From Thermoleophilum album (GTDB lineage Bacteria; Actinomycetota; Thermoleophilia; Solirubrobacterales; Thermoleophilaceae), in NCBI RefSeq assembly GCF_900108055.1, contig NZ_FNWJ01000001.1, forward strand, positions 310,001-374,000: a stretch of 64,000 bases of DNA, read 5' to 3'. Shown here piece after piece: positions 1-64,000 of the stretch. How positions within the stretch are numbered: the first letter of the stretch is position 1; every line of letters starts with the position of its first letter. Both the position numbers and the translations under genes were made by a program. The notes beneath the pieces are model-generated. The model was given only the letters and a program-made list of their open reading frames with translations, ran no database searches and was not told where the DNA came from.

Positions 1-2
1 CG

Positions 3-110
3 ACGATGAAGTACATGCACCACCGCAGCCGCGCCGGCGACGCGCGGCTGCTCTCGGCGGCGTTCCGCGCCAAGAAGCGCAAGGCCGCGAAGAAGGCGGC
101 GCCGGCGTAG
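3..110 (+). CDS. Tyrosine recombinase/integrase, C-terminal end (partial)
   Basis: Only the last 35 residues are present; the gene begins left of the window. The reading frame ends at TAG 108-110 and contains TMKYMHHRSR followed by DARLLSAAF and a Lys/Ala-rich tail. A T-x-x-Y-x-H pattern near the C-terminus is typical of the catalytic tyrosine region of phage/ICE tyrosine recombinases, with the Tyr as likely nucleophile. The Lys/Ala tail would suit DNA binding. The gene suggests that an integrated element lies at or left of the window edge. The fragment is short, so the assignment rests on one motif. Confidence 0.55.
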   Translation, partial: TMKYMHHRSRAGDARLLSAAFRAKKRKAAKKAAPA

Positions 111-130
111 CGCGGCGGTTCACCGTCGCT

Positions 131-148
131 TGTAGCTCATGTGCTACA
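131..148. promoter_or_regulatory. Palindromic operator upstream of vapB
   Basis: A perfect inverted repeat: TGTAGC (131-136), six-base spacer, GCTACA (143-148). It ends eight bases before the GTG start of the antitoxin, the place expected for an autoregulatory toxin-antitoxin operator. The dyad covers the alternative ATG at 139, which supports GTG 157 as the real start. Confidence 0.7.
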
Positions 149-156
149 GTGCGCTC

Positions 157-399
157 GTGTCGGACGAGGTCTCCGTCCGTGAGCTGCGCAACCGGACCGC
201 CGAGGTGCTTCGCCGCGTCGAGTCGGGCGAGCGGCTGCGCGTCACGGTCGACCGGCGACCGGTGGCCGAGCTGGTCCCGCTCGCCTCGCGCACGGTGTGG
301 GTGCCGCGCCGGCGCGCGATCGACGCGCTCGTGCAGGCCGACCCGGCGCTGCGCGACGAGCTCGCCGAGGCTCTGCCGGACACCGTCGCCGAGCTGTGA
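157..399 (+). CDS. vapB: VapB-type antitoxin, Phd/YefM family
   Basis: An 80-residue protein of the prevent-host-death family, which neutralises a partner toxin and represses its own operon. The N-terminus has the family signature VSVRELRNRTAEVLRRVE followed by GERLRVTVDRRPVAELVPL, the short beta-hairpin DNA-binding fold. The C-terminal half, rich in acidic and Ala/Leu residues, would wrap the toxin. GTG 157 is chosen over ATG 139 because the palindrome at 131-148 would overlap an ATG start and family members begin close to this point. The stop overlaps the GTG start of the toxin gene, so the two are translationally coupled. Confidence 0.85.
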   Translation: MSDEVSVRELRNRTAEVLRRVESGERLRVTVDRRPVAELVPLASRTVWVPRRRAIDALVQADPALRDELAEALPDTVAEL

Positions 400-779
400 G
401 GGGCCTGCTCGACACGTCGGTGTTCATCGCCGGCGAACAGGGCCGCGCGCTGGCCGCCGAGCGACTGCCCGACGAGGCGGCGATCTCCGTCGTCACACTG
501 GCCGAGCTCGAGCTCGGAGTCCACATGGCCGCAGATGAAAGCGTGCGCGCCGGCCGGATCCGCACCCTGCGTGCCGTGCAGACCACCTACGTCGCGCTGC
601 CCGTCGACGGCGACGTCGCGTCGGCGTTCGCCGCGCTCGTCGCCGCGGCGCGACGCGCAGGGCGACGCGCGAAGGTCCAGGACGCCTGGATCGCCGCGAC
701 CGCGCGAGCGCACGACGTGCCCGTCTACACGCAGGACGACGACTTCGATGCGCTGGCCGTCGACGTCGTTCGCGTCTGA
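396..779 (+). CDS. vapC: VapC-type toxin, PIN-domain ribonuclease
   Basis: A 127-residue PIN-domain protein. Acidic residues that coordinate Mg2+ are visible: Asp in LLDTSVFI at the N-terminus, Glu in AELELGVH, Asp in VQDAWIAATA and the Asp cluster in YTQDDDFDAL. VapC toxins cleave tRNA or rRNA and are held inactive by VapB. The start GTG (396) overlaps the antitoxin stop in a GTGA arrangement. Length and motif order are normal, so the pair looks intact. Such modules are commonly carried on mobile DNA, consistent with the recombinase tail just upstream. Confidence 0.88.
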   Translation: MRGLLDTSVFIAGEQGRALAAERLPDEAAISVVTLAELELGVHMAADESVRAGRIRTLRAVQTTYVALPVDGDVASAFAALVAAARRAGRRAKVQDAWIAATARAHDVPVYTQDDDFDALAVDVVRV

Positions 780-855
780 GCAGCGAGCGCGCGATCGGCC
801 ATACGATCGTCGACGATCGGCCGCACGGCGCACGCCAATCTCACCCAGCCCGACG

Positions 856-1444
856 ATGCCTGCTGACTCCCTGCGCACGCTCGCCCGCCACCTCGACGTG
901 CCGGAGCGCACCCTGCGCCGCGCCGCCGCCGAAGGTCTCGTGCGCGGCAGGCGCACAAGCGCGCGGCGCTCGCGAAGAGGACCTACCTGCGCCGGCACTG
1001 GCCGCTGCTGCGCGCGCTGCGCGACGCGCTGCGAACCGAGCCGAACGTGAGGCTCGCCGTGCTCTTCGGCTCGCAAGCCACGGGCCGAGCGACCGAGCGC
1101 TCCGACGTCGACCTTCTCGTCGCCTTGACCGACCCCGCGGCCGCGCGGGTGGCGGCCCTGACGGACGCCTGGAACGCCGGCTTGCCCGTGACGTGCAGAT
1201 CGTGCGCCTGCAGGACGCAGAGCAGGCGCCGTCCGTGATGGCCCACGCCCTCGAACAGGGGCGCCTGCTCGTCGACCGCGACGGCCGCTGGGCGCAGCTC
1301 AAGGCGCGCGAGGCGACGTGGCGCCGGCGCGCCGCGAAGGCGAGCGAGATGCCGCTCGCGCGCGCGATGCCCGACCTCGAGCCGTGGCCCGATCAGCCGG
1401 TGGCGCCGAGCGGGCGTCGTGCCAGCCAGCGGTCGACGACGTAG
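856..1444 (+). pseudogene. HTH-nucleotidyltransferase (MNT-type), two frameshifts
   Basis: Three consecutive reading frames together make one recognisable protein. Frame 1 from ATG 856 gives a helix-turn-helix start (SLRTLARHLDVPERTLRRAA). Near 950 the frame shifts, giving RTYLRRHWPLLRALRDAL and then the minimal nucleotidyltransferase core LAVLFGSQATGRATERSDVD, with the GS and DxD catalytic residues. Near 1185 it shifts again to DVQIVRLQDAEQAPSVMAHA and a final basic segment. Both shifts are of the same kind, one base lost or two gained. The 3' end runs into the convergent DUF3817 gene. The gene is decayed or carries sequence errors; either way no full-length product can be made from this sequence. 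Confidence 0.7.
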
Positions 1445-1695
1445 CCGCCGAAGGGCAACACCGCACCGACGAGCACCAGGCCGGTCGTCCGAGTCGCCCA
1501 GCCGGCGCGCGACGCGAGGTTGAACGCCAGCAGGACGTAGGCGATGAACAGCAGCCCGTGCAGCGGACCGAGGATCTGCACACCGACGGGCTCGTCGTGG
1601 CCGTACTTGACGTAGGTCGCCACCAACAGGGCGAGGAAGCTCGTCGCCTCCGCCAGGGCGGTGATGCGGAAGGTGCGCTCCAGCGATGAGGTCAC
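1393..1695 (-). CDS. DUF3817 membrane protein
   Basis: A protein of 100 residues matching the DUF3817 family of small integral membrane proteins of unknown function, common in Actinobacteria. The start is followed by LERTFRITALAEATSFLALL, the conserved family opening, then the conserved YGHDEPVGVQILGPLHG segment. Three hydrophobic stretches suggest three membrane helices. GTG 1695 is chosen because the family motif begins six residues later. It is divergent from the TlpA-like gene at 1795, with about 100 bases between them for both promoters. Confidence 0.75.
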   Translation of the reverse strand: MTSSLERTFRITALAEATSFLALLVATYVKYGHDEPVGVQILGPLHGLLFIAYVLLAFNLASRAGWATRTTGLVLVGAVLPFGGYVVDRWLARRPLGATG

Positions 1696-1794
1696 GGGCA
1701 GCGACTCTAGCGTCCACGGCGTCGCGGGATCCCGTGTCGCCGGGCGCCCACGCGGCCGCTGCAACCCGCTTCGACGTAGCATCTTGGTCGTCCT

Positions 1795-2343
1795 GTGATG
1801 CCCACCCCGCGCTCGTCGATCTGTCTTTTCGCCGTGGCTGCCGTGTTCGCCGCCTGCGGTGAGCGCGAACAGCCCAGCGCGGTGCGTGCCGGCGCGGCTT
1901 CGCTGGCGAAGCTGCGCGAGACCGACCCGGACGCAAGCCGGCTGCTGGGCGGCCGGCTGGAGGAGTTCCGCCGCCGCCTCAAGGCGGCGCGCGGTCGACC
2001 GGTGGTCGTCAACCAGTGGGCGTCGTGGTGTGGCCCGTGCCGGTACGAGTTCCCGTTCCTGCAGCGCCAAGCGCTCAAGCTGCGCGGCCGGGTCGCGTTC
2101 CTGGGCGTCGACAGCAACGACAGCGCGACCGACGCGAGGAAGTTCCTCGCGCGCTACCCGACGCCGTATCCCCACATCGAGGATCCCAAGGCCACGATCG
2201 CGCGGACGTTCGGCGGCGGCCGGGCATGGCCGACGACCGCATTCTACGACGCGCGCGGACGGGTCGCGTTCGTCCATCAGGGCGCCTACGCCAGCGAGGC
2301 CAGGCTGGCCGAGGACATCAGGCGGTACGCGCGTCGTGGTTGA
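1795..2343 (+). CDS. TlpA/ResA-like thioredoxin lipoprotein
   Basis: A 182-residue exported thiol-disulphide oxidoreductase. The N-terminus is a short signal peptide ending in a lipobox-like VFAAC, so it is probably a lipoprotein on the outer face of the membrane. The thioredoxin active site WCGPC sits in NQWASWCGPCRYEFPFL at about residues 75-90, and the cis-Pro region is AWPTTAFYDARG. Such proteins deliver electrons for cytochrome c or oxidase (CuA) maturation. Its stop overlaps the start of the ccdA-like gene, its expected reductant across the membrane. GTG 1795 and ATG 1798 are both possible starts. Confidence 0.85.
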   Translation: MMPTPRSSICLFAVAAVFAACGEREQPSAVRAGAASLAKLRETDPDASRLLGGRLEEFRRRLKAARGRPVVVNQWASWCGPCRYEFPFLQRQALKLRGRVAFLGVDSNDSATDARKFLARYPTPYPHIEDPKATIARTFGGGRAWPTTAFYDARGRVAFVHQGAYASEARLAEDIRRYARRG

Positions 2344-3073
2344 GTCGCCCAGCATCCTGCTTGCGTTCGCCGCGGGCTTCGTCTCCTTCGTGTCGCCGTG
2401 CTGCCTGCCGCTCGTGCCGGGCTACCTGGCGACCGTGTCGGGCGTCGAGCCGGGGCGGCTTCGCCGCCGCGGGGTCGACCCGCGGGTCGTAGGCCGCAGC
2501 GCCTTGTTCGTGGCGACGTTCTCGGCGCTGTTCATCCTGCTCGGACTCGCCGCGACCGCGGCGGGATCGTTTCTGTTCGACAACCAGCCGACGCTCAACA
2601 AGATCGCGGGGGTGGCGATCATCGCGATGGGCGCCCTGTTCGTCGCGTCGGTGTTCTTCGTGCGCCTCAACCGCGAGCTCCGCCCGCACGCGCTCATCGA
2701 GCGGGCCGGTCGCGGCGGGCCGATCGTCGCGGGCGCCGCGTTCGCGCTCGCCTGGACGCCCTGCGTCGGGCCGACGCTCGGCGCCATCCTCGGGCTGACC
2801 TCCACCGCACAGGGCACCAGCCGCGGCGCGCTGCTGCTCGCCGTCTACTCAGCAGGGCTCGCCGTGCCCTTCCTGCTCTCGGCCGTGGCATTCGACGGTG
2901 CTACGCGCGCCTTCGCGTTCTTCAAGCGCCACTACGCCGCCATCCAAGTCGGGTCCGGCGCGGTGCTGATCGCGATGGGCGTCCTCGTTCTGACCGGCGA
3001 GCTGTTCCGGCTGAACATCGAGGCCCAGCAGTTCCTGGACCGCTTCGGGCTGAACTTCTTCCAGTCCGTCTGA
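2336..3073 (+). CDS. ccdA: Cytochrome c biogenesis protein CcdA
   Basis: A 245-residue polytopic membrane protein of the CcdA/DsbD transmembrane family that passes reducing equivalents from cytoplasmic thioredoxin to outward-facing thiols. The paired conserved Cys-Pro motifs are visible: SPCCLPLVPGYL near the N-terminus and WTPCVGPTLGAILG near residue 140, the two redox cysteines of the family. About six hydrophobic helices follow. GTG 2336 overlaps the end of the TlpA-like gene, so the two are translationally coupled and probably act as an electron-transfer pair. This suits a neighbourhood of oxidase-assembly genes. Confidence 0.9.
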   Translation: MVESPSILLAFAAGFVSFVSPCCLPLVPGYLATVSGVEPGRLRRRGVDPRVVGRSALFVATFSALFILLGLAATAAGSFLFDNQPTLNKIAGVAIIAMGALFVASVFFVRLNRELRPHALIERAGRGGPIVAGAAFALAWTPCVGPTLGAILGLTSTAQGTSRGALLLAVYSAGLAVPFLLSAVAFDGATRAFAFFKRHYAAIQVGSGAVLIAMGVLVLTGELFRLNIEAQQFLDRFGLNFFQSV

Positions 3074-3098
3074 TCTCCCCCGCCTGCCCACGCGCACC

Positions 3099-3929
3099 GT
3101 GCCCGAGCCCGCCCCTGCGTCCTCGCCTTCTGCCGCCGACGACCCGCGCGCGGCGGCGGCCGCGTGGCCGTGGTGGTTCGGACCCGTCGGGTTCGTCGCC
3201 GCGTTGATGCTGACCGTCGTCGTCGGCGGCCTCGTCGGCGCCGCGGTGCGGAGCGCCGGCGGGCCCGGTCACCGCGCCGATCATGTGGCCTCGCTGCTGG
3301 CCACACTGATCCAGGACGCGGCGCTGGTGCTGGTCGCCGTGGCCTTCGCCGCCACGGTCGGGCGGGTGGCGGCGGCCTCGTTCGGGCTGCGGCCGGCGCG
3401 CCTGGTCCCGGCGGCGGGACTCGTCGCCCTGACCCTGGTCGGCTTCTACGCGGTCAGCGCGGCGTGGACAGCGCTGGTGGACCCGCAGGCCGAGCAGGAC
3501 ACGCTGGCCGCGCTGGGGGCGGACGAGACCCCGGTCCTGCTCGTCGCCAGCGCGATTCTCGTCGTCGCTGTGGCCCCGCTCGCCGAGGAGCTGTTCTTCC
3601 GCGGGTTCTTCTACCGCGCCCTTCGCAACCGGCTCGGCGTGCCGGCAGCGATCACGGCCGTGTCGCTGCTCTTCGGCGCCATCCACTACACCGGCCCGCG
3701 CACGCTGGCGCTGTTGCCGATGCTCGCGCTGCTCAGCGCGCTGTTCTGCCTGCTCTACGAGCGGACCGGATCGCTCTGGCCCGCCGTCGCGCTGCACACG
3801 ATCAACAACGCCGTCGCGTTCGCGGCGACCACGCAAACGCCAGGAGCGGCGCTCGTGGGCGGCGCGATCGGCGCGCTGATGCTCGGTGCATGCGCGCTCG
3901 TACCGGCCCGCCTGCAGGCGCCCGGATGA
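3099..3929 (+). CDS. CPBP family intramembrane metalloprotease
   Basis: A 276-residue membrane protein with the CAAX-protease/bacteriocin-processing (CPBP, Abi) signature. The EExxxR motif appears as EELFFRGFFYRALR at about residue 165, a second motif His as FGAIHYTG, and a third as HTINNAVAF; together these are the metal and catalytic residues. Around seven hydrophobic segments are present. The start is GTG 3099, 25 bases after ccdA, so it may be co-transcribed. Substrates of bacterial CPBP proteases are mostly unknown, and none can be inferred here. Confidence 0.85.
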   Translation: MPEPAPASSPSAADDPRAAAAAWPWWFGPVGFVAALMLTVVVGGLVGAAVRSAGGPGHRADHVASLLATLIQDAALVLVAVAFAATVGRVAAASFGLRPARLVPAAGLVALTLVGFYAVSAAWTALVDPQAEQDTLAALGADETPVLLVASAILVVAVAPLAEELFFRGFFYRALRNRLGVPAAITAVSLLFGAIHYTGPRTLALLPMLALLSALFCLLYERTGSLWPAVALHTINNAVAFAATTQTPGAALVGGAIGALMLGACALVPARLQAPG

Positions 3930-4011
3930 TCGCCGGGGCCGCCGCACCGAAAGCGGCCGGCGCCGCGAAGCGCGGCGCGAGAGCCACAGCGATGCGGCAG
4001 TATGCGCGCTC

Positions 4012-4995
4012 ATGCGCGGCGGGCTCGCTGTGATCGCAACTTCGCTGACCGCGCTGCTGGTCGCCTGCGGCGGCGACGAGTCGCCCAGCCGACCGGATGC
4101 GGGGCCGAGTCGCACCGAGCCGTCGCCCGCCGAGCGGCCGACCGCCGCCGCATTCCCGGCCGCGTCCGGGGAAAGCCTCCAGGCGATCGCGGACCAAGCC
4201 AAGGCCGGGCCACAGGTCGGGCTCGCGACATCCGTCATCGTGCCCGGCCGCCAGCGGCTGGCGTTCGGGCTGATCGACCAGTCCGGCAAGCTCCTCGAGC
4301 TGCCCGCGGCCGTCTACGTTGCGCGATCCCCGTCGGGACGGGCGCAGGGGCCGTTCCTCGCGCCGCAGGATCCGCTGACGGTGGCACCCGAGTTCCGCAG
4401 CAAGACCGGCGCCGGCTCGGGCGGCGGCGTCAGCGCCATCTATGGCGCCGACGTTCGGTTCCCGCGACCCGGCCGCTACGCGGTGCTGGTCCTCGCCAGC
4501 CAGGCGGGCCAGCTCACCGGCGCCGCCACGCAGGTCACCGTGCGCCGTCGCGCCCCCGTCCCCGCGATCGGGCAGCCCGCGCCACGCATCGCCACCGACA
4601 CCGTCGCGTCGGCCGGCGGAGACATCGCCAAGATCGACACCCGCGTGCCACCCGACGACATGCACAAGGTCAGCCTCGACGACGTGCTCGGCAAGCGGCC
4701 GGTCGCAATCCTCTTCTCGGCGCCGTCGCAGTGCGAGACGCGCACCTGCGGACCGGTGCTCGACGTCGCCGCCCAGCTCGACCGCACGTACGGCAGGCAG
4801 ATGACCTTCATCCACCAGGAGCCATACGCCGGTAACCAGGAGCGCAACGGCCTCAACCGCCCGGCCAAGGCGTTCGGCCTGCCGACGGAGCCGTGGCTGT
4901 TCACGATCGACCGGCGCGGCCGGATCGCCGCGCGCCTCGAGGGCGCCTTCGGCGTCCGCGCGTTCACCCGCGCCGTGCAGGCCGCGCTGCGCTGA
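4012..4995 (+). CDS. Lipoprotein with C-terminal thioredoxin-like domain
   Basis: A 327-residue secreted protein. ATG 4012 is chosen because a signal peptide with lipobox LLVACGGDE follows at once; the frame is open further upstream but is Arg-rich and unlike a protein start. After a Ser/Pro/Arg linker comes a middle beta-rich segment ending near TVRRRAPVPAIG. The C-terminal third resembles a thioredoxin/Sco-like fold: HKVSLDDVLGKRPVAILF, then CETRTCGPVLDV with two cysteines, and a TEPWLFTIDRRGRIAARL strand. A role in copper or thiol handling fits the CcdA and CtaG neighbours but is inferred. The gene ends convergently, overlapping the ctaG-like gene by 32 bases. Confidence 0.7.
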   Translation: MRGGLAVIATSLTALLVACGGDESPSRPDAGPSRTEPSPAERPTAAAFPAASGESLQAIADQAKAGPQVGLATSVIVPGRQRLAFGLIDQSGKLLELPAAVYVARSPSGRAQGPFLAPQDPLTVAPEFRSKTGAGSGGGVSAIYGADVRFPRPGRYAVLVLASQAGQLTGAATQVTVRRRAPVPAIGQPAPRIATDTVASAGGDIAKIDTRVPPDDMHKVSLDDVLGKRPVAILFSAPSQCETRTCGPVLDVAAQLDRTYGRQMTFIHQEPYAGNQERNGLNRPAKAFGLPTEPWLFTIDRRGRIAARLEGAFGVRAFTRAVQAALR

Positions 4996-5875
4996 CGGCC
5001 GGCTCGCCCGCCGCGGCCTCCGGCGTGACCGCGGGTTCCGGGGCGGCGGCCGGCCGCGCCTCCTCGGATGCTCGCGCCGCCGCCGCTTCCCGGCGATCGA
5101 AGTCGGCGGCGGCCCGCCAGAAGAACAGCGTTAGCGCGACCATGATGATGATCACGTCGAGGCTCATCATCATGCCGCCCGCGGTCTGCTGGTCCGCGAG
5201 CGGTGTGAGGCCATAGCGCTGCGTGGTCGAGCCGTAGACGCCGGCGTAGAAGGCCTGGCCGCCGAAGATGAACGCCATCCCCAGAAAGACGCTGACCATC
5301 CGCGCGGCGAAGATGTGCCCGATCTTCCACAGCTCGCCGGGCATGCGCCCCCGGCCGGGCTCAAGCGCCGACCACCACACCAGCACGCTGATCGCCAGAA
5401 ACGACTGGTGCTGGAAGGCGTGCAGCGCCTCGCTGCGCAGCGCGCCCTCGAACGCCGGACGCAGATGCCACGCGTACAGCACGACCGCGTAGACGCCGAT
5501 CGCCACCGCCGGCCGGCGCAGCGCGCCGAACGCCGCGCGGATGGCTCGCCGCCGGGCGAAGATGACGAGCAGGCGCGGCGGCAGCAGGTGCACGAGCACG
5601 GGCGTGCGCGCGCCGGCGATCAGCAGCGGGGCCGCGATGTCGGCCAGCAGCAGGTGCTCGGCCATGTGCGCGGACATCAGCTCGTCGGCATACGCCCCGG
5701 ACGGCCCGACCACTGCGACGGCGACAAGCGCCACGCCGCCGTACCACGCCGCCTGCTGGCGGCGCGGCGTGCTGCGTCCCCGGCGGCGCAGCACGCGGAC
5801 CGCGCGCGCGTAGGCGGCGATCGCGACGCCGCTGACCACGAGGACGGTCGGCTCCAGCTCAACCGGCATGCGCAC
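4964..5875 (-). CDS. ctaG: Cytochrome c oxidase assembly factor CtaG (copy 1)
   Basis: A 303-residue membrane protein of the caa3-type CtaG family, implicated in assembly and copper loading of caa3 cytochrome oxidase. About seven transmembrane helices are visible. Conserved polar residues lie in AHMAEHLLLADIAAPLL, VLYAWHLRPAFEGAL and HAFQHQSFLAISVLVWW, and a conserved DQQTAGGMMM segment precedes the last helix. The C-terminus is an Ala/Glu/Pro-rich tail. Two further homologues occur at 6019 and 13144, so the locus holds three. It is divergent from copy 2, with about 140 bases between them. Confidence 0.88.
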   Translation of the reverse strand: MRMPVELEPTVLVVSGVAIAAYARAVRVLRRRGRSTPRRQQAAWYGGVALVAVAVVGPSGAYADELMSAHMAEHLLLADIAAPLLIAGARTPVLVHLLPPRLLVIFARRRAIRAAFGALRRPAVAIGVYAVVLYAWHLRPAFEGALRSEALHAFQHQSFLAISVLVWWSALEPGRGRMPGELWKIGHIFAARMVSVFLGMAFIFGGQAFYAGVYGSTTQRYGLTPLADQQTAGGMMMSLDVIIIMVALTLFFWRAAADFDRREAAAARASEEARPAAAPEPAVTPEAAAGEPAVSAARPARRG

Positions 5876-6018
5876 GCATTGTCGCTCGTGCCGTGCCGGC
5901 CGGGCCGCGCGGCCGTTCTTCGTAGCCTCTGCGCGAGCGGGTCAGGGTCGTTTCGCCTCGCGTGGCGCGCGACCCTTCTGGGCGACGCGCGCATATCGCA
6001 GACGAAGGGCTGGAACAC

Positions 6019-6849
6019 ATGGACCCTGACATCTCCTGGTCGCTTGCTCCGGGACCGGTCGTGCTCCTCACCGCCGTCGCGGTCTGGTACCTCAGGCGCT
6101 GGCGGCGCACCGGGGAGCGCCCGCTGCGGGTCGCCCTGTTCCTGGTCGGGATCGCGGTGACGGCGGCGGCGCTGCTGTCCCCGATCGACACCCTCAGCGA
6201 GCAGTTCTTCTTCGTTCACATGGTCCAGCACCTGCTGCTGCTGGACATCGCCGCGGTTCTCCTCATCCTGGGCCTCACGCGGAAGATCCTGCGTCCAATC
6301 ACGCGCCGGATGGTCGACCTGGAACGTCGCGCCGGGGTGTTCGCGAGCCCCGCCTTCGCGATCACGCTCTACGTGGTCACGATGTGGATCTGGCACGTCC
6401 CGGCGCTGTACGACGCGGCGCTCGGGAACGCGTTCCTTCACGCGTTCGAGCACGTCTCGTTCGCGCTGGCCGGCACGCTGTACTGGTGGCACATCTTCTC
6501 GCCGATCCGCAGCCGCCACCGGCTGCTCGGCCTTGGTGCCGCCGGCTACATGGTCTCCACGAAGATCCTGGTGGGGCTGCTCGGCGTCTTCCTCACGTTC
6601 GCGCCGGACTCGTTCTACGGGTTCTACGAGGAGCAGCCGCGGTTCTGGGGGCTCTCCGCTGCCGAGGACCAGGCGGTCGGCGGCGCCGTCATGGCGCTCG
6701 AGCAGATGATCGTCATGGGCGCCGCCTTTGCCTGGCTGTTCGTCCGCATGCTCGCCGAATCCGAACGCGACGAGCAGCGAAGGGAGCGCTATGGCGCTAC
6801 GGGACAAACTCCGGACCCTTGTCCACGAAGTCCTCGCGAAACGCTCTGA
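6019..6849 (+). CDS. ctaG: Cytochrome c oxidase assembly factor CtaG (copy 2)
   Basis: A 276-residue homologue of the CtaG-like gene at 4964. ATG 6019 gives the natural N-terminus MDPDISWSLAPGPVV leading into the first helix; an upstream in-frame extension is polar and unlike the family. Family motifs are VHMVQHLLLLDIAAVLLILG, MWIWHVPALYDAAL, HAFEHVSFALAGTLYWW and AEDQAVGGAVMALEQM. It is closer to standard CtaG sequences than copy 3, as it keeps more of the His-containing helices. The 3' end overlaps the convergent DUF3105 gene by about 50 bases. Confidence 0.88.
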   Translation: MDPDISWSLAPGPVVLLTAVAVWYLRRWRRTGERPLRVALFLVGIAVTAAALLSPIDTLSEQFFFVHMVQHLLLLDIAAVLLILGLTRKILRPITRRMVDLERRAGVFASPAFAITLYVVTMWIWHVPALYDAALGNAFLHAFEHVSFALAGTLYWWHIFSPIRSRHRLLGLGAAGYMVSTKILVGLLGVFLTFAPDSFYGFYEEQPRFWGLSAAEDQAVGGAVMALEQMIVMGAAFAWLFVRMLAESERDEQRRERYGATGQTPDPCPRSPRETL

Positions 6850-7489
6850 GCGCGTCCCAGGTCCGGTCGTTGAGCGTCCGGCAGGTCAGCGACTGCGTCC
6901 ACGCCGTCGCGGCCACCGCCGCCTGCATGTCCGTCTGGTTCTCGAACAGCAGGGTGTGGTAGCCGCTCTGGCCCTTGACCTCCTCGTTGTAGAGCGTCTC
7001 CAGCTGGGCGACCCGCCGCGCCGGGGTGCCGGGGCGGTACTGGATGTTGACGCGGCCGTGCTCCAGCGCATGCACGGACTGGCCGAGCTCCGGCGGGTTG
7101 CCGGCGGCGTAGATCCCGTCGGCGGCCGCGGAAGGCGCGTGCGCCCCTGACGTCGGAGGGTTCGTCCCGTACCGCACCGCCTCTTCGGTGTGTGAGCTGC
7201 CTTCGTCGCGGTGTTGCTTGACCTCGCAGCCCGCAGCCCTGGCGGCCGCCGCGAGATCCTGCTCGGAGCGGGCCGGGATCGCCGCGTCGGCCGAGGCGCC
7301 GCCGCCGCTGCCGCCGCCGTCGTCGCCGCCGGACGCGACGGCGATCACCACTGCGGCAGCGACGGCGGCCGCGCCTCCCGCGCCGGCGATCATCAGGCGC
7401 TTGCGACGCGCCTGCGCGCGACGCGCGGCCTCCTCCTTTGCCAGCCGTTCGCGGCGGCGCTGCTCCTTCTCCTTCTGCCTGCTGCTCAT
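6797..7489 (-). CDS. DUF3105 exported protein
   Basis: A 230-residue protein with a very basic cytoplasmic N-terminus (KEKEQRRRERLAKEEAARR), one transmembrane helix (AGAGGAAAVAAAVVIAVA), a Gly/Ser linker and an extracytoplasmic DUF3105 domain. The family hallmark YGTNPPTSGAHAP is at about residue 125, followed by HALEHGRVNIQYRP. Function is unknown; the family is common in Actinobacteria and often lies near oxidase or copper genes, as here. The start is ATG 7489, giving MSSRQKEKE. It lies downstream of the small membrane gene at 7539 on the same strand. Confidence 0.8.
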   Translation of the reverse strand: MSSRQKEKEQRRRERLAKEEAARRAQARRKRLMIAGAGGAAAVAAAVVIAVASGGDDGGGSGGGASADAAIPARSEQDLAAAARAAGCEVKQHRDEGSSHTEEAVRYGTNPPTSGAHAPSAAADGIYAAGNPPELGQSVHALEHGRVNIQYRPGTPARRVAQLETLYNEEVKGQSGYHTLLFENQTDMQAAVAATAWTQSLTCRTLNDRTWDALRAFREDFVDKGPEFVP

Positions 7490-7538
7490 GTCACTCCTGC
7501 CGAACCGTTGATGTCTGGGGATGACGGCGAGGCTGTGT

Positions 7539-7706
7539 TCAGCGACGTCGGGAGCGACGGCGAAGGGCGCCGTCCGTCCCGCGGCTGGCGCGCCGGCGAT
7601 CACGCAGCGCCTGCGCCGCGATCCAGCCGACGACCACGATCACCGGCGCGACGTACATCACGTTGACCAGCCAGTGGCCGCCATGGGCGAGCACCACCAT
7701 CGTCAT
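7539..7706 (-). CDS. Small membrane protein
   Basis: A 55-residue protein with one clear hydrophobic helix: HWLVNVMYVAPVIVVVGWIA, followed by a basic tail of Arg residues, giving an N-out/C-in arrangement by the positive-inside rule. Starts at ATG 7706 or 7700 are equally possible. It precedes the DUF3105 gene on the same strand with a 49-base gap, so the two may be co-transcribed. No family is recognised with certainty. Similar small HGGHW-type helices occur beside CtaG-like genes, but that link is from memory and weak. Confidence 0.5.
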   Translation of the reverse strand: MTMVVLAHGGHWLVNVMYVAPVIVVVGWIAAQALRDRRRASRGTDGALRRRSRRR

Positions 7707-7878
7707 CCTTCTTCCTGTCGAACCCGGCAGCGAGAGCGCGATCAAGCCCGCCGCAGCGGGGTGGCCCCGCCCGCGCTGTCTTTATCGCGGCGCCTTGGCG
7801 CCGGTGAACGCGACCGCTGGGCGAGCGATCCGCCACAAGCGGTGCTCCGCCCACTCGACTGGCGGGCGGCAGCGTGCG

Positions 7879-8466
7879 TCAGTGCGACAGGACGGCTGGC
7901 GGGCCGCGGCCGGCCAGGTGCCGGGGCAGACGGCGCGTGCTCGGCGCGGCGGAGTCGGGCGCCGCGAGGGCGGCGGGCCGGGCCGCCGCAGGCGGAAGGC
8001 CAAGACGAACGCCGACAACGTCGGTGTCCGCGGCGGCGTCCTCGGCGCGGATGAAGAGCACGAGCAGGCCTGCGGCGACGACCGACAGTGGGAGCGCGAG
8101 CCAGCCGCCGGCGCCGAACACCCCGCCGAGCCCCGGAGCGTGCCCTGCGGCCACCCAGCCCTCGCTGAGCTCCTGGACGGTGAACACCAGGACGAGCGCG
8201 CCGGCGAACGACACGCCGGCCTGCGCGCGGCTGAAGGGCTCGCGTCCGCGTCGCGCGAACAGCAACCGCCACAGCAGATGGCCGACGAGGAAGGCCATCG
8301 CCAGCCCGATAAGCGGCTCGACGCCCAGCAGGTAGTCGTGGCCGGAGTCGTGCAGCGCCTGCTCGGCCTCGCCGCCGAACGCTCCGAGGTAGCGGAGCTG
8401 ATGGACGCCGAACGCGCCGGCACAGAGCAGCGCGGCGGTGCGCAGCGACGAGAGCCGTCGAGACAT
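7879..8466 (-). CDS. Membrane protein of unknown function
   Basis: A 195-residue protein with four predicted membrane helices, starting at ATG 8466 with MSRRLSSLRTAALLCAGAFG. Polar features between the helices include LHDSGHDYLLGVEP and FTVQELSEGWVAAGHAPG, with several His and acidic residues that might bind metal or heme. The C-terminal ~50 residues are Pro/Ala/Arg-rich and look disordered. It lies 50 bases after the stop of the MntR-like regulator on the same strand and could be the last gene of that metal operon. No family assignment is made. Confidence 0.55.
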   Translation of the reverse strand: MSRRLSSLRTAALLCAGAFGVHQLRYLGAFGGEAEQALHDSGHDYLLGVEPLIGLAMAFLVGHLLWRLLFARRGREPFSRAQAGVSFAGALVLVFTVQELSEGWVAAGHAPGLGGVFGAGGWLALPLSVVAAGLLVLFIRAEDAAADTDVVGVRLGLPPAAARPAALAAPDSAAPSTRRLPRHLAGRGPPAVLSH

Positions 8467-8516
8467 CGACGAGACAGCCTACGCGCCCGCGCGACGGCAC
8501 GCCGCGAGCGCTTCGG

Positions 8517-9200
8517 TCACGCTCGCAGCTCGACGCGCATGGCGCCGGCCAGCGCCCCGCCGAAGACGTGCTGCGTGTCGCCGAAGCGCACGGTCAGCGG
8601 ACCGCCGAAGGGCTGGCGGTCCAGGACCTCGAGCGCGTCGCCGAGCCGCACGCCGCGCTCGTCGAGGTAGCGCAGCATCGCGGGGTCGGAGTCCGAGACG
8701 CGCACGAAGCGGCCACGGTCGCCGGGCTCCAGGTCGGCCAGGCTGCACGTCTCGCCCTCGTCGATGTGCAGGTCGGCGTCGGGGATCGGGTCGCCGTGGG
8801 GATCGTGGGTGGGATCGCCGAGCTTCGCCGCGATCCGCGCCTCGAGGTCCTCCGACAGCACGTGCTCGAGCGCCTCGGCCTCGTCGTGGACGCGGTCCCA
8901 GGGAACCGCGAGGTGCTCGGCGAGGTACAGCTCCAGGAGGCGGTGATGGCGCAGGACCTCGAGCGCCAGCCGCTCGCCCTCTGCGGTCAGCCGCACGCCC
9001 TTGTAGGGGACGTGCCTGACAAGGCCGCGGCGAGCGAGCTTCTTGGCCATCGCCGACACCGAGGCAGGGGTGACACCGAGCCGCTCGGCGAGGGCATTCG
9101 TGGCCGCCGCCCCCGCGCCGCTGCGCCGCTGCAGCGCATAGATCGCCTTCGCGTAGTCCTCCACGGCATCCGAACGCTGCTGGAGCTCCTCCGCTGCCAT
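8517..9200 (-). CDS. DtxR/MntR-family metalloregulator
   Basis: A 227-residue metal-dependent repressor. The N-terminal winged helix runs from DAVEDYAKAIYALQ through LGVTPASVSAMAKKL to VRLTAEGERLA. The metal-binding/dimerisation segment contains HHRLLELYLAEHL and EAEALEHVLSEDLEARI. The E-x-x-E-H arrangement resembles MntR more than DtxR/IdeR, which has Cys in the first of these positions. A C-terminal FeoA/SH3-like domain (residues ~150-227, PFGGPLTVRFGD) is present, as in IdeR-type proteins. ATG 9200 overlaps the ZIP stop in a TGATG, so regulator and transporter are coupled. Mn2+ or Fe2+ sensing with repression of the operon is the likely role. Confidence 0.85.
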   Translation of the reverse strand: MAAEELQQRSDAVEDYAKAIYALQRRSGAGAAATNALAERLGVTPASVSAMAKKLARRGLVRHVPYKGVRLTAEGERLALEVLRHHRLLELYLAEHLAVPWDRVHDEAEALEHVLSEDLEARIAAKLGDPTHDPHGDPIPDADLHIDEGETCSLADLEPGDRGRFVRVSDSDPAMLRYLDERGVRLGDALEVLDRQPFGGPLTVRFGDTQHVFGGALAGAMRVELRA

Positions 9201-10396
9201 CACACCGTGACCAGCAGCGCGGTGACGAACATGATCGCCAGGCCCGCGAGCACGCCGGCGACCGCGAGCGGGTGAAGCGTGCGCCCCTCATCGTCACGCA
9301 GCGACGGCGCAAGCTGGACCACGACCTGGACGATCGCCCCCGCACCCAGACCGAAGAGGAACGCCGCGGCGCTCGGGTTGAACGCGGCCGCGCCAAGCCA
9401 CGCCCCCGGGATGACGGGAGCGCCGGCGATCAGCCCGAGCGCGACGAGCCTGCCGATCCGCGGCTTGCGCGCCGCGATCGGGGCGACGATCGCCAGCCCC
9501 TCCGTGGTGTTGTGGATCGCGAAGCCGACGACCAGGAACGCGCCGAGCGCCAGCGCACCGACCGCGTACGCCGATCCGATCGCCACGCCCTCTCCCAGGT
9601 TGTGCAGGCCGATGCCAACCGCGACGAGCAGCGCGAGGCGCGCTCCGCTCGCGCTCGAGCGCCGTTGGTCCAGCCATGCCGACACGCCGCTGAGGACCAG
9701 GTAGGAGACGGCGATGCCCACGAAGACGAGTGCGGCGCCACCAAATGCCTGCGAGCCCGACCCGGCGAGTTCCAGCCCCTCCAGGGTCGCGTCGAGCCCC
9801 AGCCACGCCAGCAGCCCGACGGTCAGCGCCATCACCGCGCGCAGCCACGCACGCGGGATGCGCCGCACCCACGGCAACCACAGCATTCCCAGCGCCACGG
9901 GGATGACGCCGACGTAGACGCCGAGCAGCGCCATCAGCCCCAGGAACGAGAGGTCGCTGTCCGGGGTCTGCACGGCGACCGGGATCTCCTGCTCGATCGT
10001 CGCGCCCGTCGACGTCAGCAGCGCGATCGAATACGCCTCGCCCTCCACCCACGGCTGCTGGATGCGCAGCGTCTCCGATTCGAGCCGTCCGATCGGCCGC
10101 TCCGCGCCGGTGAACCCGACGTAGGCGTCGTTGACCAGCACCTGGGCGATCGCCACGGCGTCCGGGCCGTCGTTGCGGACGGTGAGCTCGATCGCGCCTG
10201 GCTCGAGGACCGTGCGCTCGACGGCCAGCTCCTCCACCGGCGGGCCGGTCCGCTCGCCGAGCCCGGGGCCGTCGAGCAGCGCGAAGCCGCCGATCACGAC
10301 AGCGGCGAGAGCAAGCGGGGCGAGCCCCACCAGCCAGCGCGGAAAGCGTCCCTCACGCCCGCGGACAAGCTCTCCGGTCGCGGTGCGGGCCTCCAT
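9200..10396 (-). CDS. ZIP-family metal transporter with N-terminal extracytoplasmic domain
   Basis: A 398-residue protein starting at ATG 10396, which overlaps the oxidase stop (TGATG). One N-terminal helix (VGLAPLALAAVVIGGFALL) is followed by an outside beta-rich domain of about 110 residues (ELTVRNDGPDAVAIAQVLVN). A ZIP domain of eight helices follows, with the metal-site motifs VGIGLHNLGEGVAIGSAY and VGFAIHNTTEGLAIVAPI. ZIP proteins import Zn2+, Fe2+ or Mn2+. The extra N-terminal domain is unusual and might take metal from the oxidase encoded just upstream. Direction of transport is inferred from the family. Confidence 0.85.
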   Translation of the reverse strand: MEARTATGELVRGREGRFPRWLVGLAPLALAAVVIGGFALLDGPGLGERTGPPVEELAVERTVLEPGAIELTVRNDGPDAVAIAQVLVNDAYVGFTGAERPIGRLESETLRIQQPWVEGEAYSIALLTSTGATIEQEIPVAVQTPDSDLSFLGLMALLGVYVGVIPVALGMLWLPWVRRIPRAWLRAVMALTVGLLAWLGLDATLEGLELAGSGSQAFGGAALVFVGIAVSYLVLSGVSAWLDQRRSSASGARLALLVAVGIGLHNLGEGVAIGSAYAVGALALGAFLVVGFAIHNTTEGLAIVAPIAARKPRIGRLVALGLIAGAPVIPGAWLGAAAFNPSAAAFLFGLGAGAIVQVVVQLAPSLRDDEGRTLHPLAVAGVLAGLAIMFVTALLVTV

Positions 10397-11436
10397 CACA
10401 CGACCTCGAAGAACCCTTGCCACCCGAGCTCGGTGAACTCGGACTGGTGGGCGTGGAACATGAAGCGCCCGGTGTCCGGGAAGCGCCACTCGAGGATGCC
10501 GCGCTGGCCCTGGCACTGCATGATCGTGTCGGTGTACTCGGCCGGCCGCAGGGACGTCCCGGTCGGGTAGTAGTCGAAGAAGTTGCCGTGCAGGTGGTAG
10601 GAGTTGACCGGGTCGAACTCGGTCATGTTGCCGAGGTACAGGCGCACCAGCTCGCCGCGCTTGACGCGGATCGGCGGGTCCATGTAGGCGAAGCCGATCC
10701 CGTTGACCGCGTAGATCTCGTTCTCGCGGTCGAAGTTCGTGTCGAACCCGTGCATGACCATCACCATCTCGTCGGCGTCCTCGCGGCCGTCCTTGGGGTC
10801 GACGATGAACGCGCCGTAGAGGCCCTTGGCGATGTGCTCGGCGAGCGGGCGGACGTGGCAGTGGTACAGGTGCATGCCGAACGGCTCCGCGTCGAACTCG
10901 TAGGTCGTGCTCTGGCCGGGCTCGATCTGCCCGGCGCCCACGCCCGGCACGCCGTCCATGGCAGCCGCGTGGATGCCGTGGAAGTGGATCGTGTGCGGGT
11001 GGCGCGAGCCGTTGGCGAACCTGATGCGCAGGCGCTCACCCTCGCGCGCGCGGATGGTCGGCCCGGGGATGCGCCCGTTGTACGTCCAGGCCGGGAAGGT
11101 CACGCCGGGCGCGACCTCGACGTCGCGATCGGTGGCGACGAGCTCCCATTGGCGCAAGACGCGTCCGCTCGGCAGCCGCGTCGTCTTGCCCCAGTCGAAG
11201 TCCCGCAGAACCCGATGCGGGTCGAAGCCGTTGCGGTCGGCGTCGACCTTCCCGCGGAATGCCGCGTGGCCCGCGGCGTCGCCACGACCGTGCCCGCCCG
11301 CCGAGTGGCGGGCGGCGCGGGCGACCCGACCCGTGTCAGAGCCGGCGAGCGCCTCGGTCACGACGACTCCCGCCGCACCTGCAGCGGGAAGCCACGCGAG
11401 CAGCTTTCGCCTTGTTAGCCCCGCCACAGGCAGCAT
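10396..11436 (-). CDS. Two-domain multicopper oxidase, Tat-exported
   Basis: A 346-residue multicopper oxidase. The N-terminus MLPVAGLTRRKLLAWLP contains a twin-arginine export signal, then a His/Gly-rich linker (HSAGGHGRGDAAGHAAF). Copper ligands are visible: HTIHFHGIHAAAMDG, HLYHCHVRPLAEHIAKG (with the type 1 Cys in the first domain), NSYHLHGNFFDYYP and FMFHAHQSEFTELGWQG. The arrangement and length match two-domain MCOs rather than three-domain laccases. Such enzymes can oxidise Cu(I), Mn(II) or Fe(II). It is coupled to the ZIP transporter and MntR-like regulator, which favours a metal-oxidation role. ATG 11436 lies 22 bases after the stop of the upstream membrane gene. Confidence 0.85.
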   Translation of the reverse strand: MLPVAGLTRRKLLAWLPAAGAAGVVVTEALAGSDTGRVARAARHSAGGHGRGDAAGHAAFRGKVDADRNGFDPHRVLRDFDWGKTTRLPSGRVLRQWELVATDRDVEVAPGVTFPAWTYNGRIPGPTIRAREGERLRIRFANGSRHPHTIHFHGIHAAAMDGVPGVGAGQIEPGQSTTYEFDAEPFGMHLYHCHVRPLAEHIAKGLYGAFIVDPKDGREDADEMVMVMHGFDTNFDRENEIYAVNGIGFAYMDPPIRVKRGELVRLYLGNMTEFDPVNSYHLHGNFFDYYPTGTSLRPAEYTDTIMQCQGQRGILEWRFPDTGRFMFHAHQSEFTELGWQGFFEVV

Positions 11437-11458
11437 TGTGCGATGTCTAACTCCTTCG

Positions 11459-12865
11459 TCAAGCGCGGCAGAACGGCGGCGAGGCGAGAAGGCGCCACGA
11501 GCGGTTGGCATAGCGCGGCGCCGCCTCGCGCGGGGCGCGGGACGGCGGGGTGGCGCTCTCGCCGCGATCCAGCACGAACAGGCGGGCGACGCGTGAGGTT
11601 GCGGGCGCGACGTAGACGCCGCCTTGACCAGGCTGGGATCGCACACGGAACTTGCTCGCCGGTTGGTCGAGCCAGGCGGCGAGCAGGGGTGTGAGGCGGT
11701 GACTCGCCACAGTGACCTCGGGGCACCACCCCAGCGACCGGCGGTCCGCGTGGACGGCGGCGTGGAGATCGTCCACGATCTGACGCTGCGCGGCGATCGT
11801 CGACTGCAGCCGCTCGATCCGCTCGACTTGAGCCGGCGTGAACGCCGCGAACATCAGGACCGCTACGACGGCGAACGCCCGAAGCGGCCACGACGCCCCC
11901 CTCGCGCGACGCACACCCTCGACCACGCCCACCGCCGCCAGCACGACGACCAGGGCGCCGGCGAGTAGCAGGTAGCGTCCGAGCACCGGCAGCCCGCCCG
12001 CGGCGAGCGCGGCGAACGCCAGCCCGGCGACGAGCGTCGCGCCGAGCAGTGGCCGCGCCCGCGCGCGCAGCGGGCCGATACACAGCGCCGCTCCGCCCAG
12101 GGCTGCGAAGAGGACGGGCTCGCGAACGATCTCACCCAGGCGCCGCGGTGCGAGAAGCGCCGCATCACCCAGGCCTCTCGGCCGCTCGAGCACCCTGGCC
12201 GCCTCCTGCGTGCCCGTCAGCGACCAGAGCGGATCGCCGGCGAGGACAGCGTCGGCAAGCAGCCACGCCGCCGGCGCCAGCACGGCGAGCCCTGCGAGCC
12301 GAACGACCGTGATCGCATCCGGTCTCCTCGCGGCCAGCACGTACGCGGCATAAGCAAAGCCCAGCAGCCAGGCTTCGGGTCGCAGCAGCCCGGCGAGCCC
12401 GAGGATCAGCATGATCGGCGTGAACGCGCTCGGTCGTCGCAGCGCGAGTGCGACCGCGGCGAGGACCAGCGCGGCGTACGGGATGTCGATGTAGGCGCGG
12501 ACGCCGAACGAGAGCACCGGTTCTCGGGTGAGCACGAGGACCGCGGCGACCACGCCCGCCACGCTTCCGGACACGGCGTGGGCCACGGCGAAGGCGGCAG
12601 CGGCCAGCGCACCGAGCGCGACGAGCGCGCCGATAGCCACCACGGGCTGTGCCGTGTGCTCGAGCGGAGCGAGCACGGCGCCTGCCGCGATGACCAGCGG
12701 TTTCGGCGTCGGGGCGCGCTCCACCGTCAGTTCGGGAGTCCGGCCTTCGGCGAGCTCGTGCCCCCAGTTGAGGTTGAAGAGCGTGTCGTAGTTGACGAAG
12801 CCAAGGCCGGCGAGCAGCCATGCGAGAACTGCGCCAGCGACGACGTGAGTCAGAGCGCGCTGCAC
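11459..12865 (-). CDS. Polytopic membrane protein, glycosyltransferase-like
   Basis: A 468-residue protein with about ten hydrophobic segments. The start is taken as GTG 12865 (VQRALTHVVAGAVLAWLL) because the upstream open frame is Arg-rich and non-membranous. The first outside loop NYDTLFNLNWGHELAEGRTP, with acidic residues after helix 1, and a C-terminal periplasmic segment (WCPEVTVASHRLTPLLAAWL) resemble GT39/ArnT-type lipid-linked sugar transferases, but no decisive motif is seen. It lies directly upstream of the multicopper oxidase on the same strand and may be co-transcribed with it. Function is unassigned. Confidence 0.55.
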   Translation of the reverse strand: MQRALTHVVAGAVLAWLLAGLGFVNYDTLFNLNWGHELAEGRTPELTVERAPTPKPLVIAAGAVLAPLEHTAQPVVAIGALVALGALAAAAFAVAHAVSGSVAGVVAAVLVLTREPVLSFGVRAYIDIPYAALVLAAVALALRRPSAFTPIMLILGLAGLLRPEAWLLGFAYAAYVLAARRPDAITVVRLAGLAVLAPAAWLLADAVLAGDPLWSLTGTQEAARVLERPRGLGDAALLAPRRLGEIVREPVLFAALGGAALCIGPLRARARPLLGATLVAGLAFAALAAGGLPVLGRYLLLAGALVVVLAAVGVVEGVRRARGASWPLRAFAVVAVLMFAAFTPAQVERIERLQSTIAAQRQIVDDLHAAVHADRRSLGWCPEVTVASHRLTPLLAAWLDQPASKFRVRSQPGQGGVYVAPATSRVARLFVLDRGESATPPSRAPREAAPRYANRSWRLLASPPFCRA

Positions 12866-13143
12866 GGGCCCTGACCGTAGCCAGCGGCCGCACCGCGGGC
12901 CCCCGCTGACCGAACCGGCGGCACCCCGTCGTAGCCGCCGTGTGGCGCGAGGACGCTGCCTGCGCCTGATTGCGGCAACGGCGCCGGCGGCAACGCGGGG
13001 GCCCGCGCTGGGGCTGTGATCCCCGGCACTACGGTCCCCAGCAGCGCAGGCTGCTACAGAGATGCCGTGGCTCCCCGCAGCACAGTTGTCGCAAACAGCG
13101 CGATCTACGAGTTCCAACCGCGACCGGTGACCGTGACGGCACG

Positions 13144-13920
13144 ATGAGCGCAACGTGGTTCCTGCTGGCCGCCGTACTCGCGGCGGCAGCGTCTTACGGC
13201 GTGCGTTGGCGCCAGGCGGCGGACGCTCGCGGGTGGCACCTCGTCGCGTTCGGGGCTGGTGCCGCCGTCGTGCTCGTCGCCGCGCAGGGCCCGCTGTACC
13301 GGCTCGCCGAGACGCGGTCGGCCGTAGCCCACGTCGCCGTTCTCATCCTGCTCATCCACGTCGCGCCGCTGCTGATGGTTCGTGCCATCACGCCCGGCGT
13401 CCTGGGGCGGCGGGCTCCCGCGTTCGCGTCGCTGGCCGAGCGCACGCCGCTGTTCGTGCCGCTCGTGCTGCTGGCCGCCGTCGCCTACGGCTGGCACGTC
13501 CCGGCCGCCTTCGACGCAGCCGCCGGCAACCCGCTGCTGGCCGCTCTGCAGCATGCCTCGTTCCTGTTGGTCGGCTTCATCGTGTGGCTGCCCGTCGCGG
13601 GCGACCCGGCGTGGCGGCGCCGCCTGCGCGGCATCGCCGCCTTCCTGTACATGACCGCTGACGAGCTGATCTTGGGCGCCCTCGGGATCGTGCTGACGTG
13701 GGCTCCACGGCCGCTCTACGACGTCTACGTGAACGCGCCGCGCCGCCTGTGGGGACTCGACGCCGGCACCGACCAGACGGTCGCGGGCGCGGCCCTGACG
13801 GTCGTCGAGGAGGCGCCTATGGCGGTCGCGCTCGCGGTCGTGTTCATCCGCATGCTCGAGCGCGACGAGGCCGAGTTGCAGGCCGAGGAGCGCGGCATGG
13901 AGGAGCCCGGCGCGCAGTGA
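13144..13920 (+). CDS. ctaG: Cytochrome c oxidase assembly factor CtaG (copy 3)
   Basis: A 258-residue third CtaG-like membrane protein, starting at ATG 13144 (MSATWFLLAAVLAAAAS). Matching segments are HVAVLILLIHVAPLLMVRAI, YGWHVPAAFDAAAG, LQHASFLLVGFIVWLP, LWGLDAGTDQTVAGAAL and a charged C-terminus after FIRMLERDEAELQ. It is the most divergent of the three copies. Three copies within 10 kb suggest separate roles, for example for different oxidases or for copper tolerance; this is inference. Confidence 0.82.
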   Translation: MSATWFLLAAVLAAAASYGVRWRQAADARGWHLVAFGAGAAVVLVAAQGPLYRLAETRSAVAHVAVLILLIHVAPLLMVRAITPGVLGRRAPAFASLAERTPLFVPLVLLAAVAYGWHVPAAFDAAAGNPLLAALQHASFLLVGFIVWLPVAGDPAWRRRLRGIAAFLYMTADELILGALGIVLTWAPRPLYDVYVNAPRRLWGLDAGTDQTVAGAALTVVEEAPMAVALAVVFIRMLERDEAELQAEERGMEEPGAQ

Positions 13921-13932
13921 CGGCGGACCGGC

Positions 13933-14877
13933 CTACTCCGTGGTGCGACGCTGCTCGGGCATCTCCAGCTGGACGAGCTCGCCGCCCTCGTGGTCGACCT
14001 GCAGCGTGGTGTGGGCGATCTCGAATTCGTCGTGCAACACGCGCTCGAGCTGGCGGCGCAGGGCGTGGCAGTCGGCGTCGCGGCCGACGATAACGTGGGC
14101 GGACAGCGCCGGGAAGCCGGAGGTGATCTCCCAGACATGGAGGTCGTGGACCTCGACGATGCCGCGCTGGCTGGCCATGGCGTGCCCGATGCGGTCGGGG
14201 TCGACGCCGCGTGGGGCGGCTTCGAGCAGCACGCCGCCGGACTGGCGCACGAGGCTGAGCCCTGAGCGCAGCATCAGCGCGGAGACGATGAGCGCGGCGA
14301 TGCCGTCGGCCTCGCGGAAGCCGGTCGTGACGATGATCAGGCCGGCGCTGGCCGCGGCGACCGAGCTGTACAGGTCGGCGAGAACGTGGGCGCGGGCGCC
14401 CTCGACGTTCAGCGAGCGGCGCTCGGCGCGCGAGAGCGCCCACGCCGCACCGACGTTGACCAGGCCGCCGACGACGCCGACCACGATGACCAGCGCGCCC
14501 TCGACGTCGGGCGGCTCGAACAGGCGGCGCACGGCCTCGTAGCCGATGATCGCCGCGAGCACGAGCAGCGAGGCGCCGTTGACCAGCGCCGACAGGATCT
14601 CCGCCCGGCCGAGGCCGAAGGTGAAGCGCCCGCCGGGCGCTCGACCCGCCAGCCGCGCGGCGAACAGCGCGAGCGCAATCGACGCGGCGTCGGTGAGTAT
14701 GTGCGCGGCGTCGGACAGCAGCGCCAGCGAGTTGGCGATGAGGCCGACGACCACCTCGACGCCCATGAACGCCGCGATGAGCGCCAGCGCGATGGCCAGC
14801 CAGCGGCGGTCAGCGTCGGCCGACGGGGCATGGCTATGGCCGGCGTGTCCGCCGCTGTGGTCGTGTTCGTGTGGCAC
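13933..14877 (-). CDS. Cation diffusion facilitator, CzcD/ZitB type
   Basis: A 314-residue metal efflux protein. The N-terminus is His-rich (HEHDHSGGHAGHSH), typical of zinc/cobalt CDF proteins. Six helices follow; the metal-site helices are SLALLSDAAHILTDAASIAL (HxxxD) and ARAHVLADLYSSVAAAS (HxxxD). A cytoplasmic C-terminal domain has the usual VHDLHVWEITSGFPALSAHV signature and ends in LQVDHEGGELVQLEM. The start is GTG 14877. It exports Zn2+, Co2+ or Cd2+ by proton antiport, by family. It is transcribed on its own, convergent with copy 3 of ctaG. Confidence 0.92.
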   Translation of the reverse strand: MPHEHDHSGGHAGHSHAPSADADRRWLAIALALIAAFMGVEVVVGLIANSLALLSDAAHILTDAASIALALFAARLAGRAPGGRFTFGLGRAEILSALVNGASLLVLAAIIGYEAVRRLFEPPDVEGALVIVVGVVGGLVNVGAAWALSRAERRSLNVEGARAHVLADLYSSVAAASAGLIIVTTGFREADGIAALIVSALMLRSGLSLVRQSGGVLLEAAPRGVDPDRIGHAMASQRGIVEVHDLHVWEITSGFPALSAHVIVGRDADCHALRRQLERVLHDEFEIAHTTLQVDHEGGELVQLEMPEQRRTTE

Positions 14878-14984
14878 TCGCGCTCCTGATTCGCGGGTAG
14901 ACCGAGACTACGGGTACGGAACCGACCGTCGTGGGCTTGCCCGCCGTCGGCCCAGTTTCGCGGCCGGCGTGCGAGCTGGTCGTC

Positions 14985-16259
14985 TCATGATCCAGCGGCA
15001 CGGACGTTAGCGATCACAAAGCCGCTTCGCGGGATGGCGGGCATCCGCGACAGGTCGACCCGGAGATCCTGTTCAGGGACGTCGTACTCGATCGACGAGC
15101 CGAAGAACGCGACGGCGACCTTGGTCAGCGCGATCGTCGACCACTCGCCGGGACAGCGGTGGTTCGTTCGATGGTCGCCGCCACCCTGCGGGATGAGCGT
15201 GTAGGGGTCGCCGGGCCAGTCCTGGAAGCGCTCCGGCCGGAACTCGTCAGGGCCCTCCCAGTGGCGCGGATCGCGGTTGGTGCCGTAGAGGTCGAGCAGG
15301 ACCCGGCGACCTTCCGGAAACTCCACGCCGTTCCAGGTGAAGGGCTTGACGACGCGGCCGCCGACGAGCGGGAAGAACGGGTAGAAGCGACGGACCTCCT
15401 GCGCGAACTGCTCAAGTTCGCCGTCGCCGCCGGCGCGCACGCGTTCGGCCGCGTGCGGATGCTCGTGGAGCGCGAGTGCGGCGAACGTGACGTAGATCGC
15501 AACGGCGACCGTCGGGCGCAGGATGTTGATGAGCTCCACCGCAGCCGCCGCGGCGTCCAAAGGCTGTCCGTCGGAATCGCGGTGGCGGGCGATCACGTCT
15601 GCCGGGCTGCCGTCCGGCAACGTTCGGCGCCCGGCGCGGGCGTCCTCGATGATCTGGCGGACCCACCGCTCGTGGCGGGCGCGCAGCGCCTGCCCGCGCC
15701 ACTGGCGCGGGCCGATGCTGCCGGCGCCGTGGAACATCGCCGCCAGCTCGCGCGTGCGCTGGTGGACCTCGGACTCCTCAAGCGGCACGCCCGTCCAGGT
15801 GCAGACCGCCCGGCAGAGCACCTCTTGGGCGGCCTCGAGGACGACGACCGCGTCGCGACGCTCCCACTGCGTCGCGGCCGTGGCGAACTCGGCGGCGGTG
15901 AGGTCCACGAGCCGGTCGAAGCTTCCTGGCCCGAGCAGCTGCAGGAACATCGCCTTGCGATGGTAGTGCGCCGCGCCGTCGAGCAGCGCGACACTGCCCT
16001 TGTCCTGCAGGAGCGTCAGCACGGTGGGCGGCATGGCCTTGAGGCGGGTCATTCGATCGTCGTCGTAGAACACCCGCGCGGCCTCGGCGCCGGTCATGCA
16101 GATCGCCGGCTGAAGCATCAGCCGCGTCTCGAAGACGTCGCTGCCGTAGCGCCGGGCGCGGCGCGGGATGAACTCATACGCCTCGCGCAGCAGCGCGACA
16201 GTGCTGTCGAGCGTCTTCTCCCGCGGGATCTTGCGTTCTGGGGTGGCTGTGCTGCTCAT
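14985..16259 (-). CDS. CYP152-type cytochrome P450 peroxygenase
   Basis: A 424-residue P450. The heme Cys is about residue 369 in QGGGDHRTNHRCPGEW, the GGGDH...CPGEW form specific to the CYP152 family rather than FxxGxRxC. The I-helix has ILRPTVAVA, with Arg248-Pro249 replacing the usual acid-alcohol pair, as in the fatty-acid peroxygenases P450-BSbeta and OleT. These use H2O2 to hydroxylate or decarboxylate fatty acids without redox partners. ATG 16259 overlaps the stop of the upstream methyltransferase (ATGA), making this the last gene of a six-gene coupled operon that starts with metal ATPases. Alpha- or beta-hydroxylation versus decarboxylation cannot be told from sequence. Confidence 0.9.
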   Translation of the reverse strand: MSSTATPERKIPREKTLDSTVALLREAYEFIPRRARRYGSDVFETRLMLQPAICMTGAEAARVFYDDDRMTRLKAMPPTVLTLLQDKGSVALLDGAAHYHRKAMFLQLLGPGSFDRLVDLTAAEFATAATQWERRDAVVVLEAAQEVLCRAVCTWTGVPLEESEVHQRTRELAAMFHGAGSIGPRQWRGQALRARHERWVRQIIEDARAGRRTLPDGSPADVIARHRDSDGQPLDAAAAAVELINILRPTVAVAIYVTFAALALHEHPHAAERVRAGGDGELEQFAQEVRRFYPFFPLVGGRVVKPFTWNGVEFPEGRRVLLDLYGTNRDPRHWEGPDEFRPERFQDWPGDPYTLIPQGGGDHRTNHRCPGEWSTIALTKVAVAFFGSSIEYDVPEQDLRVDLSRMPAIPRSGFVIANVRAAGS

Positions 16260-16923
16260 CGTTCCCTCCGTTCGTCGTCGTCGGCGACGATCGTTGGTGT
16301 CCAGGCGCCGGTGGGGCGCGACAGCCGCGCGAAGTAGGCGAGCGGCCTGCCGATCCGCTCCTCGAAGCGCAGCCCCGCCGTCTCGGCGCGGCGTTGCAGC
16401 GCGCCGGGTGCGACCCAGTGCGGGTCGCCGAACAGCTCGCCAACGACGAGCCGCCCGCCGGGCCGCAGGACGCGGGCGAGCTCGCGCAGCGCATCGTCCT
16501 GATCTGGGATCTCCCCCGGGACGCTGACGAGGAACGCGGCGTCGAAGCTGCGGTCGTCGTAGGGCAGCGACCGCGCGTCGCCCTGGGTGGCGACGATGTT
16601 GTCCAGGCCGCGTGCGCGGGCGCGGCGCGTCGTCAGGTCGAGCATGTCCTGCTGGACGTCGAAGATGTCCAGCCGGCCGCCGGCGCCGATCCAGTCCGCC
16701 ACCGGGAGGGTGTAGTAGCCGGTGCCCGGTCCGACCTCCAGCACGCGAGCGCCGGCGAGCGGCCCCAGCGCCTCCGCAACCGCCCGCGCGTGATGAAGGG
16801 ATGCGGGGCGTCGACCCAGAAGCGCTGGGAGTACGGGCACGCGGACGGGTGCCTGCGCCACCACAGCGCGGCGGCCAGCAGCCCGCCGCCGACCAGCTCG
16901 CCGGCACGGCGGCGGCGCGTCAT
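16256..16923 (-). pseudogene. SAM-dependent methyltransferase with a frameshift
   Basis: From ATG 16923 the first frame gives a membrane-anchor-like start (GGGLLAAALWWRRHPSACPY) and then FWVDAPHPFITR. Near 16785-16795 the sense continues in another frame: RAVAEALGPLAGARVLEVGP, with the SAM-binding motif I EVGPGTGYYTLP, then DIFDVQQDML, DAAFLVSVPGEIPDQ and LRPGGRLVVGELFGDPHW. It is a class I methyltransferase of the UbiE/ArsM-like fold, substrate unknown. A one-base change separates the two halves, so this is a damaged gene or a sequencing error. The start overlaps the cyclase stop and the end overlaps the P450 start, so the operon layout is otherwise intact. Confidence 0.7.
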
Positions 16924-17600
16924 AGCGGCACGTGCGCGGCGTCGCGCAGGTAGCGGTCAGGCGACCGGGCGAACTTGCCGGCGCAGAGTGCCGAGCAGAA
17001 GTACCGCTCGGTGCCGTCATGCTCGATCGAGGTGGCCGCCTGGTCGACGTCGAGGCGCATGCGGCAGACCGGATCGATGACCCACCGGCCGTCGCGCGCG
17101 TCCTCGTCGACGCTGCGCGCCCGGAAGAGGTGGACGGGGGCGGCGACGTGGCGCAGCTCGTGCGCGCCGCAGCCCTCGAAGACCACGCCGTCCGGCATGC
17201 CGGCCGCGTCGCGCGTCGCGGCGGTGAGCAGGACTTCGCATGGGCCGGCGAGCGCGGCGACGCGGGCGGCGATGTTGATCGTCGAGCCGAACCAGTCGGC
17301 GCCGCGTCGCGCCGCGGTGCCGGTGTGCATTCCCACCCGCACGTCCGGGAACCCGTGGCGGCGCGACAGGTCGCCAGTCAGCCGCAGGCCGAGACCCACA
17401 GCCTCGCCGGCATCGCCGACACGCAGCAGGCACGCGTCTCCGAGCATCTTCACGTCTTCCGCGTCCTCCGGCAAGAGGCGGTTCAGCTCGCGGCAGAACT
17501 CCAGCGCGATGTCGGCCGCGCGTTCGTCGCCGTGCGCCTCGGTCAGCGCCGTGAACCCGGCGAGGTCGGCGAAGACGAACGTGTGCCGCTCGTCGCTCAC
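16920..17600 (-). CDS. Class III adenylate/guanylate cyclase fused to YHS domain
   Basis: A 226-residue protein. Residues ~5-165 are a class III nucleotidyl cyclase domain: TFVFADLAGFTALTEAHGDE with the first metal Asp, DVKMLGDACLLRVGDA with the second, and GSTINIAARVAALAG near the catalytic Asn/Arg region. Residues ~180-226 are a YHS domain, DPVCRMRLDVDQAA then RYFCSALCAGKFARSPDRYL, with three Cys. YHS domains occur in metal ATPases and are thought to bind metal. GTG 17600 overlaps the CDF stop; the longer open frame upstream is antisense-like and Arg-rich. Together with the adjacent efflux genes it may link metal status to cAMP; this is inferred. Confidence 0.8.
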   Translation of the reverse strand: MSDERHTFVFADLAGFTALTEAHGDERAADIALEFCRELNRLLPEDAEDVKMLGDACLLRVGDAGEAVGLGLRLTGDLSRRHGFPDVRVGMHTGTAARRGADWFGSTINIAARVAALAGPCEVLLTAATRDAAGMPDGVVFEGCGAHELRHVAAPVHLFRARSVDEDARDGRWVIDPVCRMRLDVDQAATSIEHDGTERYFCSALCAGKFARSPDRYLRDAAHVPL

Positions 17601-18238
17601 TCGGAATCGTCCTGTTTCCGCGACTCGTTCCACGCTTCTCGCCCTTCGCGGAGCGCGATGCCGGCAACGACGAGAGCGGCGACGGGGTCGGCCCACCACA
17701 GGCCGAACGCGGCGTTGAGGCCTAGGCCGACGAGGAGGCTGATCGACAGGTAGTTCGACAGCCACGTCTCTTCGCTCTGGGCGACGAGCACCTGGTTCTC
17801 GAGTTCGCGGCCTGTGCGACGCTGGGCGATCGCGACGGGGACCATCACGGCGAGCGCGACCACGTTGAGGACGATCCCGACAATGGACTCGCCGGCCTTG
17901 TCCTGACCGACGAGGTCACGAACCGACTCGAAGGCCACGTAGGCGGCCAGCACGAAGAAGGTGATCGCGATCAGGCGCAGCGCGGTGTGCATGCGGGCAT
18001 GCGCGCCTCCGCGGAGCTGCCAGATCACCACCGCGGCGGCGAACACCTCGATCGTCGAGTCGATGCCAAAGCCGACCAGGGCGATCGACCCGGCGGCGAG
18101 GCCGGCGGTGACCGCGACGCCGCCCTCGATGACGTCCCAGACGACGATGAACCACGCCAGGCGCAGGCCGCGCCTGCGCAGTCGCTCGGTGTCGCGGAGC
18201 ACCGCCGGCTCGATCGCGACTCCGTCGTGGCCGTGCAT
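17597..18238 (-). CDS. Cation efflux (CDF-like) transporter
   Basis: A 213-residue protein with five to six helices, matching the short CDF-like cation transporters that lack the cytoplasmic C-terminal domain. Metal-site helices are GSIALVGFGIDSTIEVFAAA (first acidic site) and SEETWLSNYLSISLLVGLGL. It ends in a charged tail (EAWNESRKQDDSE). ATG 18238 overlaps the stop of the P-type ATPase by one base (TGATG), and its stop overlaps the cyclase GTG. Its place in the operon suggests it removes the same metal, probably Zn2+/Cd2+/Co2+, as the ATPase. Confidence 0.8.
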   Translation of the reverse strand: MHGHDGVAIEPAVLRDTERLRRRGLRLAWFIVVWDVIEGGVAVTAGLAAGSIALVGFGIDSTIEVFAAAVVIWQLRGGAHARMHTALRLIAITFFVLAAYVAFESVRDLVGQDKAGESIVGIVLNVVALAVMVPVAIAQRRTGRELENQVLVAQSEETWLSNYLSISLLVGLGLNAAFGLWWADPVAALVVAGIALREGREAWNESRKQDDSE

Positions 18239-20193
18239 CAGGCCTCCGCTGCCGCCGGGGCCAGCCGCGCCGGACGCTGCGCGGCGCGCACGCCGTTACC
18301 GACGGCCAGCAGCTCAGACACCTCATGCACGGCAACGGCCACGACGACCGTGAGTAGACCGATGACGGCGCTGGGGATCAGCACGGCGAGCAGCACGATG
18401 CTGAACAGCAGGTTCTGCCGCGAGATGCGGCTCGCGCGGCGCCCGAGCCGGAGCGCCTCGGCGACCTTCGTGATGTCGTCGGCCATGAGCGCGACGTCGG
18501 CCGCCTCGATCGCGGCGTCGCTGCCGCCCGTGCCCATGGCCATCCCCAGGTCGGCGGTCGCCAGCGCGGGGGCGTCGTTGATGCCGTCGCCGACCATCGC
18601 GACCGTCCCGTAGCGCTCGCGCAGCTGCTCAACCGCGGCGACCTTGTCCTCGGGCTTGAGCTCGGCGAGCACCTCGTCGATGCCGAGCTGGCCGGCGATC
18701 GCCTCGGCGGTGCGGCGGTTGTCGCCGGTCAGCATGACGAGATGACGGGCCCCGATCCGGCGCAGGCGGTCGAGCGCCTCGACGGCCTCCGGGCGCGGCT
18801 CGTCGCGGAGCGCCAGCAGCGCCAGCAGCCGCTCGCCCTCGCCGACGAACACGACGGTCTTGCCCTCCCCCTGCAGATCCTCCACCTCGGCCGGCAGCTC
18901 GATGTCCGGCGCGCGCTCGGCGACGAGCTTCGGGCTGCCGACCCAGACCTCGCGGCCCTCGATGCGCGCCCCGGCGCCGTGGCCCACGAGCGCGGCGAAG
19001 TCCTGCGCTGCCGGCATCTCGAGGTCGCGCTCGCGCGCGGCGGTCACGATCGCGTGCGCCAGCGGGTGCTCGGAGCGCGCCTCGACCGCCGCTCCCACCC
19101 GAAGAGCCTCGCGCTCGTCGCCGGCGAGGGCGACGACGTCGGTGAGCTGCGGTGCGCCCTTGGTCAGCGTGCCGGTCTTGTCGAACGCGACGGCCTGGAC
19201 GCGTCCGAGCGCCTCGAGCTGCAGGCCGCCCTTGATGAGGATCCCCTCCCGGCCGGCGCGGCTGATCGCCGCCGCGGCCGCCACGGGCACGGACATCACC
19301 AGTGCGCACGGCGCGCCGGCGACCAGCACGGTGACGCCGCGCAGCGCCCACTCCTTCCAGTCGCCGCCGAACACGGGTCCGAGGACGGCGATGAGCACGC
19401 CGGCGGCGAGCACGGCGGGGCTGTAGCGGGTGGCGAACCGGTCCACGAAGCGCTGCGCGCGCGACTTCTGGCTGTGCGCCTCCTCGACAAGGTGCACGAT
19501 GCGCGCCAGCGTGTTGTCGGCGTACGCGCGCGTGACCTCCACCTCGATCGCCCGCTCGCCGTTCAGCGTGCCGGCGAAGACGTCCTGACCCGGGCCCTTC
19601 TCGACCGGCACCGACTCGCCGGTGACGGCCGCCTCGTTGAGCGTCGAGGTGCCGTCGCGGATGACGCCGTCGGTCGGCAGCGCCTCGCCCGGACGCACGA
19701 GGAAGACCTCACCGATGCGCAACCGCTCGGCGTCGATCGTCTCCTCGCGGCCGTCGACGAGCCGGTGCGCCTGCTTGGGCGCGAGATCCAGCAGCCCGCG
19801 GATCGCCGAACGGGTCCGCGCGAACGTCAGCTCCTCGACCGACTCGGCGAGCGCATACAGCACGATCAGCGCCGTCGCCTCCTCGAACAGCCCGAACACC
19901 AGCGCGCCGGCGGCCGCGAGGAGCATGAGCGCCTCGATCCCGATCTCGCGCTCCTCGACGAGCTCCTCGAAGCCCTCCTGGGCGAAGTACCACGCGCCCA
20001 CCGGGAGCGCCGCCAGGAACAGCGCGATCGCCACCGCCTCCGGTCCGTCGAGCCACTCGACGGCAAGCCCCGCCGCGACGAGCAGCGCCGCCGCGAGCGC
20101 GTTGCGCAGCGGCCCGAACTTGTAGGTCGCCTCGCGCCAGCTCAGCGGCCCGCCGACCGGGACGTCGTCATCATCGTCGTCGGCGCGGCTCAC
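18238..20193 (-). CDS. Heavy-metal P1B-type ATPase
   Basis: A 651-residue metal-exporting ATPase. It has the TGES actuator loop in AAVTGESVPVEKG, phosphorylation Asp338 in AFDKTGTLTKG, the TGDN motif and the hinge MVGDGINDAPALA. The P1B signature SEHPLAHAI (HP motif) is present. The membrane metal site reads AGAPCALVMSVP, an APC variant of the usual CPC, so one membrane Cys is missing; APC/SPC variants occur in Co/Zn-type pumps. No N-terminal HMA domain is present, only an acidic MSRADDDDDDV start. ATG 20193 overlaps the stop of the upstream ATPase fragment (ATGA). Confidence 0.9.
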   Translation of the reverse strand: MSRADDDDDDVPVGGPLSWREATYKFGPLRNALAAALLVAAGLAVEWLDGPEAVAIALFLAALPVGAWYFAQEGFEELVEEREIGIEALMLLAAAGALVFGLFEEATALIVLYALAESVEELTFARTRSAIRGLLDLAPKQAHRLVDGREETIDAERLRIGEVFLVRPGEALPTDGVIRDGTSTLNEAAVTGESVPVEKGPGQDVFAGTLNGERAIEVEVTRAYADNTLARIVHLVEEAHSQKSRAQRFVDRFATRYSPAVLAAGVLIAVLGPVFGGDWKEWALRGVTVLVAGAPCALVMSVPVAAAAAISRAGREGILIKGGLQLEALGRVQAVAFDKTGTLTKGAPQLTDVVALAGDEREALRVGAAVEARSEHPLAHAIVTAARERDLEMPAAQDFAALVGHGAGARIEGREVWVGSPKLVAERAPDIELPAEVEDLQGEGKTVVFVGEGERLLALLALRDEPRPEAVEALDRLRRIGARHLVMLTGDNRRTAEAIAGQLGIDEVLAELKPEDKVAAVEQLRERYGTVAMVGDGINDAPALATADLGMAMGTGGSDAAIEAADVALMADDITKVAEALRLGRRASRISRQNLLFSIVLLAVLIPSAVIGLLTVVVAVAVHEVSELLAVGNGVRAAQRPARLAPAAAEA

Positions 20194-21122
20194 TTTCGTG
20201 CCTGGTGGTCATCGCTGGAGCAGCCGCAACCGTCCGCGCACGCGCCGTCCCCGCCGGCCTGCACGAGCACGAGCGGCTGCGGCGTCGGCGGCTCGCTGGT
20301 CGCCGGCGAGCAGCAGCCGTCCGAGCAGGCAGCGGCGGCAGGGGCCGTCACAGAGCCCGCGGGGGTGGCCGCGGTGCTGGGCTTGTCGCCCTTGCCGAGC
20401 AGGCGCAGCCCGTTGAGCGTCACGAGCAGCGAGACGCCCATGTCGGCGGCGACGGCGAGCACGAGCGAGACGAACCCCAGCGGCGCCAGCGCCACGAAGA
20501 CCGCCTTGGTGGCCAGCGAGATGACGACGTTCTGGCGCATGATCCGCAGCGCGCGGCGGCTGTGCTCGATCGCCTCGGGCAACCGCTCCAGCTCGTCGCC
20601 CATGAGCGCCACGTCGGCGGACTCCAGCGCGACGTCGCTGCCGGCCGCGCCCATCGCCACGCCGACCGTCGCGCCGGCGAGTGCGGGGGCATCGTTGACG
20701 CCGTCGCCGACCATCGCCGTCTCGCCGTACTTCTCGCGGATCGACCGGATGGCAGTGAGCTTGTCCTCGGGCAGCAGCCCGGCGCGCCACTCGCGCACGC
20801 CGGTCCGTGCGGCGACTGCGCGCGCCACGCGCTCGCTGTCACCGGTCAGCATGACCACGTGGTCGACGCCCGCACGGTCGTAGAGGCCGTTCACGGCGGC
20901 GGCCGCCTCGGCGCGGGGCTGATCGGCTACGCCGAACACCGCCACGACGCGCTCGCCGTCGCCCAGCAGGATCGCGGTCTCGCCTCGACCCTCGGCCTCG
21001 GCCACGGCTGGGGGAAGGGTCGCCAGGTGGTCGGCAGCCAGTCTCGGCCCGCCTGCCCACAGCGTCCTGCCCTCCACCGTCGCGCGGGCGCCACGCCCGG
21101 GAAGCGACTCGAAGCCGTCCGC
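20190..21122 (-). pseudogene. Truncated heavy-metal P-type ATPase, C-terminal part
   Basis: The last ~310 residues of a second P1B ATPase. The sequence is recognisable from GFESLPGRGARAT at about 21120 (nucleotide-binding domain) through MLTGDSERVA, MVGDGVNDAPALAG and two final helices. It ends in a Cys-rich tail, ACSDGCCSP and GACADGCGCSSDD, probably metal-binding. The whole N-terminal half, including the DKTGT Asp and the transport helices, is missing: at about 21120 the sequence changes to an unrelated gene on the other strand. A shorter product from the internal GTG at 21077 could be made but would lack transport function. The stop overlaps the next ATPase start. Confidence 0.8.
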
Positions 21123-21311
21123 CCGAGGCAGCTCGCGTTCCTGCGCGCGCTCGCCCAGCGCACCGGCACGACGTTCAGCTACCCGCGCACGCGAGCCCAG
21201 GCCAGCCGCCAGATCGCCGCGCTGCTGGCCCGACCGATCTCCGCGCAGCTAGAGCTCGACCTCGACGCGGTCGCCGTCCACGGCGGCGAGCTGCCCGAGC
21301 GGGTGTCCTGA
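21123..21311 (+). pseudogene. 5'-truncated gene of unknown function at element edge
   Basis: The reading frame from about 21123 encodes RQLAFLRALAQRTGTTFSYP followed by RTRAQASRQIAALL and a short acidic tail, ending at TGA 21309. This helical segment resembles small proteins found beside ArdC genes on actinobacterial mobile elements (recalled, no search). No plausible start codon lies nearby: further upstream the frame runs antisense through the ATPase remnant. It is therefore a gene that has lost its 5' end at the same breakpoint that removed the ATPase N-terminus. The next gene starts two bases after its stop. Confidence 0.55.
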
Positions 21312-21312
21312 C

Positions 21313-21552
21313 GTGCAGCGCGTCGAGCTCACCGAGCCGGCGTCGTTCGTGGGCGCCTTTGCCTACGAGCACACCGACATCCCGCCCGGCCAGACGCTGA
21401 CCGAGTGGCGCCGCCAGCGGGCGGCCGCCGCGCGCGCGGCCAAGGCCGCGCGCCGCGCCGCACGCCGCAAGCAGCTGCGTGCGATGGTGGCATCGCCGGG
21501 CCGCGCCCTGCGCCGGCCGGTCGTCGGCAAGCGTGTGGGAGCAGCACGATGA
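21313..21552 (+). CDS. Small basic protein of unknown function
   Basis: A 79-residue protein starting at GTG 21313, directly after the truncated gene. The N-terminal half, VELTEPASFVGAFAYEHTDI, is neutral; the C-terminal half, from about residue 35, is very rich in Arg, Lys and Ala (AARAAKAARRAARRKQLRAM), forming a likely basic helix that could bind nucleic acid. The stop overlaps the ATG of the sigma-like gene (ATGA). Position between mobile-element genes suggests a conserved element component, but no family is recognised. Confidence 0.5.
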   Translation: MQRVELTEPASFVGAFAYEHTDIPPGQTLTEWRRQRAAAARAAKAARRAARRKQLRAMVASPGRALRRPVVGKRVGAAR

Positions 21553-22070
21553 GCCGCCACCGGCGCGTCGCGCTGCGCGGCGACGAGGCGCAGCTGTTCG
21601 CCCAGCATCACGCGCGGCTGCTGCGCGCCGTCCGCGGCGCGGTCCGCACGCCCGAGGCGGTGGTCGAGGACGCGTGCGCGAACGCGTGGGCGATCCTGCT
21701 CCGTCGCCAGCCCGAGCGGACCGACCGGCTCTTCGCGTGGCTGCGGACCGTTGCCATCCGGGAGGCCTACCGCCTTTCCCGCGAAGATCACCGGGCGACG
21801 CGCCTGGAGGATCTCGGGTGCGCCGACGGCGACGGCTGGGACGCGTTCGTCCCGGACCGCGGCTCGCTCGACGACACGATCGAGGCGCGACGCGCGCTGC
21901 GAGTCCTCGCCGACCTGCCCGAGCGCCAGCGCCGGACCCTGGCGCTGCTCGTCGCCGGCTATCGCTACGCGGAGATTCAGCGCCTGCGCGGCGACGCGAC
22001 CTACACGAACGTCAACAAGCAGCTCGTCAAGGCGCGTCGCCGCATCCGCGAGTCCGAGGCGGCGGCGTAG
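21549..22070 (+). CDS. Sigma-70/ECF-like regulator of a mobile element
   Basis: A 173-residue protein with the two-domain layout of ECF sigma factors. Region 2 is visible as EAQLFAQHHARLLRAVRGAV then VEDACANAWAILLRRQ and FAWLRTVAIREAYRLSREDH. Region 4 is ALRVLADLPERQRRTLALLV then AGYRYAEIQRLRGDATYTN, a helix-turn-helix, and VKARRRIRESE. It starts at ATG 21549, overlapping the previous stop. Such stand-alone sigma-like proteins sit beside ardC in related actinobacterial elements and may drive element genes. Region 2 is degenerate, so it may be a DNA-binding regulator rather than a true sigma factor. Confidence 0.7.
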   Translation: MSRHRRVALRGDEAQLFAQHHARLLRAVRGAVRTPEAVVEDACANAWAILLRRQPERTDRLFAWLRTVAIREAYRLSREDHRATRLEDLGCADGDGWDAFVPDRGSLDDTIEARRALRVLADLPERQRRTLALLVAGYRYAEIQRLRGDATYTNVNKQLVKARRRIRESEAAA

Positions 22071-22090
22071 GCGCGGAAGCCGCGCGCGCC

Positions 22091-22164
22091 GGTGCGGGCC
22101 GAGCACCGCCTGCAGGGTGGCACGCCTGGCGGCGTGCGGGGCGGTGCGGGATCGGCCCCGCACC
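22091..22164. promoter_or_regulatory. Three consecutive inverted repeats upstream of ardC
   Basis: Within the 127-base gap before the antirestriction gene lie three hairpins: GGTGC/GCACC (22091-22107), GCACGCC/GGCGTGC with a four-base loop (22120-22137), and GGTGCGGG/CCCGCACC with a six-base loop (22143-22164). The arms share related sequence. They could be regulator sites, a leader structure, or a single-strand promoter of the Frpo kind used by leading-region genes; the last is speculative. Confidence 0.45.
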
Positions 22165-22197
22165 GGGCGGGGTCACGAACCGAAGGGACGGTGCCTG

Positions 22198-23076
22198 ATG
22201 GCCCAGACCACGACCGCCGCCGAGCGCGCCGCGCGCCGCGCCGCCGATCGCGACCGCCTCGAGCAGGCCGCCCACGCGCTGCTGTCAACCGACGGCTGGC
22301 AGCGCTGGCTGCGCGTGCGCGCGACCAACGGCCTGGCGCGCTACTCGCTCGGCAACCAGATGCTGATCGCATGGCAGAAGCCCGACGCCACGTTCGTGGC
22401 CGGCTTTCGCGCGTTCCTGAAGCTCAACCGCTGCGTGCGCAAGGGCGAGAAGGCCATCCGGATCCTCGCCCCGATGACGGTCCGCCAGCGCGACGCCGAC
22501 GACGCCGACGAGGACGAGCGCCGCACCGTCTTCCGCTCGGTCGCCGTGTTCGACGTCTCCCAGACCGATCCGCTGCCCGGCCGCGACCCGGTCGCGCTCG
22601 AGCCTCCGCGCACGCCGATCAGCGGTGACAGCCACGCGCGCCTGCTGACGCCGCTCGAGAACCTCGCCGGGCAACTCGGCTACAGCGTCCGGTACCTGCC
22701 GCTCGACGGCGGCGCCGACGGCTGGTGCGACCCACACCGCATGGAGATCGTCATCAACGAGCACCTCGCGGCCAACGCGCAGGTCCGCGTGCTCGTCCAT
22801 GAGCTGGCGCACGCGCTCGGCGTCGGCTACCGCCAGTACGGCCGACAGCAGGCCGAGGTCCTCGTCGACTGCGTCACCTACATCGTCTGCGGCTCGGCCG
22901 GGCTCGACGTCTCCGGCGAGAGCGTGCCCTACGTGGCCGGCTGGGGCGAGGAGGGCGCGCTCGACGCCATCCGCGAGTACGCCGGCACGATCGACACGAT
23001 CGCCCGCCGGATCGAGACGGCGATCGGCGAGGACGAGACGGCCGACGACGACACGGCGAACGCCCTCGCGGCGTAG
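22198..23076 (+). CDS. ardC: ArdC-type antirestriction protein
   Basis: A 292-residue protein with an N-terminal ArdC-like ssDNA-binding domain (residues ~15-100: LLSTDGWQRWLRVRAT, YSLGNQMLIAWQKP, VRKGEKAIRILAPM) and a C-terminal zinc metallopeptidase-like domain with HELAHALG at residues 201-208. Further ligands are likely in the QQAEVLVDCVTY helix. ArdC proteins coat incoming single-stranded plasmid or ICE DNA and protect it from host restriction. Start ATG 22198. It is a typical early gene of conjugative or mobilisable elements, consistent with the MobF relaxase downstream. The sequence looks intact. Confidence 0.82.
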   Translation: MAQTTTAAERAARRAADRDRLEQAAHALLSTDGWQRWLRVRATNGLARYSLGNQMLIAWQKPDATFVAGFRAFLKLNRCVRKGEKAIRILAPMTVRQRDADDADEDERRTVFRSVAVFDVSQTDPLPGRDPVALEPPRTPISGDSHARLLTPLENLAGQLGYSVRYLPLDGGADGWCDPHRMEIVINEHLAANAQVRVLVHELAHALGVGYRQYGRQQAEVLVDCVTYIVCGSAGLDVSGESVPYVAGWGEEGALDAIREYAGTIDTIARRIETAIGEDETADDDTANALAA

Positions 23077-23088
23077 AAGGGAGCCGCC

Positions 23089-23349
23089 ATGACACCGCAG
23101 CGGTCCTCGCACTACCGGCTGCTCGAGCGCACCGTCGACATCCACGGTGCGCTGAGCGAAGCGCAGTACGCGGAGATCCACCGGCTGCTCGGCCAGCCGC
23201 CGGGCCGGTTCAAGACGTGGCCCGGGGGCTACCTGTTCGACCTCACCAAGACGAGCGACGTCGACCGCGTCCTGGCCTACCTGCGCGAGCAGCGACTGCC
23301 GCACACCATCGCCGAGGAGCGGCGCTGGCCTGTCGACGAGGTGCGGTGA
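23089..23349 (+). CDS. Small protein of unknown function
   Basis: An 86-residue protein with start ATG 23089, 12 bases after ardC and preceded by GAAGGGAG, a good ribosome-binding site. Sequence features: DIHGALSEAQYAEIHRLLGQ, then FKTWPGGYLFDLTKTSDVDR and a C-terminal LREQRLPHTIAEERRWP. It looks like a compact alpha/beta protein with aromatic residues in the middle. The tight spacing suggests translation with ardC as part of the element's early region. No family is recognised. Confidence 0.55.
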   Translation: MTPQRSSHYRLLERTVDIHGALSEAQYAEIHRLLGQPPGRFKTWPGGYLFDLTKTSDVDRVLAYLREQRLPHTIAEERRWPVDEVR

Positions 23350-23579
23350 CGGCGCGTGTCGTAGGTGGCGTCCCGTGCGGCGGCGAAAGGGCGAGCGGTC
23401 GCGGTTGCTGGTGGACGCGGGGGCGGGACATGGACCGCAGCGTGGCGGTCGCGCCGTTGGGCCCTGCAAGCCCCGCCCTGCGGGCCGGCCTGCGGCCGGT
23501 CGCTGACGCGACGGGGCTCCCTGACGGGCCCTCACTGCGTTCGGGTTCCGGGCCGGCGACGACCGCCCGCATCGCGGCC

Positions 23580-23873
23580 ATGCCCACCACCCACACCACC
23601 AGGAGCACCGCGAACACCGCCAGCGCCGAGCGCCGCACCGGCCAGCGGGTCCAGCTCGCCACCTACAGCACGGACACCGGCGAGCCGCGCGTGCTGATCG
23701 GCCAGCGCGTCGACGGGATCGTCCGCGTCACCGACGAGCCCGCGCACGGCGACGGTCGCCGCTACCTCGTCGAGCCACAGCTCGAGAGCAAGGCCGCGCT
23801 CGACGCGCTCGTCGCCGACTACCTCGCCAAGGCCAAGCGCGTCGGCTACCCGCCGATGCACGGCTGGTTCTGA
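23580..23873 (+). CDS. Small protein of unknown function
   Basis: A 97-residue protein from ATG 23580. After a Thr/Ser/Arg-rich start (THTTRSTANTASAERRTGQR), a beta-rich body follows: QLATYSTDTGEPRVLIGQRV, then DGIVRVTDEP, YLVEPQLESKAALDALVADY and KRVGYPPMHGWF. The body looks like a small folded domain conserved for protein-protein or DNA contact, but no family is recognised. The 230 bases before it (23350-23579) show no gene. The gene is convergent with the Ymh-like gene ten bases away. Confidence 0.5.
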   Translation: MPTTHTTRSTANTASAERRTGQRVQLATYSTDTGEPRVLIGQRVDGIVRVTDEPAHGDGRRYLVEPQLESKAALDALVADYLAKAKRVGYPPMHGWF

Positions 23874-23882
23874 CCGCCCGCC

Positions 23883-24695
23883 TCACCGCTTGCGCACCGT
23901 CGCCGCGTCCAGGCGGCGGTGCAGCATCGAGGCGAGCGTCAGCATGTCGAGCGCGTCCCTGCGCGACGTCGCCCAGAGCACCTTCGGCGCGTGCGCCGTC
24001 GGGTTGCGGAACGTGCCGAACACGCCCTTCAGCAGCGTGGCCAGACCGGTCTGCTCAGACCGCTCCCACTCGGTCGCCAGCGCGTTGAATGCCACGATCG
24101 GGCCCGACGACAGCGAGCAGGCCGCGTCGACGAGCGATGCCCCGTCGCCCTGCGCGCCGCTCAGGTCGCGCAGCTTCTCGGCGACGCTCTTGCACGCCTC
24201 GAGCACGGCGTGGAAGTAGTTCTGCTGCACGAGCTCCGCGCGGCAGAAGTGCAGGACATCGGAATGCACGTCCCGACGGGCGAGCTCAGCCCGCAGCGCG
24301 TCGGCGCGCTGCTGCGCCTCTGACAGAGTCGTAGCCCGCGGCACGCGCGCGACCTTGCCGTCCTCGCGCACGCGGTAGCCGGACAGCAGCAGCCGCTCGC
24401 TGACCGCGACGCGATGCGCCTCGAACTCATCTGGCGACTCGAACCGGACCGGCTGCATGACCTCGCCGACCAGGCGCAGCAGCGGGCGTCCGTCGCGCTG
24501 GCGGTTCTGCGCCGCCGCCACCGCGTTGAACAGGCGCTTCCACTTGGTGTTGCGCGCCTCGCTCGCATCCTCACTGACCTTCAGGACCGCGATGAGGTTG
24601 GCGATCTGGTGGCCGCGCACGGCTTCGCCGAGCGCGCGGCAGACCATCTCGACCGTCGAGGCGGAGAACGGCGGGGGCGCGTTCGGGGCTGCCAC
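23883..24695 (-). CDS. TIGR02391/Ymh-like protein
   Basis: A 270-residue protein. The C-terminal ~120 residues match the TIGR02391 (Ymh) family pattern: FHAVLEACKSVAEKLRDLSG, then GASLVDAACSLSSGPIVAFN and GVFGTFRNPTAHAPKVLWAT ending in a helix with ALDMLTLASMLHRRLD. The RNPxAH motif is the hallmark of this group. It resembles HEPN-type segments of abortive-infection proteins. The N-terminal half is helical with no known motif. Starts at 24695 with MAAPNAPPP. A defence role is likely from family and location on a mobile element, but is not shown here. Confidence 0.62.
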   Translation of the reverse strand: MAAPNAPPPFSASTVEMVCRALGEAVRGHQIANLIAVLKVSEDASEARNTKWKRLFNAVAAAQNRQRDGRPLLRLVGEVMQPVRFESPDEFEAHRVAVSERLLLSGYRVREDGKVARVPRATTLSEAQQRADALRAELARRDVHSDVLHFCRAELVQQNYFHAVLEACKSVAEKLRDLSGAQGDGASLVDAACSLSSGPIVAFNALATEWERSEQTGLATLLKGVFGTFRNPTAHAPKVLWATSRRDALDMLTLASMLHRRLDAATVRKR

Positions 24696-24737
24696 CCGCT
24701 GATCGTCGCGCCCGCGGCAGACGCAACGGGCCGGCGC

Positions 24738-26528
24738 TCAGCGAAGCTCGCCGCGCAGGCGCCGGTCGGCGATCGTCAGGCGGACGAGGTGCTCGGCTAG
24801 GTCGAAGACCGGCCGCTGCGCCCCGTCGCGCTCGGGGTTGGCGATGGGTGGTGCGCCAGCCGGCGCGCGAGCTCGGGCTTGCTCAGCTCGAACGGCGGAT
24901 CCTCGGCGGCGGCCGCGTCGAGCAGCACGCCCGCCATGCCCCTCCGCGCCTCCTTCGGCCTGTCGGCCTCAGCCGCGACGAGTGCGGCCATCGCGTCGGG
25001 ATCCAGTTCGAACTCGGCCAGCCCCTCGAGCTGGCGGGCCGTGGCGTTGATCACCTCGCACGCCTCGGCGACCGTGAAGTTGTCCGCCTCGATGTCCTCC
25101 TGCCAGATGAGGAACTCGGGCGCCTGCCCGGGCTCGTCCTCGAGCCGCTGCGCGCCCTCGCGTGCCGCCCGCAGCGCGGCACGGCGCTCGTCGGCGGTGG
25201 CGAACGTGCGCGCCCGCGCCTCGGCGAGCGCGTCTTCGAGCGCGCGCTTGCGCTGGGCGTCGGAGACGCCCTCGATGTGGCCGGCGCGCACCAGCGCCTC
25301 GATTCTGCCGCGGGCGCCCCTCGTTATCGAAGAGCAGCAGGTAGTAGTTGCTGTACACGCGCACCGCGCCCAGGATCAGCTCGGCGTTGGCCGGGATGTC
25401 GGCGCCGCCGAGCGCGAACGCGTGGATGCCGAGGTAGCCGAAGCTCAGGTCGTAGCGGGCGGCGAGCACCTCCTCGAGCATCGCCAGGTCCGACTTGCCC
25501 TCGGCGATGAGCTGCACCCGCCACGGATAGAGGCCGAAGTGCTCCAGCAGCGCCGGCAGCACCTCGCAGTTGCCGCGCAGCTCGTCGGTGCCGTACATGC
25601 GCCGCTTGGCCTCCTTCGGGTGGATCCCGAAGAGCTCGTCGACGTCGGGCAGCGGCTCGCCGGCAAGCTGGGCGTGCCAGCTGCGCACGACGCGTGCCGC
25701 GTCGTAGAGGTCGAGCGCGCGCAGCGCGGCGCCCTTCAGCCGCTCGCGCTCGCGCCGCTTGACCTGGTCGGCCAGGTGAAACCAGCGCTCCAGCGGGTCG
25801 ATCCAGTGCGCCCGCGTCGCGAACGCGTCGAACAGCCGCTCCAGATCCTCCGCCGTCACCTCGCAGTCCTCGGCGGCGGCGGCGTAGTCGAATGTGCGCC
25901 GCTGCTCGATCGCCCAGTCCGCGGCCTCCTCGGTCAGTCCGACGACCGGGCCGCCCCGGTATCGGCCGCCGCGCACCGACGGCATGAACAGGTTCTGCAC
26001 CCGGATGAGCAGCAGCTCCTCCGCGCGGTTGGCACGGGCGACGTCGGACAGGCGCTCGCGGTCGATCGGCGCGCTCGCGTACGCGACGCGCGCCTCGTGA
26101 AACTCATCGAGGCCGCGCCCGAGCGCCAGCAGCGGGGTCGATGGCGAGAGGTGGTCGACGATCGTCACGAGGCTCAGCAGCTGCCAGTGCCCGTAAAGGA
26201 CGTAGAGGTCCGCGCCGTTGCGCTCGCGCGCCTCGGCGCGCAGCTCGTCCCACGCGACGAACCCACGCTCCTCGCGCACGATCGAATCGCCGTTCTCGAG
26301 GTTGGCCGGCTGGTCGTCGTGCCAGAAGCCGTGGAGCGCATAGGCGACCGGGGGCAGGAGGCCCTCGCGGTCGAGCGTCTCCCACGGGCTCGCGTCGAAC
26401 GGCGAGATCTTCATCACGTCTCGCTCGGCGGCCGCCTTGCGGAAGTCGCTCAGCGACACGAGCGGGACCTGCACGAACGCCCACTCGCGGACCGCGCGTG
26501 AGTAGGTGAAAGCTCCGGGCGCGGGCAT
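24738..26528 (-). pseudogene. TOPRIM-like protein, broken by two frameshifts
   Basis: From ATG 26528 (MPAPGAFTYSRAVREWAF) one frame runs ~400 residues to LLLFDNEG. There, at a GGGG run near 25316, the sense moves to a second frame (RGRIEALVRAGHIEGVSDAQ and on to PELARRLAHH). Near 24850 it shifts again to IANPERDGAQRPVFDLAEHL, ending at TGA 24738. Together this is a protein of nearly 600 residues. The stretch QLIAEGKSDLAMLEEVLAAR followed by YLLLFDNEG resembles a TOPRIM fold (first Glu, then D-x-E). OLD-type nucleases and defence proteins carry such domains. Decay or sequence error; the homopolymer at the first shift leaves error possible. Confidence 0.55.
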
Positions 26529-26561
26529 GGGCCGGGGATAGCAGACGCCCGGCGCCCGCAC

Positions 26562-26823
26562 GCCATCGAGGAGGCGTCATTGCCGCTGACACGCCAGCGA
26601 CAAACCGTCAAGCGGCGGCCCTCCAGGCCTCGATCGGCTTGCCCAGCGAGCCGTCAAGCGGTAGCGCAGACCGGCGTGCCAGGGACGGCACGCCGAGGCA
26701 GCGCCACCGCCGAAAAACCGCTCACACACTTGCACCAAGTGCTGTGCTCGCCCGTACGCGCGAGCAGTTGTGGATCCGGCGCGTGCCTGACGACATCCTC
26801 GCCGCCACAAAGCGGGGTCGCGG
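26562..26823. other. Non-coding region before the relaxase; candidate oriT
   Basis: No gene is visible. It holds a perfect inverted repeat GGCGTGCC-6 bases-GGCACGCC (26673-26694) and two direct copies of CCGTCAAGCGG (26605-26615 and 26651-26661, 46 bases apart). Inverted repeats and iterons directly beside a MobF relaxase gene are the expected components of an origin of transfer. The nick site cannot be placed from sequence alone. Confidence 0.45.
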
Positions 26824-29800
26824 ATGCTTTCTATCGGCAAGCTCGGACAAGGCCAGGCCGACTACTACCTCCAAGCGGTCGGCCAGGGCATCGAGGACTA
26901 CTACACCGGGGCCGGGGAAGCCCCCGGCCGCTGGCTCGGCTCCGCCGCCGACGAGCTCGGCGCCGACGGTGAGGTCGATGCCGCAGCCCTGCACGCCGCG
27001 CTCACCGGCAACCACCCGCTCACCGGCGCCCAGCTCGCGCGCCCGCCGCGCGGCGGCATCCGCGTGCCGGGGTTCGACCTGACGTTCTCGGCGCCCAAGA
27101 GCGTCAGCGTCCTGTTCGGGCTCGGCGACGCGGCGCTCAGCCGTGAAGTCCGCGACGCGCACGAGGCGGCGGTCGAGGCCGCGCTCGGCTACATGGAGCG
27201 CCAGGCCGCCGTCGCGCGCCGCGGCCGTGGCGGCACCGAGAGCGTCCTCGGCAACGGCTTCGTCGGCGCCGCCTTCCGCCACCGCACCAGCCGCGCCGGC
27301 GACCCACAGCTCCACACCCACGTGCTCGTCGCCAACATGACCCGAGGACCCGACGGCCGCTGGACCGCACTCGACGCGCGCCGCCTCTATGCCCAGGCCA
27401 AGACCGGCGGCTACCTCTACCAGGCCCACCTGCGCGCCGAGCTGACCCGCCGCCTCGGCGTCGAATGGACCACGATCCACCGCGGCGCGGCCGAGGTCGA
27501 CGGCATCCCCGCGCGCGTGCTGCGCTCGTTCAGCCGCCGGCGCGCAGAGATCGAAGAGCAGATGCGCGACCGCGGCGACACCAGCTCGCGCGCCGCCCAG
27601 GTCGCCGCGCTGGACACCCGGCAGGCCAAGGACTACGCCGTCGCCCCCGCGTCGCTCGCCGCGCGCTGGCGCGACCAGGCGCGGGCACTCGGCTTCGAGC
27701 CCGACAGCGTCCGCGACCTCACCGGGCGCCAGCAGCCGCGGCACCTCGCGCCGTCCGCCGAGCGCGCGATCCACGACCACCTCGGCGGCCCCGATGGCCT
27801 CACCCGCCAGCGCTCGACCTTCGCGCGCCGCGAGGTGATCCAGGCGTGGTGCGAGCAGCTGCCGGACGGCGCGCCGGTCGCCGACGTCGAGCGCCTCGCC
27901 GACGACTTCATCACCAGCGAACGCGCCGTGCCGCTCGCCGCCGACGTGCGCGGCCTCACCGGCACGGACGTGATCCGCCGCGCCGACGGACGCGTCGTCC
28001 CCGCCACGGCCGATGAGCGCCCGCACTCCACCCCCGAGCTGCTCGCCCTCGAGCGTGCCCTCATCGAGCGCGCCGCCGCCCGCCACGACGACCGCGTCGG
28101 CGTGGTCAGCACCGACGCCGTAGACGCCGCGCTCACCGGTCGGCCCACGCTGTCTTCGGAGCAGGAGCAGATGATCCGCCGCCTGACGACCGAGGGCGCC
28201 GGCGTGGCCGTCGTCGTCGGCAAGGCGGGCACCGGCAAGACCTTCGCGCTCGACGCGGCGCGCGAGGCGTGGGAGCGCCAGGGCTACCGGGTCGTCGGTG
28301 CCGCGCTCGCGCGCCGCGCGGCGCGGGAGCTCCAGGACGGCTCGGGGATCGAGTCCACCAGCGTCGCCGCGCTCCTCCAGGACCTGCGCGACGGTGGGGA
28401 GCGCAGCCTGCTGGGTCGTGGCCGCTGCGTGCTCGTGATCGACGAGGCCGGCATGGTCGGGACCCGCCAGCTCGCCGAGCTGCTCGACCATGCCGCCGCC
28501 GCCCGAGCCAAGGTCGTCCTTGTCGGCGACGACCGCCAGCTGCCCGAGATCGATGCCGGCGGCGCCTTCCGCGGACTCGCGCACCGTCTGCGTCCTATCG
28601 AGCTCGTCGAGAACCGCCGTCAGCAGCATCAGTGGGAGCGCGAAGCCCTCGACCTGCTGCGCGAGGGCCGCGCCGCCGAGGCGATAGCCCGCTACGAGGA
28701 ACGTGGCCGCGTCGTGCTCGCCGACACCGCCGGCGAGGCCCACGACCGCCTCGTGGCCGACTGGTGGACCGCCGCGAGCCGCGGCGAGGAGGCCGTGATG
28801 GTCGCCGCCCGCCGCGTCGACGTCGCCGAGCTGAACGCCCGCGCCCGCGCGCTGATGGCGCGCGACGGGCGCCTCGGCTCCACCGAGATCGAGGTCGCTG
28901 GGCGGCGCTTCGCGACCGGCGACCACGTCGTTGCGCTGGCCAACGCCCGCCGCCTCGGGGTGCTCAACGGCACGCGCGGTGTCGTCACCCACGTCGATAC
29001 CACTGCGCATGCGCTCGAGCTCGCGACGCCCGACGGCACGCGCATCCTCCTCCCCGCCGGCTACCTCGACGCGCGCACCCCCCGCGGCGGCGCGACGCTC
29101 GACCACGGCTACGCGATCACCGGCCACAAGAGCCAGGGCATGACCACCGGCCGCGCCTTCGTCCTCGGTACCGAGGGGCTCTACCGCGAATGGGGCTACG
29201 TCGGTCTCAGCCGCGGACGCACCGAGAACCGTCTTTACCTCGTCGCGCCCGAGCCGCCCGAACGCGACGAGTACGCCCCGCCGGAGGCGCGCAAGGACGC
29301 GCTCGAGGCGGCGATCTCAGCGCTTGGTCGCAGCCGCGCACAGCACATGGCCACCGACGTGGAGCAGCAGGCGAAGGTGCAGGCGCTGTCGCACGAGCAG
29401 CTGCGCTCCGAGCTCGACCGGCTGCGGCCGCAGACGATCGCGTCGTCGTCGCCGGTTCAGAAGCGCCTCGAGCGCCAGCTGCGCAGCGTCAAGCAGCAGC
29501 GCCTGGCGGCAGAGGAACGCGCCGCGTCCGAGCCGTCAGCGTCCGAACTCCAGCGGGACGCCGAAGACGCCCGCCTGTCCGCGGCGCGAGCTCATGCGCT
29601 GGAACGCGCTCGGGATCTCGCAGCGCAGGAGCGGACCCTCGAGCGTCGGCTCGAGCAGGCGCAGGTCGCCGCGCCGGCGCGCGACAGCGCCTACGTTGCC
29701 GTCCTCGACGCGGAGCTTCGCCGCCGCACCGACGTCGCCGTGCAGAAGGCGATCGCCGATCCGCCGGCGTACGTCATCGCGGCGGTCGGCGAGCGGCCGG

Positions 29801-30030
29801 ACCGCCTTGCGCACCGCCGCGCGTGGTACCGCGCTGTCCGGCAGATCGAGACCTACCGCTGGCGGTACGGCGTGCGCGACAACGAGTGCGCTCTCGGCGC
29901 AGAGCCCCCGAGAAACGACATCGGCATGCGCGCGGCCTGGCGGGACGCGAAGAACGAGATCGTTCGCGCGCAGCAAGAGATCGAACAGACTGCCGAGCGG
30001 CATCGCGACGCCGCTCGCGCGGTGGAATGA
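26824..30030 (+). CDS. MobF-family conjugative relaxase-helicase (TraA/TrwC-like)
   Basis: A 1068-residue protein. The TrwC relaxase domain spans ~1-330: tandem tyrosines in QADYYLQ and in GIEDYYTGAGEAPGRW, FDLTFSAPKSVSVLFGLGD, and the metal-binding His motif GDPQLHTHVLVANM near residue 164. The helicase domain has Walker A VVVGKAGTGKTFALDAAR near 465, Walker B VLVIDEAGMVG, and VLVGDDRQLPEIDAGGAF, as in RecD-like SF1B helicases. A UvrD-like C-motif HGYAITGHKSQGMT comes near residue 765. The final ~200 residues are coiled-coil rich. It nicks oriT, stays bound to the strand and unwinds it. No type IV secretion genes are in this window, so mobilisation would need help. Sequence appears intact. 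Confidence 0.93.
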   Translation: MLSIGKLGQGQADYYLQAVGQGIEDYYTGAGEAPGRWLGSAADELGADGEVDAAALHAALTGNHPLTGAQLARPPRGGIRVPGFDLTFSAPKSVSVLFGLGDAALSREVRDAHEAAVEAALGYMERQAAVARRGRGGTESVLGNGFVGAAFRHRTSRAGDPQLHTHVLVANMTRGPDGRWTALDARRLYAQAKTGGYLYQAHLRAELTRRLGVEWTTIHRGAAEVDGIPARVLRSFSRRRAEIEEQMRDRGDTSSRAAQVAALDTRQAKDYAVAPASLAARWRDQARALGFEPDSVRDLTGRQQPRHLAPSAERAIHDHLGGPDGLTRQRSTFARREVIQAWCEQLPDGAPVADVERLADDFITSERAVPLAADVRGLTGTDVIRRADGRVVPATADERPHSTPELLALERALIERAAARHDDRVGVVSTDAVDAALTGRPTLSSEQEQMIRRLTTEGAGVAVVVGKAGTGKTFALDAAREAWERQGYRVVGAALARRAARELQDGSGIESTSVAALLQDLRDGGERSLLGRGRCVLVIDEAGMVGTRQLAELLDHAAAARAKVVLVGDDRQLPEIDAGGAFRGLAHRLRPIELVENRRQQHQWEREALDLLREGRAAEAIARYEERGRVVLADTAGEAHDRLVADWWTAASRGEEAVMVAARRVDVAELNARARALMARDGRLGSTEIEVAGRRFATGDHVVALANARRLGVLNGTRGVVTHVDTTAHALELATPDGTRILLPAGYLDARTPRGGATLDHGYAITGHKSQGMTTGRAFVLGTEGLYREWGYVGLSRGRTENRLYLVAPEPPERDEYAPPEARKDALEAAISALGRSRAQHMATDVEQQAKVQALSHEQLRSELDRLRPQTIASSSPVQKRLERQLRSVKQQRLAAEERAASEPSASELQRDAEDARLSAARAHALERARDLAAQERTLERRLEQAQVAAPARDSAYVAVLDAELRRRTDVAVQKAIADPPAYVIAAVGERPDRLAHRRAWYRAVRQIETYRWRYGVRDNECALGAEPPRNDIGMRAAWRDAKNEIVRAQQEIEQTAERHRDAARAVE

Positions 30031-30032
30031 CC

Positions 30033-30281
30033 TCAGGCCGCCAGCGCCGTGATCGCCACGGCGACGGTGCCGATGACGAGCCCAAGGCTCGCCCAGGCGG
30101 TCGTGATGGCCCAAGTGTCCGTGTCGGGATTACGCCGCTTGGCGCGCAGAGCGACGACCGAGCCGATGGCGGTACCGAGCGCAGCCATCTGCAGGACGAA
30201 GCCGATCGCAGGAACAGGCGCCACTGCGACGACGGGAATCCCGGCGATCAGGGCGGAGGAGACGAGAGCGAGCGCTTGCAT
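30033..30281 (-). CDS. Small membrane protein
   Basis: An 82-residue protein starting at ATG 30281, with three hydrophobic segments: MQALALVSSALIAGIPVVAV, IGFVLQMAALGTAIGSVVAL and a final helix SLGLVIGTVAVAITALAA. A short basic loop, RAKRRNPDTDTW, sits between helices 2 and 3. It is convergent with the relaxase, two bases from its stop. The longer upstream open frame is low-complexity and not convincing. No function can be assigned. Confidence 0.45.
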   Translation of the reverse strand: MQALALVSSALIAGIPVVAVAPVPAIGFVLQMAALGTAIGSVVALRAKRRNPDTDTWAITTAWASLGLVIGTVAVAITALAA

Positions 30282-30574
30282 GCGCCCGTCCCGCGCCGCG
30301 GCCGAGCGGCTCGATAAGACCCCGGCTCCAAGAAGAGCCGGAGAGCCGCCACCCGCGGTGCACCATCCGGGACGCCCCAAGCGCTCGGACTCGACTACAT
30401 CGCCCCGCCGGGAGCCCCGCCGGCAGGCGCCGCCGACGGCGTCAGGTGCCGCCGGCGAGTCCTCCAGCACGTACAGCGGAGATGCGCGAATGAGACCGGA
30501 TGCGAGCGCTTCGGCGCACATCGGCTCGGTCAGATGCCCGCGGTGGGGTCGTAGTTGCCGGTCGGGCACGGCGC

Positions 30575-30783
30575 GCCGCTGCGGCTGAGGTCCACAGCCG
30601 GTCGCGCGGCATGCGTCGGCGCGTGAGGCGCAGCCAGTCGCTGCCGTCGCGGCAGTGGCGGTTCCAGTCCAGCTTCGGATGCGCGGAGAGGAGCTTCAGA
30701 CCGCTTCGCGCCAACAGCGAAACGAACACCACATTCACGAAGTGCGTGACGCGTAGCCAGGCCGGAAAGTCGACCTCCACCAC
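30575..30783 (-). pseudogene. N-terminal fragment of a molybdopterin-dependent oxidoreductase
   Basis: From GTG 30783 about 67 residues match the start of a membrane-linked molybdopterin oxidoreductase family: VEVDFPAWLRVTHFVNVVFV, then LLARSGLKLLSAHPKLDWNR, and DGSDWLRLTRRRMPRDRLW. After that the frame continues as Arg/Ala-rich sequence with no similarity, and the sulphite-oxidase-type catalytic domain is absent. The gene is cut off near 30575. It lies two bases past the stop of the Myb-repeat gene. The bases between 30282 and 30574 hold no recognisable gene. Assignment rests on recalled family sequence. Confidence 0.5.
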
Positions 30784-30784
30784 C

Positions 30785-31945
30785 TCACCGCGCCCGCGCC
30801 CGCGGCGGCGCTGCAGTCAACCGGGGGGCGGCGCCAGGAGCGCCGACGCTCGCCGGCACGCCAGGCGCGTCCGTGCTTGCGGCCTGGCGGGTCGCGCCGC
30901 GCAGGGCCGCGGGCCGCAGGCCCAGCCGGCGCGCGAGCGCGAGCTGGCGGCCCGGTCCGCCGGCTCTGAGTTCGCGCGCCACCGCGGTCCGTTCGCCGGG
31001 CGTGAGCCCGCGGCGGGCGGGGACCGGGTGATGCGGCGAGCGCTCGGCGCCCGCGCGCAGCCCCAGCCGCCGCAGGCGCTGGGTGATCGCCTCGGGGCTG
31101 CGGTCCACCAGCTCGGCGAGCGCCGCCGGGTTCAGTGCGGCGTGCAGCCGCAGAAGCTCGTCCTCGCGAGCGCTCCAGGGCCGACCGCGTCCGGTACGCG
31201 CGGACCGGGGGGCCGGGATGCCCAGCTTGCGGGCGCGGGCGCGCAGCGCCTCGGGGGTGCGCGCCAGCAGGTGCGCGGCGCGTTCGAGCTCGATCCCGTC
31301 GCGCGCGAGCTGCCGCAGGTCGCGGTCCTCGCGGGCCGTCCACGCCCGCGCGTAGGTCGCCAACCCGAGCTTGGCGGCGCGCGCGGCGACCGCCGTGGCG
31401 ATGCGCCCGGAAAGCTCGGCGGCGATCTGCGCGCACGTCAGCCCGCGCTCGTAGCCGTCGCGGACCGCGGCGTCCTCATACGGCTGCCACCGCGGTCGCG
31501 CGGGCGGGCGGTGCAGCCCGAGCTTGCGCGCGCGCAGCCGCAGCGATCCGGCGCTTCGCCCCAGCGCGACCGCGAGCGCCTCGACGTCGCCGCCTGCTGT
31601 CCAGCAGGCGGCGATCGCGTCGTCCTCGGCGGCGCTGAAGGCACGCGGGGCGCGGCCGGAGCCGACCAGCACGCGGCGGCGGCGGACCTGCTCGGCCGGG
31701 CGCCGCAGCCGAGCGGCGATCGCGGTCGCTTGCAGCCCGAGCGCGGTGCCCGCGCGCAGCAGTTCATCCTCGGCCGGCGACCACGGCCGCTGACGTGGCC
31801 GCGGGGCGATGCCCAGCGTGCGGCGGCGCTCGGACACGGCGTCCTGGGAGCGCCCGACCTGCTCGGCGATCGCGCGCAGCGGCGCGCCCTGCCCGTAGAG
31901 CCGGCGCAGCACCCGGTCCTCCTCGGGCGACCAGCGCGGCGGCAC
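30785..31945 (-). CDS. Protein of about six tandem Myb/SANT-like repeats
   Basis: A 386-residue protein built of repeats of about 48-50 residues. Repeat starts, each with an aromatic residue and an ED pair, are RWSPEEDRVLRRL, RPWSPAEDELLRA, RAFSAAEDDAIAA, PRWQPYEDAAVRD, RAWTAREDRDLRQ and RPWSAREDELLRL; a degenerate seventh begins RGLTPGERTAVA. Each ends in a recognition-helix-like part such as DAVSERRRTLGI or EALRARARKLGI. This is the W-x-ED-x-L, three-helix pattern of Myb/SANT and GcrA-like DNA-binding domains. The role is unknown: probably a modular DNA-binding protein. GTG 31945 lies two bases after the stop of the secreted protein gene, so they are coupled. Confidence 0.75.
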   Translation of the reverse strand: MPPRWSPEEDRVLRRLYGQGAPLRAIAEQVGRSQDAVSERRRTLGIAPRPRQRPWSPAEDELLRAGTALGLQATAIAARLRRPAEQVRRRRVLVGSGRAPRAFSAAEDDAIAACWTAGGDVEALAVALGRSAGSLRLRARKLGLHRPPARPRWQPYEDAAVRDGYERGLTCAQIAAELSGRIATAVAARAAKLGLATYARAWTAREDRDLRQLARDGIELERAAHLLARTPEALRARARKLGIPAPRSARTGRGRPWSAREDELLRLHAALNPAALAELVDRSPEAITQRLRRLGLRAGAERSPHHPVPARRGLTPGERTAVARELRAGGPGRQLALARRLGLRPAALRGATRQAASTDAPGVPASVGAPGAAPRLTAAPPRARAR

Positions 31946-31947
31946 CT

Positions 31948-32262
31948 CTAGTCTCCCGCGTGTGGGCGCGGCTCACGGCGCATGCCGGCGGCGCGCAGCT
32001 CGGTGTGCCACGCCAGCGGGCGTGCCGCGCCGGTGTGAATGACGACGACCGCGCCGGGGCGGGCGCCCGGCAGGACGTCATAGACCTCGCGGCACCGGAA
32101 CAGCCCCCAGCGCACGACGCGGGGATCGAGCGCGGCGTCGCCCAACTCCAGCTCGGTGGCAAACACGGTGATCTCCTGCGGGCACGTCGAATCGCCAGCA
32201 GAGGCAGCCGTGACCTCGGCGGCGCCAACCGTGAACGCCACGGTGCACGCTACCAGCAGCAC
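31948..32262 (-). CDS. Small secreted protein, paralogue of 32474-32704
   Basis: A 104-residue protein from GTG 32262 with a signal peptide (MLLVACTVAFTVGAAEVTA) and a mature part CPQEITVFATELELGD, VVRWGLFRCREVYDVLPGAR and VVVIHTGAARPLAWHTELRA. Two cysteines (in TCPQE and FRCRE) could form a disulphide outside the cell. The mature part aligns with the protein at 32474: both have T-E-L, VRW-LF, V-DVL, V-VIH and a final ELRAAG/ALKDAG helix. No family is recognised. It directly precedes the Myb-repeat gene and is probably co-transcribed. Confidence 0.6.
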   Translation of the reverse strand: MLLVACTVAFTVGAAEVTAASAGDSTCPQEITVFATELELGDAALDPRVVRWGLFRCREVYDVLPGARPGAVVVIHTGAARPLAWHTELRAAGMRREPRPHAGD

Positions 32263-32473
32263 GCGGCCTCCGGCGGCACGCCGCGGTGAACCCCGGCGAC
32301 GCCGGCGGTCCCGCTTGCGTCCCGGCTACTAGGCGTGAAGCGATCGGCCGGCAGCGCGTTGCCGGGATGACGCCGCCAGGTCCGGCCACGACCACAGCGG
32401 CCGACCGTCGACTCGCCGCCTCGGCACCGCCGTCGCCGGCCGCTACCCGGCCCTGGGTCACGGTGCGGGGGGA

Positions 32474-32704
32474 TCACGGTGCTCGTACATCCCTGCTGTC
32501 GAGCCCGGCGTCCTTGAGCGCCCGCAGCCAGCGCACGGGCTGCGCGCGGCCGCGATGGACGATCACGACGCGGTCACGCTCGCCGGTGGCCAGCACGTCG
32601 CGGACGTCGTGGAAGATGAACAGCTCCCAGCGCACCCAGCGCCAATGCTCGGATCCACCCGGGACCCGCAGCTCGGTCAGGAAGATGTCGTGGTCGGCCC
32701 ACAT
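32474..32704 (-). CDS. Small cytoplasmic protein, paralogue of 31948-32262
   Basis: A 76-residue protein from ATG 32704, the only usual start after the in-frame TAA just upstream. Features: MWADHDIFLTELRVPGGSEH, WVRWELFIFHDVRDVLATGE, RVVIVHRGRAQPVRWLRALK. It shares the TEL, VRW-LF, DVL and VIH blocks with the secreted protein at 31948 but has no signal peptide and no cysteines. The two are 211 bases apart on the same strand; the intervening DNA shows no gene. Function unknown. Confidence 0.55.
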   Translation of the reverse strand: MWADHDIFLTELRVPGGSEHWRWVRWELFIFHDVRDVLATGERDRVVIVHRGRAQPVRWLRALKDAGLDSRDVRAP

Positions 32705-32827
32705 CGCGGCTCGCAGCTCCGCCGCCGACGGCGGTTAGTCATACAGCGAGGCGGAGCGGGGCCTCAGAGCGGCGCCGGGCCGTGAGCGCCGAACCGGGTG
32801 ATCGTAGCGGCCCGTAGGCTTTCGGGG

Positions 32828-33946
32828 ATGGCGACGGTCGCGTGCCCCGAGCGCTTTCTGTACGACGCGATGCGCGCCGGGCTGGTGCTCGGCTGGCTGT
32901 CGGTCACCGCGGTGCTGGCCGCGCTGGCGCTCGGGGTGCACGTCGAGCGCCTGGAGGCGGTGCTGGGGCTGACCACGGCCGCCGCCGCCGCCCACAGCGC
33001 GATCGCCGCCGTGCCGTGGCGGCGCTGGCTGCCCGCCCGCCGCGGCCGCGTGCTGCTGGACCTGTGGTCGGTCGGGCTGCTCGGCTACGTCACGCTGCTA
33101 GTGATCGCGGCCGGCGCGCACACCGGCCTTGACCTGCTGCTGTTCCTCGTCGTGCCGTTCCTCGCGCTCGCCCACGACGGGCGCCGCCGCGCGCTGTTTC
33201 TGGCCGGCGCCGCGCTGGCCTACCTGGCCGCGATGGCGCTCGCGCCCGACCCGTTGGCGCTCGGCGCCGTCGCGCTGCGCGGCGTGCTGCTGTGCGCCGT
33301 CGCGGTGCTGGCGCTGATCCTCGACCGCGCGGTCCGCCACGAGGCCGCCGCCCGGGCCCAGGCCGCAGCCCGCGCCGAGCTCGAGCACGCCCTGCTCGCC
33401 GAATCCCACCACCGCGTCAAGAACAGCCTGCAGACCGTCGCCGACCTGCTGCTGCTCAGCCGCCCCGGCAACGGCGACGGCGACGGCTTCGATCGCACCG
33501 CCGAGCGCATCCGCGCGATCGCCGCCGTCCACCACCTGCTCGCCGACCGCCGCGGACGCGCCGTCACCGCCGCCGAGCTGCTGCACGGCGTCGCGCGCGC
33601 CGCCGCCCCCGACACCCCCTGCCAGGTACAGGCCGACGATGTCCTGCTCGCGCCCGCCCAGGCCCAGCAGCTCGGGATCGTCGCCAACGAGCTGATCGCC
33701 AACGCCGCCCGCCACGGCCATCCGCCGATCTCCGTGCGCCTCACGCTCGGCGACCACGCCCGCCTCGACGTCCACGACGCCGGCGGCGCCACCGCCAGCC
33801 AGCCAGACGGCCTCGGGCTGCGGCTCGTGCGCCAGGTCACCGAGCACGGACTCCACGGCAGCTTCACCCTCGCTCCCGATCCCGACGGCGGCAACCGCGC
33901 GCACGTGCGCTTCCCGCTGGTCGACCATGCGCGTCCTGATCGCTGA
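32828..33946 (+). CDS. Membrane sensor histidine kinase, HisKA_2 type
   Basis: A 372-residue kinase starting at ATG 32828. Residues ~15-170 form six hydrophobic helices with no recognised sensor domain. A short coiled region (AAARAQAAARAELEHALL) leads to the HisKA_2 phospho-His box ESHHRVKNSLQTVADLLLLS near residue 195. The ATPase domain has the N box VANELIANAARHGHPP and a G box QPDGLGLRLVRQVTEHG. HisKA_2 kinases such as EutW pair with ANTAR-type response regulators, exactly the partner encoded next, whose start overlaps this gene's end by 20 bases. The stimulus is unknown. Confidence 0.85.
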   Translation: MATVACPERFLYDAMRAGLVLGWLSVTAVLAALALGVHVERLEAVLGLTTAAAAAHSAIAAVPWRRWLPARRGRVLLDLWSVGLLGYVTLLVIAAGAHTGLDLLLFLVVPFLALAHDGRRRALFLAGAALAYLAAMALAPDPLALGAVALRGVLLCAVAVLALILDRAVRHEAAARAQAAARAELEHALLAESHHRVKNSLQTVADLLLLSRPGNGDGDGFDRTAERIRAIAAVHHLLADRRGRAVTAAELLHGVARAAAPDTPCQVQADDVLLAPAQAQQLGIVANELIANAARHGHPPISVRLTLGDHARLDVHDAGGATASQPDGLGLRLVRQVTEHGLHGSFTLAPDPDGGNRAHVRFPLVDHARPDR

Positions 33947-34526
33947 GGACAACCCGGTCATCGCCATGGGCCTCGCCGCCCGGCTGCGCGCCCTCGGGCA
34001 CCAGCCGCTCGGCCCCGCCCCCGACGGCCAGCAGGCGGTCGCGCTCGCGCGCGCCGAGCGCCCCGACCTCTACCTGTTCGACATCGACATGCCCCGTCTG
34101 GACGGTCTCGCCGCCGCCGCGCTGCTCGCCGGCGAGGGGCTGCGGCGCCCGATCGTCGCCATCACCGGCGTCGATGACCCCACGCTCGTCGACCGCTCGA
34201 TCGCCACCGGCGTCAGCGCCTACCTCACCAAGCCGATCGACGACCGCGAGCTCGACGCCGCGATCCGCCTCGCCTCACAGCGCCAGCACGAGCTCGAGGC
34301 GCTCGAGGCCGAGGCCGCCCAGGCCCGCGAGGCGCTCGCCGACCGCAAGCTCGTCGAACACGCCAAGGGCGTCCTGATCGACGCGCTCGGACTCTCCGAA
34401 CCCGAGGCGTTCCGCCGCATCCAGCGCACCGCCCGCCAGCGCAACCTGCGCCTCGCCGACGTCGCCCGCCAGATCATCGACCAGCGCGAGCTGCTCACCC
34501 CGCCGACGCGCGAGGACGCCCGCTAA
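33927..34526 (+). CDS. Response regulator with ANTAR RNA-binding domain
   Basis: A 199-residue protein. The receiver domain (1-120) has the acidic pair in VLIAEDNPVIAMG, phospho-Asp in DLYLFDIDMPRLDGL and the Lys in AYLTKPIDDRE. A coiled-coil linker (residues ~125-145) is followed by the ANTAR domain: ADRKLVEHAKGVLIDALGLS and EPEAFRRIQRTARQRNLRLA with VARQII. ANTAR proteins bind paired hairpins in nascent RNA and prevent termination. It overlaps the kinase gene, forming a EutW/EutV-like pair. No obvious dual-hairpin target is seen immediately downstream, where an IS110 remnant follows. Confidence 0.9.
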   Translation: MRVLIAEDNPVIAMGLAARLRALGHQPLGPAPDGQQAVALARAERPDLYLFDIDMPRLDGLAAAALLAGEGLRRPIVAITGVDDPTLVDRSIATGVSAYLTKPIDDRELDAAIRLASQRQHELEALEAEAAQAREALADRKLVEHAKGVLIDALGLSEPEAFRRIQRTARQRNLRLADVARQIIDQRELLTPPTREDAR

Positions 34527-34528
34527 CG

Positions 34529-34847
34529 CTAACGAGCGCTCGGGCGGGCGTCCACGCCCGCAGCCACCACGCCCGCAGGCCGCGGGGAGCCCGCGCCACG
34601 TCCCGGCCAGCCGGCCGGCGCGTCCCCGGGCCCATCTTGCGCCTGGTCCACGCCGCGCCCGGACACATGCCGGGGTCCTCGATCGCCCAGACGCGCTCGC
34701 CGTCGAGACCGCGCGCCCAGCGCCCCGCGGCCAGCATCCCGTCGACCTTGGCATTCACCGCCCGCGTCGCAACAGCCTGGCCCGTTGCCGCGGAGACGGC
34801 CGCCAGCGTGTGCGTGCTCTTGTGAGTGTCCGCGCCGATCACGATCA
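34529..34847 (-). pseudogene. IS110-family transposase fragment
   Basis: From ATG 34847 the sequence MIVIGADTHKSTHTLAAVSA is the classic start of IS110 transposases, with the first catalytic Asp in GADTHK. It continues through TRAVNAKVDGMLAAGRWARG and ERVWAIEDPGM, after which all frames lose similarity. The rest of the RuvC-like domain and the C-terminal Tnp_20 domain are missing. The fragment ends next to the response regulator stop. It is a dead remnant showing past transposition near the right end of the accessory block. Confidence 0.7.
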
Positions 34848-35126
34848 TGCAACCCCCGTCCCTTCCTCGATGACATCCGTCGAAGCGGACCTCCGGCGGA
34901 CGCACCTCAGTGGGGGCGATGCCACGCTCCTTATCAAGTCACGCCGGCGATCCTCGGCGGTGACGAGCGACACAACGCATGAAGGTCAGACCCATTTGGC
35001 CGACAGCGACCGTAAGGGCCAGCTTGCCACCGGCCGAGGAGCCTTCAGCACCGGTCAGACGACACCGTCCGTGATGTCGAGGTTCCCATTGAGAGCGACG
35101 GTATCCCGTCGCGGTGCGTGCCGGGA
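34848..35126. other. Non-coding stretch upstream of the IS110 remnant
   Basis: About 280 bases with no convincing gene on either strand. In IS110 elements the non-coding left end just upstream of the transposase encodes the bridge (seeker) RNA, so a remnant of it may lie here. No RNA fold could be confirmed by eye. Confidence 0.3.
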
Positions 35127-35609
35127 TCACCGCGAGGGCTGTGATGGTCCGCCGTCGCCATCGGCGCCGACGTTCACGGCGGCCCTGGCAAGGCGAACTC
35201 GATCCTCGAGGACGCTCCGGCAAACGAGCGCCACTGCCTTGAGCGTGAGCGCATCGGGCAGCGAATAGACGGCGAAGTTGCCGTCCTGCCGACGAGTCAC
35301 GACGTCGCAGCGATGCAGCTCGTTCAGGTGCTTCGAGATCAGCTGGTGCTCGATGCCAAGCGCGGCAGCAAGCTCCGTCACGCTCTGCGGGCCGTTCGCG
35401 AGCACCTCGATCAGTCGGAGCCGCACGGGATGACCCATGACGCGGAGGCGCCGGGCAGCGGCCTCGACGACGTCCGGTGGCGACGGGCCCGTGTGCCGGC
35501 CGCTCCGACCAGACCGGCGTCCGGCTGGCGGCGCCGCCCCATCGCCGTTGGCCTTCGCATCCGCGGCCGTCGCCTTCTGGGCTCGGCTGTCCGCCTCGAA
35601 CGTCGACAC
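35127..35609 (-). CDS. ArsR-family transcriptional regulator
   Basis: A 160-residue regulator starting at GTG 35609. The first ~45 residues are a basic, Gly/Ala-rich extension. The winged helix runs from ARRLRVMGHPVRLRLIEVL through SVTELAAALGIEHQLISKHL, the recognition helix, to VTRRQDGNFAVYSL. It lacks the ELCVCDL-type Cys pair, so it is probably not an arsenic sensor; ligand unknown. A second ArsR-type gene follows upstream on the same strand at 35657. The two may have arisen by duplication and regulate a nearby efflux or redox gene that is not obvious here. Confidence 0.8.
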   Translation of the reverse strand: MSTFEADSRAQKATAADAKANGDGAAPPAGRRSGRSGRHTGPSPPDVVEAAARRLRVMGHPVRLRLIEVLANGPQSVTELAAALGIEHQLISKHLNELHRCDVVTRRQDGNFAVYSLPDALTLKAVALVCRSVLEDRVRLARAAVNVGADGDGGPSQPSR

Positions 35610-35656
35610 GTTGGTCGTGTCGGCGCACCGCTCAAGGCGCTACAACCGCGAAGCGA

Positions 35657-36016
35657 TTATCTCGGCCGTTGGTTGAGCACCCGCGGCCCGTCGCCGTCGG
35701 CGAGCGCGCGTAGCTCGGCGGCGACCTGCGCACCGACGTCGTCGAGCAGCGAGAGCGCGGACCGGTCCGCGAGCCGGTACCAGACCTGCCGGCCCTCGTG
35801 GCGGCGCTCGACGATGCGGTCGTCGTAGAGCAGCGCGAGGTGGCGCGAGACGTTCTGCTGCGTGGCGCCGAGGGCGTCGGCGAGTGCTTGCACGCACATC
35901 TCGCGTTCGAGATCGAGCTGCTCGACGATCCGGATCCGCAGCGGCTGGCCGAGCACCGCGAGCCGGTGCGCCACACGATCGACGAGCGGATCGGGGATCG
36001 GATGTTGGACCTGCAT
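35657..36016 (-). CDS. ArsR-family transcriptional regulator
   Basis: A 119-residue winged-helix repressor from ATG 36016 (MQVQHPIPDPLVDRVAHRL); an in-frame start at 36070 is also possible. Core: VLGQPLRIRIVEQLDLERE, then MCVQALADALGATQQNVSRH with the recognition helix, LALLYDDRIVERRHEGRQVW and a final helix. A single Cys in REMCVQAL occupies the place where ArsR/CadC proteins bind metal, but the second Cys is missing. The gene precedes the 35127 regulator by 47 bases. Ligand and targets are unknown. Confidence 0.8.
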   Translation of the reverse strand: MQVQHPIPDPLVDRVAHRLAVLGQPLRIRIVEQLDLEREMCVQALADALGATQQNVSRHLALLYDDRIVERRHEGRQVWYRLADRSALSLLDDVGAQVAAELRALADGDGPRVLNQRPR

Positions 36017-36185
36017 CGCCTCTGTCGGGGCCTCCCGCTGAAGCGATTTCCGCAAATTGGGAGCTTCCAAACCCCGCCCGGATCAGGCGACGGCACGTCC
36101 GAAGCTTCCCGGACGCACCCGTCTGCCGGCCCGTTTCGGGAGAAAAAGCGGGGAGAAAGCTCCGCGACAGCGCAGGCGCCCCCAT

Positions 36186-36210
36186 AAGAAAAACCCCGCA
36201 TTTGCAGGGG
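36186..36210 (-). terminator. Intrinsic terminator behind the tRNA-Arg 3' half
   Basis: On the minus strand CCCCTGCAAATGCGGGG forms a stem-loop (36194-36210), followed by TTTTTCTT. It lies 11 bases past the end of the partial tRNA, the normal place for a tRNA terminator, and supports the view that this side is original flanking DNA. Confidence 0.7.
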
Positions 36211-36220
36211 CTTGTTGGAG

Positions 36221-36262
<42 letters not shown>

Positions 36263-37102
36263 GCCGCGCGCTCGCACGGCACCGCGCAGGGTGATCGGCC
36301 GCTCACCCTGCGGATCGCCGGGAGTGAGGAACGGACCGGGACCGATGAACAGTGCCTGTGGAACGAGCTCGCGTCGCAGCGCCTCGAACTTCATGACGTC
36401 GCGCGCGTATTCGCGCGCCCCGTAGCCCCAGGTGCGCGTCGAGGGGCTGGTGCCCCAGAAAACGTTCGGTTCGTTACCGAACTCGACACCGGCGAGCGGG
36501 TATCCCTGGCGGCGCGTGTACTCTAGGAACGTACGCGCGTTGTCGGGCAGCCAGTTGTAGGCCAAGTCGCGCGGACCCGGCCCGGCGTTGATGCCGACCA
36601 CCACTTTGAGGCCCAAGTCCTGCGCGAAGCGGTTGGCGGCATCCCACTGGGCGCGGGTAAGTACGCGGCGGTAGTCGGGAGGTGGCTGCATCGCCGCTTG
36701 GCCGGACATGTCGTAGTAGGTCTTGTCGATATCGGTTCCGCTGATACGCAGGTAGGCGGGCTTGCCGCCGACTAGCGCCGCGGTCAGGCGACGCAGCGCT
36801 GGCCGCGTGAAGTCGAACGGCGGGAACACGCGGTTCTTGTTGGTCTGCGGGTCGGCGGCCTCGCCGCCAGTGACCGCCACGATGTCGATCGCGAACGAGA
36901 GGAACGCGGGGTCGACTTGCGCGAGCAGGCGCGAGCGCGTGGCATCGACCTGCGCGACCGCTTGCGCTTGCCTGATCGACGCCTCTGCGCCGCCACCGAA
37001 GGTCGCCGCTGCCAAGCCGACGCACGCGGCGAGCACGAGCCCCACTGCCCGCTTGCTCACACCGTGCGTCGCCCGAGCGACTCGAGCTCTGGACGACCGC
37101 AT
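36263..37102 (-). pseudogene. Truncated glycoside hydrolase, GH79-like
   Basis: ATG 37102 opens a protein with a signal peptide (AVGLVLAACVGLAAATF) and a TIM-barrel start. Heparanase-like features are VDPAFLSFAIDIVAV, KPAYLRISGTDIDKTYYDMS, GLKVVVGINAGPGPRDLAYN and the acid/base motif GVEFGNEPNVFWGTSP. The sequence is good to about GPGPFLTPGDPQGERP near 36300, then runs directly into the tRNA-Arg fragment; the frame stays open to 36083 but translates tRNA and flanking DNA. The catalytic nucleophile and the rest of the barrel are missing. The precise coincidence with the tRNA break suggests one recombination event. Confidence 0.7.
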
Positions 37103-37376
37103 CTTTTGATTCCCCCTGCCCTGCGCGCCTTTATTCGAACGCCCGGCGCGCTACCGGCCGCACGGTAACACAACCTGTACGTGTAATTCAAGAGGTAGAT
37201 GAAAAGGGAATCTGTAAGGCAGGCTCGCCCTTTCTCGGTGCCCTCGGTCAGTTCGCAGCCGCGGTCCCCCCAGCGTTGGGTGCAGCGACGAGGCCCAGTA
37301 GGCGAGCCCAGTGGGCCGGCCGAGCGAGCAGGCGCGGCGGGCAGGATCACGGAGTGGGTTCGCGAAGCGCGGCTCT

Positions 37377-37952
37377 GTGCAGGGTGACCCAATAACCGTT
37401 GCAGCTACCGACACCGCCTTCGGTTGGCTGGTGGTTCACGTCACCCGCCCGTTAGTGGTCTTCGCGTTTTTGGTGCTCGCCCTGCGCCTCGGCGGCAAAC
37501 GCGAGCTAGCGCAGGCCAGCGTGCTCGACCTCGCGGTGCTGTTGATCGTCTCCGAGGCGCTTCAGAACTCGATCATCGGTAGCGACACCTCGCTGCAGGG
37601 AGGCCTGGTCGCGGCCGGGACGCTGTTCGCTACGAACTACGCGTTCGCCCGCCTCCTCTACCGCAGCCCGCGCGCACGTCGCCTGCTCGAGGGAACACCA
37701 CGCGTGTTGGTCGAGGACGGGAAGATCCTCGTCGAGGCGTGTCGGCGCGAGGCGATCACCGAGGACGAGTTGCGTTCGATCGCGCGCGAGAGCGGCTTCG
37801 AGCGGCTCGAGGATGTCGGCCTGATGGTGCTTGAGCCGAACGGTCACATCTCGGTGATGGGCCCGCGCGCCGCCGAGCATTGGCGGCGCCAGCACCCGCG
37901 TGCGGACCGCGGCCGCCGCACGCGGAGACGACGCCCGGGGGCGAAGGAGTGA
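37377..37952 (+). CDS. DUF421 (YetF-like) membrane protein
   Basis: A 191-residue protein with three N-terminal helices (HVTRPLVVFAFLVLALRL, ASVLDLAVLLIVSEALQNS, GLVAAGTLFATNYAFARLL) and a cytoplasmic DUF421 domain: LEGTPRVLVEDGKILVEACR, EAITEDELRSIARESGFE and VGLMVLEPNGHISVMG. The family is widespread and of unknown function. GTG 37377 is chosen as the nearest start before helix 1; the frame is open upstream. The tail is very basic (RGRRTRRRRPGAKE). The stop is followed six bases later by another start with an AAGGAG site. Confidence 0.78.
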   Translation: MQGDPITVAATDTAFGWLVVHVTRPLVVFAFLVLALRLGGKRELAQASVLDLAVLLIVSEALQNSIIGSDTSLQGGLVAAGTLFATNYAFARLLYRSPRARRLLEGTPRVLVEDGKILVEACRREAITEDELRSIARESGFERLEDVGLMVLEPNGHISVMGPRAAEHWRRQHPRADRGRRTRRRRPGAKE

Positions 37953-37957
37953 AAGCG

Positions 37958-38041
37958 ATGCCAGAGCGTTTGTCCGACGAGGAGCGCGCCACGCTGCGCG
38001 AGCTCCTACGCGGGGCCCTCAGGGCCTCAGCAACACCTTGA
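37958..38041 (+). pseudogene. 5' remnant of a small gene
   Basis: ATG 37958 follows AAGGAG at good spacing and gives MPERLSDEERATLRELLRG then ALRASATP before TGA. The start looks real, a helical N-terminus, but the last codons overlap the end of the minus-strand alcohol dehydrogenase remnant, where the sequence changes. It is probably a gene cut short by the event that placed the dehydrogenase fragment here. A genuine 27-residue peptide is an alternative. Confidence 0.4.
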
Positions 38042-38723
38042 TGGCCTCCCGCTCAGCCATCGCCCGGTAGCCGGCCGGGGTCTCTTCGAGCGGGAGCGTG
38101 CGGTCGAAGACGCGCCCGGGATCGATGCGACCTTCGAGCACGTCGGGCAGAAGCTCGGGGATGTAGGTGCGGGTCGGTGCCGGTCCACCGGCGACCGCGA
38201 CGTTGCGGTAGAAGGAAAGGTCGCCGCCCGGCAGCGCCCGGTGCTGGGGAACGCCGACGCGGCCGACCGCCCCATCGCCGACCACCGCCACGCTTTTGCC
38301 CGGCTCGACGCGCGCGGTGATCGCCGCGTGGTGACCAGTTCCCATCACATCGGAGAGCGTCAAAAGCGAGGCCAGCAGCCGCTCGTCCTGCTCCTCTCCG
38401 AACGGCAGCTTGTAGAGGGTGCCGTCAGCCAGGGGGACGCGCACCGCCTCGGCCTGCGCGCCGGTGCCGGGCAGCGTTCCGAAAAAGCCGCCGCGCCGGC
38501 ACGCCGTGGTGAGCCCCTCACGGCAGATCTCGCAGCTGCCGTCGGAGATCGCGAACGGCATGATCACGAAGTCACCGGGCCGCAGCGACCTCACCTCGCT
38601 ACCGATCTCCTCGACCACGCCGATCGCTTCGTGGCCCATTGGTTGACCGTCGGGAGTTTCCGGTAAGCCGCGGTACGGCCAGAGATCGCTGCCGCAACTC
38701 GGGGCGCTAGTCGTCACCAGTGC
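38019..38723 (-). pseudogene. Zinc alcohol dehydrogenase with large deletions
   Basis: Recognisable medium-chain dehydrogenase parts: SCGSDLWPYRGLPETP, GHEAIGVVEEIGSEVRSLRP, then CEICREGLTTACRRGGFFG with structural Cys residues, and VEPGKSVAVVGDGAVG, the start of the Rossmann fold. It then jumps directly to VGVPQHRALPGGDLSFYRNV and the family C-terminus LEGRIDPGRVFDRTLPLEE. About 75 residues of the NAD(P)-binding domain are missing in frame, and the first ~25 residues of the family N-terminus are replaced by unrelated sequence. With no complete cofactor site, the product cannot work as a dehydrogenase. Confidence 0.7.
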
Positions 38724-39909
38724 GTTCTGCGGCTGGCTGGGCTTCGGCGTAGCAGGCGGACCGGCGCTGAGCACGGCCCGGACCGAAGCACATACAACAG
38801 CTACCGCGAGCGGCTTCGCGCACGCCTACGGTCTGTGGTCACCCGGGCGCTACGACACCTGCCCCAAGCGTCTCCACGACTCGTTCGTGGTGCGCGGCCC
38901 CGACGGCAAGCTCTATCCGACCTGGCATCCGCCGCGCGCGCGACTCCCCAACGGCGAATGGTGCACGTTTGGTCACGAGCACGGTCGCGACCCCCGCGGC
39001 TCGCGACTCTACGGCTGGCGTCACGAGGACCACGTGAGCCACAAGATCGAGTGGCAGAACGACGTGCCGCTCGAACGGTCGCTTCCCGGCGGCGGTCGCC
39101 GACGCACCAGCGTGCGCTGCGACTTTCTCGTGAAGATCCACCAGGGCACGCACTCCGCCGACGCCTTCGGCAACAACCTCCACGAGCTGATCTACGCCGT
39201 TCGCTGCAGCGACGGCACAGCACTGATCGCGACGCTGCTCTCGGCGTTCGGCGCTCCCAACCAATTCGTCCGCGCCTGCGACAAGCGCACGGTGATCGCC
39301 GCCGGCCCCGCCTTCGCGCAGCCGGCTTCCGGGGGCGCCCGCCTGATTCCCGACGCGAGCTGCGTCCGCCGCTACCTACTGGTGCCCGCGGGGAGGTTCT
39401 CCGACTTCTCGCGAGCGCTCTACGAAGATTGGCTGTCGGCGAACTATCTGCGCACCCTTGGGGGCCGTCTGCTCGCTTACTTCGACCCGCACTTCGCCGT
39501 CTTCAACCCGTCGCGGTACGCCTCGAGCGACGCGCCGCCCGAGCTCGAGCGCTCGATCGCGACCTGCTGGCTTACGGAGGCCGGCGACCAGCGGGCGCGG
39601 GGCGGAGCTTGCGATGCGGCGACCCGCTACGGCGCGCGAACCACGCCGCTGCCGTTCGACAGCCCGGAGTCGCCGTTCGACGGCACCCATCGCGAGGTTT
39701 ACTTCAACCAGACGTTGGTCGATAACGCCGGCGGCCCGGTGCACTGGTGGACCGACCCGTTCGGCGGCCATGCGCGCCGACAGCCCTTCCCCGGCGCGAT
39801 CCGCCAGTACTTGGCGCCGCGCTCCAACCGTTCCTGGCCAACGCTCGAGTCGCAAGCGTTCGGCGCCAGGCGCCCCTACGACGCCCCTGGCGTGCACGCA
39901 CCGAACTAG
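38701..39909 (+). CDS. Secreted protein of unknown function, start missing
   Basis: The frame is open from 38647 to 39909. The first usual start is GTG 38887, but protein-like sequence runs upstream of it: VVTSAFCGWLGFGVAGGPA (signal-peptide-like), then GFAHAYGLWSPGRYDTCPKR. No ATG, GTG or TTG lies in frame before this, so the true start seems to be lost. The body has FGHEHGRDPRGSRLYGWRHE, DFLVKIHQGTHSADAFGNNL, VPAGRFSDFSRALYEDWLSA and VYFNQTLVDNAGGPVHWWTD, with many His and aromatic residues, as in extracellular carbohydrate- or metal-binding proteins. No family is recognised. The 5' end overlaps the dehydrogenase remnant. Confidence 0.5.
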   Translation, partial: GALVVTSAFCGWLGFGVAGGPALSTARTEAHTTATASGFAHAYGLWSPGRYDTCPKRLHDSFVVRGPDGKLYPTWHPPRARLPNGEWCTFGHEHGRDPRGSRLYGWRHEDHVSHKIEWQNDVPLERSLPGGGRRRTSVRCDFLVKIHQGTHSADAFGNNLHELIYAVRCSDGTALIATLLSAFGAPNQFVRACDKRTVIAAGPAFAQPASGGARLIPDASCVRRYLLVPAGRFSDFSRALYEDWLSANYLRTLGGRLLAYFDPHFAVFNPSRYASSDAPPELERSIATCWLTEAGDQRARGGACDAATRYGARTTPLPFDSPESPFDGTHREVYFNQTLVDNAGGPVHWWTDPFGGHARRQPFPGAIRQYLAPRSNRSWPTLESQAFGARRPYDAPGVHAPN

Positions 39910-40055
39910 GGCGCTCAGGGTGCCGCTGTTCGCGGCACGGGCGGTGTCAGAAACGCCGCTCCTGCGCGCCCTCGATCTTTGAACACTTACGGAGGCGGCG
40001 GGGATCCCGCCTGCGGCGATCCTGCCATCGGGGATCCTGATCTCGGGGCCGACGC

Positions 40056-40328
40056 GTGGCTTTTCGCAGAGCAGTGAAACTTCTGGTCCGCGTCCTGGGG
40101 TTCGCGCTCGTGATCGTGCTGTATTTGGTGTTCGCGATATCCGTGCTTGTTGAGCTGTACGTAACGTTGTTGTTGGCGATGTTGTTTGGCGGCATCGCCT
40201 TCGTGGTTGTCCGTGAGTTGGCGCCCGTCCTCCTTTACGCCGGCGGCGCCTGGCTTGCCTGGATCCTCATCGGCCGGCTGCTCGATCGCATCGGTTTGGC
40301 GTTGGAGCGTCGCGGGTACCGGCTGTAG
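40056..40328 (+). CDS. Small membrane protein
   Basis: A 90-residue protein from GTG 40056 with three hydrophobic segments: LLVRVLGFALVIVLYLVFAI, ELYVTLLLAMLFGGIAFVVV and VLLYAGGAWLAWILIGRLLD. Arg residues flank the first and last helices. The coding DNA is richer in T and TTG/GTG codons than its surroundings, which partly reflects the hydrophobic product. It stands alone between two strand changes. No family is recognised. Confidence 0.5.
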   Translation: MAFRRAVKLLVRVLGFALVIVLYLVFAISVLVELYVTLLLAMLFGGIAFVVVRELAPVLLYAGGAWLAWILIGRLLDRIGLALERRGYRL

Positions 40329-40435
40329 CGGCGCCGCGCGCCACTTGGTCGCGACCACGCGCCTTGCACGCAGCCTGCGAAGGCAGCGCCGAGCTGCGCA
40401 GCTGTGTTTGCGTCTAGCTGGCTGGCTGCACCCAG

Positions 40436-41371
40436 CTAGCTGCCGAAGGCGACGGCAAGCGCCAAGTACAAGACGTAGGCGGCGAGCAGCATCGCCCCCT
40501 CCCACCGCCCGATACCACCCCGCAACTTGAGCATGAGACACAGCAGCAAGGTGGCCGCCACGCACACCGGAAGGTGCAGGGCGCGCGAGCTCGCGTCGAG
40601 CGTTAGCGGCTTGATTAGAGCGATTAAGCCGGCGTTGAAGGCCGCAAAGTGGATGACGGTGCCGAGCAGGTTCGCGACCGCGAGGTCGCCGCGACCCCGA
40701 CGGCTCGGCACTGTGACGCGCGCGACCTCTTCGAGCTCGACACTGGCCGCCACCACAGTGTTGCCGAGCAGCGTCGCGGAGACACCGAAGGCTTGCGCAG
40801 CGCTGCGAATGCCGCGTCCCAGCAGTGCGCCACCGACCGTCAACACGACAAGACCGCTTGTCAGCAGCACCACCCCGGGCACGCGACCGCGCCGCGGGGC
40901 GTCGACGGGGTCGTCGGGGTCGTCTCTGCGCTCGCCGCCCCGGGCGAAGCCCACGATCGCCACCGCGAACCAGGCCAGCAGCAACACGCCATCGATCCGC
41001 GAGAGTCGTCCGTCGCTGCCCAGCAACAGCAGCAGCAGCAGCAGTGTAGCCGCGACGTAGAGCAGGGTGCGCAGCGGCAGCTGGACGCGAATCGGCGCTG
41101 CCAGTGCCCCGATACCGGCCACACCGATCGCCAAAAAGGTGGTGCCGCCGAGAAAGGTGCCGGCCGCCGCCCCGGGCAGCCGCTGCAGGTTGGCGGCGAT
41201 GCCGGCCGCGAGGTTCTCGGCCTCGAAGCCAGAGAGCAACGCCGTTAGCGCGAACGCCGAGATGCCGATCCGAGCGGCGGTCGCGAGCAAGCCGTCGACC
41301 AGGCGTTCGGCACCCCAAACGACCAACGCCACACCGACCAACACCGAACCGATCGCCCCAAGCGCCGACAC
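40436..41371 (-). CDS. Sodium/calcium exchanger-family membrane protein
   Basis: A 311-residue protein of the CaCA type with about ten helices in two inverted halves. The two alpha-repeats are recognisable: GISAFALTALLSGFEAENLA and SATLLGNTVVAASVELEEVA, each with the acidic residue in the cation-binding helix, then LLGTVIHFAAFNAGLIALI. A charged cytoplasmic loop (FARGGERRDDPDDPVDAP) separates the halves. The start is GTG 41371, placed just before helix 1; the upstream open frame is not membrane-like. Substrate could be Ca2+ or another divalent cation. Confidence 0.75.
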   Translation of the reverse strand: MSALGAIGSVLVGVALVVWGAERLVDGLLATAARIGISAFALTALLSGFEAENLAAGIAANLQRLPGAAAGTFLGGTTFLAIGVAGIGALAAPIRVQLPLRTLLYVAATLLLLLLLLGSDGRLSRIDGVLLLAWFAVAIVGFARGGERRDDPDDPVDAPRRGRVPGVVLLTSGLVVLTVGGALLGRGIRSAAQAFGVSATLLGNTVVAASVELEEVARVTVPSRRGRGDLAVANLLGTVIHFAAFNAGLIALIKPLTLDASSRALHLPVCVAATLLLCLMLKLRGGIGRWEGAMLLAAYVLYLALAVAFGS

Positions 41372-41674
41372 AGCACTTGGAATTACTAGCCGGAGACGGT
41401 GCGATGAAGCGCACCCGCGGACTGGTTGCGGTCCGGAGCACTGACCACCCAGCGTTAGTGGGGCAGGCCCTGAGCAAACTAAAAAGAGATGCCCTAGCCG
41501 TTGTCCGCTCGCTTCGTCGCGCACCACCTCGGTCCACCCGAGACTTGGTTGGTGCGCGCGCTGATCATCTCGTGGCGAGTAGTAGTGGATTCTTGGCGGA
41601 CAGGTTGATCACGCAGTGGGCGATGGCGGTGCAGCGGAGACCAGGGAGCAGCACGGGTTCGGTCGTGCCGTCGC
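41372..41674. other. Gap without recognisable gene
   Basis: About 300 bases between the exchanger start and the ArsR stop. Open frames here are short and show no codon pattern or motif. The promoter of the exchanger gene should lie near its left end. No repeat or RNA structure was noticed. Confidence 0.4.
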
Positions 41675-42031
41675 TTAGGCATTGAGCCATTGTGATAACT
41701 CCGCCAGTGCGTCGGGGTTGACGTAGTAGTAGGCCCACAGGCCGCGGCGCTCGCAGCCGACGATGCCCGCCTCGCGCAGCACCTTGAGGTGATGCGAGAC
41801 CGTCGGCTGGGAGAGCTCGAAGAGCGGCACCAGCTCGCAGACGCAGACCTGGCCTGCGTGCTTCCGCAGCACGTCGACCAGCTGCAGGCGGACCGGGTCG
41901 CCGAGCGCCTTGGCGACCGCGGCCATGCGCTCGGCCTCGCGGCGCTCGACGGCCGGGCAGACGACCGGCTCACGGCGGCGCTCACCTGCGGAGCGCTTCT
42001 TCTTGGGAGCGATCTCCAGATCGATCGGCAT
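41675..42031 (-). CDS. ArsR/SmtB-family metalloregulator
   Basis: A 118-residue repressor. The winged helix contains AKALGDPVRLQLVDVLRKHA, then QVCVCELVPLFELSQPTVSH with the Cys-Val-Cys-Glu-Leu motif in helix alpha-3, the arsenite/antimonite or cadmium site of ArsR, followed by LKVLREAGIVGCERRGLWAY. An extra Cys lies in VVCPAVERREAE at the N-terminus. ATG 42031 is chosen because an AT-rich operator-like region starts right after it; the longer frame would run through the operator. It is divergent from the phosphoesterase gene at 42211. Confidence 0.85.
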   Translation of the reverse strand: MPIDLEIAPKKKRSAGERRREPVVCPAVERREAERMAAVAKALGDPVRLQLVDVLRKHAGQVCVCELVPLFELSQPTVSHHLKVLREAGIVGCERRGLWAYYYVNPDALAELSQWLNA

Positions 42032-42060
42032 AAATTTACAAATATCGATTGAAGTGACGT
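42032..42060 (-). promoter_or_regulatory. AT-rich promoter/operator of the ArsR gene
   Basis: A short AT-rich island in GC-rich DNA directly before the ArsR start. On the minus strand it reads TTCAATCGATATTTGTAAAT, with ATCGAT at the core and an imperfect CAA/TTTG dyad, similar in style to ArsR/SmtB operators. It probably mediates autoregulation. Confidence 0.5.
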
Positions 42061-42210
42061 GTGTCAATGCTTAGACTGCGCACCGCATGGACCAAACCGC
42101 ACAGCTGATCGACGCCGAGCCGCTCTGGAGAGCGGGTGGCGCGGCGCTTGCAACCGTTGTCCGCATTGGCCTTGGGCCGGTCGTGAGGGGGGATAACTAA
42201 GGAGCGCGGG

Positions 42211-42933
42211 ATGCAGCGGGTCGCCGTCATCACCGACATTCACGCCAACCTGCCGGCGCTCGAAGCCGCACTCGCTCAGATCGCGAAACTTGGTGTCGAT
42301 GCCGTCTACTGCGGCGGCGACCTAGTGGGCTACGGCCCGCACCCCAACGAGGTCTGCCGGCTGGTCGAGGAGCGTGGCATCCCGACCATCTACGGCAACT
42401 ACGACTACGCGATCGCCCGCGACCTTGCGGACTGCGGTTGCGCCTACGTCACCCAGCACGAACGGGAGCTCGGTCAGCGCTCGGTCAACTGGACGCTCGC
42501 CAACACCGATCGCCGCTCGAAGGAGTTCATGCGCGCGCTTCCCTTCGACCTGCGCTTCGAGCTCGGCGGCGTGCGCGTGCGGCTCGTGCACGGCTCGCCG
42601 CGCAAGGTCAACGAGTACCTGTTCGAGGACAAGCCGGCGCGGACGCTCGAGCGGATCGCCCGCCTGGCTGATTGCGACGTGCTCGTCTTCGGCCACACGC
42701 ACAAGCCCTGGATCCGCGAGCACGGCGGCGTCCTGTTCGTCAACTGCGGCTCGGTCGGCAAGCCCAAGGACGGCGATCCGCGCGCGGCGTTCGCGCTGAT
42801 CGAGACCGACGAGCGGGGTGAGGTGCGCGCGCGCATCGAGCGGGTCGTCTACGACGCCAAGGCAGTGGCGCGGGACGTCGTCGCCGCGGGGCTGCCGGTC
42901 GAGTACGCCGAAAAGCTGTTGGCGGCGGCGTAG
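42211..42933 (+). CDS. Metallophosphoesterase, YfcE/DUF2437-like
   Basis: A 240-residue calcineurin-type phosphoesterase. Metal-ligand blocks are in order: VAVITDIHANLPALEAAL (D-x-H), VYCGGDLVGYGPHPNEV (GD), TIYGNYDYAI (GNxD; the usual His is Tyr here), LVHGSPRKVNE (H-x) and VLVFGHTHKPWIRE (GHTH). It probably hydrolyses phosphodiesters or phosphate esters. ATG 42211 follows TAAGGAGCGC, a strong ribosome-binding site. It is divergent from the ArsR-type gene, and the gap between could hold a shared control region, but no link with metal resistance is shown. Confidence 0.85.
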   Translation: MQRVAVITDIHANLPALEAALAQIAKLGVDAVYCGGDLVGYGPHPNEVCRLVEERGIPTIYGNYDYAIARDLADCGCAYVTQHERELGQRSVNWTLANTDRRSKEFMRALPFDLRFELGGVRVRLVHGSPRKVNEYLFEDKPARTLERIARLADCDVLVFGHTHKPWIREHGGVLFVNCGSVGKPKDGDPRAAFALIETDERGEVRARIERVVYDAKAVARDVVAAGLPVEYAEKLLAAA

Positions 42934-43092
42934 TGGGCGGCTGACTCGACCTAGCGAGACGCAGCGCCCAAGAGGCGATCGCGACCTTCACGCGCGTCTT
43001 CGGTGGCTGCGCGGCGGGTTAGGTCGCCCCGCGGCGTAGGGGCTGGGCAGCCGAGGGACAACCGTGGCTACCGAACACTGACCTCGGATCGA

Positions 43093-43166
43093 TAGCGGGG
43101 GCGGGATTCGAACCCGCGACCTCCGGGTTATGAGCCCGGCGAGCTACCTGGCTGCTCCACCCCGCG
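43093..43166 (-). tRNA. tRNA-Met(CAT), initiator type
   Basis: A complete cloverleaf of 74 bases on the minus strand: acceptor CGCGGGG/CCCCGCT, D-arm GAGC...GCTC, anticodon arm CCGGG-CTCATAA-CCCGG with anticodon CAT, T-arm GCGGG-TTCGAAT-CCCGC, discriminator A. The unpaired position 1:72 (C:T) and the G-C-rich anticodon stem ending GGG/CCC mark an initiator tRNA. CCA is not encoded. Confidence 0.92.
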
Positions 43167-43202
43167 TCGCGGCGAGCAAGGGTAGCAACGTGACGGCAGG
43201 CG

Positions 43203-43838
43203 TCAACCGCTACGAGCGTTGGCGCCCGCAGCCAGCCGGCGCGCCGCGGCGAGGAGCTCGTCGGCGTTCGCGTTGTCGGCTGCGTCCTCCGCCATGTGCG
43301 CGTGCATCACGCGCCCGTCGCGGTCGATCACCAGCGCACCGCCGAGCTGCGCGGGGTGGCCGACCACGCGTCCCTGACGCACGCGACCGAACGAGCTCAA
43401 CATCCGCTGGGTGCCAGCCGAGAGGCTTCTCGGCCCCAGCAACTCGCCGAACGTCGCGACCTTCGCGCCCGCGCGACGGTAGCTCTCGCGCTCGCGGTCG
43501 GCGAGCACCGGCAACTCGATGCCGAGCTTGCGCCGGAAGTGCGCCGCATGGCGAGGGGTCGCTTGACCAATCAGCCACAGGCCCACGCCGGCCTCTTCGA
43601 ACTCGCCCCGGCGCTGGTCGAGCTCCAGCGCGTGCGCGCGGCAGTGCACGCAGCCGTAGTGACGCAGCCAAACCAGCACTGCTGGACGCTCCGCCCACAG
43701 CTCGCCGAGACGCACCTCCCGGCCTTCGTGATCCGGCAAGACAAGCTCGCCTAACTCGTCGCCACGGGCCGGGGGATTGGTGCGCTGCGGTTCGCGCGCG
43801 ACGCCAAGCAATCTCTCGAGTGCGCTCACCACACGCAT
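43203..43838 (-). CDS. Peroxiredoxin-like (AhpC/TSA_2, PRX-like2) protein
   Basis: A 211-residue thioredoxin-fold protein. The redox centre is LVWLRHYGCVHCRAHALELD, a CxxC at about residue 65. Other fold features are GVGLWLIGQATPRHAAHF, KLGIELPVLADRERESYRRA and GALVIDRDGRVMHAHMAED. It resembles the AhpC/TSA_2 (peroxiredoxin-like family) proteins and probably reduces peroxides or disulphides. ATG 43838 leads to MRVVSALERLLGVAREP. It is divergent from the ppx gene, 50 bases away, and shares that promoter gap. Confidence 0.78.
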   Translation of the reverse strand: MRVVSALERLLGVAREPQRTNPPARGDELGELVLPDHEGREVRLGELWAERPAVLVWLRHYGCVHCRAHALELDQRRGEFEEAGVGLWLIGQATPRHAAHFRRKLGIELPVLADRERESYRRAGAKVATFGELLGPRSLSAGTQRMLSSFGRVRQGRVVGHPAQLGGALVIDRDGRVMHAHMAEDAADNANADELLAAARRLAAGANARSG

Positions 43839-43887
43839 CTTAGGGCCCGCGCGCGAGCGCCGGCGGGGGTCCGTACGATCCCGCCCC

Positions 43888-44979
43888 ATGCGCGTCGCGG
43901 TGATCGACATCGGCAGCAACTCGACGCGGCTCCTGGTGTGTGACGCGAGCGAAGGCCAGCTCCGCGAGATTGCGCGCAGCAACCGCGTGACGCGACTCGG
44001 CGAAGGAGTCGACCGCTCCGGTGAGCTCACGGCAGGTGCGCGCGAGCGCACGCTCACGGCGGTCTGCGAGTTCGCCCGACGCGCCCGCGAACTCGGCAGC
44101 GAGCGGATCGTGGCGGTCGCCACGCAGGCCGTGCGCGAAGCCCGCAACGGTCGCCTATTCGTCGCCGAGCTGGCCTCGCGTTGCGGCGTCGAGGCGCGGG
44201 TGTTGAGCGGCACCGACGAGGCTCGCCTGACCTTTATCGGCGCCGTCTGCACGCAAGGATCGCGGCCCGCCTCCGTCGCCGGCGGAGCCACCGCCGACCA
44301 AGTGACTGCCGTCGATCGAGGGGCCGCGGCCGGCCGCCAACCGGCGGTCGCCGTGATCGACGTTGGGGGAGGCAGCACCGAGATCGCCATTGGTGACGCC
44401 GTTGGCAACTTTTGGGCGGAGGTCTCCCTACCGCTCGGTGTCGTGCGCCAGACGGAGCGCCATCTGCGGCACGATCCGCCGTGCGCCGAGGAGCTCGAGG
44501 CGCTCGAACACGAAGCTTGCGCGGTCCTTGCGGAAGGCGTTGCACGCCTCGGGGCGACGGCGGAGCGCGTCGCGTGGCGCGGCGGCGACCGATCGCTGGA
44601 GGTAGCGAGAGCGATCGCCGTCGCTGGGACCGCCACCTCGCTAGCAGCGATCGATCAACGGCTCGACCCCTACGACCCGCAGCGCGTGCATGGCTACGAG
44701 CTGTCGGTCACGCGGGTGCGCGAGCTGCTTGGAGAGCTCGCTGCCCTGCCGCTGGCCGAACGGAGACGGCTGCCCGGACTACACCCAGACCGTGCGCCGA
44801 CGATCGTCGCCGGTTGCGTCATCCTCCTCTGCGCACTCCGGTCGCTCGCCGTCGACGCCGTAACCGTGAGCGAGCACGACCTCTTGCACGGCGTCGCAGC
44901 CGCCACCGCACTGAAATCTTGTGCAACAAGCGTCGAATTTGGCCGAAAGACTGGCGAGCGTTGGAGGGCTGGTCTATAG
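43888..44979 (+). CDS. ppx: Exopolyphosphatase / pppGpp phosphatase (Ppx/GppA)
   Basis: A 363-residue member of the ASKHA fold. Motifs: VIDIGSNSTRLLVCDASEG (phosphate 1), VAVATQAVREARNG, VLSGTDEARLTFIGAV (E-A-R), VIDVGGGSTEIAIGDA (phosphate 2) and IAVAGTATSLAAIDQRLDPY (adenosine-like loop). It removes terminal phosphate from polyphosphate and may hydrolyse pppGpp. An insertion between residues ~120 and 155 (SRPASVAGGATADQVTAVDR) lengthens the linker. Start ATG 43888 (MRVAVIDIGS). The C-terminus ends at TAG 44979, six bases into a likely promoter for the RNA that follows. Confidence 0.9.
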   Translation: MRVAVIDIGSNSTRLLVCDASEGQLREIARSNRVTRLGEGVDRSGELTAGARERTLTAVCEFARRARELGSERIVAVATQAVREARNGRLFVAELASRCGVEARVLSGTDEARLTFIGAVCTQGSRPASVAGGATADQVTAVDRGAAAGRQPAVAVIDVGGGSTEIAIGDAVGNFWAEVSLPLGVVRQTERHLRHDPPCAEELEALEHEACAVLAEGVARLGATAERVAWRGGDRSLEVARAIAVAGTATSLAAIDQRLDPYDPQRVHGYELSVTRVRELLGELAALPLAERRRLPGLHPDRAPTIVAGCVILLCALRSLAVDAVTVSEHDLLHGVAAATALKSCATSVEFGRKTGERWRAGL

Positions 44980-44981
44980 TG

Positions 44982-45150
44982 CCCACTGCTCGGGCCAAAA
45001 AGCCCGAGTCACATATAGGTTCGGGCGTAGCCGTGCACAGCGGCGCCTCCCGCCGCCCGAACCGCGAGGCCCTTTCACGACACGTACCCCTGCCCGTCCT
45101 GATGGGGCCGACTTAGGAAACCGCCCGCAGGGTGCGGGCGGTTTCCCGTT
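44982..45150 (+). ncRNA. Candidate structured non-coding RNA with terminator
   Basis: No protein frame fits this ~170-base gap. A TATAGT box (44975-44980) could be a -10 element for a transcript starting near 44985. Three stems follow: CTCGGGC/GCCCGAG (44989-45008), GGTTCGGGCG/CGCCCGAACC (45018-45063) enclosing a smaller GCCG/CGGC hairpin, and GGCCC/GGGCC (45068-45109). A strong intrinsic terminator ends the unit. The layout resembles a small regulatory RNA such as the actinobacterial C-rich-loop class, but no Rfam family is claimed. Confidence 0.5.
45117..45145. terminator. Strong intrinsic terminator, possibly bidirectional
   Basis: A perfect 13-base-pair stem GAAACCGCCCGCA/TGCGGGCGGTTTC with a three-base loop, followed on the plus strand by CCGTTTT. 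It ends the ppx or RNA transcript and faces the convergent TPP-enzyme gene, so it may serve both strands. Confidence 0.85.
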
Positions 45151-45191
45151 TTGGCGAGCGGGCTTCCCGCCACCCAGCGTGCGCGTGCGAC

Positions 45192-46862
45192 TCAAGCCAG
45201 GTTCGCTCTGCGTGGATAGACGACCGAGGGGTCGCAGAGCACGTTCACGAGGGCCGGCTTGCCGGCAGCAAATGCCCGCTCTAGCGCGGGGCGCAGCTGG
45301 TCTGGCCGCTCGACCAGCTCGCCGTGCCCGCCGAGCGCTTCGACCACCAGGTCGTAGCGTGTGCCGGGTCGCAAATCGGCTACGACCGAGTAGCCGTAGA
45401 CGAACTCCATCGGGTGCTTCTCGAGCGCCCAGATTCCGTTGTTGCCACAGACCGCGACGATCGGAAGGCCGTGGCGCACAAAGGTGTCGAACTCGAGCCC
45501 CGCGAAACCGAAAGCACCGTCACCGAGCAGCAGACAAACCTGACGGTCGGGTCGCGCGAGCTTCGCCGCAAGCGCGTAGCCCGGGCCGCAGCCGAGACAC
45601 CCGTAGGGACCTGGATCGAGCCAGCAACCCGGCTCGTCGACCTCGATCACGCGCCCGGCAAAGGAAACGAAGTCGCCACCGTCGCCGATCACGATCGCGC
45701 CCGGCTGGAGCAGCTGTTGCAGCTCGCCGAGCACGCGCAGCGGGTGCAGTGGCGCACGGTCGTCGCGAAGCTCCGCACGCTCAGCCTCACGCCGCTCGTT
45801 CTCTAGTCGCCGCAGCTCGGCCACCCACTGCTCGCGAGGGGGCGCCGCAGCGACAGCGTCGGCCAGCGCCGAGAGGGTCGCCGCAACACCACCGTAAAGC
45901 TCGACATCGACGGCGCGCGGATGCGGACGCTCGGGGCGCGCATCGCCGATCACGATCAACTTCGTGTCCTCGCCGAAGGCGCCGCCGAAGCCGAGCCGGA
46001 AGTCAAGCGGCGCACCCACCACCAGCGCAACATCGGCCCGTTTCAACGCATGCGCGCGGGTGCGGGAGAACCACAGGTCGTGCGACGGTGGCAGGCATCC
46101 GCGGGCGAGGCCGTTGGCAAAAGCCGGGATCCGTCCGCGCTCGCATAGGTCGCGCAGAGCGTCTTCGGCGTGCGCCCAGTAGAGGCCGGTGCCGGCCATA
46201 ACGACCGGGCGCTCGGCGCCACGTAACAGCTCGCAGGCCCGCGCCAACGACTGTTCATCGGCGGGCGGCAGAGCTCGCGGGTCAGGCCTCTCGGCCGGGC
46301 GATCGGCCGGGTCTTCGCTCTCCATAAAGACGAGATCGAGTGGGAAGTCGACGAATGACGGCCCGGTCGGTGGCGTAAGCGCGGCGGCAAACGCGCGGTC
46401 CACGAGCTGCGGGATTTCGGCGGTCGTCTTCGGCGTCGCCGCGAACTTGGTGAGTGGCGCTACGAACGGCACGTGGTCGATCTCCTGCAGCGAGCCCTGA
46501 CCCCAGCGGAAGGCCGGGGCGCGGCCGCCGAGCACGACCATCGGTGAACGGTTCTGGAGAGCCGAAGCGATGGCGCTCATGCCGTTCGTGACGCCGGGCC
46601 CAGCGGTTAGCGCGCAGACGCCCGGCTCTCGCGTCACCTTCGCGTGACCTTCCGCGGCGAAGGCCGCGGTCTGCTCATGCCGCACGTCGACCAGGGCGAT
46701 CCCCTCACTGCGACAACCGTCGTAGATCGAGAAGAGGTGACCACCCGAGAGGGTGAAAAGGCGCTCCACCCCGTGCGCCTTCAGACGCCGTGCGACGAGG
46801 CGCCCGCCGTGCAAGCGCTCAGCGGCCTTCGCTTGCGCGTCTTGACCGACCTCGGTAGCCAT
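45192..46862 (-). CDS. Thiamine pyrophosphate enzyme, acetolactate synthase-like
   Basis: A 556-residue ThDP enzyme with the three-domain order of the acetolactate synthase/oxalyl-CoA decarboxylase group. The N-terminal pyrimidine-binding domain has [20 protein letters not shown] with the activating Glu and [20 protein letters not shown]. The central domain includes [18 protein letters not shown]. The C-terminal domain carries the ThDP motif [19 protein letters not shown] followed by [16 protein letters not shown] (GDG...NN). Substrate cannot be fixed: it is not a typical IlvB, as no IlvN subunit gene is adjacent. ATG 46862 ([10 protein letters not shown]). Single gene, convergent with the RNA/ppx unit. 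Confidence 0.82.
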
Positions 46863-46912
46863 CGCGCGCCAGCCTAACGCGGTCCAACCCCACGGGGAAG
46901 GGAAGGGCTTCG

Positions 46913-48763
46913 TCAGGCGATGCGACGGCCGCGCAGCCGCGCGGCACCCTCGAGGTCGACGACGTTGGCGGGCGCTACCGACACGCTCGTGCGCACACCG
47001 AGCACGGCGCGCACGACCGCCGCACCGTGCGCCCGGGCAACGCGGCGTGCCTCCTCGCGCACCTCGCGCGCACGCTCCGGACCGACCCCACAAGCCCCCA
47101 GGAAGCGAAGCGCCAGCGGTCCCTCGAGCTCTTCGGCCGCCAGTTCCAGCTCCTCGACGCGGAACGAACCGGCGCTCACGCTCGCCAGCGGCTCGATCAG
47201 ACAAACCGCCATGTCGTCGCTGACCGAGGCGCTGCGCGCGACCTGCTCGAGCAAGCGCCCGGCCGCAGCCGGGCGTGGTAAGCGCTCGACGATCCGCTCG
47301 AGCCGCGCCCGCCCGAGCACCTCCCCCGGGCGGACCCGCGCCTCCGTCAACCCGTCGGTGAAGAGGCAAGCCAGCGACCCCGGTGGCAGCGGCACAGTCG
47401 TCTGACGCACCCCCGTGCGCACGCCGACGCCGATCGGCGGCGCCGACCCGAGCACGATCGGGTCGAACGGCTCCGGCGCCAACACCAGGGGTGGCGGGTG
47501 CCCGGCGCAGGCGTAGGTGAGGGTGCCGGCGCGGGGGTCGTAGACGGCGACGATCGTCGTCGCGAACTCGCCGTCGAGGCTCTCGCCGATGACGCGTCCC
47601 GCGACCTCCAGGACCGCCCGCGGTTCAAGACCCGCCTCGAGGTAGGCGCGCAGCGTGTAGCGCATGAACGCAGTCCGCGCGAGCGCCTGACGCCCGTGTC
47701 CGGAGACATCGCCAAGCACAAACGCCGCGCGGCCGTCGGAGAGCTCGAGCGCGTCGTAGAAGTCACCGCCCGCGGCCGGGCCGTCGGCCGGCCGGTAGGC
47801 GACCGAGACGCGCGCCGAACCGATCCGCTCGGGCACGCTCGGCAACAACGCTGACTGCAGCAAACCGACCTCGTCGAGCAGTTCCCGTCGCTGGCGCTCG
47901 AGCCGGCGTGCATGCACGACCGAATAGAGCGACCAGGCGGCAAACAGGGCGGCGAGTGCGCCCAGCGCGAGCACCCCGGCGCGCAGCTCGGGGGGAACGA
48001 CCTCGACGATCCGCAGCACCGTCCGCTCGACGCCGGAGGTTTCGTGCGTCTCCGGCCGCGCACCTGCCGAACGCTGCTCGGGGCGCTGACCTTTCGGCGC
48101 CGACGAACCGATCGGCGCGACGATTCGAGGCGTCCGGTGGGAGAACGTGCGCGAGCCGACCTGCGCGCGCAGCCGCCGCCCCGCACGGGCCGCCGCGCGG
48201 CGCCCGGGAGCGCGCTTGGGGGAGCGCCCCCGACGCTCGCTGCGCGAGCGCTCGCGACCGTTGCTGCCAGCGCCACTCGGCTGGGTTCGGGGCGGCGACG
48301 CCGCGCCGCTGCCGGCCCCGGGCCCGCTACCGCCGGTGCCCGCAGCACCGCTGCCCGGCCCGCCGCTGCTCGGCGCGTCCGCTCCGTTGGCGCCCGCCCC
48401 GCCACCGCTCGCCGCCGCCGCGCCCCCGCCTGCCGCTGCTGCCGCTGCGAGGGCGCGCTTGGGCGCTTTCGGTGGGCGCTGCGCCGTCGGCGGGCGCTCC
48501 GTTTTGCCTTGCGCGCGCCCGCGCGCCTTCGCCGGCGCCGGCGACCCGCCTTCGTGGGCAGGCGACCCGCCGTTTTTCGCGGGCGCGGGCTTCATCTTGG
48601 CGCTCACGGCCGGCGCTTTCGCAGCCGACCAGAAAGGTCCGCTGACGGGCGCACCGCTCAGCAGCAGCGCAGCGCAGAGCCAAGGAGCGACGAGCGCGGT
48701 CAGGCGCGGCCCGCCGCGCGGCGGAGTCGAGCGGGCGAAACGGAGCACGACTAAGGACGGCAT
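46913..48763 (-). CDS. Membrane-anchored SpoIIE-type PP2C phosphatase
   Basis: A 616-residue protein. It begins with a signal/anchor helix ([17 protein letters not shown]), then ~200 residues of low-complexity Ala/Gly/Pro/Arg sequence outside the cell, a helix ([19 protein letters not shown]) near residue 265, a coiled coil ([19 protein letters not shown]), and a SpoIIE phosphatase domain: [20 protein letters not shown] with Asp, [30 protein letters not shown] and [15 protein letters not shown]. The final ~90 residues may be an anti-sigma-antagonist-like or kinase-like domain. Such proteins dephosphorylate STAS partners. It lies downstream of the cyclase on the same strand. Confidence 0.85.
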
Positions 48764-48826
48764 CGGCGCCGAGGGTCGCCGGCTTTAGGCGCGTCACGAG
48801 CCGCTCCTTACACGGCACCGCGTCCT

Positions 48827-50392
48827 TTAGACGCTGCGGAAACGCTCGCCCGCTCCGGCCCCCTCGGTCAGTTGGGCACGCTGCTCGAGAGCAACCGCAA
48901 AGACATCCACCGGCTGGCTCTTGCCGCGTAGTTCCAGGGAGCCCCGCGAGATCAGCGGCAGGGTCACGCGCTGGAGGCGCTCGCGCGTCGCTTCCGTAAT
49001 CAGGATCACGTCACCGGTGCGCCTGGTCGCCCGTTCCACCCGCGCGGCAACGTTGACGGTGTCACCGATCACGGTGAAATCGAGCCGCCCACCGCCGCCG
49101 ACCGAACCGACCACCACCGGACCCGAGTTCAGTCCGATCCCGACACCAAGTCCGGCCGGTAGACGCTCGCGCACACGGCCAACGATCGCGATCGCCGCCT
49201 CGAGCGCTGCGTCGGCGTGGTCGTCGAGGCGTTCGGGCGCGCCGAACACCGCCAGCAGTCCGTCGCCGAGCAGCTTGTTCGCGTGCCCCCGGTGATTGTT
49301 CACCTCCGGGATCGCCGCCTCATAAAAGCGGTTGAGCAGGGCCACCGTTTCGCGCGGCGTCGCTCGCTCGGCGTAAGCCGTGAACCCGCTGATGTCGCAA
49401 AAGAGGACGGTCGCGTCGAGCTCTTGGCCGGCGAGCATCTCGCCTTCCGCGACGACCCGCTCGACGATCTCGCGCGTGCCGAGGTACGTGCCGAGCGCCT
49501 CGCGCAGCGTCTCCCGCTCGGCGAGGCCCTGCACCATCGCGTTGAAGCTGCCCGCCAGCGCACCGAGCTCGTCGCCGGACGTGACCCTTGCGCGGGCCGA
49601 CAGATCGCCCTCGGCGACCCGCGCGATTGCGCGCATCAGCTCCTCGATCTGCGCCAACACCGAGCGCGAAATCAGCCAAGTCAGCTCCAGCGAGACGGTG
49701 AAAGCGACCGCCACCGCCAGCAGCACGTCGATCCCCAGCTGGAAGAGGGTGCCCCGCGTCGGCGAGGAGAGACCGGCCACCACCACGCCGGTCGCGACGT
49801 TCATCACCGGTAGCGCACCGAGCAGTTTCCAGCGCAGCGAGATGCCGGGCGGAACGCCCGTCAGTGTCGACGGCAGTCGACCCGCAACGTCCTCCAAGAC
49901 CGGTCGCATGAACTGCTCGGAGGCCAGGAAGTGGAGCACCGCGGCGTATGCCACCGACACGAGAGCGCTCAGTGCAATCACGATCGTCGCCCAGAACGGC
50001 AGGCCGAAACGCAGTGTGTAGTAGGTCGCTACCGGCACCGAGACGAGCACGAAGGGTCGCCAGCTGTTGTCGACGATCACCTCGCGGGGAAGCGACACCG
50101 CGGTGCGCCAGGCGCGCAGCGCGTCGCGCTCGGGGCGTCCTGCCCGGATCCAATCGACTAGGGGCCGTGCGACCTTCGCGCCGCGCTTGATCGCGAGCGC
50201 TAGCGAGACCGTCACACAGCCGAGAGCGACAGCCATAACCTCCGCCAGCTCGCGCCCGCTCATCCTCGTGTAGAGGGCGAAGAGCGCGACGGTGGCGATC
50301 GTGATCAGCACCGCCGAGAAGATCTCGAAGGCGGCGAAGAGCACGAAGTAGCGGTGGCCGAGCGCCCGGTAGAGCGCGCGCAGGACGCGCAT
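48827..50392 (-). CDS. Membrane adenylate/guanylate cyclase with HAMP domain
   Basis: A 521-residue class III cyclase. The N-terminal ~235 residues hold six or more helices (YRALGHRYFVLFAAFEIFSA onwards), resembling the MASE2-like/integral membrane cyclases of Mycobacterium. A HAMP linker follows (SRSVLAQIEELMRAIARVAE, then DLSARARVTSGDELGALAG). The catalytic domain has TVLFCDISGFTAYAERATP, ANKLLGDGLLAVFGAPE (second Asp) and VIGDTVNVAARVERATRRTG. It makes cAMP or cGMP in response to an unknown signal. The start lies 60 bases after the last MCE gene on the same strand, so read-through from the MCE operon is possible. Confidence 0.88.
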   Translation of the reverse strand: MRVLRALYRALGHRYFVLFAAFEIFSAVLITIATVALFALYTRMSGRELAEVMAVALGCVTVSLALAIKRGAKVARPLVDWIRAGRPERDALRAWRTAVSLPREVIVDNSWRPFVLVSVPVATYYTLRFGLPFWATIVIALSALVSVAYAAVLHFLASEQFMRPVLEDVAGRLPSTLTGVPPGISLRWKLLGALPVMNVATGVVVAGLSSPTRGTLFQLGIDVLLAVAVAFTVSLELTWLISRSVLAQIEELMRAIARVAEGDLSARARVTSGDELGALAGSFNAMVQGLAERETLREALGTYLGTREIVERVVAEGEMLAGQELDATVLFCDISGFTAYAERATPRETVALLNRFYEAAIPEVNNHRGHANKLLGDGLLAVFGAPERLDDHADAALEAAIAIVGRVRERLPAGLGVGIGLNSGPVVVGSVGGGGRLDFTVIGDTVNVAARVERATRRTGDVILITEATRERLQRVTLPLISRGSLELRGKSQPVDVFAVALEQRAQLTEGAGAGERFRSV

Positions 50393-50452
50393 GCGCCAAT
50401 TGTGCCCGAGCGCCGGCGCGCGCGCCCTGTCCGCCGAGGGCGGCGGTGAAGC

Positions 50453-51967
50453 TCAGCGCGTCGGGTCGTCGGGGTTGGGGTCGACCGCGGGCCGGTTCCC
50501 GGCGCGGCCAGTCGGACGGGGCCGTAGGCGCGCGTCGCCGCGCTCGGGGATCACGAACAGCTTGCCGTCGTACAGCGAGGGCGGAGCCTCGAAGCACGGC
50601 GGGCGCTTGGCGGCGTCCTTGAGCAGCGGGATCGGCGGCGCGTTGAGCGCGTCGTCCGGGTTGGGCCGCTCGCCACCTGCCGGCGAACAGTCGAAGCTTT
50701 CGAGCGTGCCGAGCGCCGAGGCTCGCTCGATCGCGTTGGGCTGCAGGTACGCGTTGCCGCGCTCCCAGTCGGGTCTTGTCAGTCGAAACGCGAGCGAGCG
50801 TCCGTCGATGACGCCGACTTGGGTCTGTCCGCGCGTGCCGCCGACCTTGCTCGAGAGGTCCGGCGCAGCGTTCGAGATGAAGCCTGCGATCGTCGCCTGG
50901 TGGAAGTTGAAGTAGGCGAGGATTGGGTTGAGCTCGGGGAAGAACAGGCGCGCCGCTTCGAACAGCGGGTCGGCGCCGCGCAGCAGCCGCTCGAGGTCGG
51001 GGAGCGTGCGGCGTCCCGTCACAACGAGCGGATCGAGCTGCCGGAACAGCGCCCTCAGGTCGGGGGAGAGCGCGCGCAACGAGCGCAGCGTTGGGCCGAG
51101 GTCGTCGGCCGGACGTCGCAGCGTGCGAATCACCGGGCGCGTGCGGCCCGAGAAGTCCTCGAGTGTGCGCATCGTCGCGCGCGCCTCGTTGAGGAACACC
51201 GGGAAGATCCGGAACGTCTCGGCGAGCGCGCGGTCGCGCGAAGCGGTCGCCTCGAACGTGCCCGCCGTGCCTTCGACCAGACGACGCAGCTCGCCGCGGC
51301 GGGCGGTTACCGCGCTGAGCGCGGTGCCGCCATCGCGCACCAGCGTGCGCACGGCGCGACGTTGCTCGTCGGCGATACGCAACAGATCGGTGGCGTCGGC
51401 GGCAAAGCGCGGGAAGGTGCCGAAGGCATCGTTGAGATCGCGGTCGGCGGTGCCCCGGCCGACCACCGCCAGCTCCTGCATCCACTGCTGGAAGTTGCGC
51501 CGCGTCTCGGGGCCGAAGGCGCGGAAGATTTCGTCAAGCTCGACCGTCCGCCCGACCTGCGAATCGGGCAGGCGTGCACCGTCGGCCAGCATCCCGGCCG
51601 AGCGGTGACCGGGCGTGAGCTCGACGTAAGTCTCCCCGAGCAGCGTCTTCTGGCGCAGGATCGCTCGCGTGTCGCGCGGCAGGGGCGCGAACTCCGGCTT
51701 GATCTCGAGCGTCGCCAGTGTGCGGTTGCTGGCGGCATCGAGCCGCTTGCCCTTGACCTTGCCGACGTTCACGCCGGAGATCCGCACGTCCGCCTCGTCC
51801 GCCAGCTGAACGGTCTCGGGGAAAGCGACCTTGAGCCGGTAGGACTTCGGCGCGAGCGGCAACGTGCCGCCGAACGACACCCACAGGAACAGCAGAATCG
51901 CGAAGCATGAGAGGCTGAAGCCGACGATCGCCGCGACCTGCCCGGCCTTGAGCCCGCGCGTCATCAC
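50453..51967 (-). CDS. MCE family protein (sixth of cluster)
   Basis: A 504-residue MCE protein. One N-terminal helix (VAAIVGFSLSCFAILLFLWV), then an MlaD/MCE domain at ~35-115 (YRLKVAFPETVQLADEADVR, ISGVNVGKVKGKRLD), a long helical needle region and a C-terminal Pro/Arg-rich tail. MCE proteins form substrate-binding hexamers for lipid import across the envelope. ATG 51967 overlaps the previous gene's stop (ATGA). It is the last of six consecutive MCE genes transcribed from right to left. Confidence 0.88.
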   Translation of the reverse strand: MMTRGLKAGQVAAIVGFSLSCFAILLFLWVSFGGTLPLAPKSYRLKVAFPETVQLADEADVRISGVNVGKVKGKRLDAASNRTLATLEIKPEFAPLPRDTRAILRQKTLLGETYVELTPGHRSAGMLADGARLPDSQVGRTVELDEIFRAFGPETRRNFQQWMQELAVVGRGTADRDLNDAFGTFPRFAADATDLLRIADEQRRAVRTLVRDGGTALSAVTARRGELRRLVEGTAGTFEATASRDRALAETFRIFPVFLNEARATMRTLEDFSGRTRPVIRTLRRPADDLGPTLRSLRALSPDLRALFRQLDPLVVTGRRTLPDLERLLRGADPLFEAARLFFPELNPILAYFNFHQATIAGFISNAAPDLSSKVGGTRGQTQVGVIDGRSLAFRLTRPDWERGNAYLQPNAIERASALGTLESFDCSPAGGERPNPDDALNAPPIPLLKDAAKRPPCFEAPPSLYDGKLFVIPERGDARLRPRPTGRAGNRPAVDPNPDDPTR

Positions 51968-53415
51968 TGGCCACCACCTCCCCCTCCGGAGCCGCTACCC
52001 GAGCGCAGGTCGCAGTCGCCGGCGAGCAACGAGACACCGCTCTGGTCGAGCGCGTTCAAGACGTTGTTGAGCTGGTTGGTCAGCTGATCGCGAAGACCGG
52101 ACAGCGAGTCGGGAATCTGATCGATCTGCTGGAGGATCAGGCCCGCAACCAAGCCGCAGCTGAGCCCGCCCAAGGAGATTCGCCGGTAGGGCCCGGTGGC
52201 GTCCGACGTACTAAACAGCGAAACGGCGTTGTTACCGGTCCAGGCAAGCCAGTACAGGTAGCCCTCGTTGCGGTTGCGTTCGGCCGCGGTGCAGCGGCCC
52301 TCGCGCTCGCACCCCTCGCTGATTCCCTCGGCGCCACCCGGGTTGTAGGCGCCGATGTTGAAGAGACGGTTGAGCCGCAGCAGCGTGCCGGTGATCTCGG
52401 GTGCTCCCTGGGCGAGCCCCGACCCGGCCACCCCCAGCCGCAGCAAGAACGGTGCGGCCTCACGGGCGAACGGGCGGATGCGGTCGCGCACGGTGGCGGT
52501 GCGCGCGCTCGCTAGATCGCGCAGCGCAGCGTTGGAGGCGGGCAGCTCGCGCACTACCGGGATCAAGTCGCGCAGCGTCGGCCGCAGTTCGCGCGCGAAC
52601 GGCTCGACGCGGGCGAGCGCCGCGCGCGTGGTGTCGAGCGCACCGGGTAGGCGGCGCACCGTCTCCCGCAGGTTGCGATCTTCGCTAGCGAAGGCGGCGA
52701 ACACGCGGTTGGAGTCGCGCACCAGTTGGCGCAGGGTGCGGTCGCGCTGCGCCAGCTCGCTCATCACCAGGCCGTACTCGTGCACCACTCGCCGCAGGTT
52801 GCGGCGCCGCTCGGCGAGCGCTGAGGCGAACCGCGCGAGGTCGCGGTGCAGGGGACCGAGCCGGGCGAGCGCTTCGCCGAGTTCGGTGCCGTGACCCTGG
52901 AGTCCCTTCCCCGCCCCGGTGATCAGGAGCTTTAAGTAGTCGCGGGTGTCGGCGTCCAGCGACGCGAGGACCTCGTCCTGGTTGACGTCTGGCAGCGTGT
53001 CGGAAAGCGGAATCCGCGCGCCTTCCCGAAGCCGTGGACCGTCGCCCGGGTCGACCTCGATGAACATGTCCTTAAGACCGGTCTTGGAGCGCAACAAGGC
53101 GCTGGCGTCGGTGCGCAGCAGCTGCCGGTAGCGGGGATCGATGTCGAGCCGCACGACGGCCCGGCCGTGCTTGAGGTCCACGGCCCCAACCTGACCGATC
53201 TCGACCCCCGCCACGCGCACGCTCTGGCCTTGCCCCGGGGTGACAGCCTGCGCACTCGAGAGCTCGGCGTAGATGCGGAAGGGCGGCGCTTCGATCAGCG
53301 GGATCCGCACCCCCGCCTGGTTCGCGAGGATGTAGCCGGCGACTACGACACCGATCGCCGCCGCCGCGACGAGCGCGACGAGGTCACGCAAATGTCGACG
53401 CAGCGCCTGTCTCAC
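51964..53415 (-). CDS. MCE family protein (fifth of cluster)
   Basis: A 483-residue MCE protein: N-terminal helix LVALVAAAAIGVVVAGYILA, MCE domain (FRIYAELSSAQAVTPGQGQS, VRVAGVEIGQVGAVDLKHG), then the helical region containing TLRQLVRDSNRVFAAFASED, and a C-terminal part with four Cys residues in a Gly-rich end (CDLRSGSGSGGGGGG). Of the six it has one of the shorter domains. It starts at 53415, overlapping the fourth gene's stop. Probably a subunit of the same heterohexamer. Confidence 0.86.
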   Translation of the reverse strand: MRQALRRHLRDLVALVAAAAIGVVVAGYILANQAGVRIPLIEAPPFRIYAELSSAQAVTPGQGQSVRVAGVEIGQVGAVDLKHGRAVVRLDIDPRYRQLLRTDASALLRSKTGLKDMFIEVDPGDGPRLREGARIPLSDTLPDVNQDEVLASLDADTRDYLKLLITGAGKGLQGHGTELGEALARLGPLHRDLARFASALAERRRNLRRVVHEYGLVMSELAQRDRTLRQLVRDSNRVFAAFASEDRNLRETVRRLPGALDTTRAALARVEPFARELRPTLRDLIPVVRELPASNAALRDLASARTATVRDRIRPFAREAAPFLLRLGVAGSGLAQGAPEITGTLLRLNRLFNIGAYNPGGAEGISEGCEREGRCTAAERNRNEGYLYWLAWTGNNAVSLFSTSDATGPYRRISLGGLSCGLVAGLILQQIDQIPDSLSGLRDQLTNQLNNVLNALDQSGVSLLAGDCDLRSGSGSGGGGGGQ

Positions 53416-54989
53416 CGCGCGCCCCCCTTCGCTCGTTGGCGACCACGGCCGGAGCTACGCGCCGCCGCGCGGGCGTCGAGACGGGCGATTTGCGCACGCG
53501 CTTCGGACATCAGCTGATCGAAGCGGCGGAAGGCGCGCGCAGCTCGCAGCAGGGCGCCGCGGTTGAGCGCGCGCCGCGCAGCGGCCTGCCGGCGCAGTGC
53601 GGCTTGGCCGGCGCTCCCGCGCACGTTGAAGGCAGAGGCCGGGCCCCCCGGCGCGTGGAGGTTCGGCGGCTCCTGCGTCTCGCAGGGCACGTCGGGCCGA
53701 TAGGGTGGCGGCTGCGTTGGGTTGAGCGACGGGCCCGGCCGCACCATCAGCGGCGGCAGCACGGCCATCGTGTTGAACATCTGATTGTTGCCGTCGGACA
53801 GGCGGCTCTCGCCGGCGAGCCCCGGAAAGCCGCGCTGCAGCTGGTAGCGCACGAGCTGGTTGTTGTTGCCTGGTTCGTCGGGGTTGGGGATCGGTGTGCG
53901 GACGAAGGGCACGAGCACCCGGTTCACGCAGCGCGAGAGCGAGCGGCCCTGCTCGGCGAGCGGCACCGAAAGGTTGTTGAGCCGCACGAGCGCGGGGGCA
54001 GACGCGCGCACGGCGGTGGCCAGCGCGCCGATTTCGTTCTGACGCAGCGCCAGCCGTAGCTGTGCGAGGAACGGCGTGCCGACGCGCAGCGCCGGCGGCG
54101 CGCTCTGCACTCCCGGCAAGGCTTCGCGCGCGAACACCCGCAGCGTCGGCAGCGACGCGTTCAACTCGCGCAGCGTCGGCATCGCCTGGCGCAGCGTGTC
54201 GCGCAGCGCCGGTAGCGAACGGGCCAGCGGATCGCGCTCCGCCGCGAGGGCGCTAGCAGTGCGTTCGAGGTTGTCGATCAGCCCGCGCAAGGCGTTGGCG
54301 TCGGCGGCGACGGCAGCGAAGGCACGCTGCTGGGCGCGCAGCACGCGCGGCAGGTCGCGGCGCGGCTCAAAACCAAGGGTGGCGTCGTTGGCAAGCGCCG
54401 AGAAGCGGTAGGCGGACTCCCAGAAGCGAGCGCCCTCGCGGAAGCCGGCGGCGCCCCGCTCAAGACCCACCGAGAGTTCGCGCAACAGCGTCTTGAGGTC
54501 GGCGCGCACGTCGCGCTGGAAGAGCTCGAGCACGCGCACGAACTGAACCGGCGCAGCGGTTTGCGACATCGGCACGGTGTCACCGCTGGCAAGCTCCGGA
54601 GCCGACGGCGAGCCGGGTTGGAGATCGACAAAGAAGTTGCCCTCGAGGAAGATCCGTGAGCGGATCTTGATGCGCGCGTCTTGGTGAATCGGGAGCGCCC
54701 TACGCGAGAGCTCCATCGTCACGATCGCCCCACCGCGCTCGCTGTCGAGTGGCTCGATCTTCGTGACCTTGCCGACGTCGACGCCGGCGATGCGCACGGG
54801 CGAGCGCGGCTGAAGGTTCGCCGCATCGGCGAACACCGCGCGCAGCACGAAGGGCCGCGCGAAGGGGTTGTCGCGGGTGAACCCGAACCAGCTAGCGAGC
54901 GCGATCACGGTGAGCGCGAGCACACCCGCCCGTAGCGGCGAGCCACCGCCCCAGCGCAGCGCCGACCTCTTCTTGGGCTTGGGACTCAC
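53412..54989 (-). CDS. MCE family protein (fourth of cluster)
   Basis: A 525-residue MCE protein: N-terminal helix AGVLALTVIALASWFGFTR, MCE domain (RPFVLRAVFADAANLQPRSP, VRIAGVDVGKVTKIEPLDSE), coiled region (AQQRAFAAVAADANALRGLI) and a tail of basic Ala/Arg sequence. Start GTG or ATG at 54989, overlapping the third gene's stop by four bases. Similar in length and layout to its neighbours; the six genes probably arose by duplication. Confidence 0.86.
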   Translation of the reverse strand: MSPKPKKRSALRWGGGSPLRAGVLALTVIALASWFGFTRDNPFARPFVLRAVFADAANLQPRSPVRIAGVDVGKVTKIEPLDSERGGAIVTMELSRRALPIHQDARIKIRSRIFLEGNFFVDLQPGSPSAPELASGDTVPMSQTAAPVQFVRVLELFQRDVRADLKTLLRELSVGLERGAAGFREGARFWESAYRFSALANDATLGFEPRRDLPRVLRAQQRAFAAVAADANALRGLIDNLERTASALAAERDPLARSLPALRDTLRQAMPTLRELNASLPTLRVFAREALPGVQSAPPALRVGTPFLAQLRLALRQNEIGALATAVRASAPALVRLNNLSVPLAEQGRSLSRCVNRVLVPFVRTPIPNPDEPGNNNQLVRYQLQRGFPGLAGESRLSDGNNQMFNTMAVLPPLMVRPGPSLNPTQPPPYRPDVPCETQEPPNLHAPGGPASAFNVRGSAGQAALRRQAAARRALNRGALLRAARAFRRFDQLMSEARAQIARLDARAAARSSGRGRQRAKGGAR

Positions 54990-56572
54990 GGGATGTCGCG
55001 CAGGTTCGTGATCCCGAGCCGGCGGGTAACGAACGTGCCGCCGGAGAGGATCGGGTAGTCGTTGATCGTGACCGCCGCGTTGCCACCGGTCGGTGTCCCG
55101 TCGGGCAGCACACCCGGTCCGTAGCGCGATCCGGGCGGGGTCAGCGGGCCGTTCGGGTAGCCCTCTTGCCCGCGCTGGCAGTCGGCGTTCCCTTGCGCGT
55201 CGATCGCTGGCGAATAGGCCGGTGCGATAAAGCGGTGCAGCGGCTGGCCAATCGCGTCGCGCGCGCCGCGCGCCTTCATCCCCGGTGGGACGTCAACCGG
55301 CCGCGAGCTCTCGCTGGTGCCATAGTTGTTGGGCTGGAGCAGGTTCGGCAGCTTCAAGAGCTGCGCCTGGTTGGTGCCGGCGCCGTCAATGGACAGGCCG
55401 GACTGGTGTTCACCGAGCGGGTGGAGGAAGTAGATGGCGTAGTTGCAGACCGTCTGGTAGGGAGCAATGAACTCGGCCGCCGGCCGCGTCACGGTGAGCG
55501 CCGCACGCACGTCGCGCAGCGCCGGCAGCGTGTCCGGCTCGGTGAACAGGAAGGTGGCGGCGGCGAGCGCGCTGCGGGTCCGGCGACTGAGATCGACGGT
55601 GCGCGGCAGCACGTCGGTACCCGCTAGCAGTGCGCTATCGACCGCCGGCAGCGAGAACCGTGCCTCGCGCAGCGCCGGCCGCAGACGACCGGCAAGGTCG
55701 TTGAGATCTACATACAACGGCCGCTGCGCGCGGAAACTGGTGATCGAAGCGTCGAGCGTGGGCGGCGAGCGTTCGATCGTCTGCTGCAGCGCGCGCGGAT
55801 CGGCGGCGATCGCATCAAAGGTCGTCGCCATGTCGCGAAAACTGCGCGCGAACTCGGTCGCGACCGGCGCTAGCTCGCCGGTGAAGGCCCGTAGCGACGC
55901 GATGAAGCGGGGCAGGCCGGTGGCCGGGTCTGAGAGGTTGCGGGCCACCGGTTCGAGGCGTCGCAGAAGCGGCGGCAGGAGCGCGATTGTCTGGTTCAGC
56001 GAGCTGCCGCGCCCGGCGAACGCGTCGCCGAACGCGTCGAGTGAATCTTGGATTGCGGGGCGCGTGCGATCGTCGAAGGTTGCGAACAGGTCCTCGATCT
56101 CGGCTGGTTCGCGCGCCTGGGAGAGGGGAATCGTGGAGCCGGCAGCCAGCTTCTCACGCGAGCGCCCGGGCGTCAGCTCCACGTACTTGAGACCGAGCGC
56201 CGAGCGCTGGCGAACGAGCACACGGGTGTCGCGCGGCAACGGTTCGACCGACTTGTCGAGCTTCATCGTGATCAGCGCGACCGCACGCCGGCGACCGCCG
56301 CGCTCGACCACCTTCGGCTCGATGTCGCTCACCAAACCCACCCGGAAACCACCGATGCGCACGTCGTTGCCGGTCGTGAGCTTCGAGCCCGAGGGAATCT
56401 CCGCCCGCAGTTCGTAGGTGGGAACGAACGGCAAACCTTCGTTGGCGGTGTAGGCGATGTAGACGGCGGTGACCGTGACGAGCACCGTCACCGCGCCGAT
56501 CAAAAGTGGGCTGCCGCTAAGCGCTGCGATGCGCCTGCCCCGGCGCGGCCTCTTTGCTGTCACCGTCGCCAT
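54986..56572 (-). CDS. MCE family protein (third of cluster)
   Basis: A 528-residue MCE protein: N-terminal helix SPLLIGAVTVLVTVTAVYIA, MCE domain (YELRAEIPSGSKLTTGNDVR, IGGFRVGLVSDIEPKVVERG), then helical segments and a C-terminus containing YQTVCNYAIYFLHPLGEH. ATG 56572 begins 12 bases after the second gene's stop, the only junction of the cluster that does not overlap. A conserved aromatic CNYxxYFLxPL motif also occurs in mycobacterial Mce proteins of this position (recalled). Confidence 0.86.
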   Translation of the reverse strand: MATVTAKRPRRGRRIAALSGSPLLIGAVTVLVTVTAVYIAYTANEGLPFVPTYELRAEIPSGSKLTTGNDVRIGGFRVGLVSDIEPKVVERGGRRRAVALITMKLDKSVEPLPRDTRVLVRQRSALGLKYVELTPGRSREKLAAGSTIPLSQAREPAEIEDLFATFDDRTRPAIQDSLDAFGDAFAGRGSSLNQTIALLPPLLRRLEPVARNLSDPATGLPRFIASLRAFTGELAPVATEFARSFRDMATTFDAIAADPRALQQTIERSPPTLDASITSFRAQRPLYVDLNDLAGRLRPALREARFSLPAVDSALLAGTDVLPRTVDLSRRTRSALAAATFLFTEPDTLPALRDVRAALTVTRPAAEFIAPYQTVCNYAIYFLHPLGEHQSGLSIDGAGTNQAQLLKLPNLLQPNNYGTSESSRPVDVPPGMKARGARDAIGQPLHRFIAPAYSPAIDAQGNADCQRGQEGYPNGPLTPPGSRYGPGVLPDGTPTGGNAAVTINDYPILSGGTFVTRRLGITNLRDIP

Positions 56573-56584
56573 CGCCTCACCACC

Positions 56585-58321
56585 TCACGGTCCGAGCAAG
56601 TAGTCGAGGAGGGCCTGCACGACACCGCGGCTTTGAGCGTCACCGCCGCCCGCTGGCGAGGGGCCCGTGGAACCCGTGTTCGGCGCCTTAAGTTCCACTT
56701 GCGGGGCGCCGCCCGAGCCACCGAGGCGGGGGGTCTGGTCGAGCAGCTTCTCGATCTGATCGAAAACCTTCGGCAGCTCGCCGGGCTTGAGTTGGTCGGG
56801 CGCGTTCGGCGCGAGCAGCTCCATCACTTGCGGTGGCAGCGTCACCTGGGGCTTCGAGATGTCCGGCTGGCCCGGCAAGGGACCGGCCTCGGGTTGCCCG
56901 GGCTGGCGCCGCTCGCCGACCCGTGCCGCCGGCTGGCGCGCCTGGCGTTCGAGGCTCGCGAGCTGCGCGCGGTTGTCGCTGAAGTCGGGGCTCGTGATAC
57001 CGGGGAGGTTTGGCCCGAGCCACTGGCTACAGCGCTTGAAGAGATCGCTGTTCGGGTCGACCTCGGTGTAGAGGTTGCTGCATTGGTTCAGATTGAGCGA
57101 TATCCGCAGTATGTGGCCGACCGAGTCGAAGCCATTGATCGAAAGCGACTGCCAGTAGAGGTAGTTCCAGATCGCTTCGAGACCGGTGAAGCCGCCGCGC
57201 CCGTTGGTGATCGCGGTCGGGTCGGGCGCGGGCGGCGCGCTCCGGACGGCACGCTCGTCGTCCTCGATCGCGCGACGCCGGTCATCCATCGTGTCAAGGA
57301 ACTGGCGGATCGGTTTGAACGTGGGGCCCGCTTCGGGAGCGATCCGCAAGAGCTCGTCGACCACGCGCTGCCCGCTGCGCACGGTGCGCCGACCCTCAAC
57401 CGCAGCCTCGCCGAGCTCGCCGAGCGCGGGGTCTGAGGCACGCGCGAACGGGCGCGCTACGCGTAGGAAGCGGCGGAGCTCAGGAGCCGAGGCGCGCGCC
57501 TCCGCCAGCAGCGGCCGCTGGCGGTCGGCAAGCTCCGCTAGCCGCCGCATCGTCGGCGACAGCTCGGCCAAGAAGACCGGCAGCCGCCGCAGCGTCGCGC
57601 GCAGTTGGGGATCGCGCGAAGCGGTCGTGGAAGCCGCCCGCTGCGAGGCATCGACCCAGCGCGCCAGCTGTCCCCGCTCGCGCCGCAGCTCGTGCACGAC
57701 GGTGTCGGCGTCGCGAATAAAGGCCCGCAGGTTCGCGTTCTGTTCGGCCAACAGCGCGAGCAGCCGGTTGGTTTCGCGAAGCCCCGGGTCGGCGCGCCGC
57801 AGGGCGGCGGCGAGATCGCGTGGCCGGCCGGCGAGACCGGCGCCGAGCTGGCTCAGGAGGATCGAGAAGCGCTCGCGGTAGGGTCGGCGCATGATGTCGG
57901 CGATCAGGTCGGGGGGAATCGTCGACTCCGTCTGCTCGACGGGCACCACCCCCGAGCCGTCACGCGGCAAGCGGCGGGGACTGGAGCCGGGCTGACAGTC
58001 GACGAAGTACTCGCCGATCAGCGACTGCGGCTTGATCGCGCAGCGCGCATCGGCGCGCAGGTCGGCAAGCTCCTTGCGCTCGACCTCCACGGTCACCAGC
58101 GCACGCGCCGGCCGGCCGGGCCGCTTCTCGACCTCGAAACCGGTGGTCTTGCCGGCGCGCACGCCGCCGATCCGGAAGTCGCCGCCCTGGTTAAGACCGA
58201 AGGCGTTATCGAACTCGATCTTGTAGCGCGCGGGCTGCGACGCGCCGGGACCGATCCCGAACAACGCCGCGAGCCCGGCAACCACGCCGGCGACGATGCC
58301 GAGCAGCGCCAGCGCCCTCAT
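56585..58321 (-). CDS. MCE family protein (second of cluster)
   Basis: The longest of the six at 578 residues. N-terminal helix ALLGIVAGVVAGLAALFGIG, MCE domain (YKIEFDNAFGLNQGGDFRIG, GVRAGKTTGFEVEKRPGRPA), a long helical part, then GLEAIWNYLYWQSLSINGFD and a Pro/Gln-rich C-terminal ~140 residues ending in VVQALLDYLLGP. ATG 58321 overlaps the first gene's stop (ATGA). The extended C-terminus may interact with other envelope parts. Confidence 0.86.
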   Translation of the reverse strand: MRALALLGIVAGVVAGLAALFGIGPGASQPARYKIEFDNAFGLNQGGDFRIGGVRAGKTTGFEVEKRPGRPARALVTVEVERKELADLRADARCAIKPQSLIGEYFVDCQPGSSPRRLPRDGSGVVPVEQTESTIPPDLIADIMRRPYRERFSILLSQLGAGLAGRPRDLAAALRRADPGLRETNRLLALLAEQNANLRAFIRDADTVVHELRRERGQLARWVDASQRAASTTASRDPQLRATLRRLPVFLAELSPTMRRLAELADRQRPLLAEARASAPELRRFLRVARPFARASDPALGELGEAAVEGRRTVRSGQRVVDELLRIAPEAGPTFKPIRQFLDTMDDRRRAIEDDERAVRSAPPAPDPTAITNGRGGFTGLEAIWNYLYWQSLSINGFDSVGHILRISLNLNQCSNLYTEVDPNSDLFKRCSQWLGPNLPGITSPDFSDNRAQLASLERQARQPAARVGERRQPGQPEAGPLPGQPDISKPQVTLPPQVMELLAPNAPDQLKPGELPKVFDQIEKLLDQTPRLGGSGGAPQVELKAPNTGSTGPSPAGGGDAQSRGVVQALLDYLLGP

Positions 58322-59694
58322 CGCACGTCCCCCGTCGCGCGCGCCGACTCGTCACATTGGAGGAACTCGCGCACGCTCTCCGGCAACACGTTCGAGCCGT
58401 CGCGTGCGGGCGCCTCGGCGGAGCCCGGGCACCGCTTGTACTGCCCGCGGCGCACCGGGCCGCCGGCCAGCGTCTCGGCCACGCTGATGTGTGCGCGCGC
58501 CAGCGCCCCGAGCGCGTCGAAGCCGGCACCGGTGGTCGAGAAGTCATCGAACCAGCCGAGGAAGTCGGTGGTGTAGTAGCGCGCGACGGCCAGTTCCGGC
58601 GCGCCCGCCCGGAAGGCCTCGGCGGTCTCCGGGATCGCACCGCGCACCCGCCCGACGTCCACCGGCCGACCACCGGGAGCCACCGTACGCTCGCGGGTGT
58701 CGAGCGCGATCTGCGTAAGCGGCGGCACCGACCGCAACAGGTCGATCAGGTCGTTGGCACCGCCGCTCGCTTGGATCGCGCGCACCAGCTCGCGGATCGT
58801 GGGGCGCGAACCGGCCGAGAGGCGGCGCGCCTCCGCCAGGAACGGCACCAACTCGCGCGCCGCGGGACGCGAAGCAGCAACCAACGGATCGAGGTCGCGA
58901 ACCGCCGCACGGAGGTTCACGAAGGTAGTGTTGGCGCGCCGCATGAACGGCGGCAGCTCGGCGATCGCGTCAGCCAGGGCGCGCCGCTCGGAGGCGATCG
59001 CCTGGGTCGTGTCGGCAAGCTCAGAGACCAGCGGCGTCAAACGCTCGCTGCGCGAAGCAAGCACCGAATTGAAGCGCGCGGTATCAACCAGGAAGCGCTC
59101 AAGCAGCGGCTCGTCTTCGGCGAGCTTGGCGAACAGGCGGCTGCTGGTCGACAGCGACGGATTGAGGTAACGCAGACCAGCGTTGGCCTGCCTCTCGACA
59201 CCGGCGAAGAGGTCGCGGTTGCCCTTGAAGAAGCGCTGCAGGTCATGCCGCGTACGACCATCGAGGGTGTTAAAGAGCTGGTCGATGTCGACCGCCGTCT
59301 GCGTGTGCTCGGCATCGATCCGCCCGCCGTCCGGGATTGGTGGCGCGCCGGCCGGCGGAAACTCGAGATCGACGTAACGGTTCGCGACGCCAGACAGAGA
59401 GAAAGCGCGAACGGTCGCCCGCGTTCCCCGCCGCAACGGTGCGAAGCGGTCGTCGATCTTCATCTCGACCTCGGCAAGACCGTTGTCGAGCAAGCGGATT
59501 CCCGTCACCTCGCCGATCCGCACACCGTCGCGTTGCACCGGATTGCCGCGCACGAGCTGCCCGGCATTGATGAAGTCGGCGCGCACCCGGTAGCCGCCAC
59601 CGCCGTTGAGCAGCAGCAGCGTGAGCGCCGCCACGGCAGCCACGACCGCGGCAAGCACCAGCGTTCTCGCGATGCCAGAACCAGAGACCGGCAA
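58318..59694 (-). CDS. MCE family protein (first of cluster)
   Basis: A 458-residue MCE protein. TTG 59694 is preferred as start: AGGGG lies about eight bases before it and the helix TLVLAAVVAAVAALTLLLL follows soon after; the frame is open to 59760, but that extension is Arg-rich. The MCE domain is YRVRADFINAGQLVRGNPVQ, RDGVRIGEVTGIRLLDNG. Later segments are TFVNLRAAVRDLDPLVAASR and RGQYKRCPGSAEAP. It is the first gene of the operon seen here; no YrbE permease gene precedes it. Confidence 0.84.
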   Translation of the reverse strand: MPVSGSGIARTLVLAAVVAAVAALTLLLLNGGGGYRVRADFINAGQLVRGNPVQRDGVRIGEVTGIRLLDNGLAEVEMKIDDRFAPLRRGTRATVRAFSLSGVANRYVDLEFPPAGAPPIPDGGRIDAEHTQTAVDIDQLFNTLDGRTRHDLQRFFKGNRDLFAGVERQANAGLRYLNPSLSTSSRLFAKLAEDEPLLERFLVDTARFNSVLASRSERLTPLVSELADTTQAIASERRALADAIAELPPFMRRANTTFVNLRAAVRDLDPLVAASRPAARELVPFLAEARRLSAGSRPTIRELVRAIQASGGANDLIDLLRSVPPLTQIALDTRERTVAPGGRPVDVGRVRGAIPETAEAFRAGAPELAVARYYTTDFLGWFDDFSTTGAGFDALGALARAHISVAETLAGGPVRRGQYKRCPGSAEAPARDGSNVLPESVREFLQCDESARATGDVR

Positions 59695-59810
59695 TTCGTT
59701 ACCCCTGCCCTCCGCCGCTCGGCGGACCCGTCCTCCCGACGGGCGCCGTGCGGCGCGCAATCATCCTGCCAGAAGTTGGCGCCTCCGTGCGCAGGTTCCC
59801 TGGCCGCCGC

Positions 59811-60092
59811 TCAGTGCGACCGGCGAGCGCGACCCCCACCCGGCCAACGCCCGGTGAGTGCCGCTGTCGCGCGGCGAGCGACGCGATCGGCCAGCGTCGC
59901 CGCGAGCGCCGCGATCGCCGCCGCCGCGGCCTCGGCAGCGAGCAGGCGCGCAAGCGGCGTCGCCGGGTCTCTCCGGTCGGGCAACCGGCCCCCGCCCAGC
60001 CGCAGCTGCGTGGCGCGTGCGAAGCGCCGCGCCACCGCCCGCAGAACGAGGCGCAGGAGGCTACGTATTGGCCACATCACGAGCGCTGCCAC
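59811..60092 (-). CDS. Small basic membrane-associated protein
   Basis: A 93-residue protein from GTG 60092, which is preceded by AAGGAG at good spacing. Sequence: VAALVMWPIRSLLRLVLRAV, ARRFARATQLRLGGGRLP, then ARLLAAEAAAAAIAALAATL and a basic tail. Two amphipathic or hydrophobic helices rich in Ala/Leu and Arg suggest membrane association. It lies 116 bases upstream of the first MCE gene on the same strand and could be co-transcribed. No family is recognised. Confidence 0.5.
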   Translation of the reverse strand: MAALVMWPIRSLLRLVLRAVARRFARATQLRLGGGRLPDRRDPATPLARLLAAEAAAAAIAALAATLADRVARRATAALTGRWPGGGRARRSH

Positions 60093-60163
60093 GGGATCTC
60101 CTTAAAGCGGTTTGCCGGCTCGAAATCTCCTCGGCCGGTTCGTCCGCTCCTAGGATTGCACGT

Positions 60164-60247
60164 GCCCGGGTAGCCGAACTGGTACAGGCAGCGCCCTTAA
60201 AAGGCGTCGCTCGCAAGAGCATGCGGGTTCGAATCCCGTCCCGGGCA
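60164..60247 (+). tRNA. tRNA-Leu(TAA)
   Basis: A complete class II tRNA of 84 bases: acceptor GCCCGGG/CCCGGGC, D-arm with AGCCGAACTGGTACAGGCA, anticodon arm GCGCC-CTTAAAA-GGCGT with anticodon TAA, a long variable arm (CGCTCGCAAGAGCA), T-arm GCGGG-TTCGAAT-CCCGT, discriminator A. CCA is not encoded. Its long variable arm and anticodon fix leucine. Confidence 0.93.
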
Positions 60248-60397
60248 CTCGCGGCGATCCCCTCAGCGGCAGCCTCGGGCTCCCGTGCGCACCCTGCGAG
60301 CCAGCGCTGTCCGGTCAGGGACCGCCGACTCACTGCGACCGCTTGTAGGGATGTGCGATCTCTGTCAAGTTGGTCGCTGGAGAGGCGGAGGGACGCG

Positions 60398-61546
60398 GTG
60401 AGCGCACGGGTCCGACGGACGCGCCGGGCGGTTCGGTGGCTCGGGCCGCTCGTGGCCGGCAGTTTGACGGCGGTGGCCGTGCGTCGTCTGCGGGCGCGCA
60501 CTCGTAGCGACCACCGCGCCCTCGCCGCCGCAAGCGGCACCGGGCTTCGGAGTTCTGAGGGTCGGCCGTCGAGATCTCGGAAAGCTCCGGCGCGACCACG
60601 GAAGGTTGCCTCTCGACCGACAGCCGCACGTTCACCCAAGGAGAGGCTGCTCAGGCACCGCCTGCTCTCGCCCGCCGAGGAACGCCGGCTCGCCCGCCGG
60701 GCGCGCGCGGGCGACCGCGCCTCGTTCGACCGCCTGGTCACCGCGAACGCACGGCTCGTGCACGCGCTCGTGCGTAATTGGAAACCCCCGCGCACGCCGG
60801 CGCTAGACAACGACGATCTCTTTCAAGAGGGCCTCGTCGGCCTGATGCACGCCGCCGCCAAGTTCGACCCGGACCGCGGCACCCGCTTCTCGACGTACGC
60901 GACCTGGTGGATCCAGCAGGCACTGCAACGCGCACACGCCAACTACTCGCGCACCGTGCGGGTGCCAGCGCACGTCCATGATCAGCTCAAGAGGCTTTAC
61001 GCACGGCTGGCAGCCCTAGGGGTCGAGGGGGTCGCCGAGCTCGAGCCGCAAGAACTCGCCGACCTGGAAAGCGCCCTCGAGCTCGAGCGCGGTTGCGCCC
61101 GGGCGCTGGCGCACGCCGAGCGGCAGACCGAACCCCTGGACGCGGCGCTCGAGCTCGACGACCGTTGTGCACCAGGACCTGAGGAACTCGCGCTCGAGCG
61201 GCAGCCCGCCGGTCGGTTGCTGAGATCTCTCAAAGAACGGCTAGACGAGCGGGAAGTCGACGTCTTGGTGCGACGAGCTGGGGTCTTTGGGCGACCGCAA
61301 ACCCTCGCCGAGATCGGTGCGGCCTATGGCGTGACGCGCGAACGGGTGCGACAAATCGAGCGCAGCGCCCGCGCCAAGGCCCAAGCCTTGCTGGCCGAGA
61401 TCGACCGCTTAGAGCCCATCATCGGCGCCTTGGCAACCGGTCGTCGCCCGCTGGCTACCCGGCCGGCAGGTCGCCGCTCGCCGGGCGCTGCCCGTTCGCG
61501 CGCAAAGACTTCGGAGCGCAACCCACCCGCTGCTAGCGTGTCCTAG
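60398..61546 (+). CDS. Sigma-70 family RNA polymerase sigma factor
   Basis: A 382-residue sigma factor. After a ~90-residue basic, low-complexity start come region 1.2-like (HRLLSPAEERRLARRARAGD), region 2 (LVTANARLVHALVRNW, LDNDDLFQEGLVGLMHAAAK, GTRFSTYATWWIQQALQRA, the -10 recognition helix), region 3 (RTVRVPAHVHDQLKRLYARL) and region 4 (TLAEIGAAYGVTRERVRQIE with the -35 helix-turn-helix). This is the primary/group 2 layout, but with a degenerate, shortened region 3. GTG 60398 follows GGCGGAGGG. A basic tail extends past region 4. It is an alternative vegetative-like sigma factor, target unknown. Confidence 0.88.
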   Translation: MSARVRRTRRAVRWLGPLVAGSLTAVAVRRLRARTRSDHRALAAASGTGLRSSEGRPSRSRKAPARPRKVASRPTAARSPKERLLRHRLLSPAEERRLARRARAGDRASFDRLVTANARLVHALVRNWKPPRTPALDNDDLFQEGLVGLMHAAAKFDPDRGTRFSTYATWWIQQALQRAHANYSRTVRVPAHVHDQLKRLYARLAALGVEGVAELEPQELADLESALELERGCARALAHAERQTEPLDAALELDDRCAPGPEELALERQPAGRLLRSLKERLDEREVDVLVRRAGVFGRPQTLAEIGAAYGVTRERVRQIERSARAKAQALLAEIDRLEPIIGALATGRRPLATRPAGRRSPGAARSRAKTSERNPPAASVS

Positions 61547-61625
61547 GGGTTGAGGGAGCGATCGGGCGCAGCCGCAGCGACGCTCTCTGGCTCCGGCGGC
61601 CGATGTCGGGAACCGGGAACCCCAC

Positions 61626-63299
61626 GTGGAGGCTTCAGCACTCAGGACAAGCATCCGGGCCGCGACGATCGCTGGCCGCTCGCCGCTGCTGCGCCTGCAG
61701 AGCGACGAGCGCCTGATCGAACTGACGCGGCGGGGCAACGACCACGCGTTCGAGGCGCTGGTCCGTCGCTACGAGTCGCGCCTGCTTGCCTTTTGCAGGC
61801 ACATGCTCGGCTCGCGGGAGGATGCCGAGGACATCCTGCAAGAGGTCTTCGCCGCCGCCTACAACGCCCTACTCGCCGACGACCGCCCGATCAACACGCG
61901 GCCCTGGCTGTACCGGATCGCTCGCAACCGCTGTCTCAACCACCTCCGGCGGCCGCAAGCGCAAGCGCACGACTCGATGGAGGTCTTCGATCGCGCTGAC
62001 GGCGTGAGCGCGGCCGACGCGGTCGCCGATCGTGAGGAGTTCCGAAGCATCATCGCCGACGTCCAGGAGCTCCCCGAAACGCAGCGCACGGCGTTGCTTT
62101 TGCGAGAGATCGACTCGCTCTCCTACGAGCAGATCGCAGAGGCGATGGACACCACCGTCCCGAGCGTCAAGTCGTTGCTCGTACGCGCGCGGATATCGCT
62201 CGCCGAGGCAGCTGAAGCGCGCCTTTTGACCTGCGACGAAGTGCGTGTCGCACTCGCGCGAGACGCTGAGGGAATCGCACCGATCCCCGCACCGGTACGC
62301 CGGCACCTGCGCCGCTGCGAGCGCTGCCGGGCTTTCCGCGAGCACTTGAAGGAAACGAGCCGCGCGCTCGCGATGTTGTTCCCGAGCGGCCCGATCTTTG
62401 CGCTCAAGCACTTGCTCGCCAGCAAGTTGGGGTTGGGCGGTGGAGCGGCAGCAAGCGGGGGCGCGGCGATTGGCGGCGGTAGCGGTGCCTGCGCGACCGC
62501 CGGTGGCTGCGCCGCCGGTTCGCTCGCGAGCGCCGCCGGCAGTGGTGTGGTTGCCGGCGCGACCAGCGGGGCGGTTGCAGCGGGTGCCGCCGGCGCAGCG
62601 GGTGGCGTCGCGGGGGGTGCGCTGTCAGCGGGACTCTCGACCTTCGCGACCAAGGCAGCGGCGGCTACGGCGGCCGCCGCGGTAGTCGCGGCGGGCGCTA
62701 TCGAAGTAAGGCAAGTGGCTGTCCCAGGACCGACGCGCGAGAGCGCCGCCGAGGTCCGGGAGCATCGGCCGAACGCTGAGCGCCCGCCGCAGCACCGCAC
62801 AGAGCCGAATAGCGGCAGCGCCACCACCACCGACGCGAGCGCGGGCACTCCCCCGGCGTCACCGACCTCGCCAGCACCAGCCCCGCCAACGACCGCTCAG
62901 GCGCAGACGCCGCCGGCCTCACCGACGCCGCCAGCGCCCGCGCCGCCACCTACCCAGCCAACCGCTGCTACGCCGCCAACGCCCACCGTCGAAACCATCC
63001 ACGAGGAGGTCACCCTGCCGAATCAGCAGCCGACTGGCGCTGTGACGATCGAGCAGCCACCGGTGGCGTCGGGTGGGCAGCGGCACGCCGGCGAGACGCA
63101 GTACGGGCCGCCTCCCCCGTCCGGCCCGGCGCCCGCAAGCGGGAGCAACGGCAACGCATCCGCCAGCAACGGGGCCGCCGCCACCCCCGCCAGCGCCGGC
63201 ACCGGCGCCACCGCTAGCGGCGGCAGCGCCGGCACCCCGCCCGCCAGCGACGCCGGCGGCGCGGCGGTCAGCCGACCGCAACCAGTCCGATCGCCTTGA
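61626..63299 (+). CDS. ECF sigma factor fused to zinc-finger and Pro/Ala-rich extension
   Basis: A 557-residue protein. Residues ~25-190 are an ECF sigma factor: region 2 (HAFEALVRRYESRLLAFCRH, EDAEDILQEVFAAAYNAL, PWLYRIARNRCLNHLRR) and region 4 (ELPETQRTALLLREIDSLSY, EQIAEAMDTTVPSVKSLLVR). Then LLTCDEVRVALARDAEG and VRRHLRRCERCRAFREHL show the H-x3-C-x2-C zinc-binding pattern of ZAS/zf-HC2 anti-sigma factors, in the same chain. One Ala/Gly-rich hydrophobic stretch and ~200 residues of Pro/Thr/Ala repeats follow. GTG 61626. The fusion suggests a self-regulated, perhaps membrane-tethered, sigma factor. The last 32 bases overlap the convergent gene. Confidence 0.82.
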   Translation: MEASALRTSIRAATIAGRSPLLRLQSDERLIELTRRGNDHAFEALVRRYESRLLAFCRHMLGSREDAEDILQEVFAAAYNALLADDRPINTRPWLYRIARNRCLNHLRRPQAQAHDSMEVFDRADGVSAADAVADREEFRSIIADVQELPETQRTALLLREIDSLSYEQIAEAMDTTVPSVKSLLVRARISLAEAAEARLLTCDEVRVALARDAEGIAPIPAPVRRHLRRCERCRAFREHLKETSRALAMLFPSGPIFALKHLLASKLGLGGGAAASGGAAIGGGSGACATAGGCAAGSLASAAGSGVVAGATSGAVAAGAAGAAGGVAGGALSAGLSTFATKAAAATAAAAVVAAGAIEVRQVAVPGPTRESAAEVREHRPNAERPPQHRTEPNSGSATTTDASAGTPPASPTSPAPAPPTTAQAQTPPASPTPPAPAPPPTQPTAATPPTPTVETIHEEVTLPNQQPTGAVTIEQPPVASGGQRHAGETQYGPPPPSGPAPASGSNGNASASNGAAATPASAGTGATASGGSAGTPPASDAGGAAVSRPQPVRSP

Positions 63300-64000
63300 G
63301 GCGCCGCTCGAGCGCCTTCAGCGCAAAGGCCCGCACCTCGCTTATCGAGTAGCCGAACAGAGGCATGCCCTCCTCGTACCAGTGCGGCCGCAGGACGTCC
63401 TCAGCGATCGGCGCGACCAGCTCTAACGTGCGCGTGATCGCCGTCCGATAGCGCTCGTCGCGCTCGGCCATCTCGCGCAGGAAACGTGAACCGAAAGCGA
63501 CGTGGCGGTGCTCGTCACGGGCAACGTTGCTGAAGCCCTCGACGAAGCCCGGCAGCGTGCCCTGCTGCTCGTTGTACTCGATGATGAAGTGCTGGCCGGT
63601 GAGCGCCAGCATCCCCTCGAGCACCATGTGGTAGATCGTCACCGCCTCGACCATCGTTTCGAGGTCCTCGGGCTCGCGAGCTAGGCGGTCGACGCGCTCG
63701 TGCAGCATCTCGTCGAAGAGCTCGCGGAACTTCGGGTTCACGTGGTTCTCCGACTCCGCGAGCCGCTCCTGCAGGTCGTCCGCCTCGAGCACCCCGACCT
63801 CGTGGTAGAAGCGATCGAAAAAGGCCACGTGCCGGCCCTCGTCGGCGATCTGCGTAGACAGGAAGATGCGCATGTCTTCGCTCGGCGCCGCGCGCATGAT
63901 CGGCGCGAGCTCCGCGGTCACGCGCTGCTCGCCGAGGAAGAACGACGAGAGCCCGTACATCCGCTGGAACCGCTCCTCCGGGGAAATGCGCTCGTTCCAG
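63268..64000 (-). CDS. Ferritin-like diiron protein, RNR R2-like (partial)
   Basis: The C-terminal ~243 residues of a helical diiron protein; the start lies right of the window. Two E-x-x-H metal motifs are visible: QIADEGRHVAFFDRFYHEVG and SNVARDEHRHVAFGSRFLRE, with further acidic helices (VEAVTIYHMVLEGMLALTGQ, AESENHVNPKFRELFDEML). This is the carboxylate-bridged four-helix bundle of ribonucleotide reductase beta (R2) and R2-like ligand-binding oxidases. Lack of an adjacent alpha-subunit gene here leaves the choice between true R2 and R2lox open. The stop overlaps the ECF gene by 32 bases, a convergent arrangement. Confidence 0.78.
   Translation of the reverse strand, partial: WNERISPEERFQRMYGLSSFFLGEQRVTAELAPIMRAAPSEDMRIFLSTQIADEGRHVAFFDRFYHEVGVLEADDLQERLAESENHVNPKFRELFDEMLHERVDRLAREPEDLETMVEAVTIYHMVLEGMLALTGQHFIIEYNEQQGTLPGFVEGFSNVARDEHRHVAFGSRFLREMAERDERYRTAITRTLELVAPIAEDVLRPHWYEEGMPLFGYSISEVRAFALKALERRLKAIGLVAVG

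What the first reader, a model, noticed from the sequence alone, without database searches (positions are those of the whole stretch)
30785..31945. Bacterial protein of about six tandem Myb/SANT-like repeats
Repeats of ~48-50 residues with the W/F-x-x-x-ED-x-L start and an Arg-rich recognition helix are arranged in series, as in eukaryotic Myb proteins. Single GcrA-like or Myb-like domains are known in bacteria; six in a row is unusual. A modular DNA reader, possibly recognising a long site or repeats, is plausible.
Basis: partly seen in the sequence, partly recalled or inferred. Interest (0 to 1): 0.62.

Follow-up and report, generated by a model that had tools for sequence, protein, structure and literature searches.

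The report
Six-repeat GcrA/Myb-type DNA reader
A bacterial gene in a metal-resistance, transfer-gene-bearing DNA island encodes a string of six small DNA-binding modules, each folded like the DNA-binding part of the cell-cycle regulator GcrA and joined as in eukaryotic Myb proteins, and it probably recognises one long DNA address.

Summary
The minus-strand gene 30785-31945 (386 aa, GTG start) carries six Myb/SANT-like repeats at residues 5, 55, 103, 153, 202 and 257, plus a degenerate seventh unit at 314. They score 58.7 against each other versus 24.5±1.5 for shuffles. AlphaFold gives six three-helix units. The closest solved fold is the GcrA DNA-binding domain (Z 8.8, 1.2 Å over 49/49 residues); the best multi-repeat matches are c-Myb, SNAPc and Reb1 bound to DNA. 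Five more full-length homologues (43-70% identical) occur in 232 genomes of the order, scattered and horizontally moved. Each repeat is conserved by position and the gene is under purifying selection. In three genomes it stands divergent from a histidine kinase/ANTAR pair across a conserved ~40-bp element unique in each. In the window it lies in a GC-rich island edged by an integrase, with metal-resistance, ArdC and MobF relaxase genes. Long arrays are not unique: sphingomonad plasmids and viral-collection contigs carry a seven-repeat array, without repeat-by-repeat correspondence to this one, behind a DUF87/HerA-type ATPase. Most likely a sequence-specific DNA reader acting as a local transcription regulator; DNA binding and target are inferred, not shown. 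A new, undescribed array variant of a known domain.

The parts
30785..31945 (-). myb6: six-repeat Myb/GcrA-type protein, 386 aa, GTG start
31799..31936 (-). repeat 1 (aa 4-49)
   Evidence: repeat HMM 59 bits; helices 7-18, 23-30, 34-44
31652..31786 (-). repeat 2 (aa 54-98)
   Evidence: 42 bits; helices 57-68, 73-80, 84-93; superposes on GcrA DBD-DNA 5yiv Z 8.2, 0.8 A over 44/45
31508..31642 (-). repeat 3 (aa 102-146)
   Evidence: 50 bits; helices 105-116, 121-128, 132-141
31358..31492 (-). repeat 4 (aa 152-196), most conserved repeat of the family
   Evidence: 52 bits; superposes on GcrA DBD 5yiu Z 8.8, 1.2 A over 49/49; highest cross-species score 135
31211..31345 (-). repeat 5 (aa 201-245)
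   Evidence: 48 bits; helices 204-215, 220-227, 231-241
31049..31180 (-). repeat 6 (aa 256-299)
   Evidence: 36 bits; helices 259-267, 273-280, 284-293
30866..31009 (-). degenerate seventh unit (aa 313-360, LTPGE motif), conserved in five of the six full-length homologues
   Evidence: 24 bits; three helices with pLDDT about 60-66; alignment; absent in G181
32201..32240 (-). conserved ~40-bp element upstream of myb6, occurring once per genome in three genomes, with two adjacent potential hairpins
31948..32166 (-). small ORF (72 aa from an RBS-preceded GTG) ending 2 nt before the myb6 start; likely translationally coupled leader gene; shortened relic in G135
   Evidence: sequence
32474..32704 (-). 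paralogue of the small ORF (76 aa)
   Evidence: local score 109 versus 25.8 +- 4.8 shuffled
32828..33946 (+). histidine kinase (HisKA_2/HWE + HATPase_c), divergent from myb6; conserved neighbour in G135 and G229
33927..34526 (+). response regulator with ANTAR RNA-binding domain
26824..30030 (+). MobF/TrwC relaxase-helicase next to myb6
22198..23076 (+). ArdC-like antirestriction gene of the same island
1..110 (+). end of a tyrosine-type phage integrase gene (starts 1071 bases left of the window) at the left edge of the GC-rich island

Best explanation
The gene encodes a tandem array of six GcrA-type Myb/SANT three-helix DNA-binding units (plus a degenerate seventh), joined by short basic linkers. 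The array most likely lies along DNA with successive recognition helices reading one long composite site, so that it has a single or very few addresses. It most likely works as a local transcription regulator of the mobile metal/stress-response island that carries it, acting at the shared promoter region with its neighbouring signalling genes. Shown here: the repeats, their predicted fold, positional conservation, purifying selection, scattered horizontal distribution, the island context, and the conserved unique upstream element. Inferred: DNA binding, reading of a long site, and the regulatory role. Which protein binds the upstream element is open.
For: Six three-helix units predicted. GcrA DBD is the top structural match: Z 8.8, 1.2 A over 49/49, and in complex with methylated DNA Z 8.2, 0.8 A over 44/45. 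The multi-repeat matches are DNA complexes of SNAPc, c-Myb and Reb1. The family profile finds Cbp1 (CRISPR-repeat binder, 2.7e-6) and c-Myb R1R2R3 (3.1e-6) by sequence. pI 11.5-11.8, 16-19% Arg in all six homologues. Each repeat matches its own position across species far better (103-135) than the other repeats (45-74 among repeats 1-6), so the order is fixed as expected if each repeat reads its own part of a site. Next to signalling genes in every genome: HK/ANTAR divergent in three, BlaI/M56 in two (divergent in one, same strand in the other), an ECF-like sigma gene divergent in one. Metal and redox genes 15 hits in 81 kb beside myb6 versus 6 in 451 kb of control DNA.
Against: pTM is 0.28, so the arrangement of the six units is not predicted. 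No SELEX or footprint exists. The conserved upstream element occurs only where the HK/ANTAR pair is the neighbour, so it may belong to that pair and not to the array. The metal-gene enrichment rests on three of five loci, and one control region also hit a similar cluster. Z-scores of about 8 are not high for small helical domains (note).
Confidence: 0.55

Rival explanations
1. It is an accessory DNA-binding protein for maintenance or transfer of the mobile element (origin-of-transfer, centromere or motor-loading reader), not a promoter regulator.
For: In the window it sits beside a MobF relaxase in an integrase-edged island with ArdC. In 8 of 8 full-length alphaproteobacterial-type seven-repeat cases examined, the array gene lies directly behind a DUF87/HerA-type ATPase, as a reader paired with a DNA motor would. 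The distribution is scattered and horizontal.
Against: The relaxase is not a neighbour in the other five myb6 loci, and no ATPase of that kind was seen beside the array in this family. The sphingomonad array shows no positional register with this one, so its partner need not transfer.
Confidence: 0.2
2. It is a low-specificity, array-type DNA-coating protein (nucleoid- or silencer-like, as phage T5 D5 may be), using many basic HTH units for avidity.
For: PHROG_323 'transcriptional regulator, D5-like' matches at 1e-45 in four stretches. T5 D5 itself belongs to that family (1.2e-71) and its record calls it a DNA-binding protein required for replication and late transcription. The protein is very basic.
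Against: The match to D5 is at repeat level only (profile 94-191 of 319, repeated). Strict position-specific conservation of every repeat is not expected for a coating protein.
Confidence: 0.15
3. It is a SANT-type protein-protein scaffold or helical solenoid that does not bind DNA.
For: Many eukaryotic SANT domains bind proteins (general knowledge). Spliceosomal Cdc5/Cef1 is among the structural matches.
Against: pI 11.5-11.8, Arg-rich third helices, best match the GcrA DNA-binding domain, no predicted packing between units (pTM 0.28).
Confidence: 0.05

Closest known systems
GcrA (Caulobacter, PF07750) DNA-binding domain
   Same: Repeats have the same three-helix fold, to 0.8-1.2 A; Pfam GcrA passes its cut-off.
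   Different: GcrA has one such domain plus a sigma-binding C-terminal domain (PMC7403470). Here there are six in series, the Pfam match covers only profile positions 7-53 of 155, and the host is an actinobacterium (inferred).
Eukaryotic multi-repeat Myb proteins (c-Myb R1R2R3, SNAPC4, Reb1)
   Same: Tandem Myb units in series on DNA; matched by structure, and c-Myb and SNAPC4 also by the family sequence profile.
   Different: Bacterial, six units with GcrA-like loops; no evidence of common descent as arrays.
Phage T5 D5 / PHROG_323
   Same: Best profile family match, 1e-45; D5 is recorded as a DNA-binding regulator.
   Different: Match is repeat by repeat and not colinear; D5 has only one unit detectable with the repeat HMM.
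Sphingomonad plasmid seven-repeat proteins behind a DUF87/HerA ATPase (mostly annotated hypothetical)
   Same: Same kind of repeat, 6-7 in series, on mobile DNA.
   Different: 28-33% identity, no repeat-to-repeat register, different partner genes.
Archaeal Cbp1 (2lvs), CRISPR-repeat binder
   Same: Tandem HTH units binding a long DNA repeat; sequence-profile match 2.7e-6.
   Different: Fewer HTH units, different family model (12.1 bits against a cut-off of 140).

Membership tests
Myb/SANT-like domain superfamily (Pfam PF13921, PF00249) | three-helix HTH repeat of about 45-52 aa with W...ED start, above the curated score | tested here: met
   43.2 and 38.7 bits against cut-offs 22.9 and 24.4; helices
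GcrA cell-cycle regulator | GcrA-type DNA-binding domain | tested here: met
   28.4 bits against cut-off 26.9; Z 8.8 and 8.2
GcrA cell-cycle regulator | C-terminal sigma-interacting domain and single-DBD layout | tested here: not met
   best Pfam stretch covers profile 7-53 of 155 only; six DBD-like units instead of one
PHROG_323 D5-like regulators | full-length colinear match | tested here: not met
   four separate stretches, best onto profile 94-191 of 319, whereas T5 D5 matches 3-270 in one stretch
PHROG_323 D5-like regulators | DNA binding with a role in phage replication or late transcription | not testable with these tools
   D5 annotation only
Cbp1 CRISPR repeat-binding protein (NF040595) | score above the equivalog cut-off | tested here: not met
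   12.1 bits against 140
Sphingomonad seven-repeat plasmid family | repeat-by-repeat colinearity | tested here: not met
   34-55% of permutations of repeat order score at least as well as the colinear order
Sphingomonad seven-repeat plasmid family | placement behind a DUF87/HerA ATPase | tested here: not met
   neighbours are a MobF relaxase and an HK/ANTAR pair

The most novel reading that the evidence does not exclude
Probability: 0.3. Interest if true: 0.75.

Novelty: new variant of a known kind. Interest (0 to 1): 0.5.

Why it matters
Single Myb/GcrA-type domains are known in bacteria, but searches of the held open-access papers found no description of long bacterial arrays. Two families with no detectable repeat register (this one and the plasmid seven-repeat one) show the design recurs on mobile DNA. 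If the repeats each read a few bases, they would give a comparable set from which a recognition code could be derived, and a family of natural long-site DNA binders.

Tried and rejected
Close homologues in viral contigs, phages and plasmids with the window protein itself: none in viral contigs; one partial hit in phages and 13 in plasmids, none covering 80% of the query. Common ancestry of this array with the sphingomonad array by repeat register: not supported at this sensitivity. Conserved upstream element as a general operator of myb6: it is absent in G249, G342 and G181, so it tracks with the HK/ANTAR pair. ANTAR-target RNA reading of its two hairpins: loops are 7 nt and do not keep the A1/G4 hexaloop of known ANTAR RNAs (PMC8164766), only wobble changes support stem 1 and stem 2 is invariant, and there is no Rfam hit; left open as weak. 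The small ORFs as a general partner: the four genomes with a match (own included) do not include the other myb6 genomes. att repeats for the island: only 13-15-base matches, chance-like in this composition. ARAGORN's tRNA-Asp at 34127 lies inside the response-regulator gene and is taken as false. Literature: no paper found on long bacterial Myb arrays; the GcrA-DNA structure paper is not held, so residue contacts were not compared.

Full report
Check. The ORF 30785-31945 on the minus strand (386 aa, GTG) contains six W/F-x-x-x-ED repeats at residues 5, 55, 103, 153, 202 and 257 and a degenerate unit at 314. Pairwise repeat score 58.7 against 24.5±1.5 in 500 shuffles. Pfam Myb_DNA-bind_6 (4e-11), Myb_DNA-binding (1e-9) and GcrA (2.6e-6) all pass their cut-offs. 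Codon comparison with homologues gives dN 0.25, dS 0.78 to the nearest and a third-position excess in all pairs, so this frame is the selected one and the overlapping antisense ORF is not.

Family. In 396 genomes sampled from the phylum only the window's own appeared. Identities of the aligned homologues to the window are 70, 64, 54 and 43%; G342 aligns at 53-55%. The distribution is scattered (5 of 54 genera; the same-genus genomes G001 and G002 show no match, G002 being only 72% complete) and not vertical: the two members of genus g37 (G181, G229) are about 41% identical while G229 is 64% identical to the window, which lies in another family. Between species each repeat matches its own position at 103-135 and, among repeats 1-6, the other repeats at only 45-74. 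The array was therefore complete before these genes diverged and each unit has been held in place.

Structure. AlphaFold2 with six aligned sequences (mean pLDDT 74, most of the repeat region 70-92) gives six helix triplets plus a weak seventh; pTM 0.28 means no fixed arrangement of the units is predicted. Among solved structures the Caulobacter GcrA DNA-binding domain heads the VIA-align list (5yiu Z 8.8, 1.2 A over 49/49; 5yiv with methylated DNA Z 8.2, 0.8 A over 44/45). Foldseek's leading multi-repeat matches are SNAPc, c-Myb and Reb1 on DNA, none below E 0.001. By sequence alone the family profile finds Cbp1 and c-Myb R1R2R3. All members are Arg-rich (16-19%) with pI 11.5-11.8.

Neighbourhood. 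The window from 1 to about 35 kb has 72-75% GC against 64-72% in the stretches of the genome sampled outside it. Its left edge is a phage-type integrase gene running into the window (-1071 to 110). It carries thioredoxin/DsbD, CtaG, DtxR-type, ZIP, multicopper-oxidase, cation-efflux and P-type ATPase genes, ArdC, the MobF relaxase, myb6 and the HK/ANTAR pair. A right-hand att site was not found. The HK/ANTAR pair is divergent from the array in G000, G135 and G229; in G249 the divergent neighbour is a BlaI repressor followed by an M56 peptidase; in G342 BlaI/M56 lie upstream on the same strand; in G181 the divergent neighbour is an ECF-type sigma gene. Homologues of the island's metal/redox genes are denser near myb6 (15 in 81 kb, from three of five loci) than in control DNA of G000, G181, G249 and G135 (6 in 451 kb).

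Upstream element. Between kinase and array, window, G135 and G229 share about 40 bp (32201-32240 minus; G135 and G229 agree at roughly three quarters of the positions, by eye). A 31-base consensus made from these three hits exactly once in each of their genomes and nowhere in the five other myb6-bearing genomes (full-length or fragment), with zero reversed-control hits. It can form two adjacent hairpins, but sequence variation does not separate an RNA structure from a DNA inverted-repeat operator, and it does not match known ANTAR RNA loops (PMC8164766). In the window the stretch lies within the longest reading of a small ORF; an RBS-preceded GTG at 32166 makes it non-coding and leaves a 72-aa ORF that ends 2 nt before myb6.

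Wider view. Sphingomonad plasmids carry a seven-repeat relative (23 of 28 plasmid records with a match cover at least 80% of the query) and contigs of the viral collection carry arrays of 2-7 units. All eight full-length sphingomonad-type cases examined lie directly behind a DUF87/HerA-type ATPase. Repeat order does not correspond between that family and this one, so either the arrays were built independently or the register has been erased.

Judgement. That it is a tandem GcrA/Myb-type array is practically certain; that it binds DNA is likely (about 0.85); that it reads one long site and regulates its island is the best-supported mechanism (0.55) but unproven. It is not a GcrA (no sigma-binding part found, six units) and not a colinear D5 relative. 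Novelty: new variant of a known kind.

Noticed in passing
L002 4652-8002; L004, L005, L006, L053-L056: Sphingomonad plasmid and viral-collection module: DUF87/HerA-type ATPase directly followed by a seven-repeat Myb array, then variously an N6_Mtase-like gene, an HATPase-type protein and a PAPS-reductase-like gene; function unknown.
   Followed up: partly
L059 4870-7455 (also L060-L062): 862-aa protein of contigs in the viral collection joining an SF2 helicase, an HNH-like stretch and five to six Myb-like units.
   Followed up: no
window 31948-32166 and 32474-32704: Two paralogous small ORFs of unknown family just upstream of myb6; relatives in only three other genomes of 249 in the class.
   Followed up: partly
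L033, L035-L039: HNH-type proteins of the same class with two N-terminal HTH repeats, picked up by the same profile.
   Followed up: no
window -1071 to about 35000: Probable integrated mobilisable metal-resistance island: integrase at left edge, ArdC, MobF relaxase, raised GC; right end and att sites not located; a weak IS110-type match at 34495-34905 may mark debris.
   Followed up: partly
window 48827-59658: Run of co-directional ORFs of about 450-580 aa that look by eye like an mce operon; not tested.
   Followed up: no
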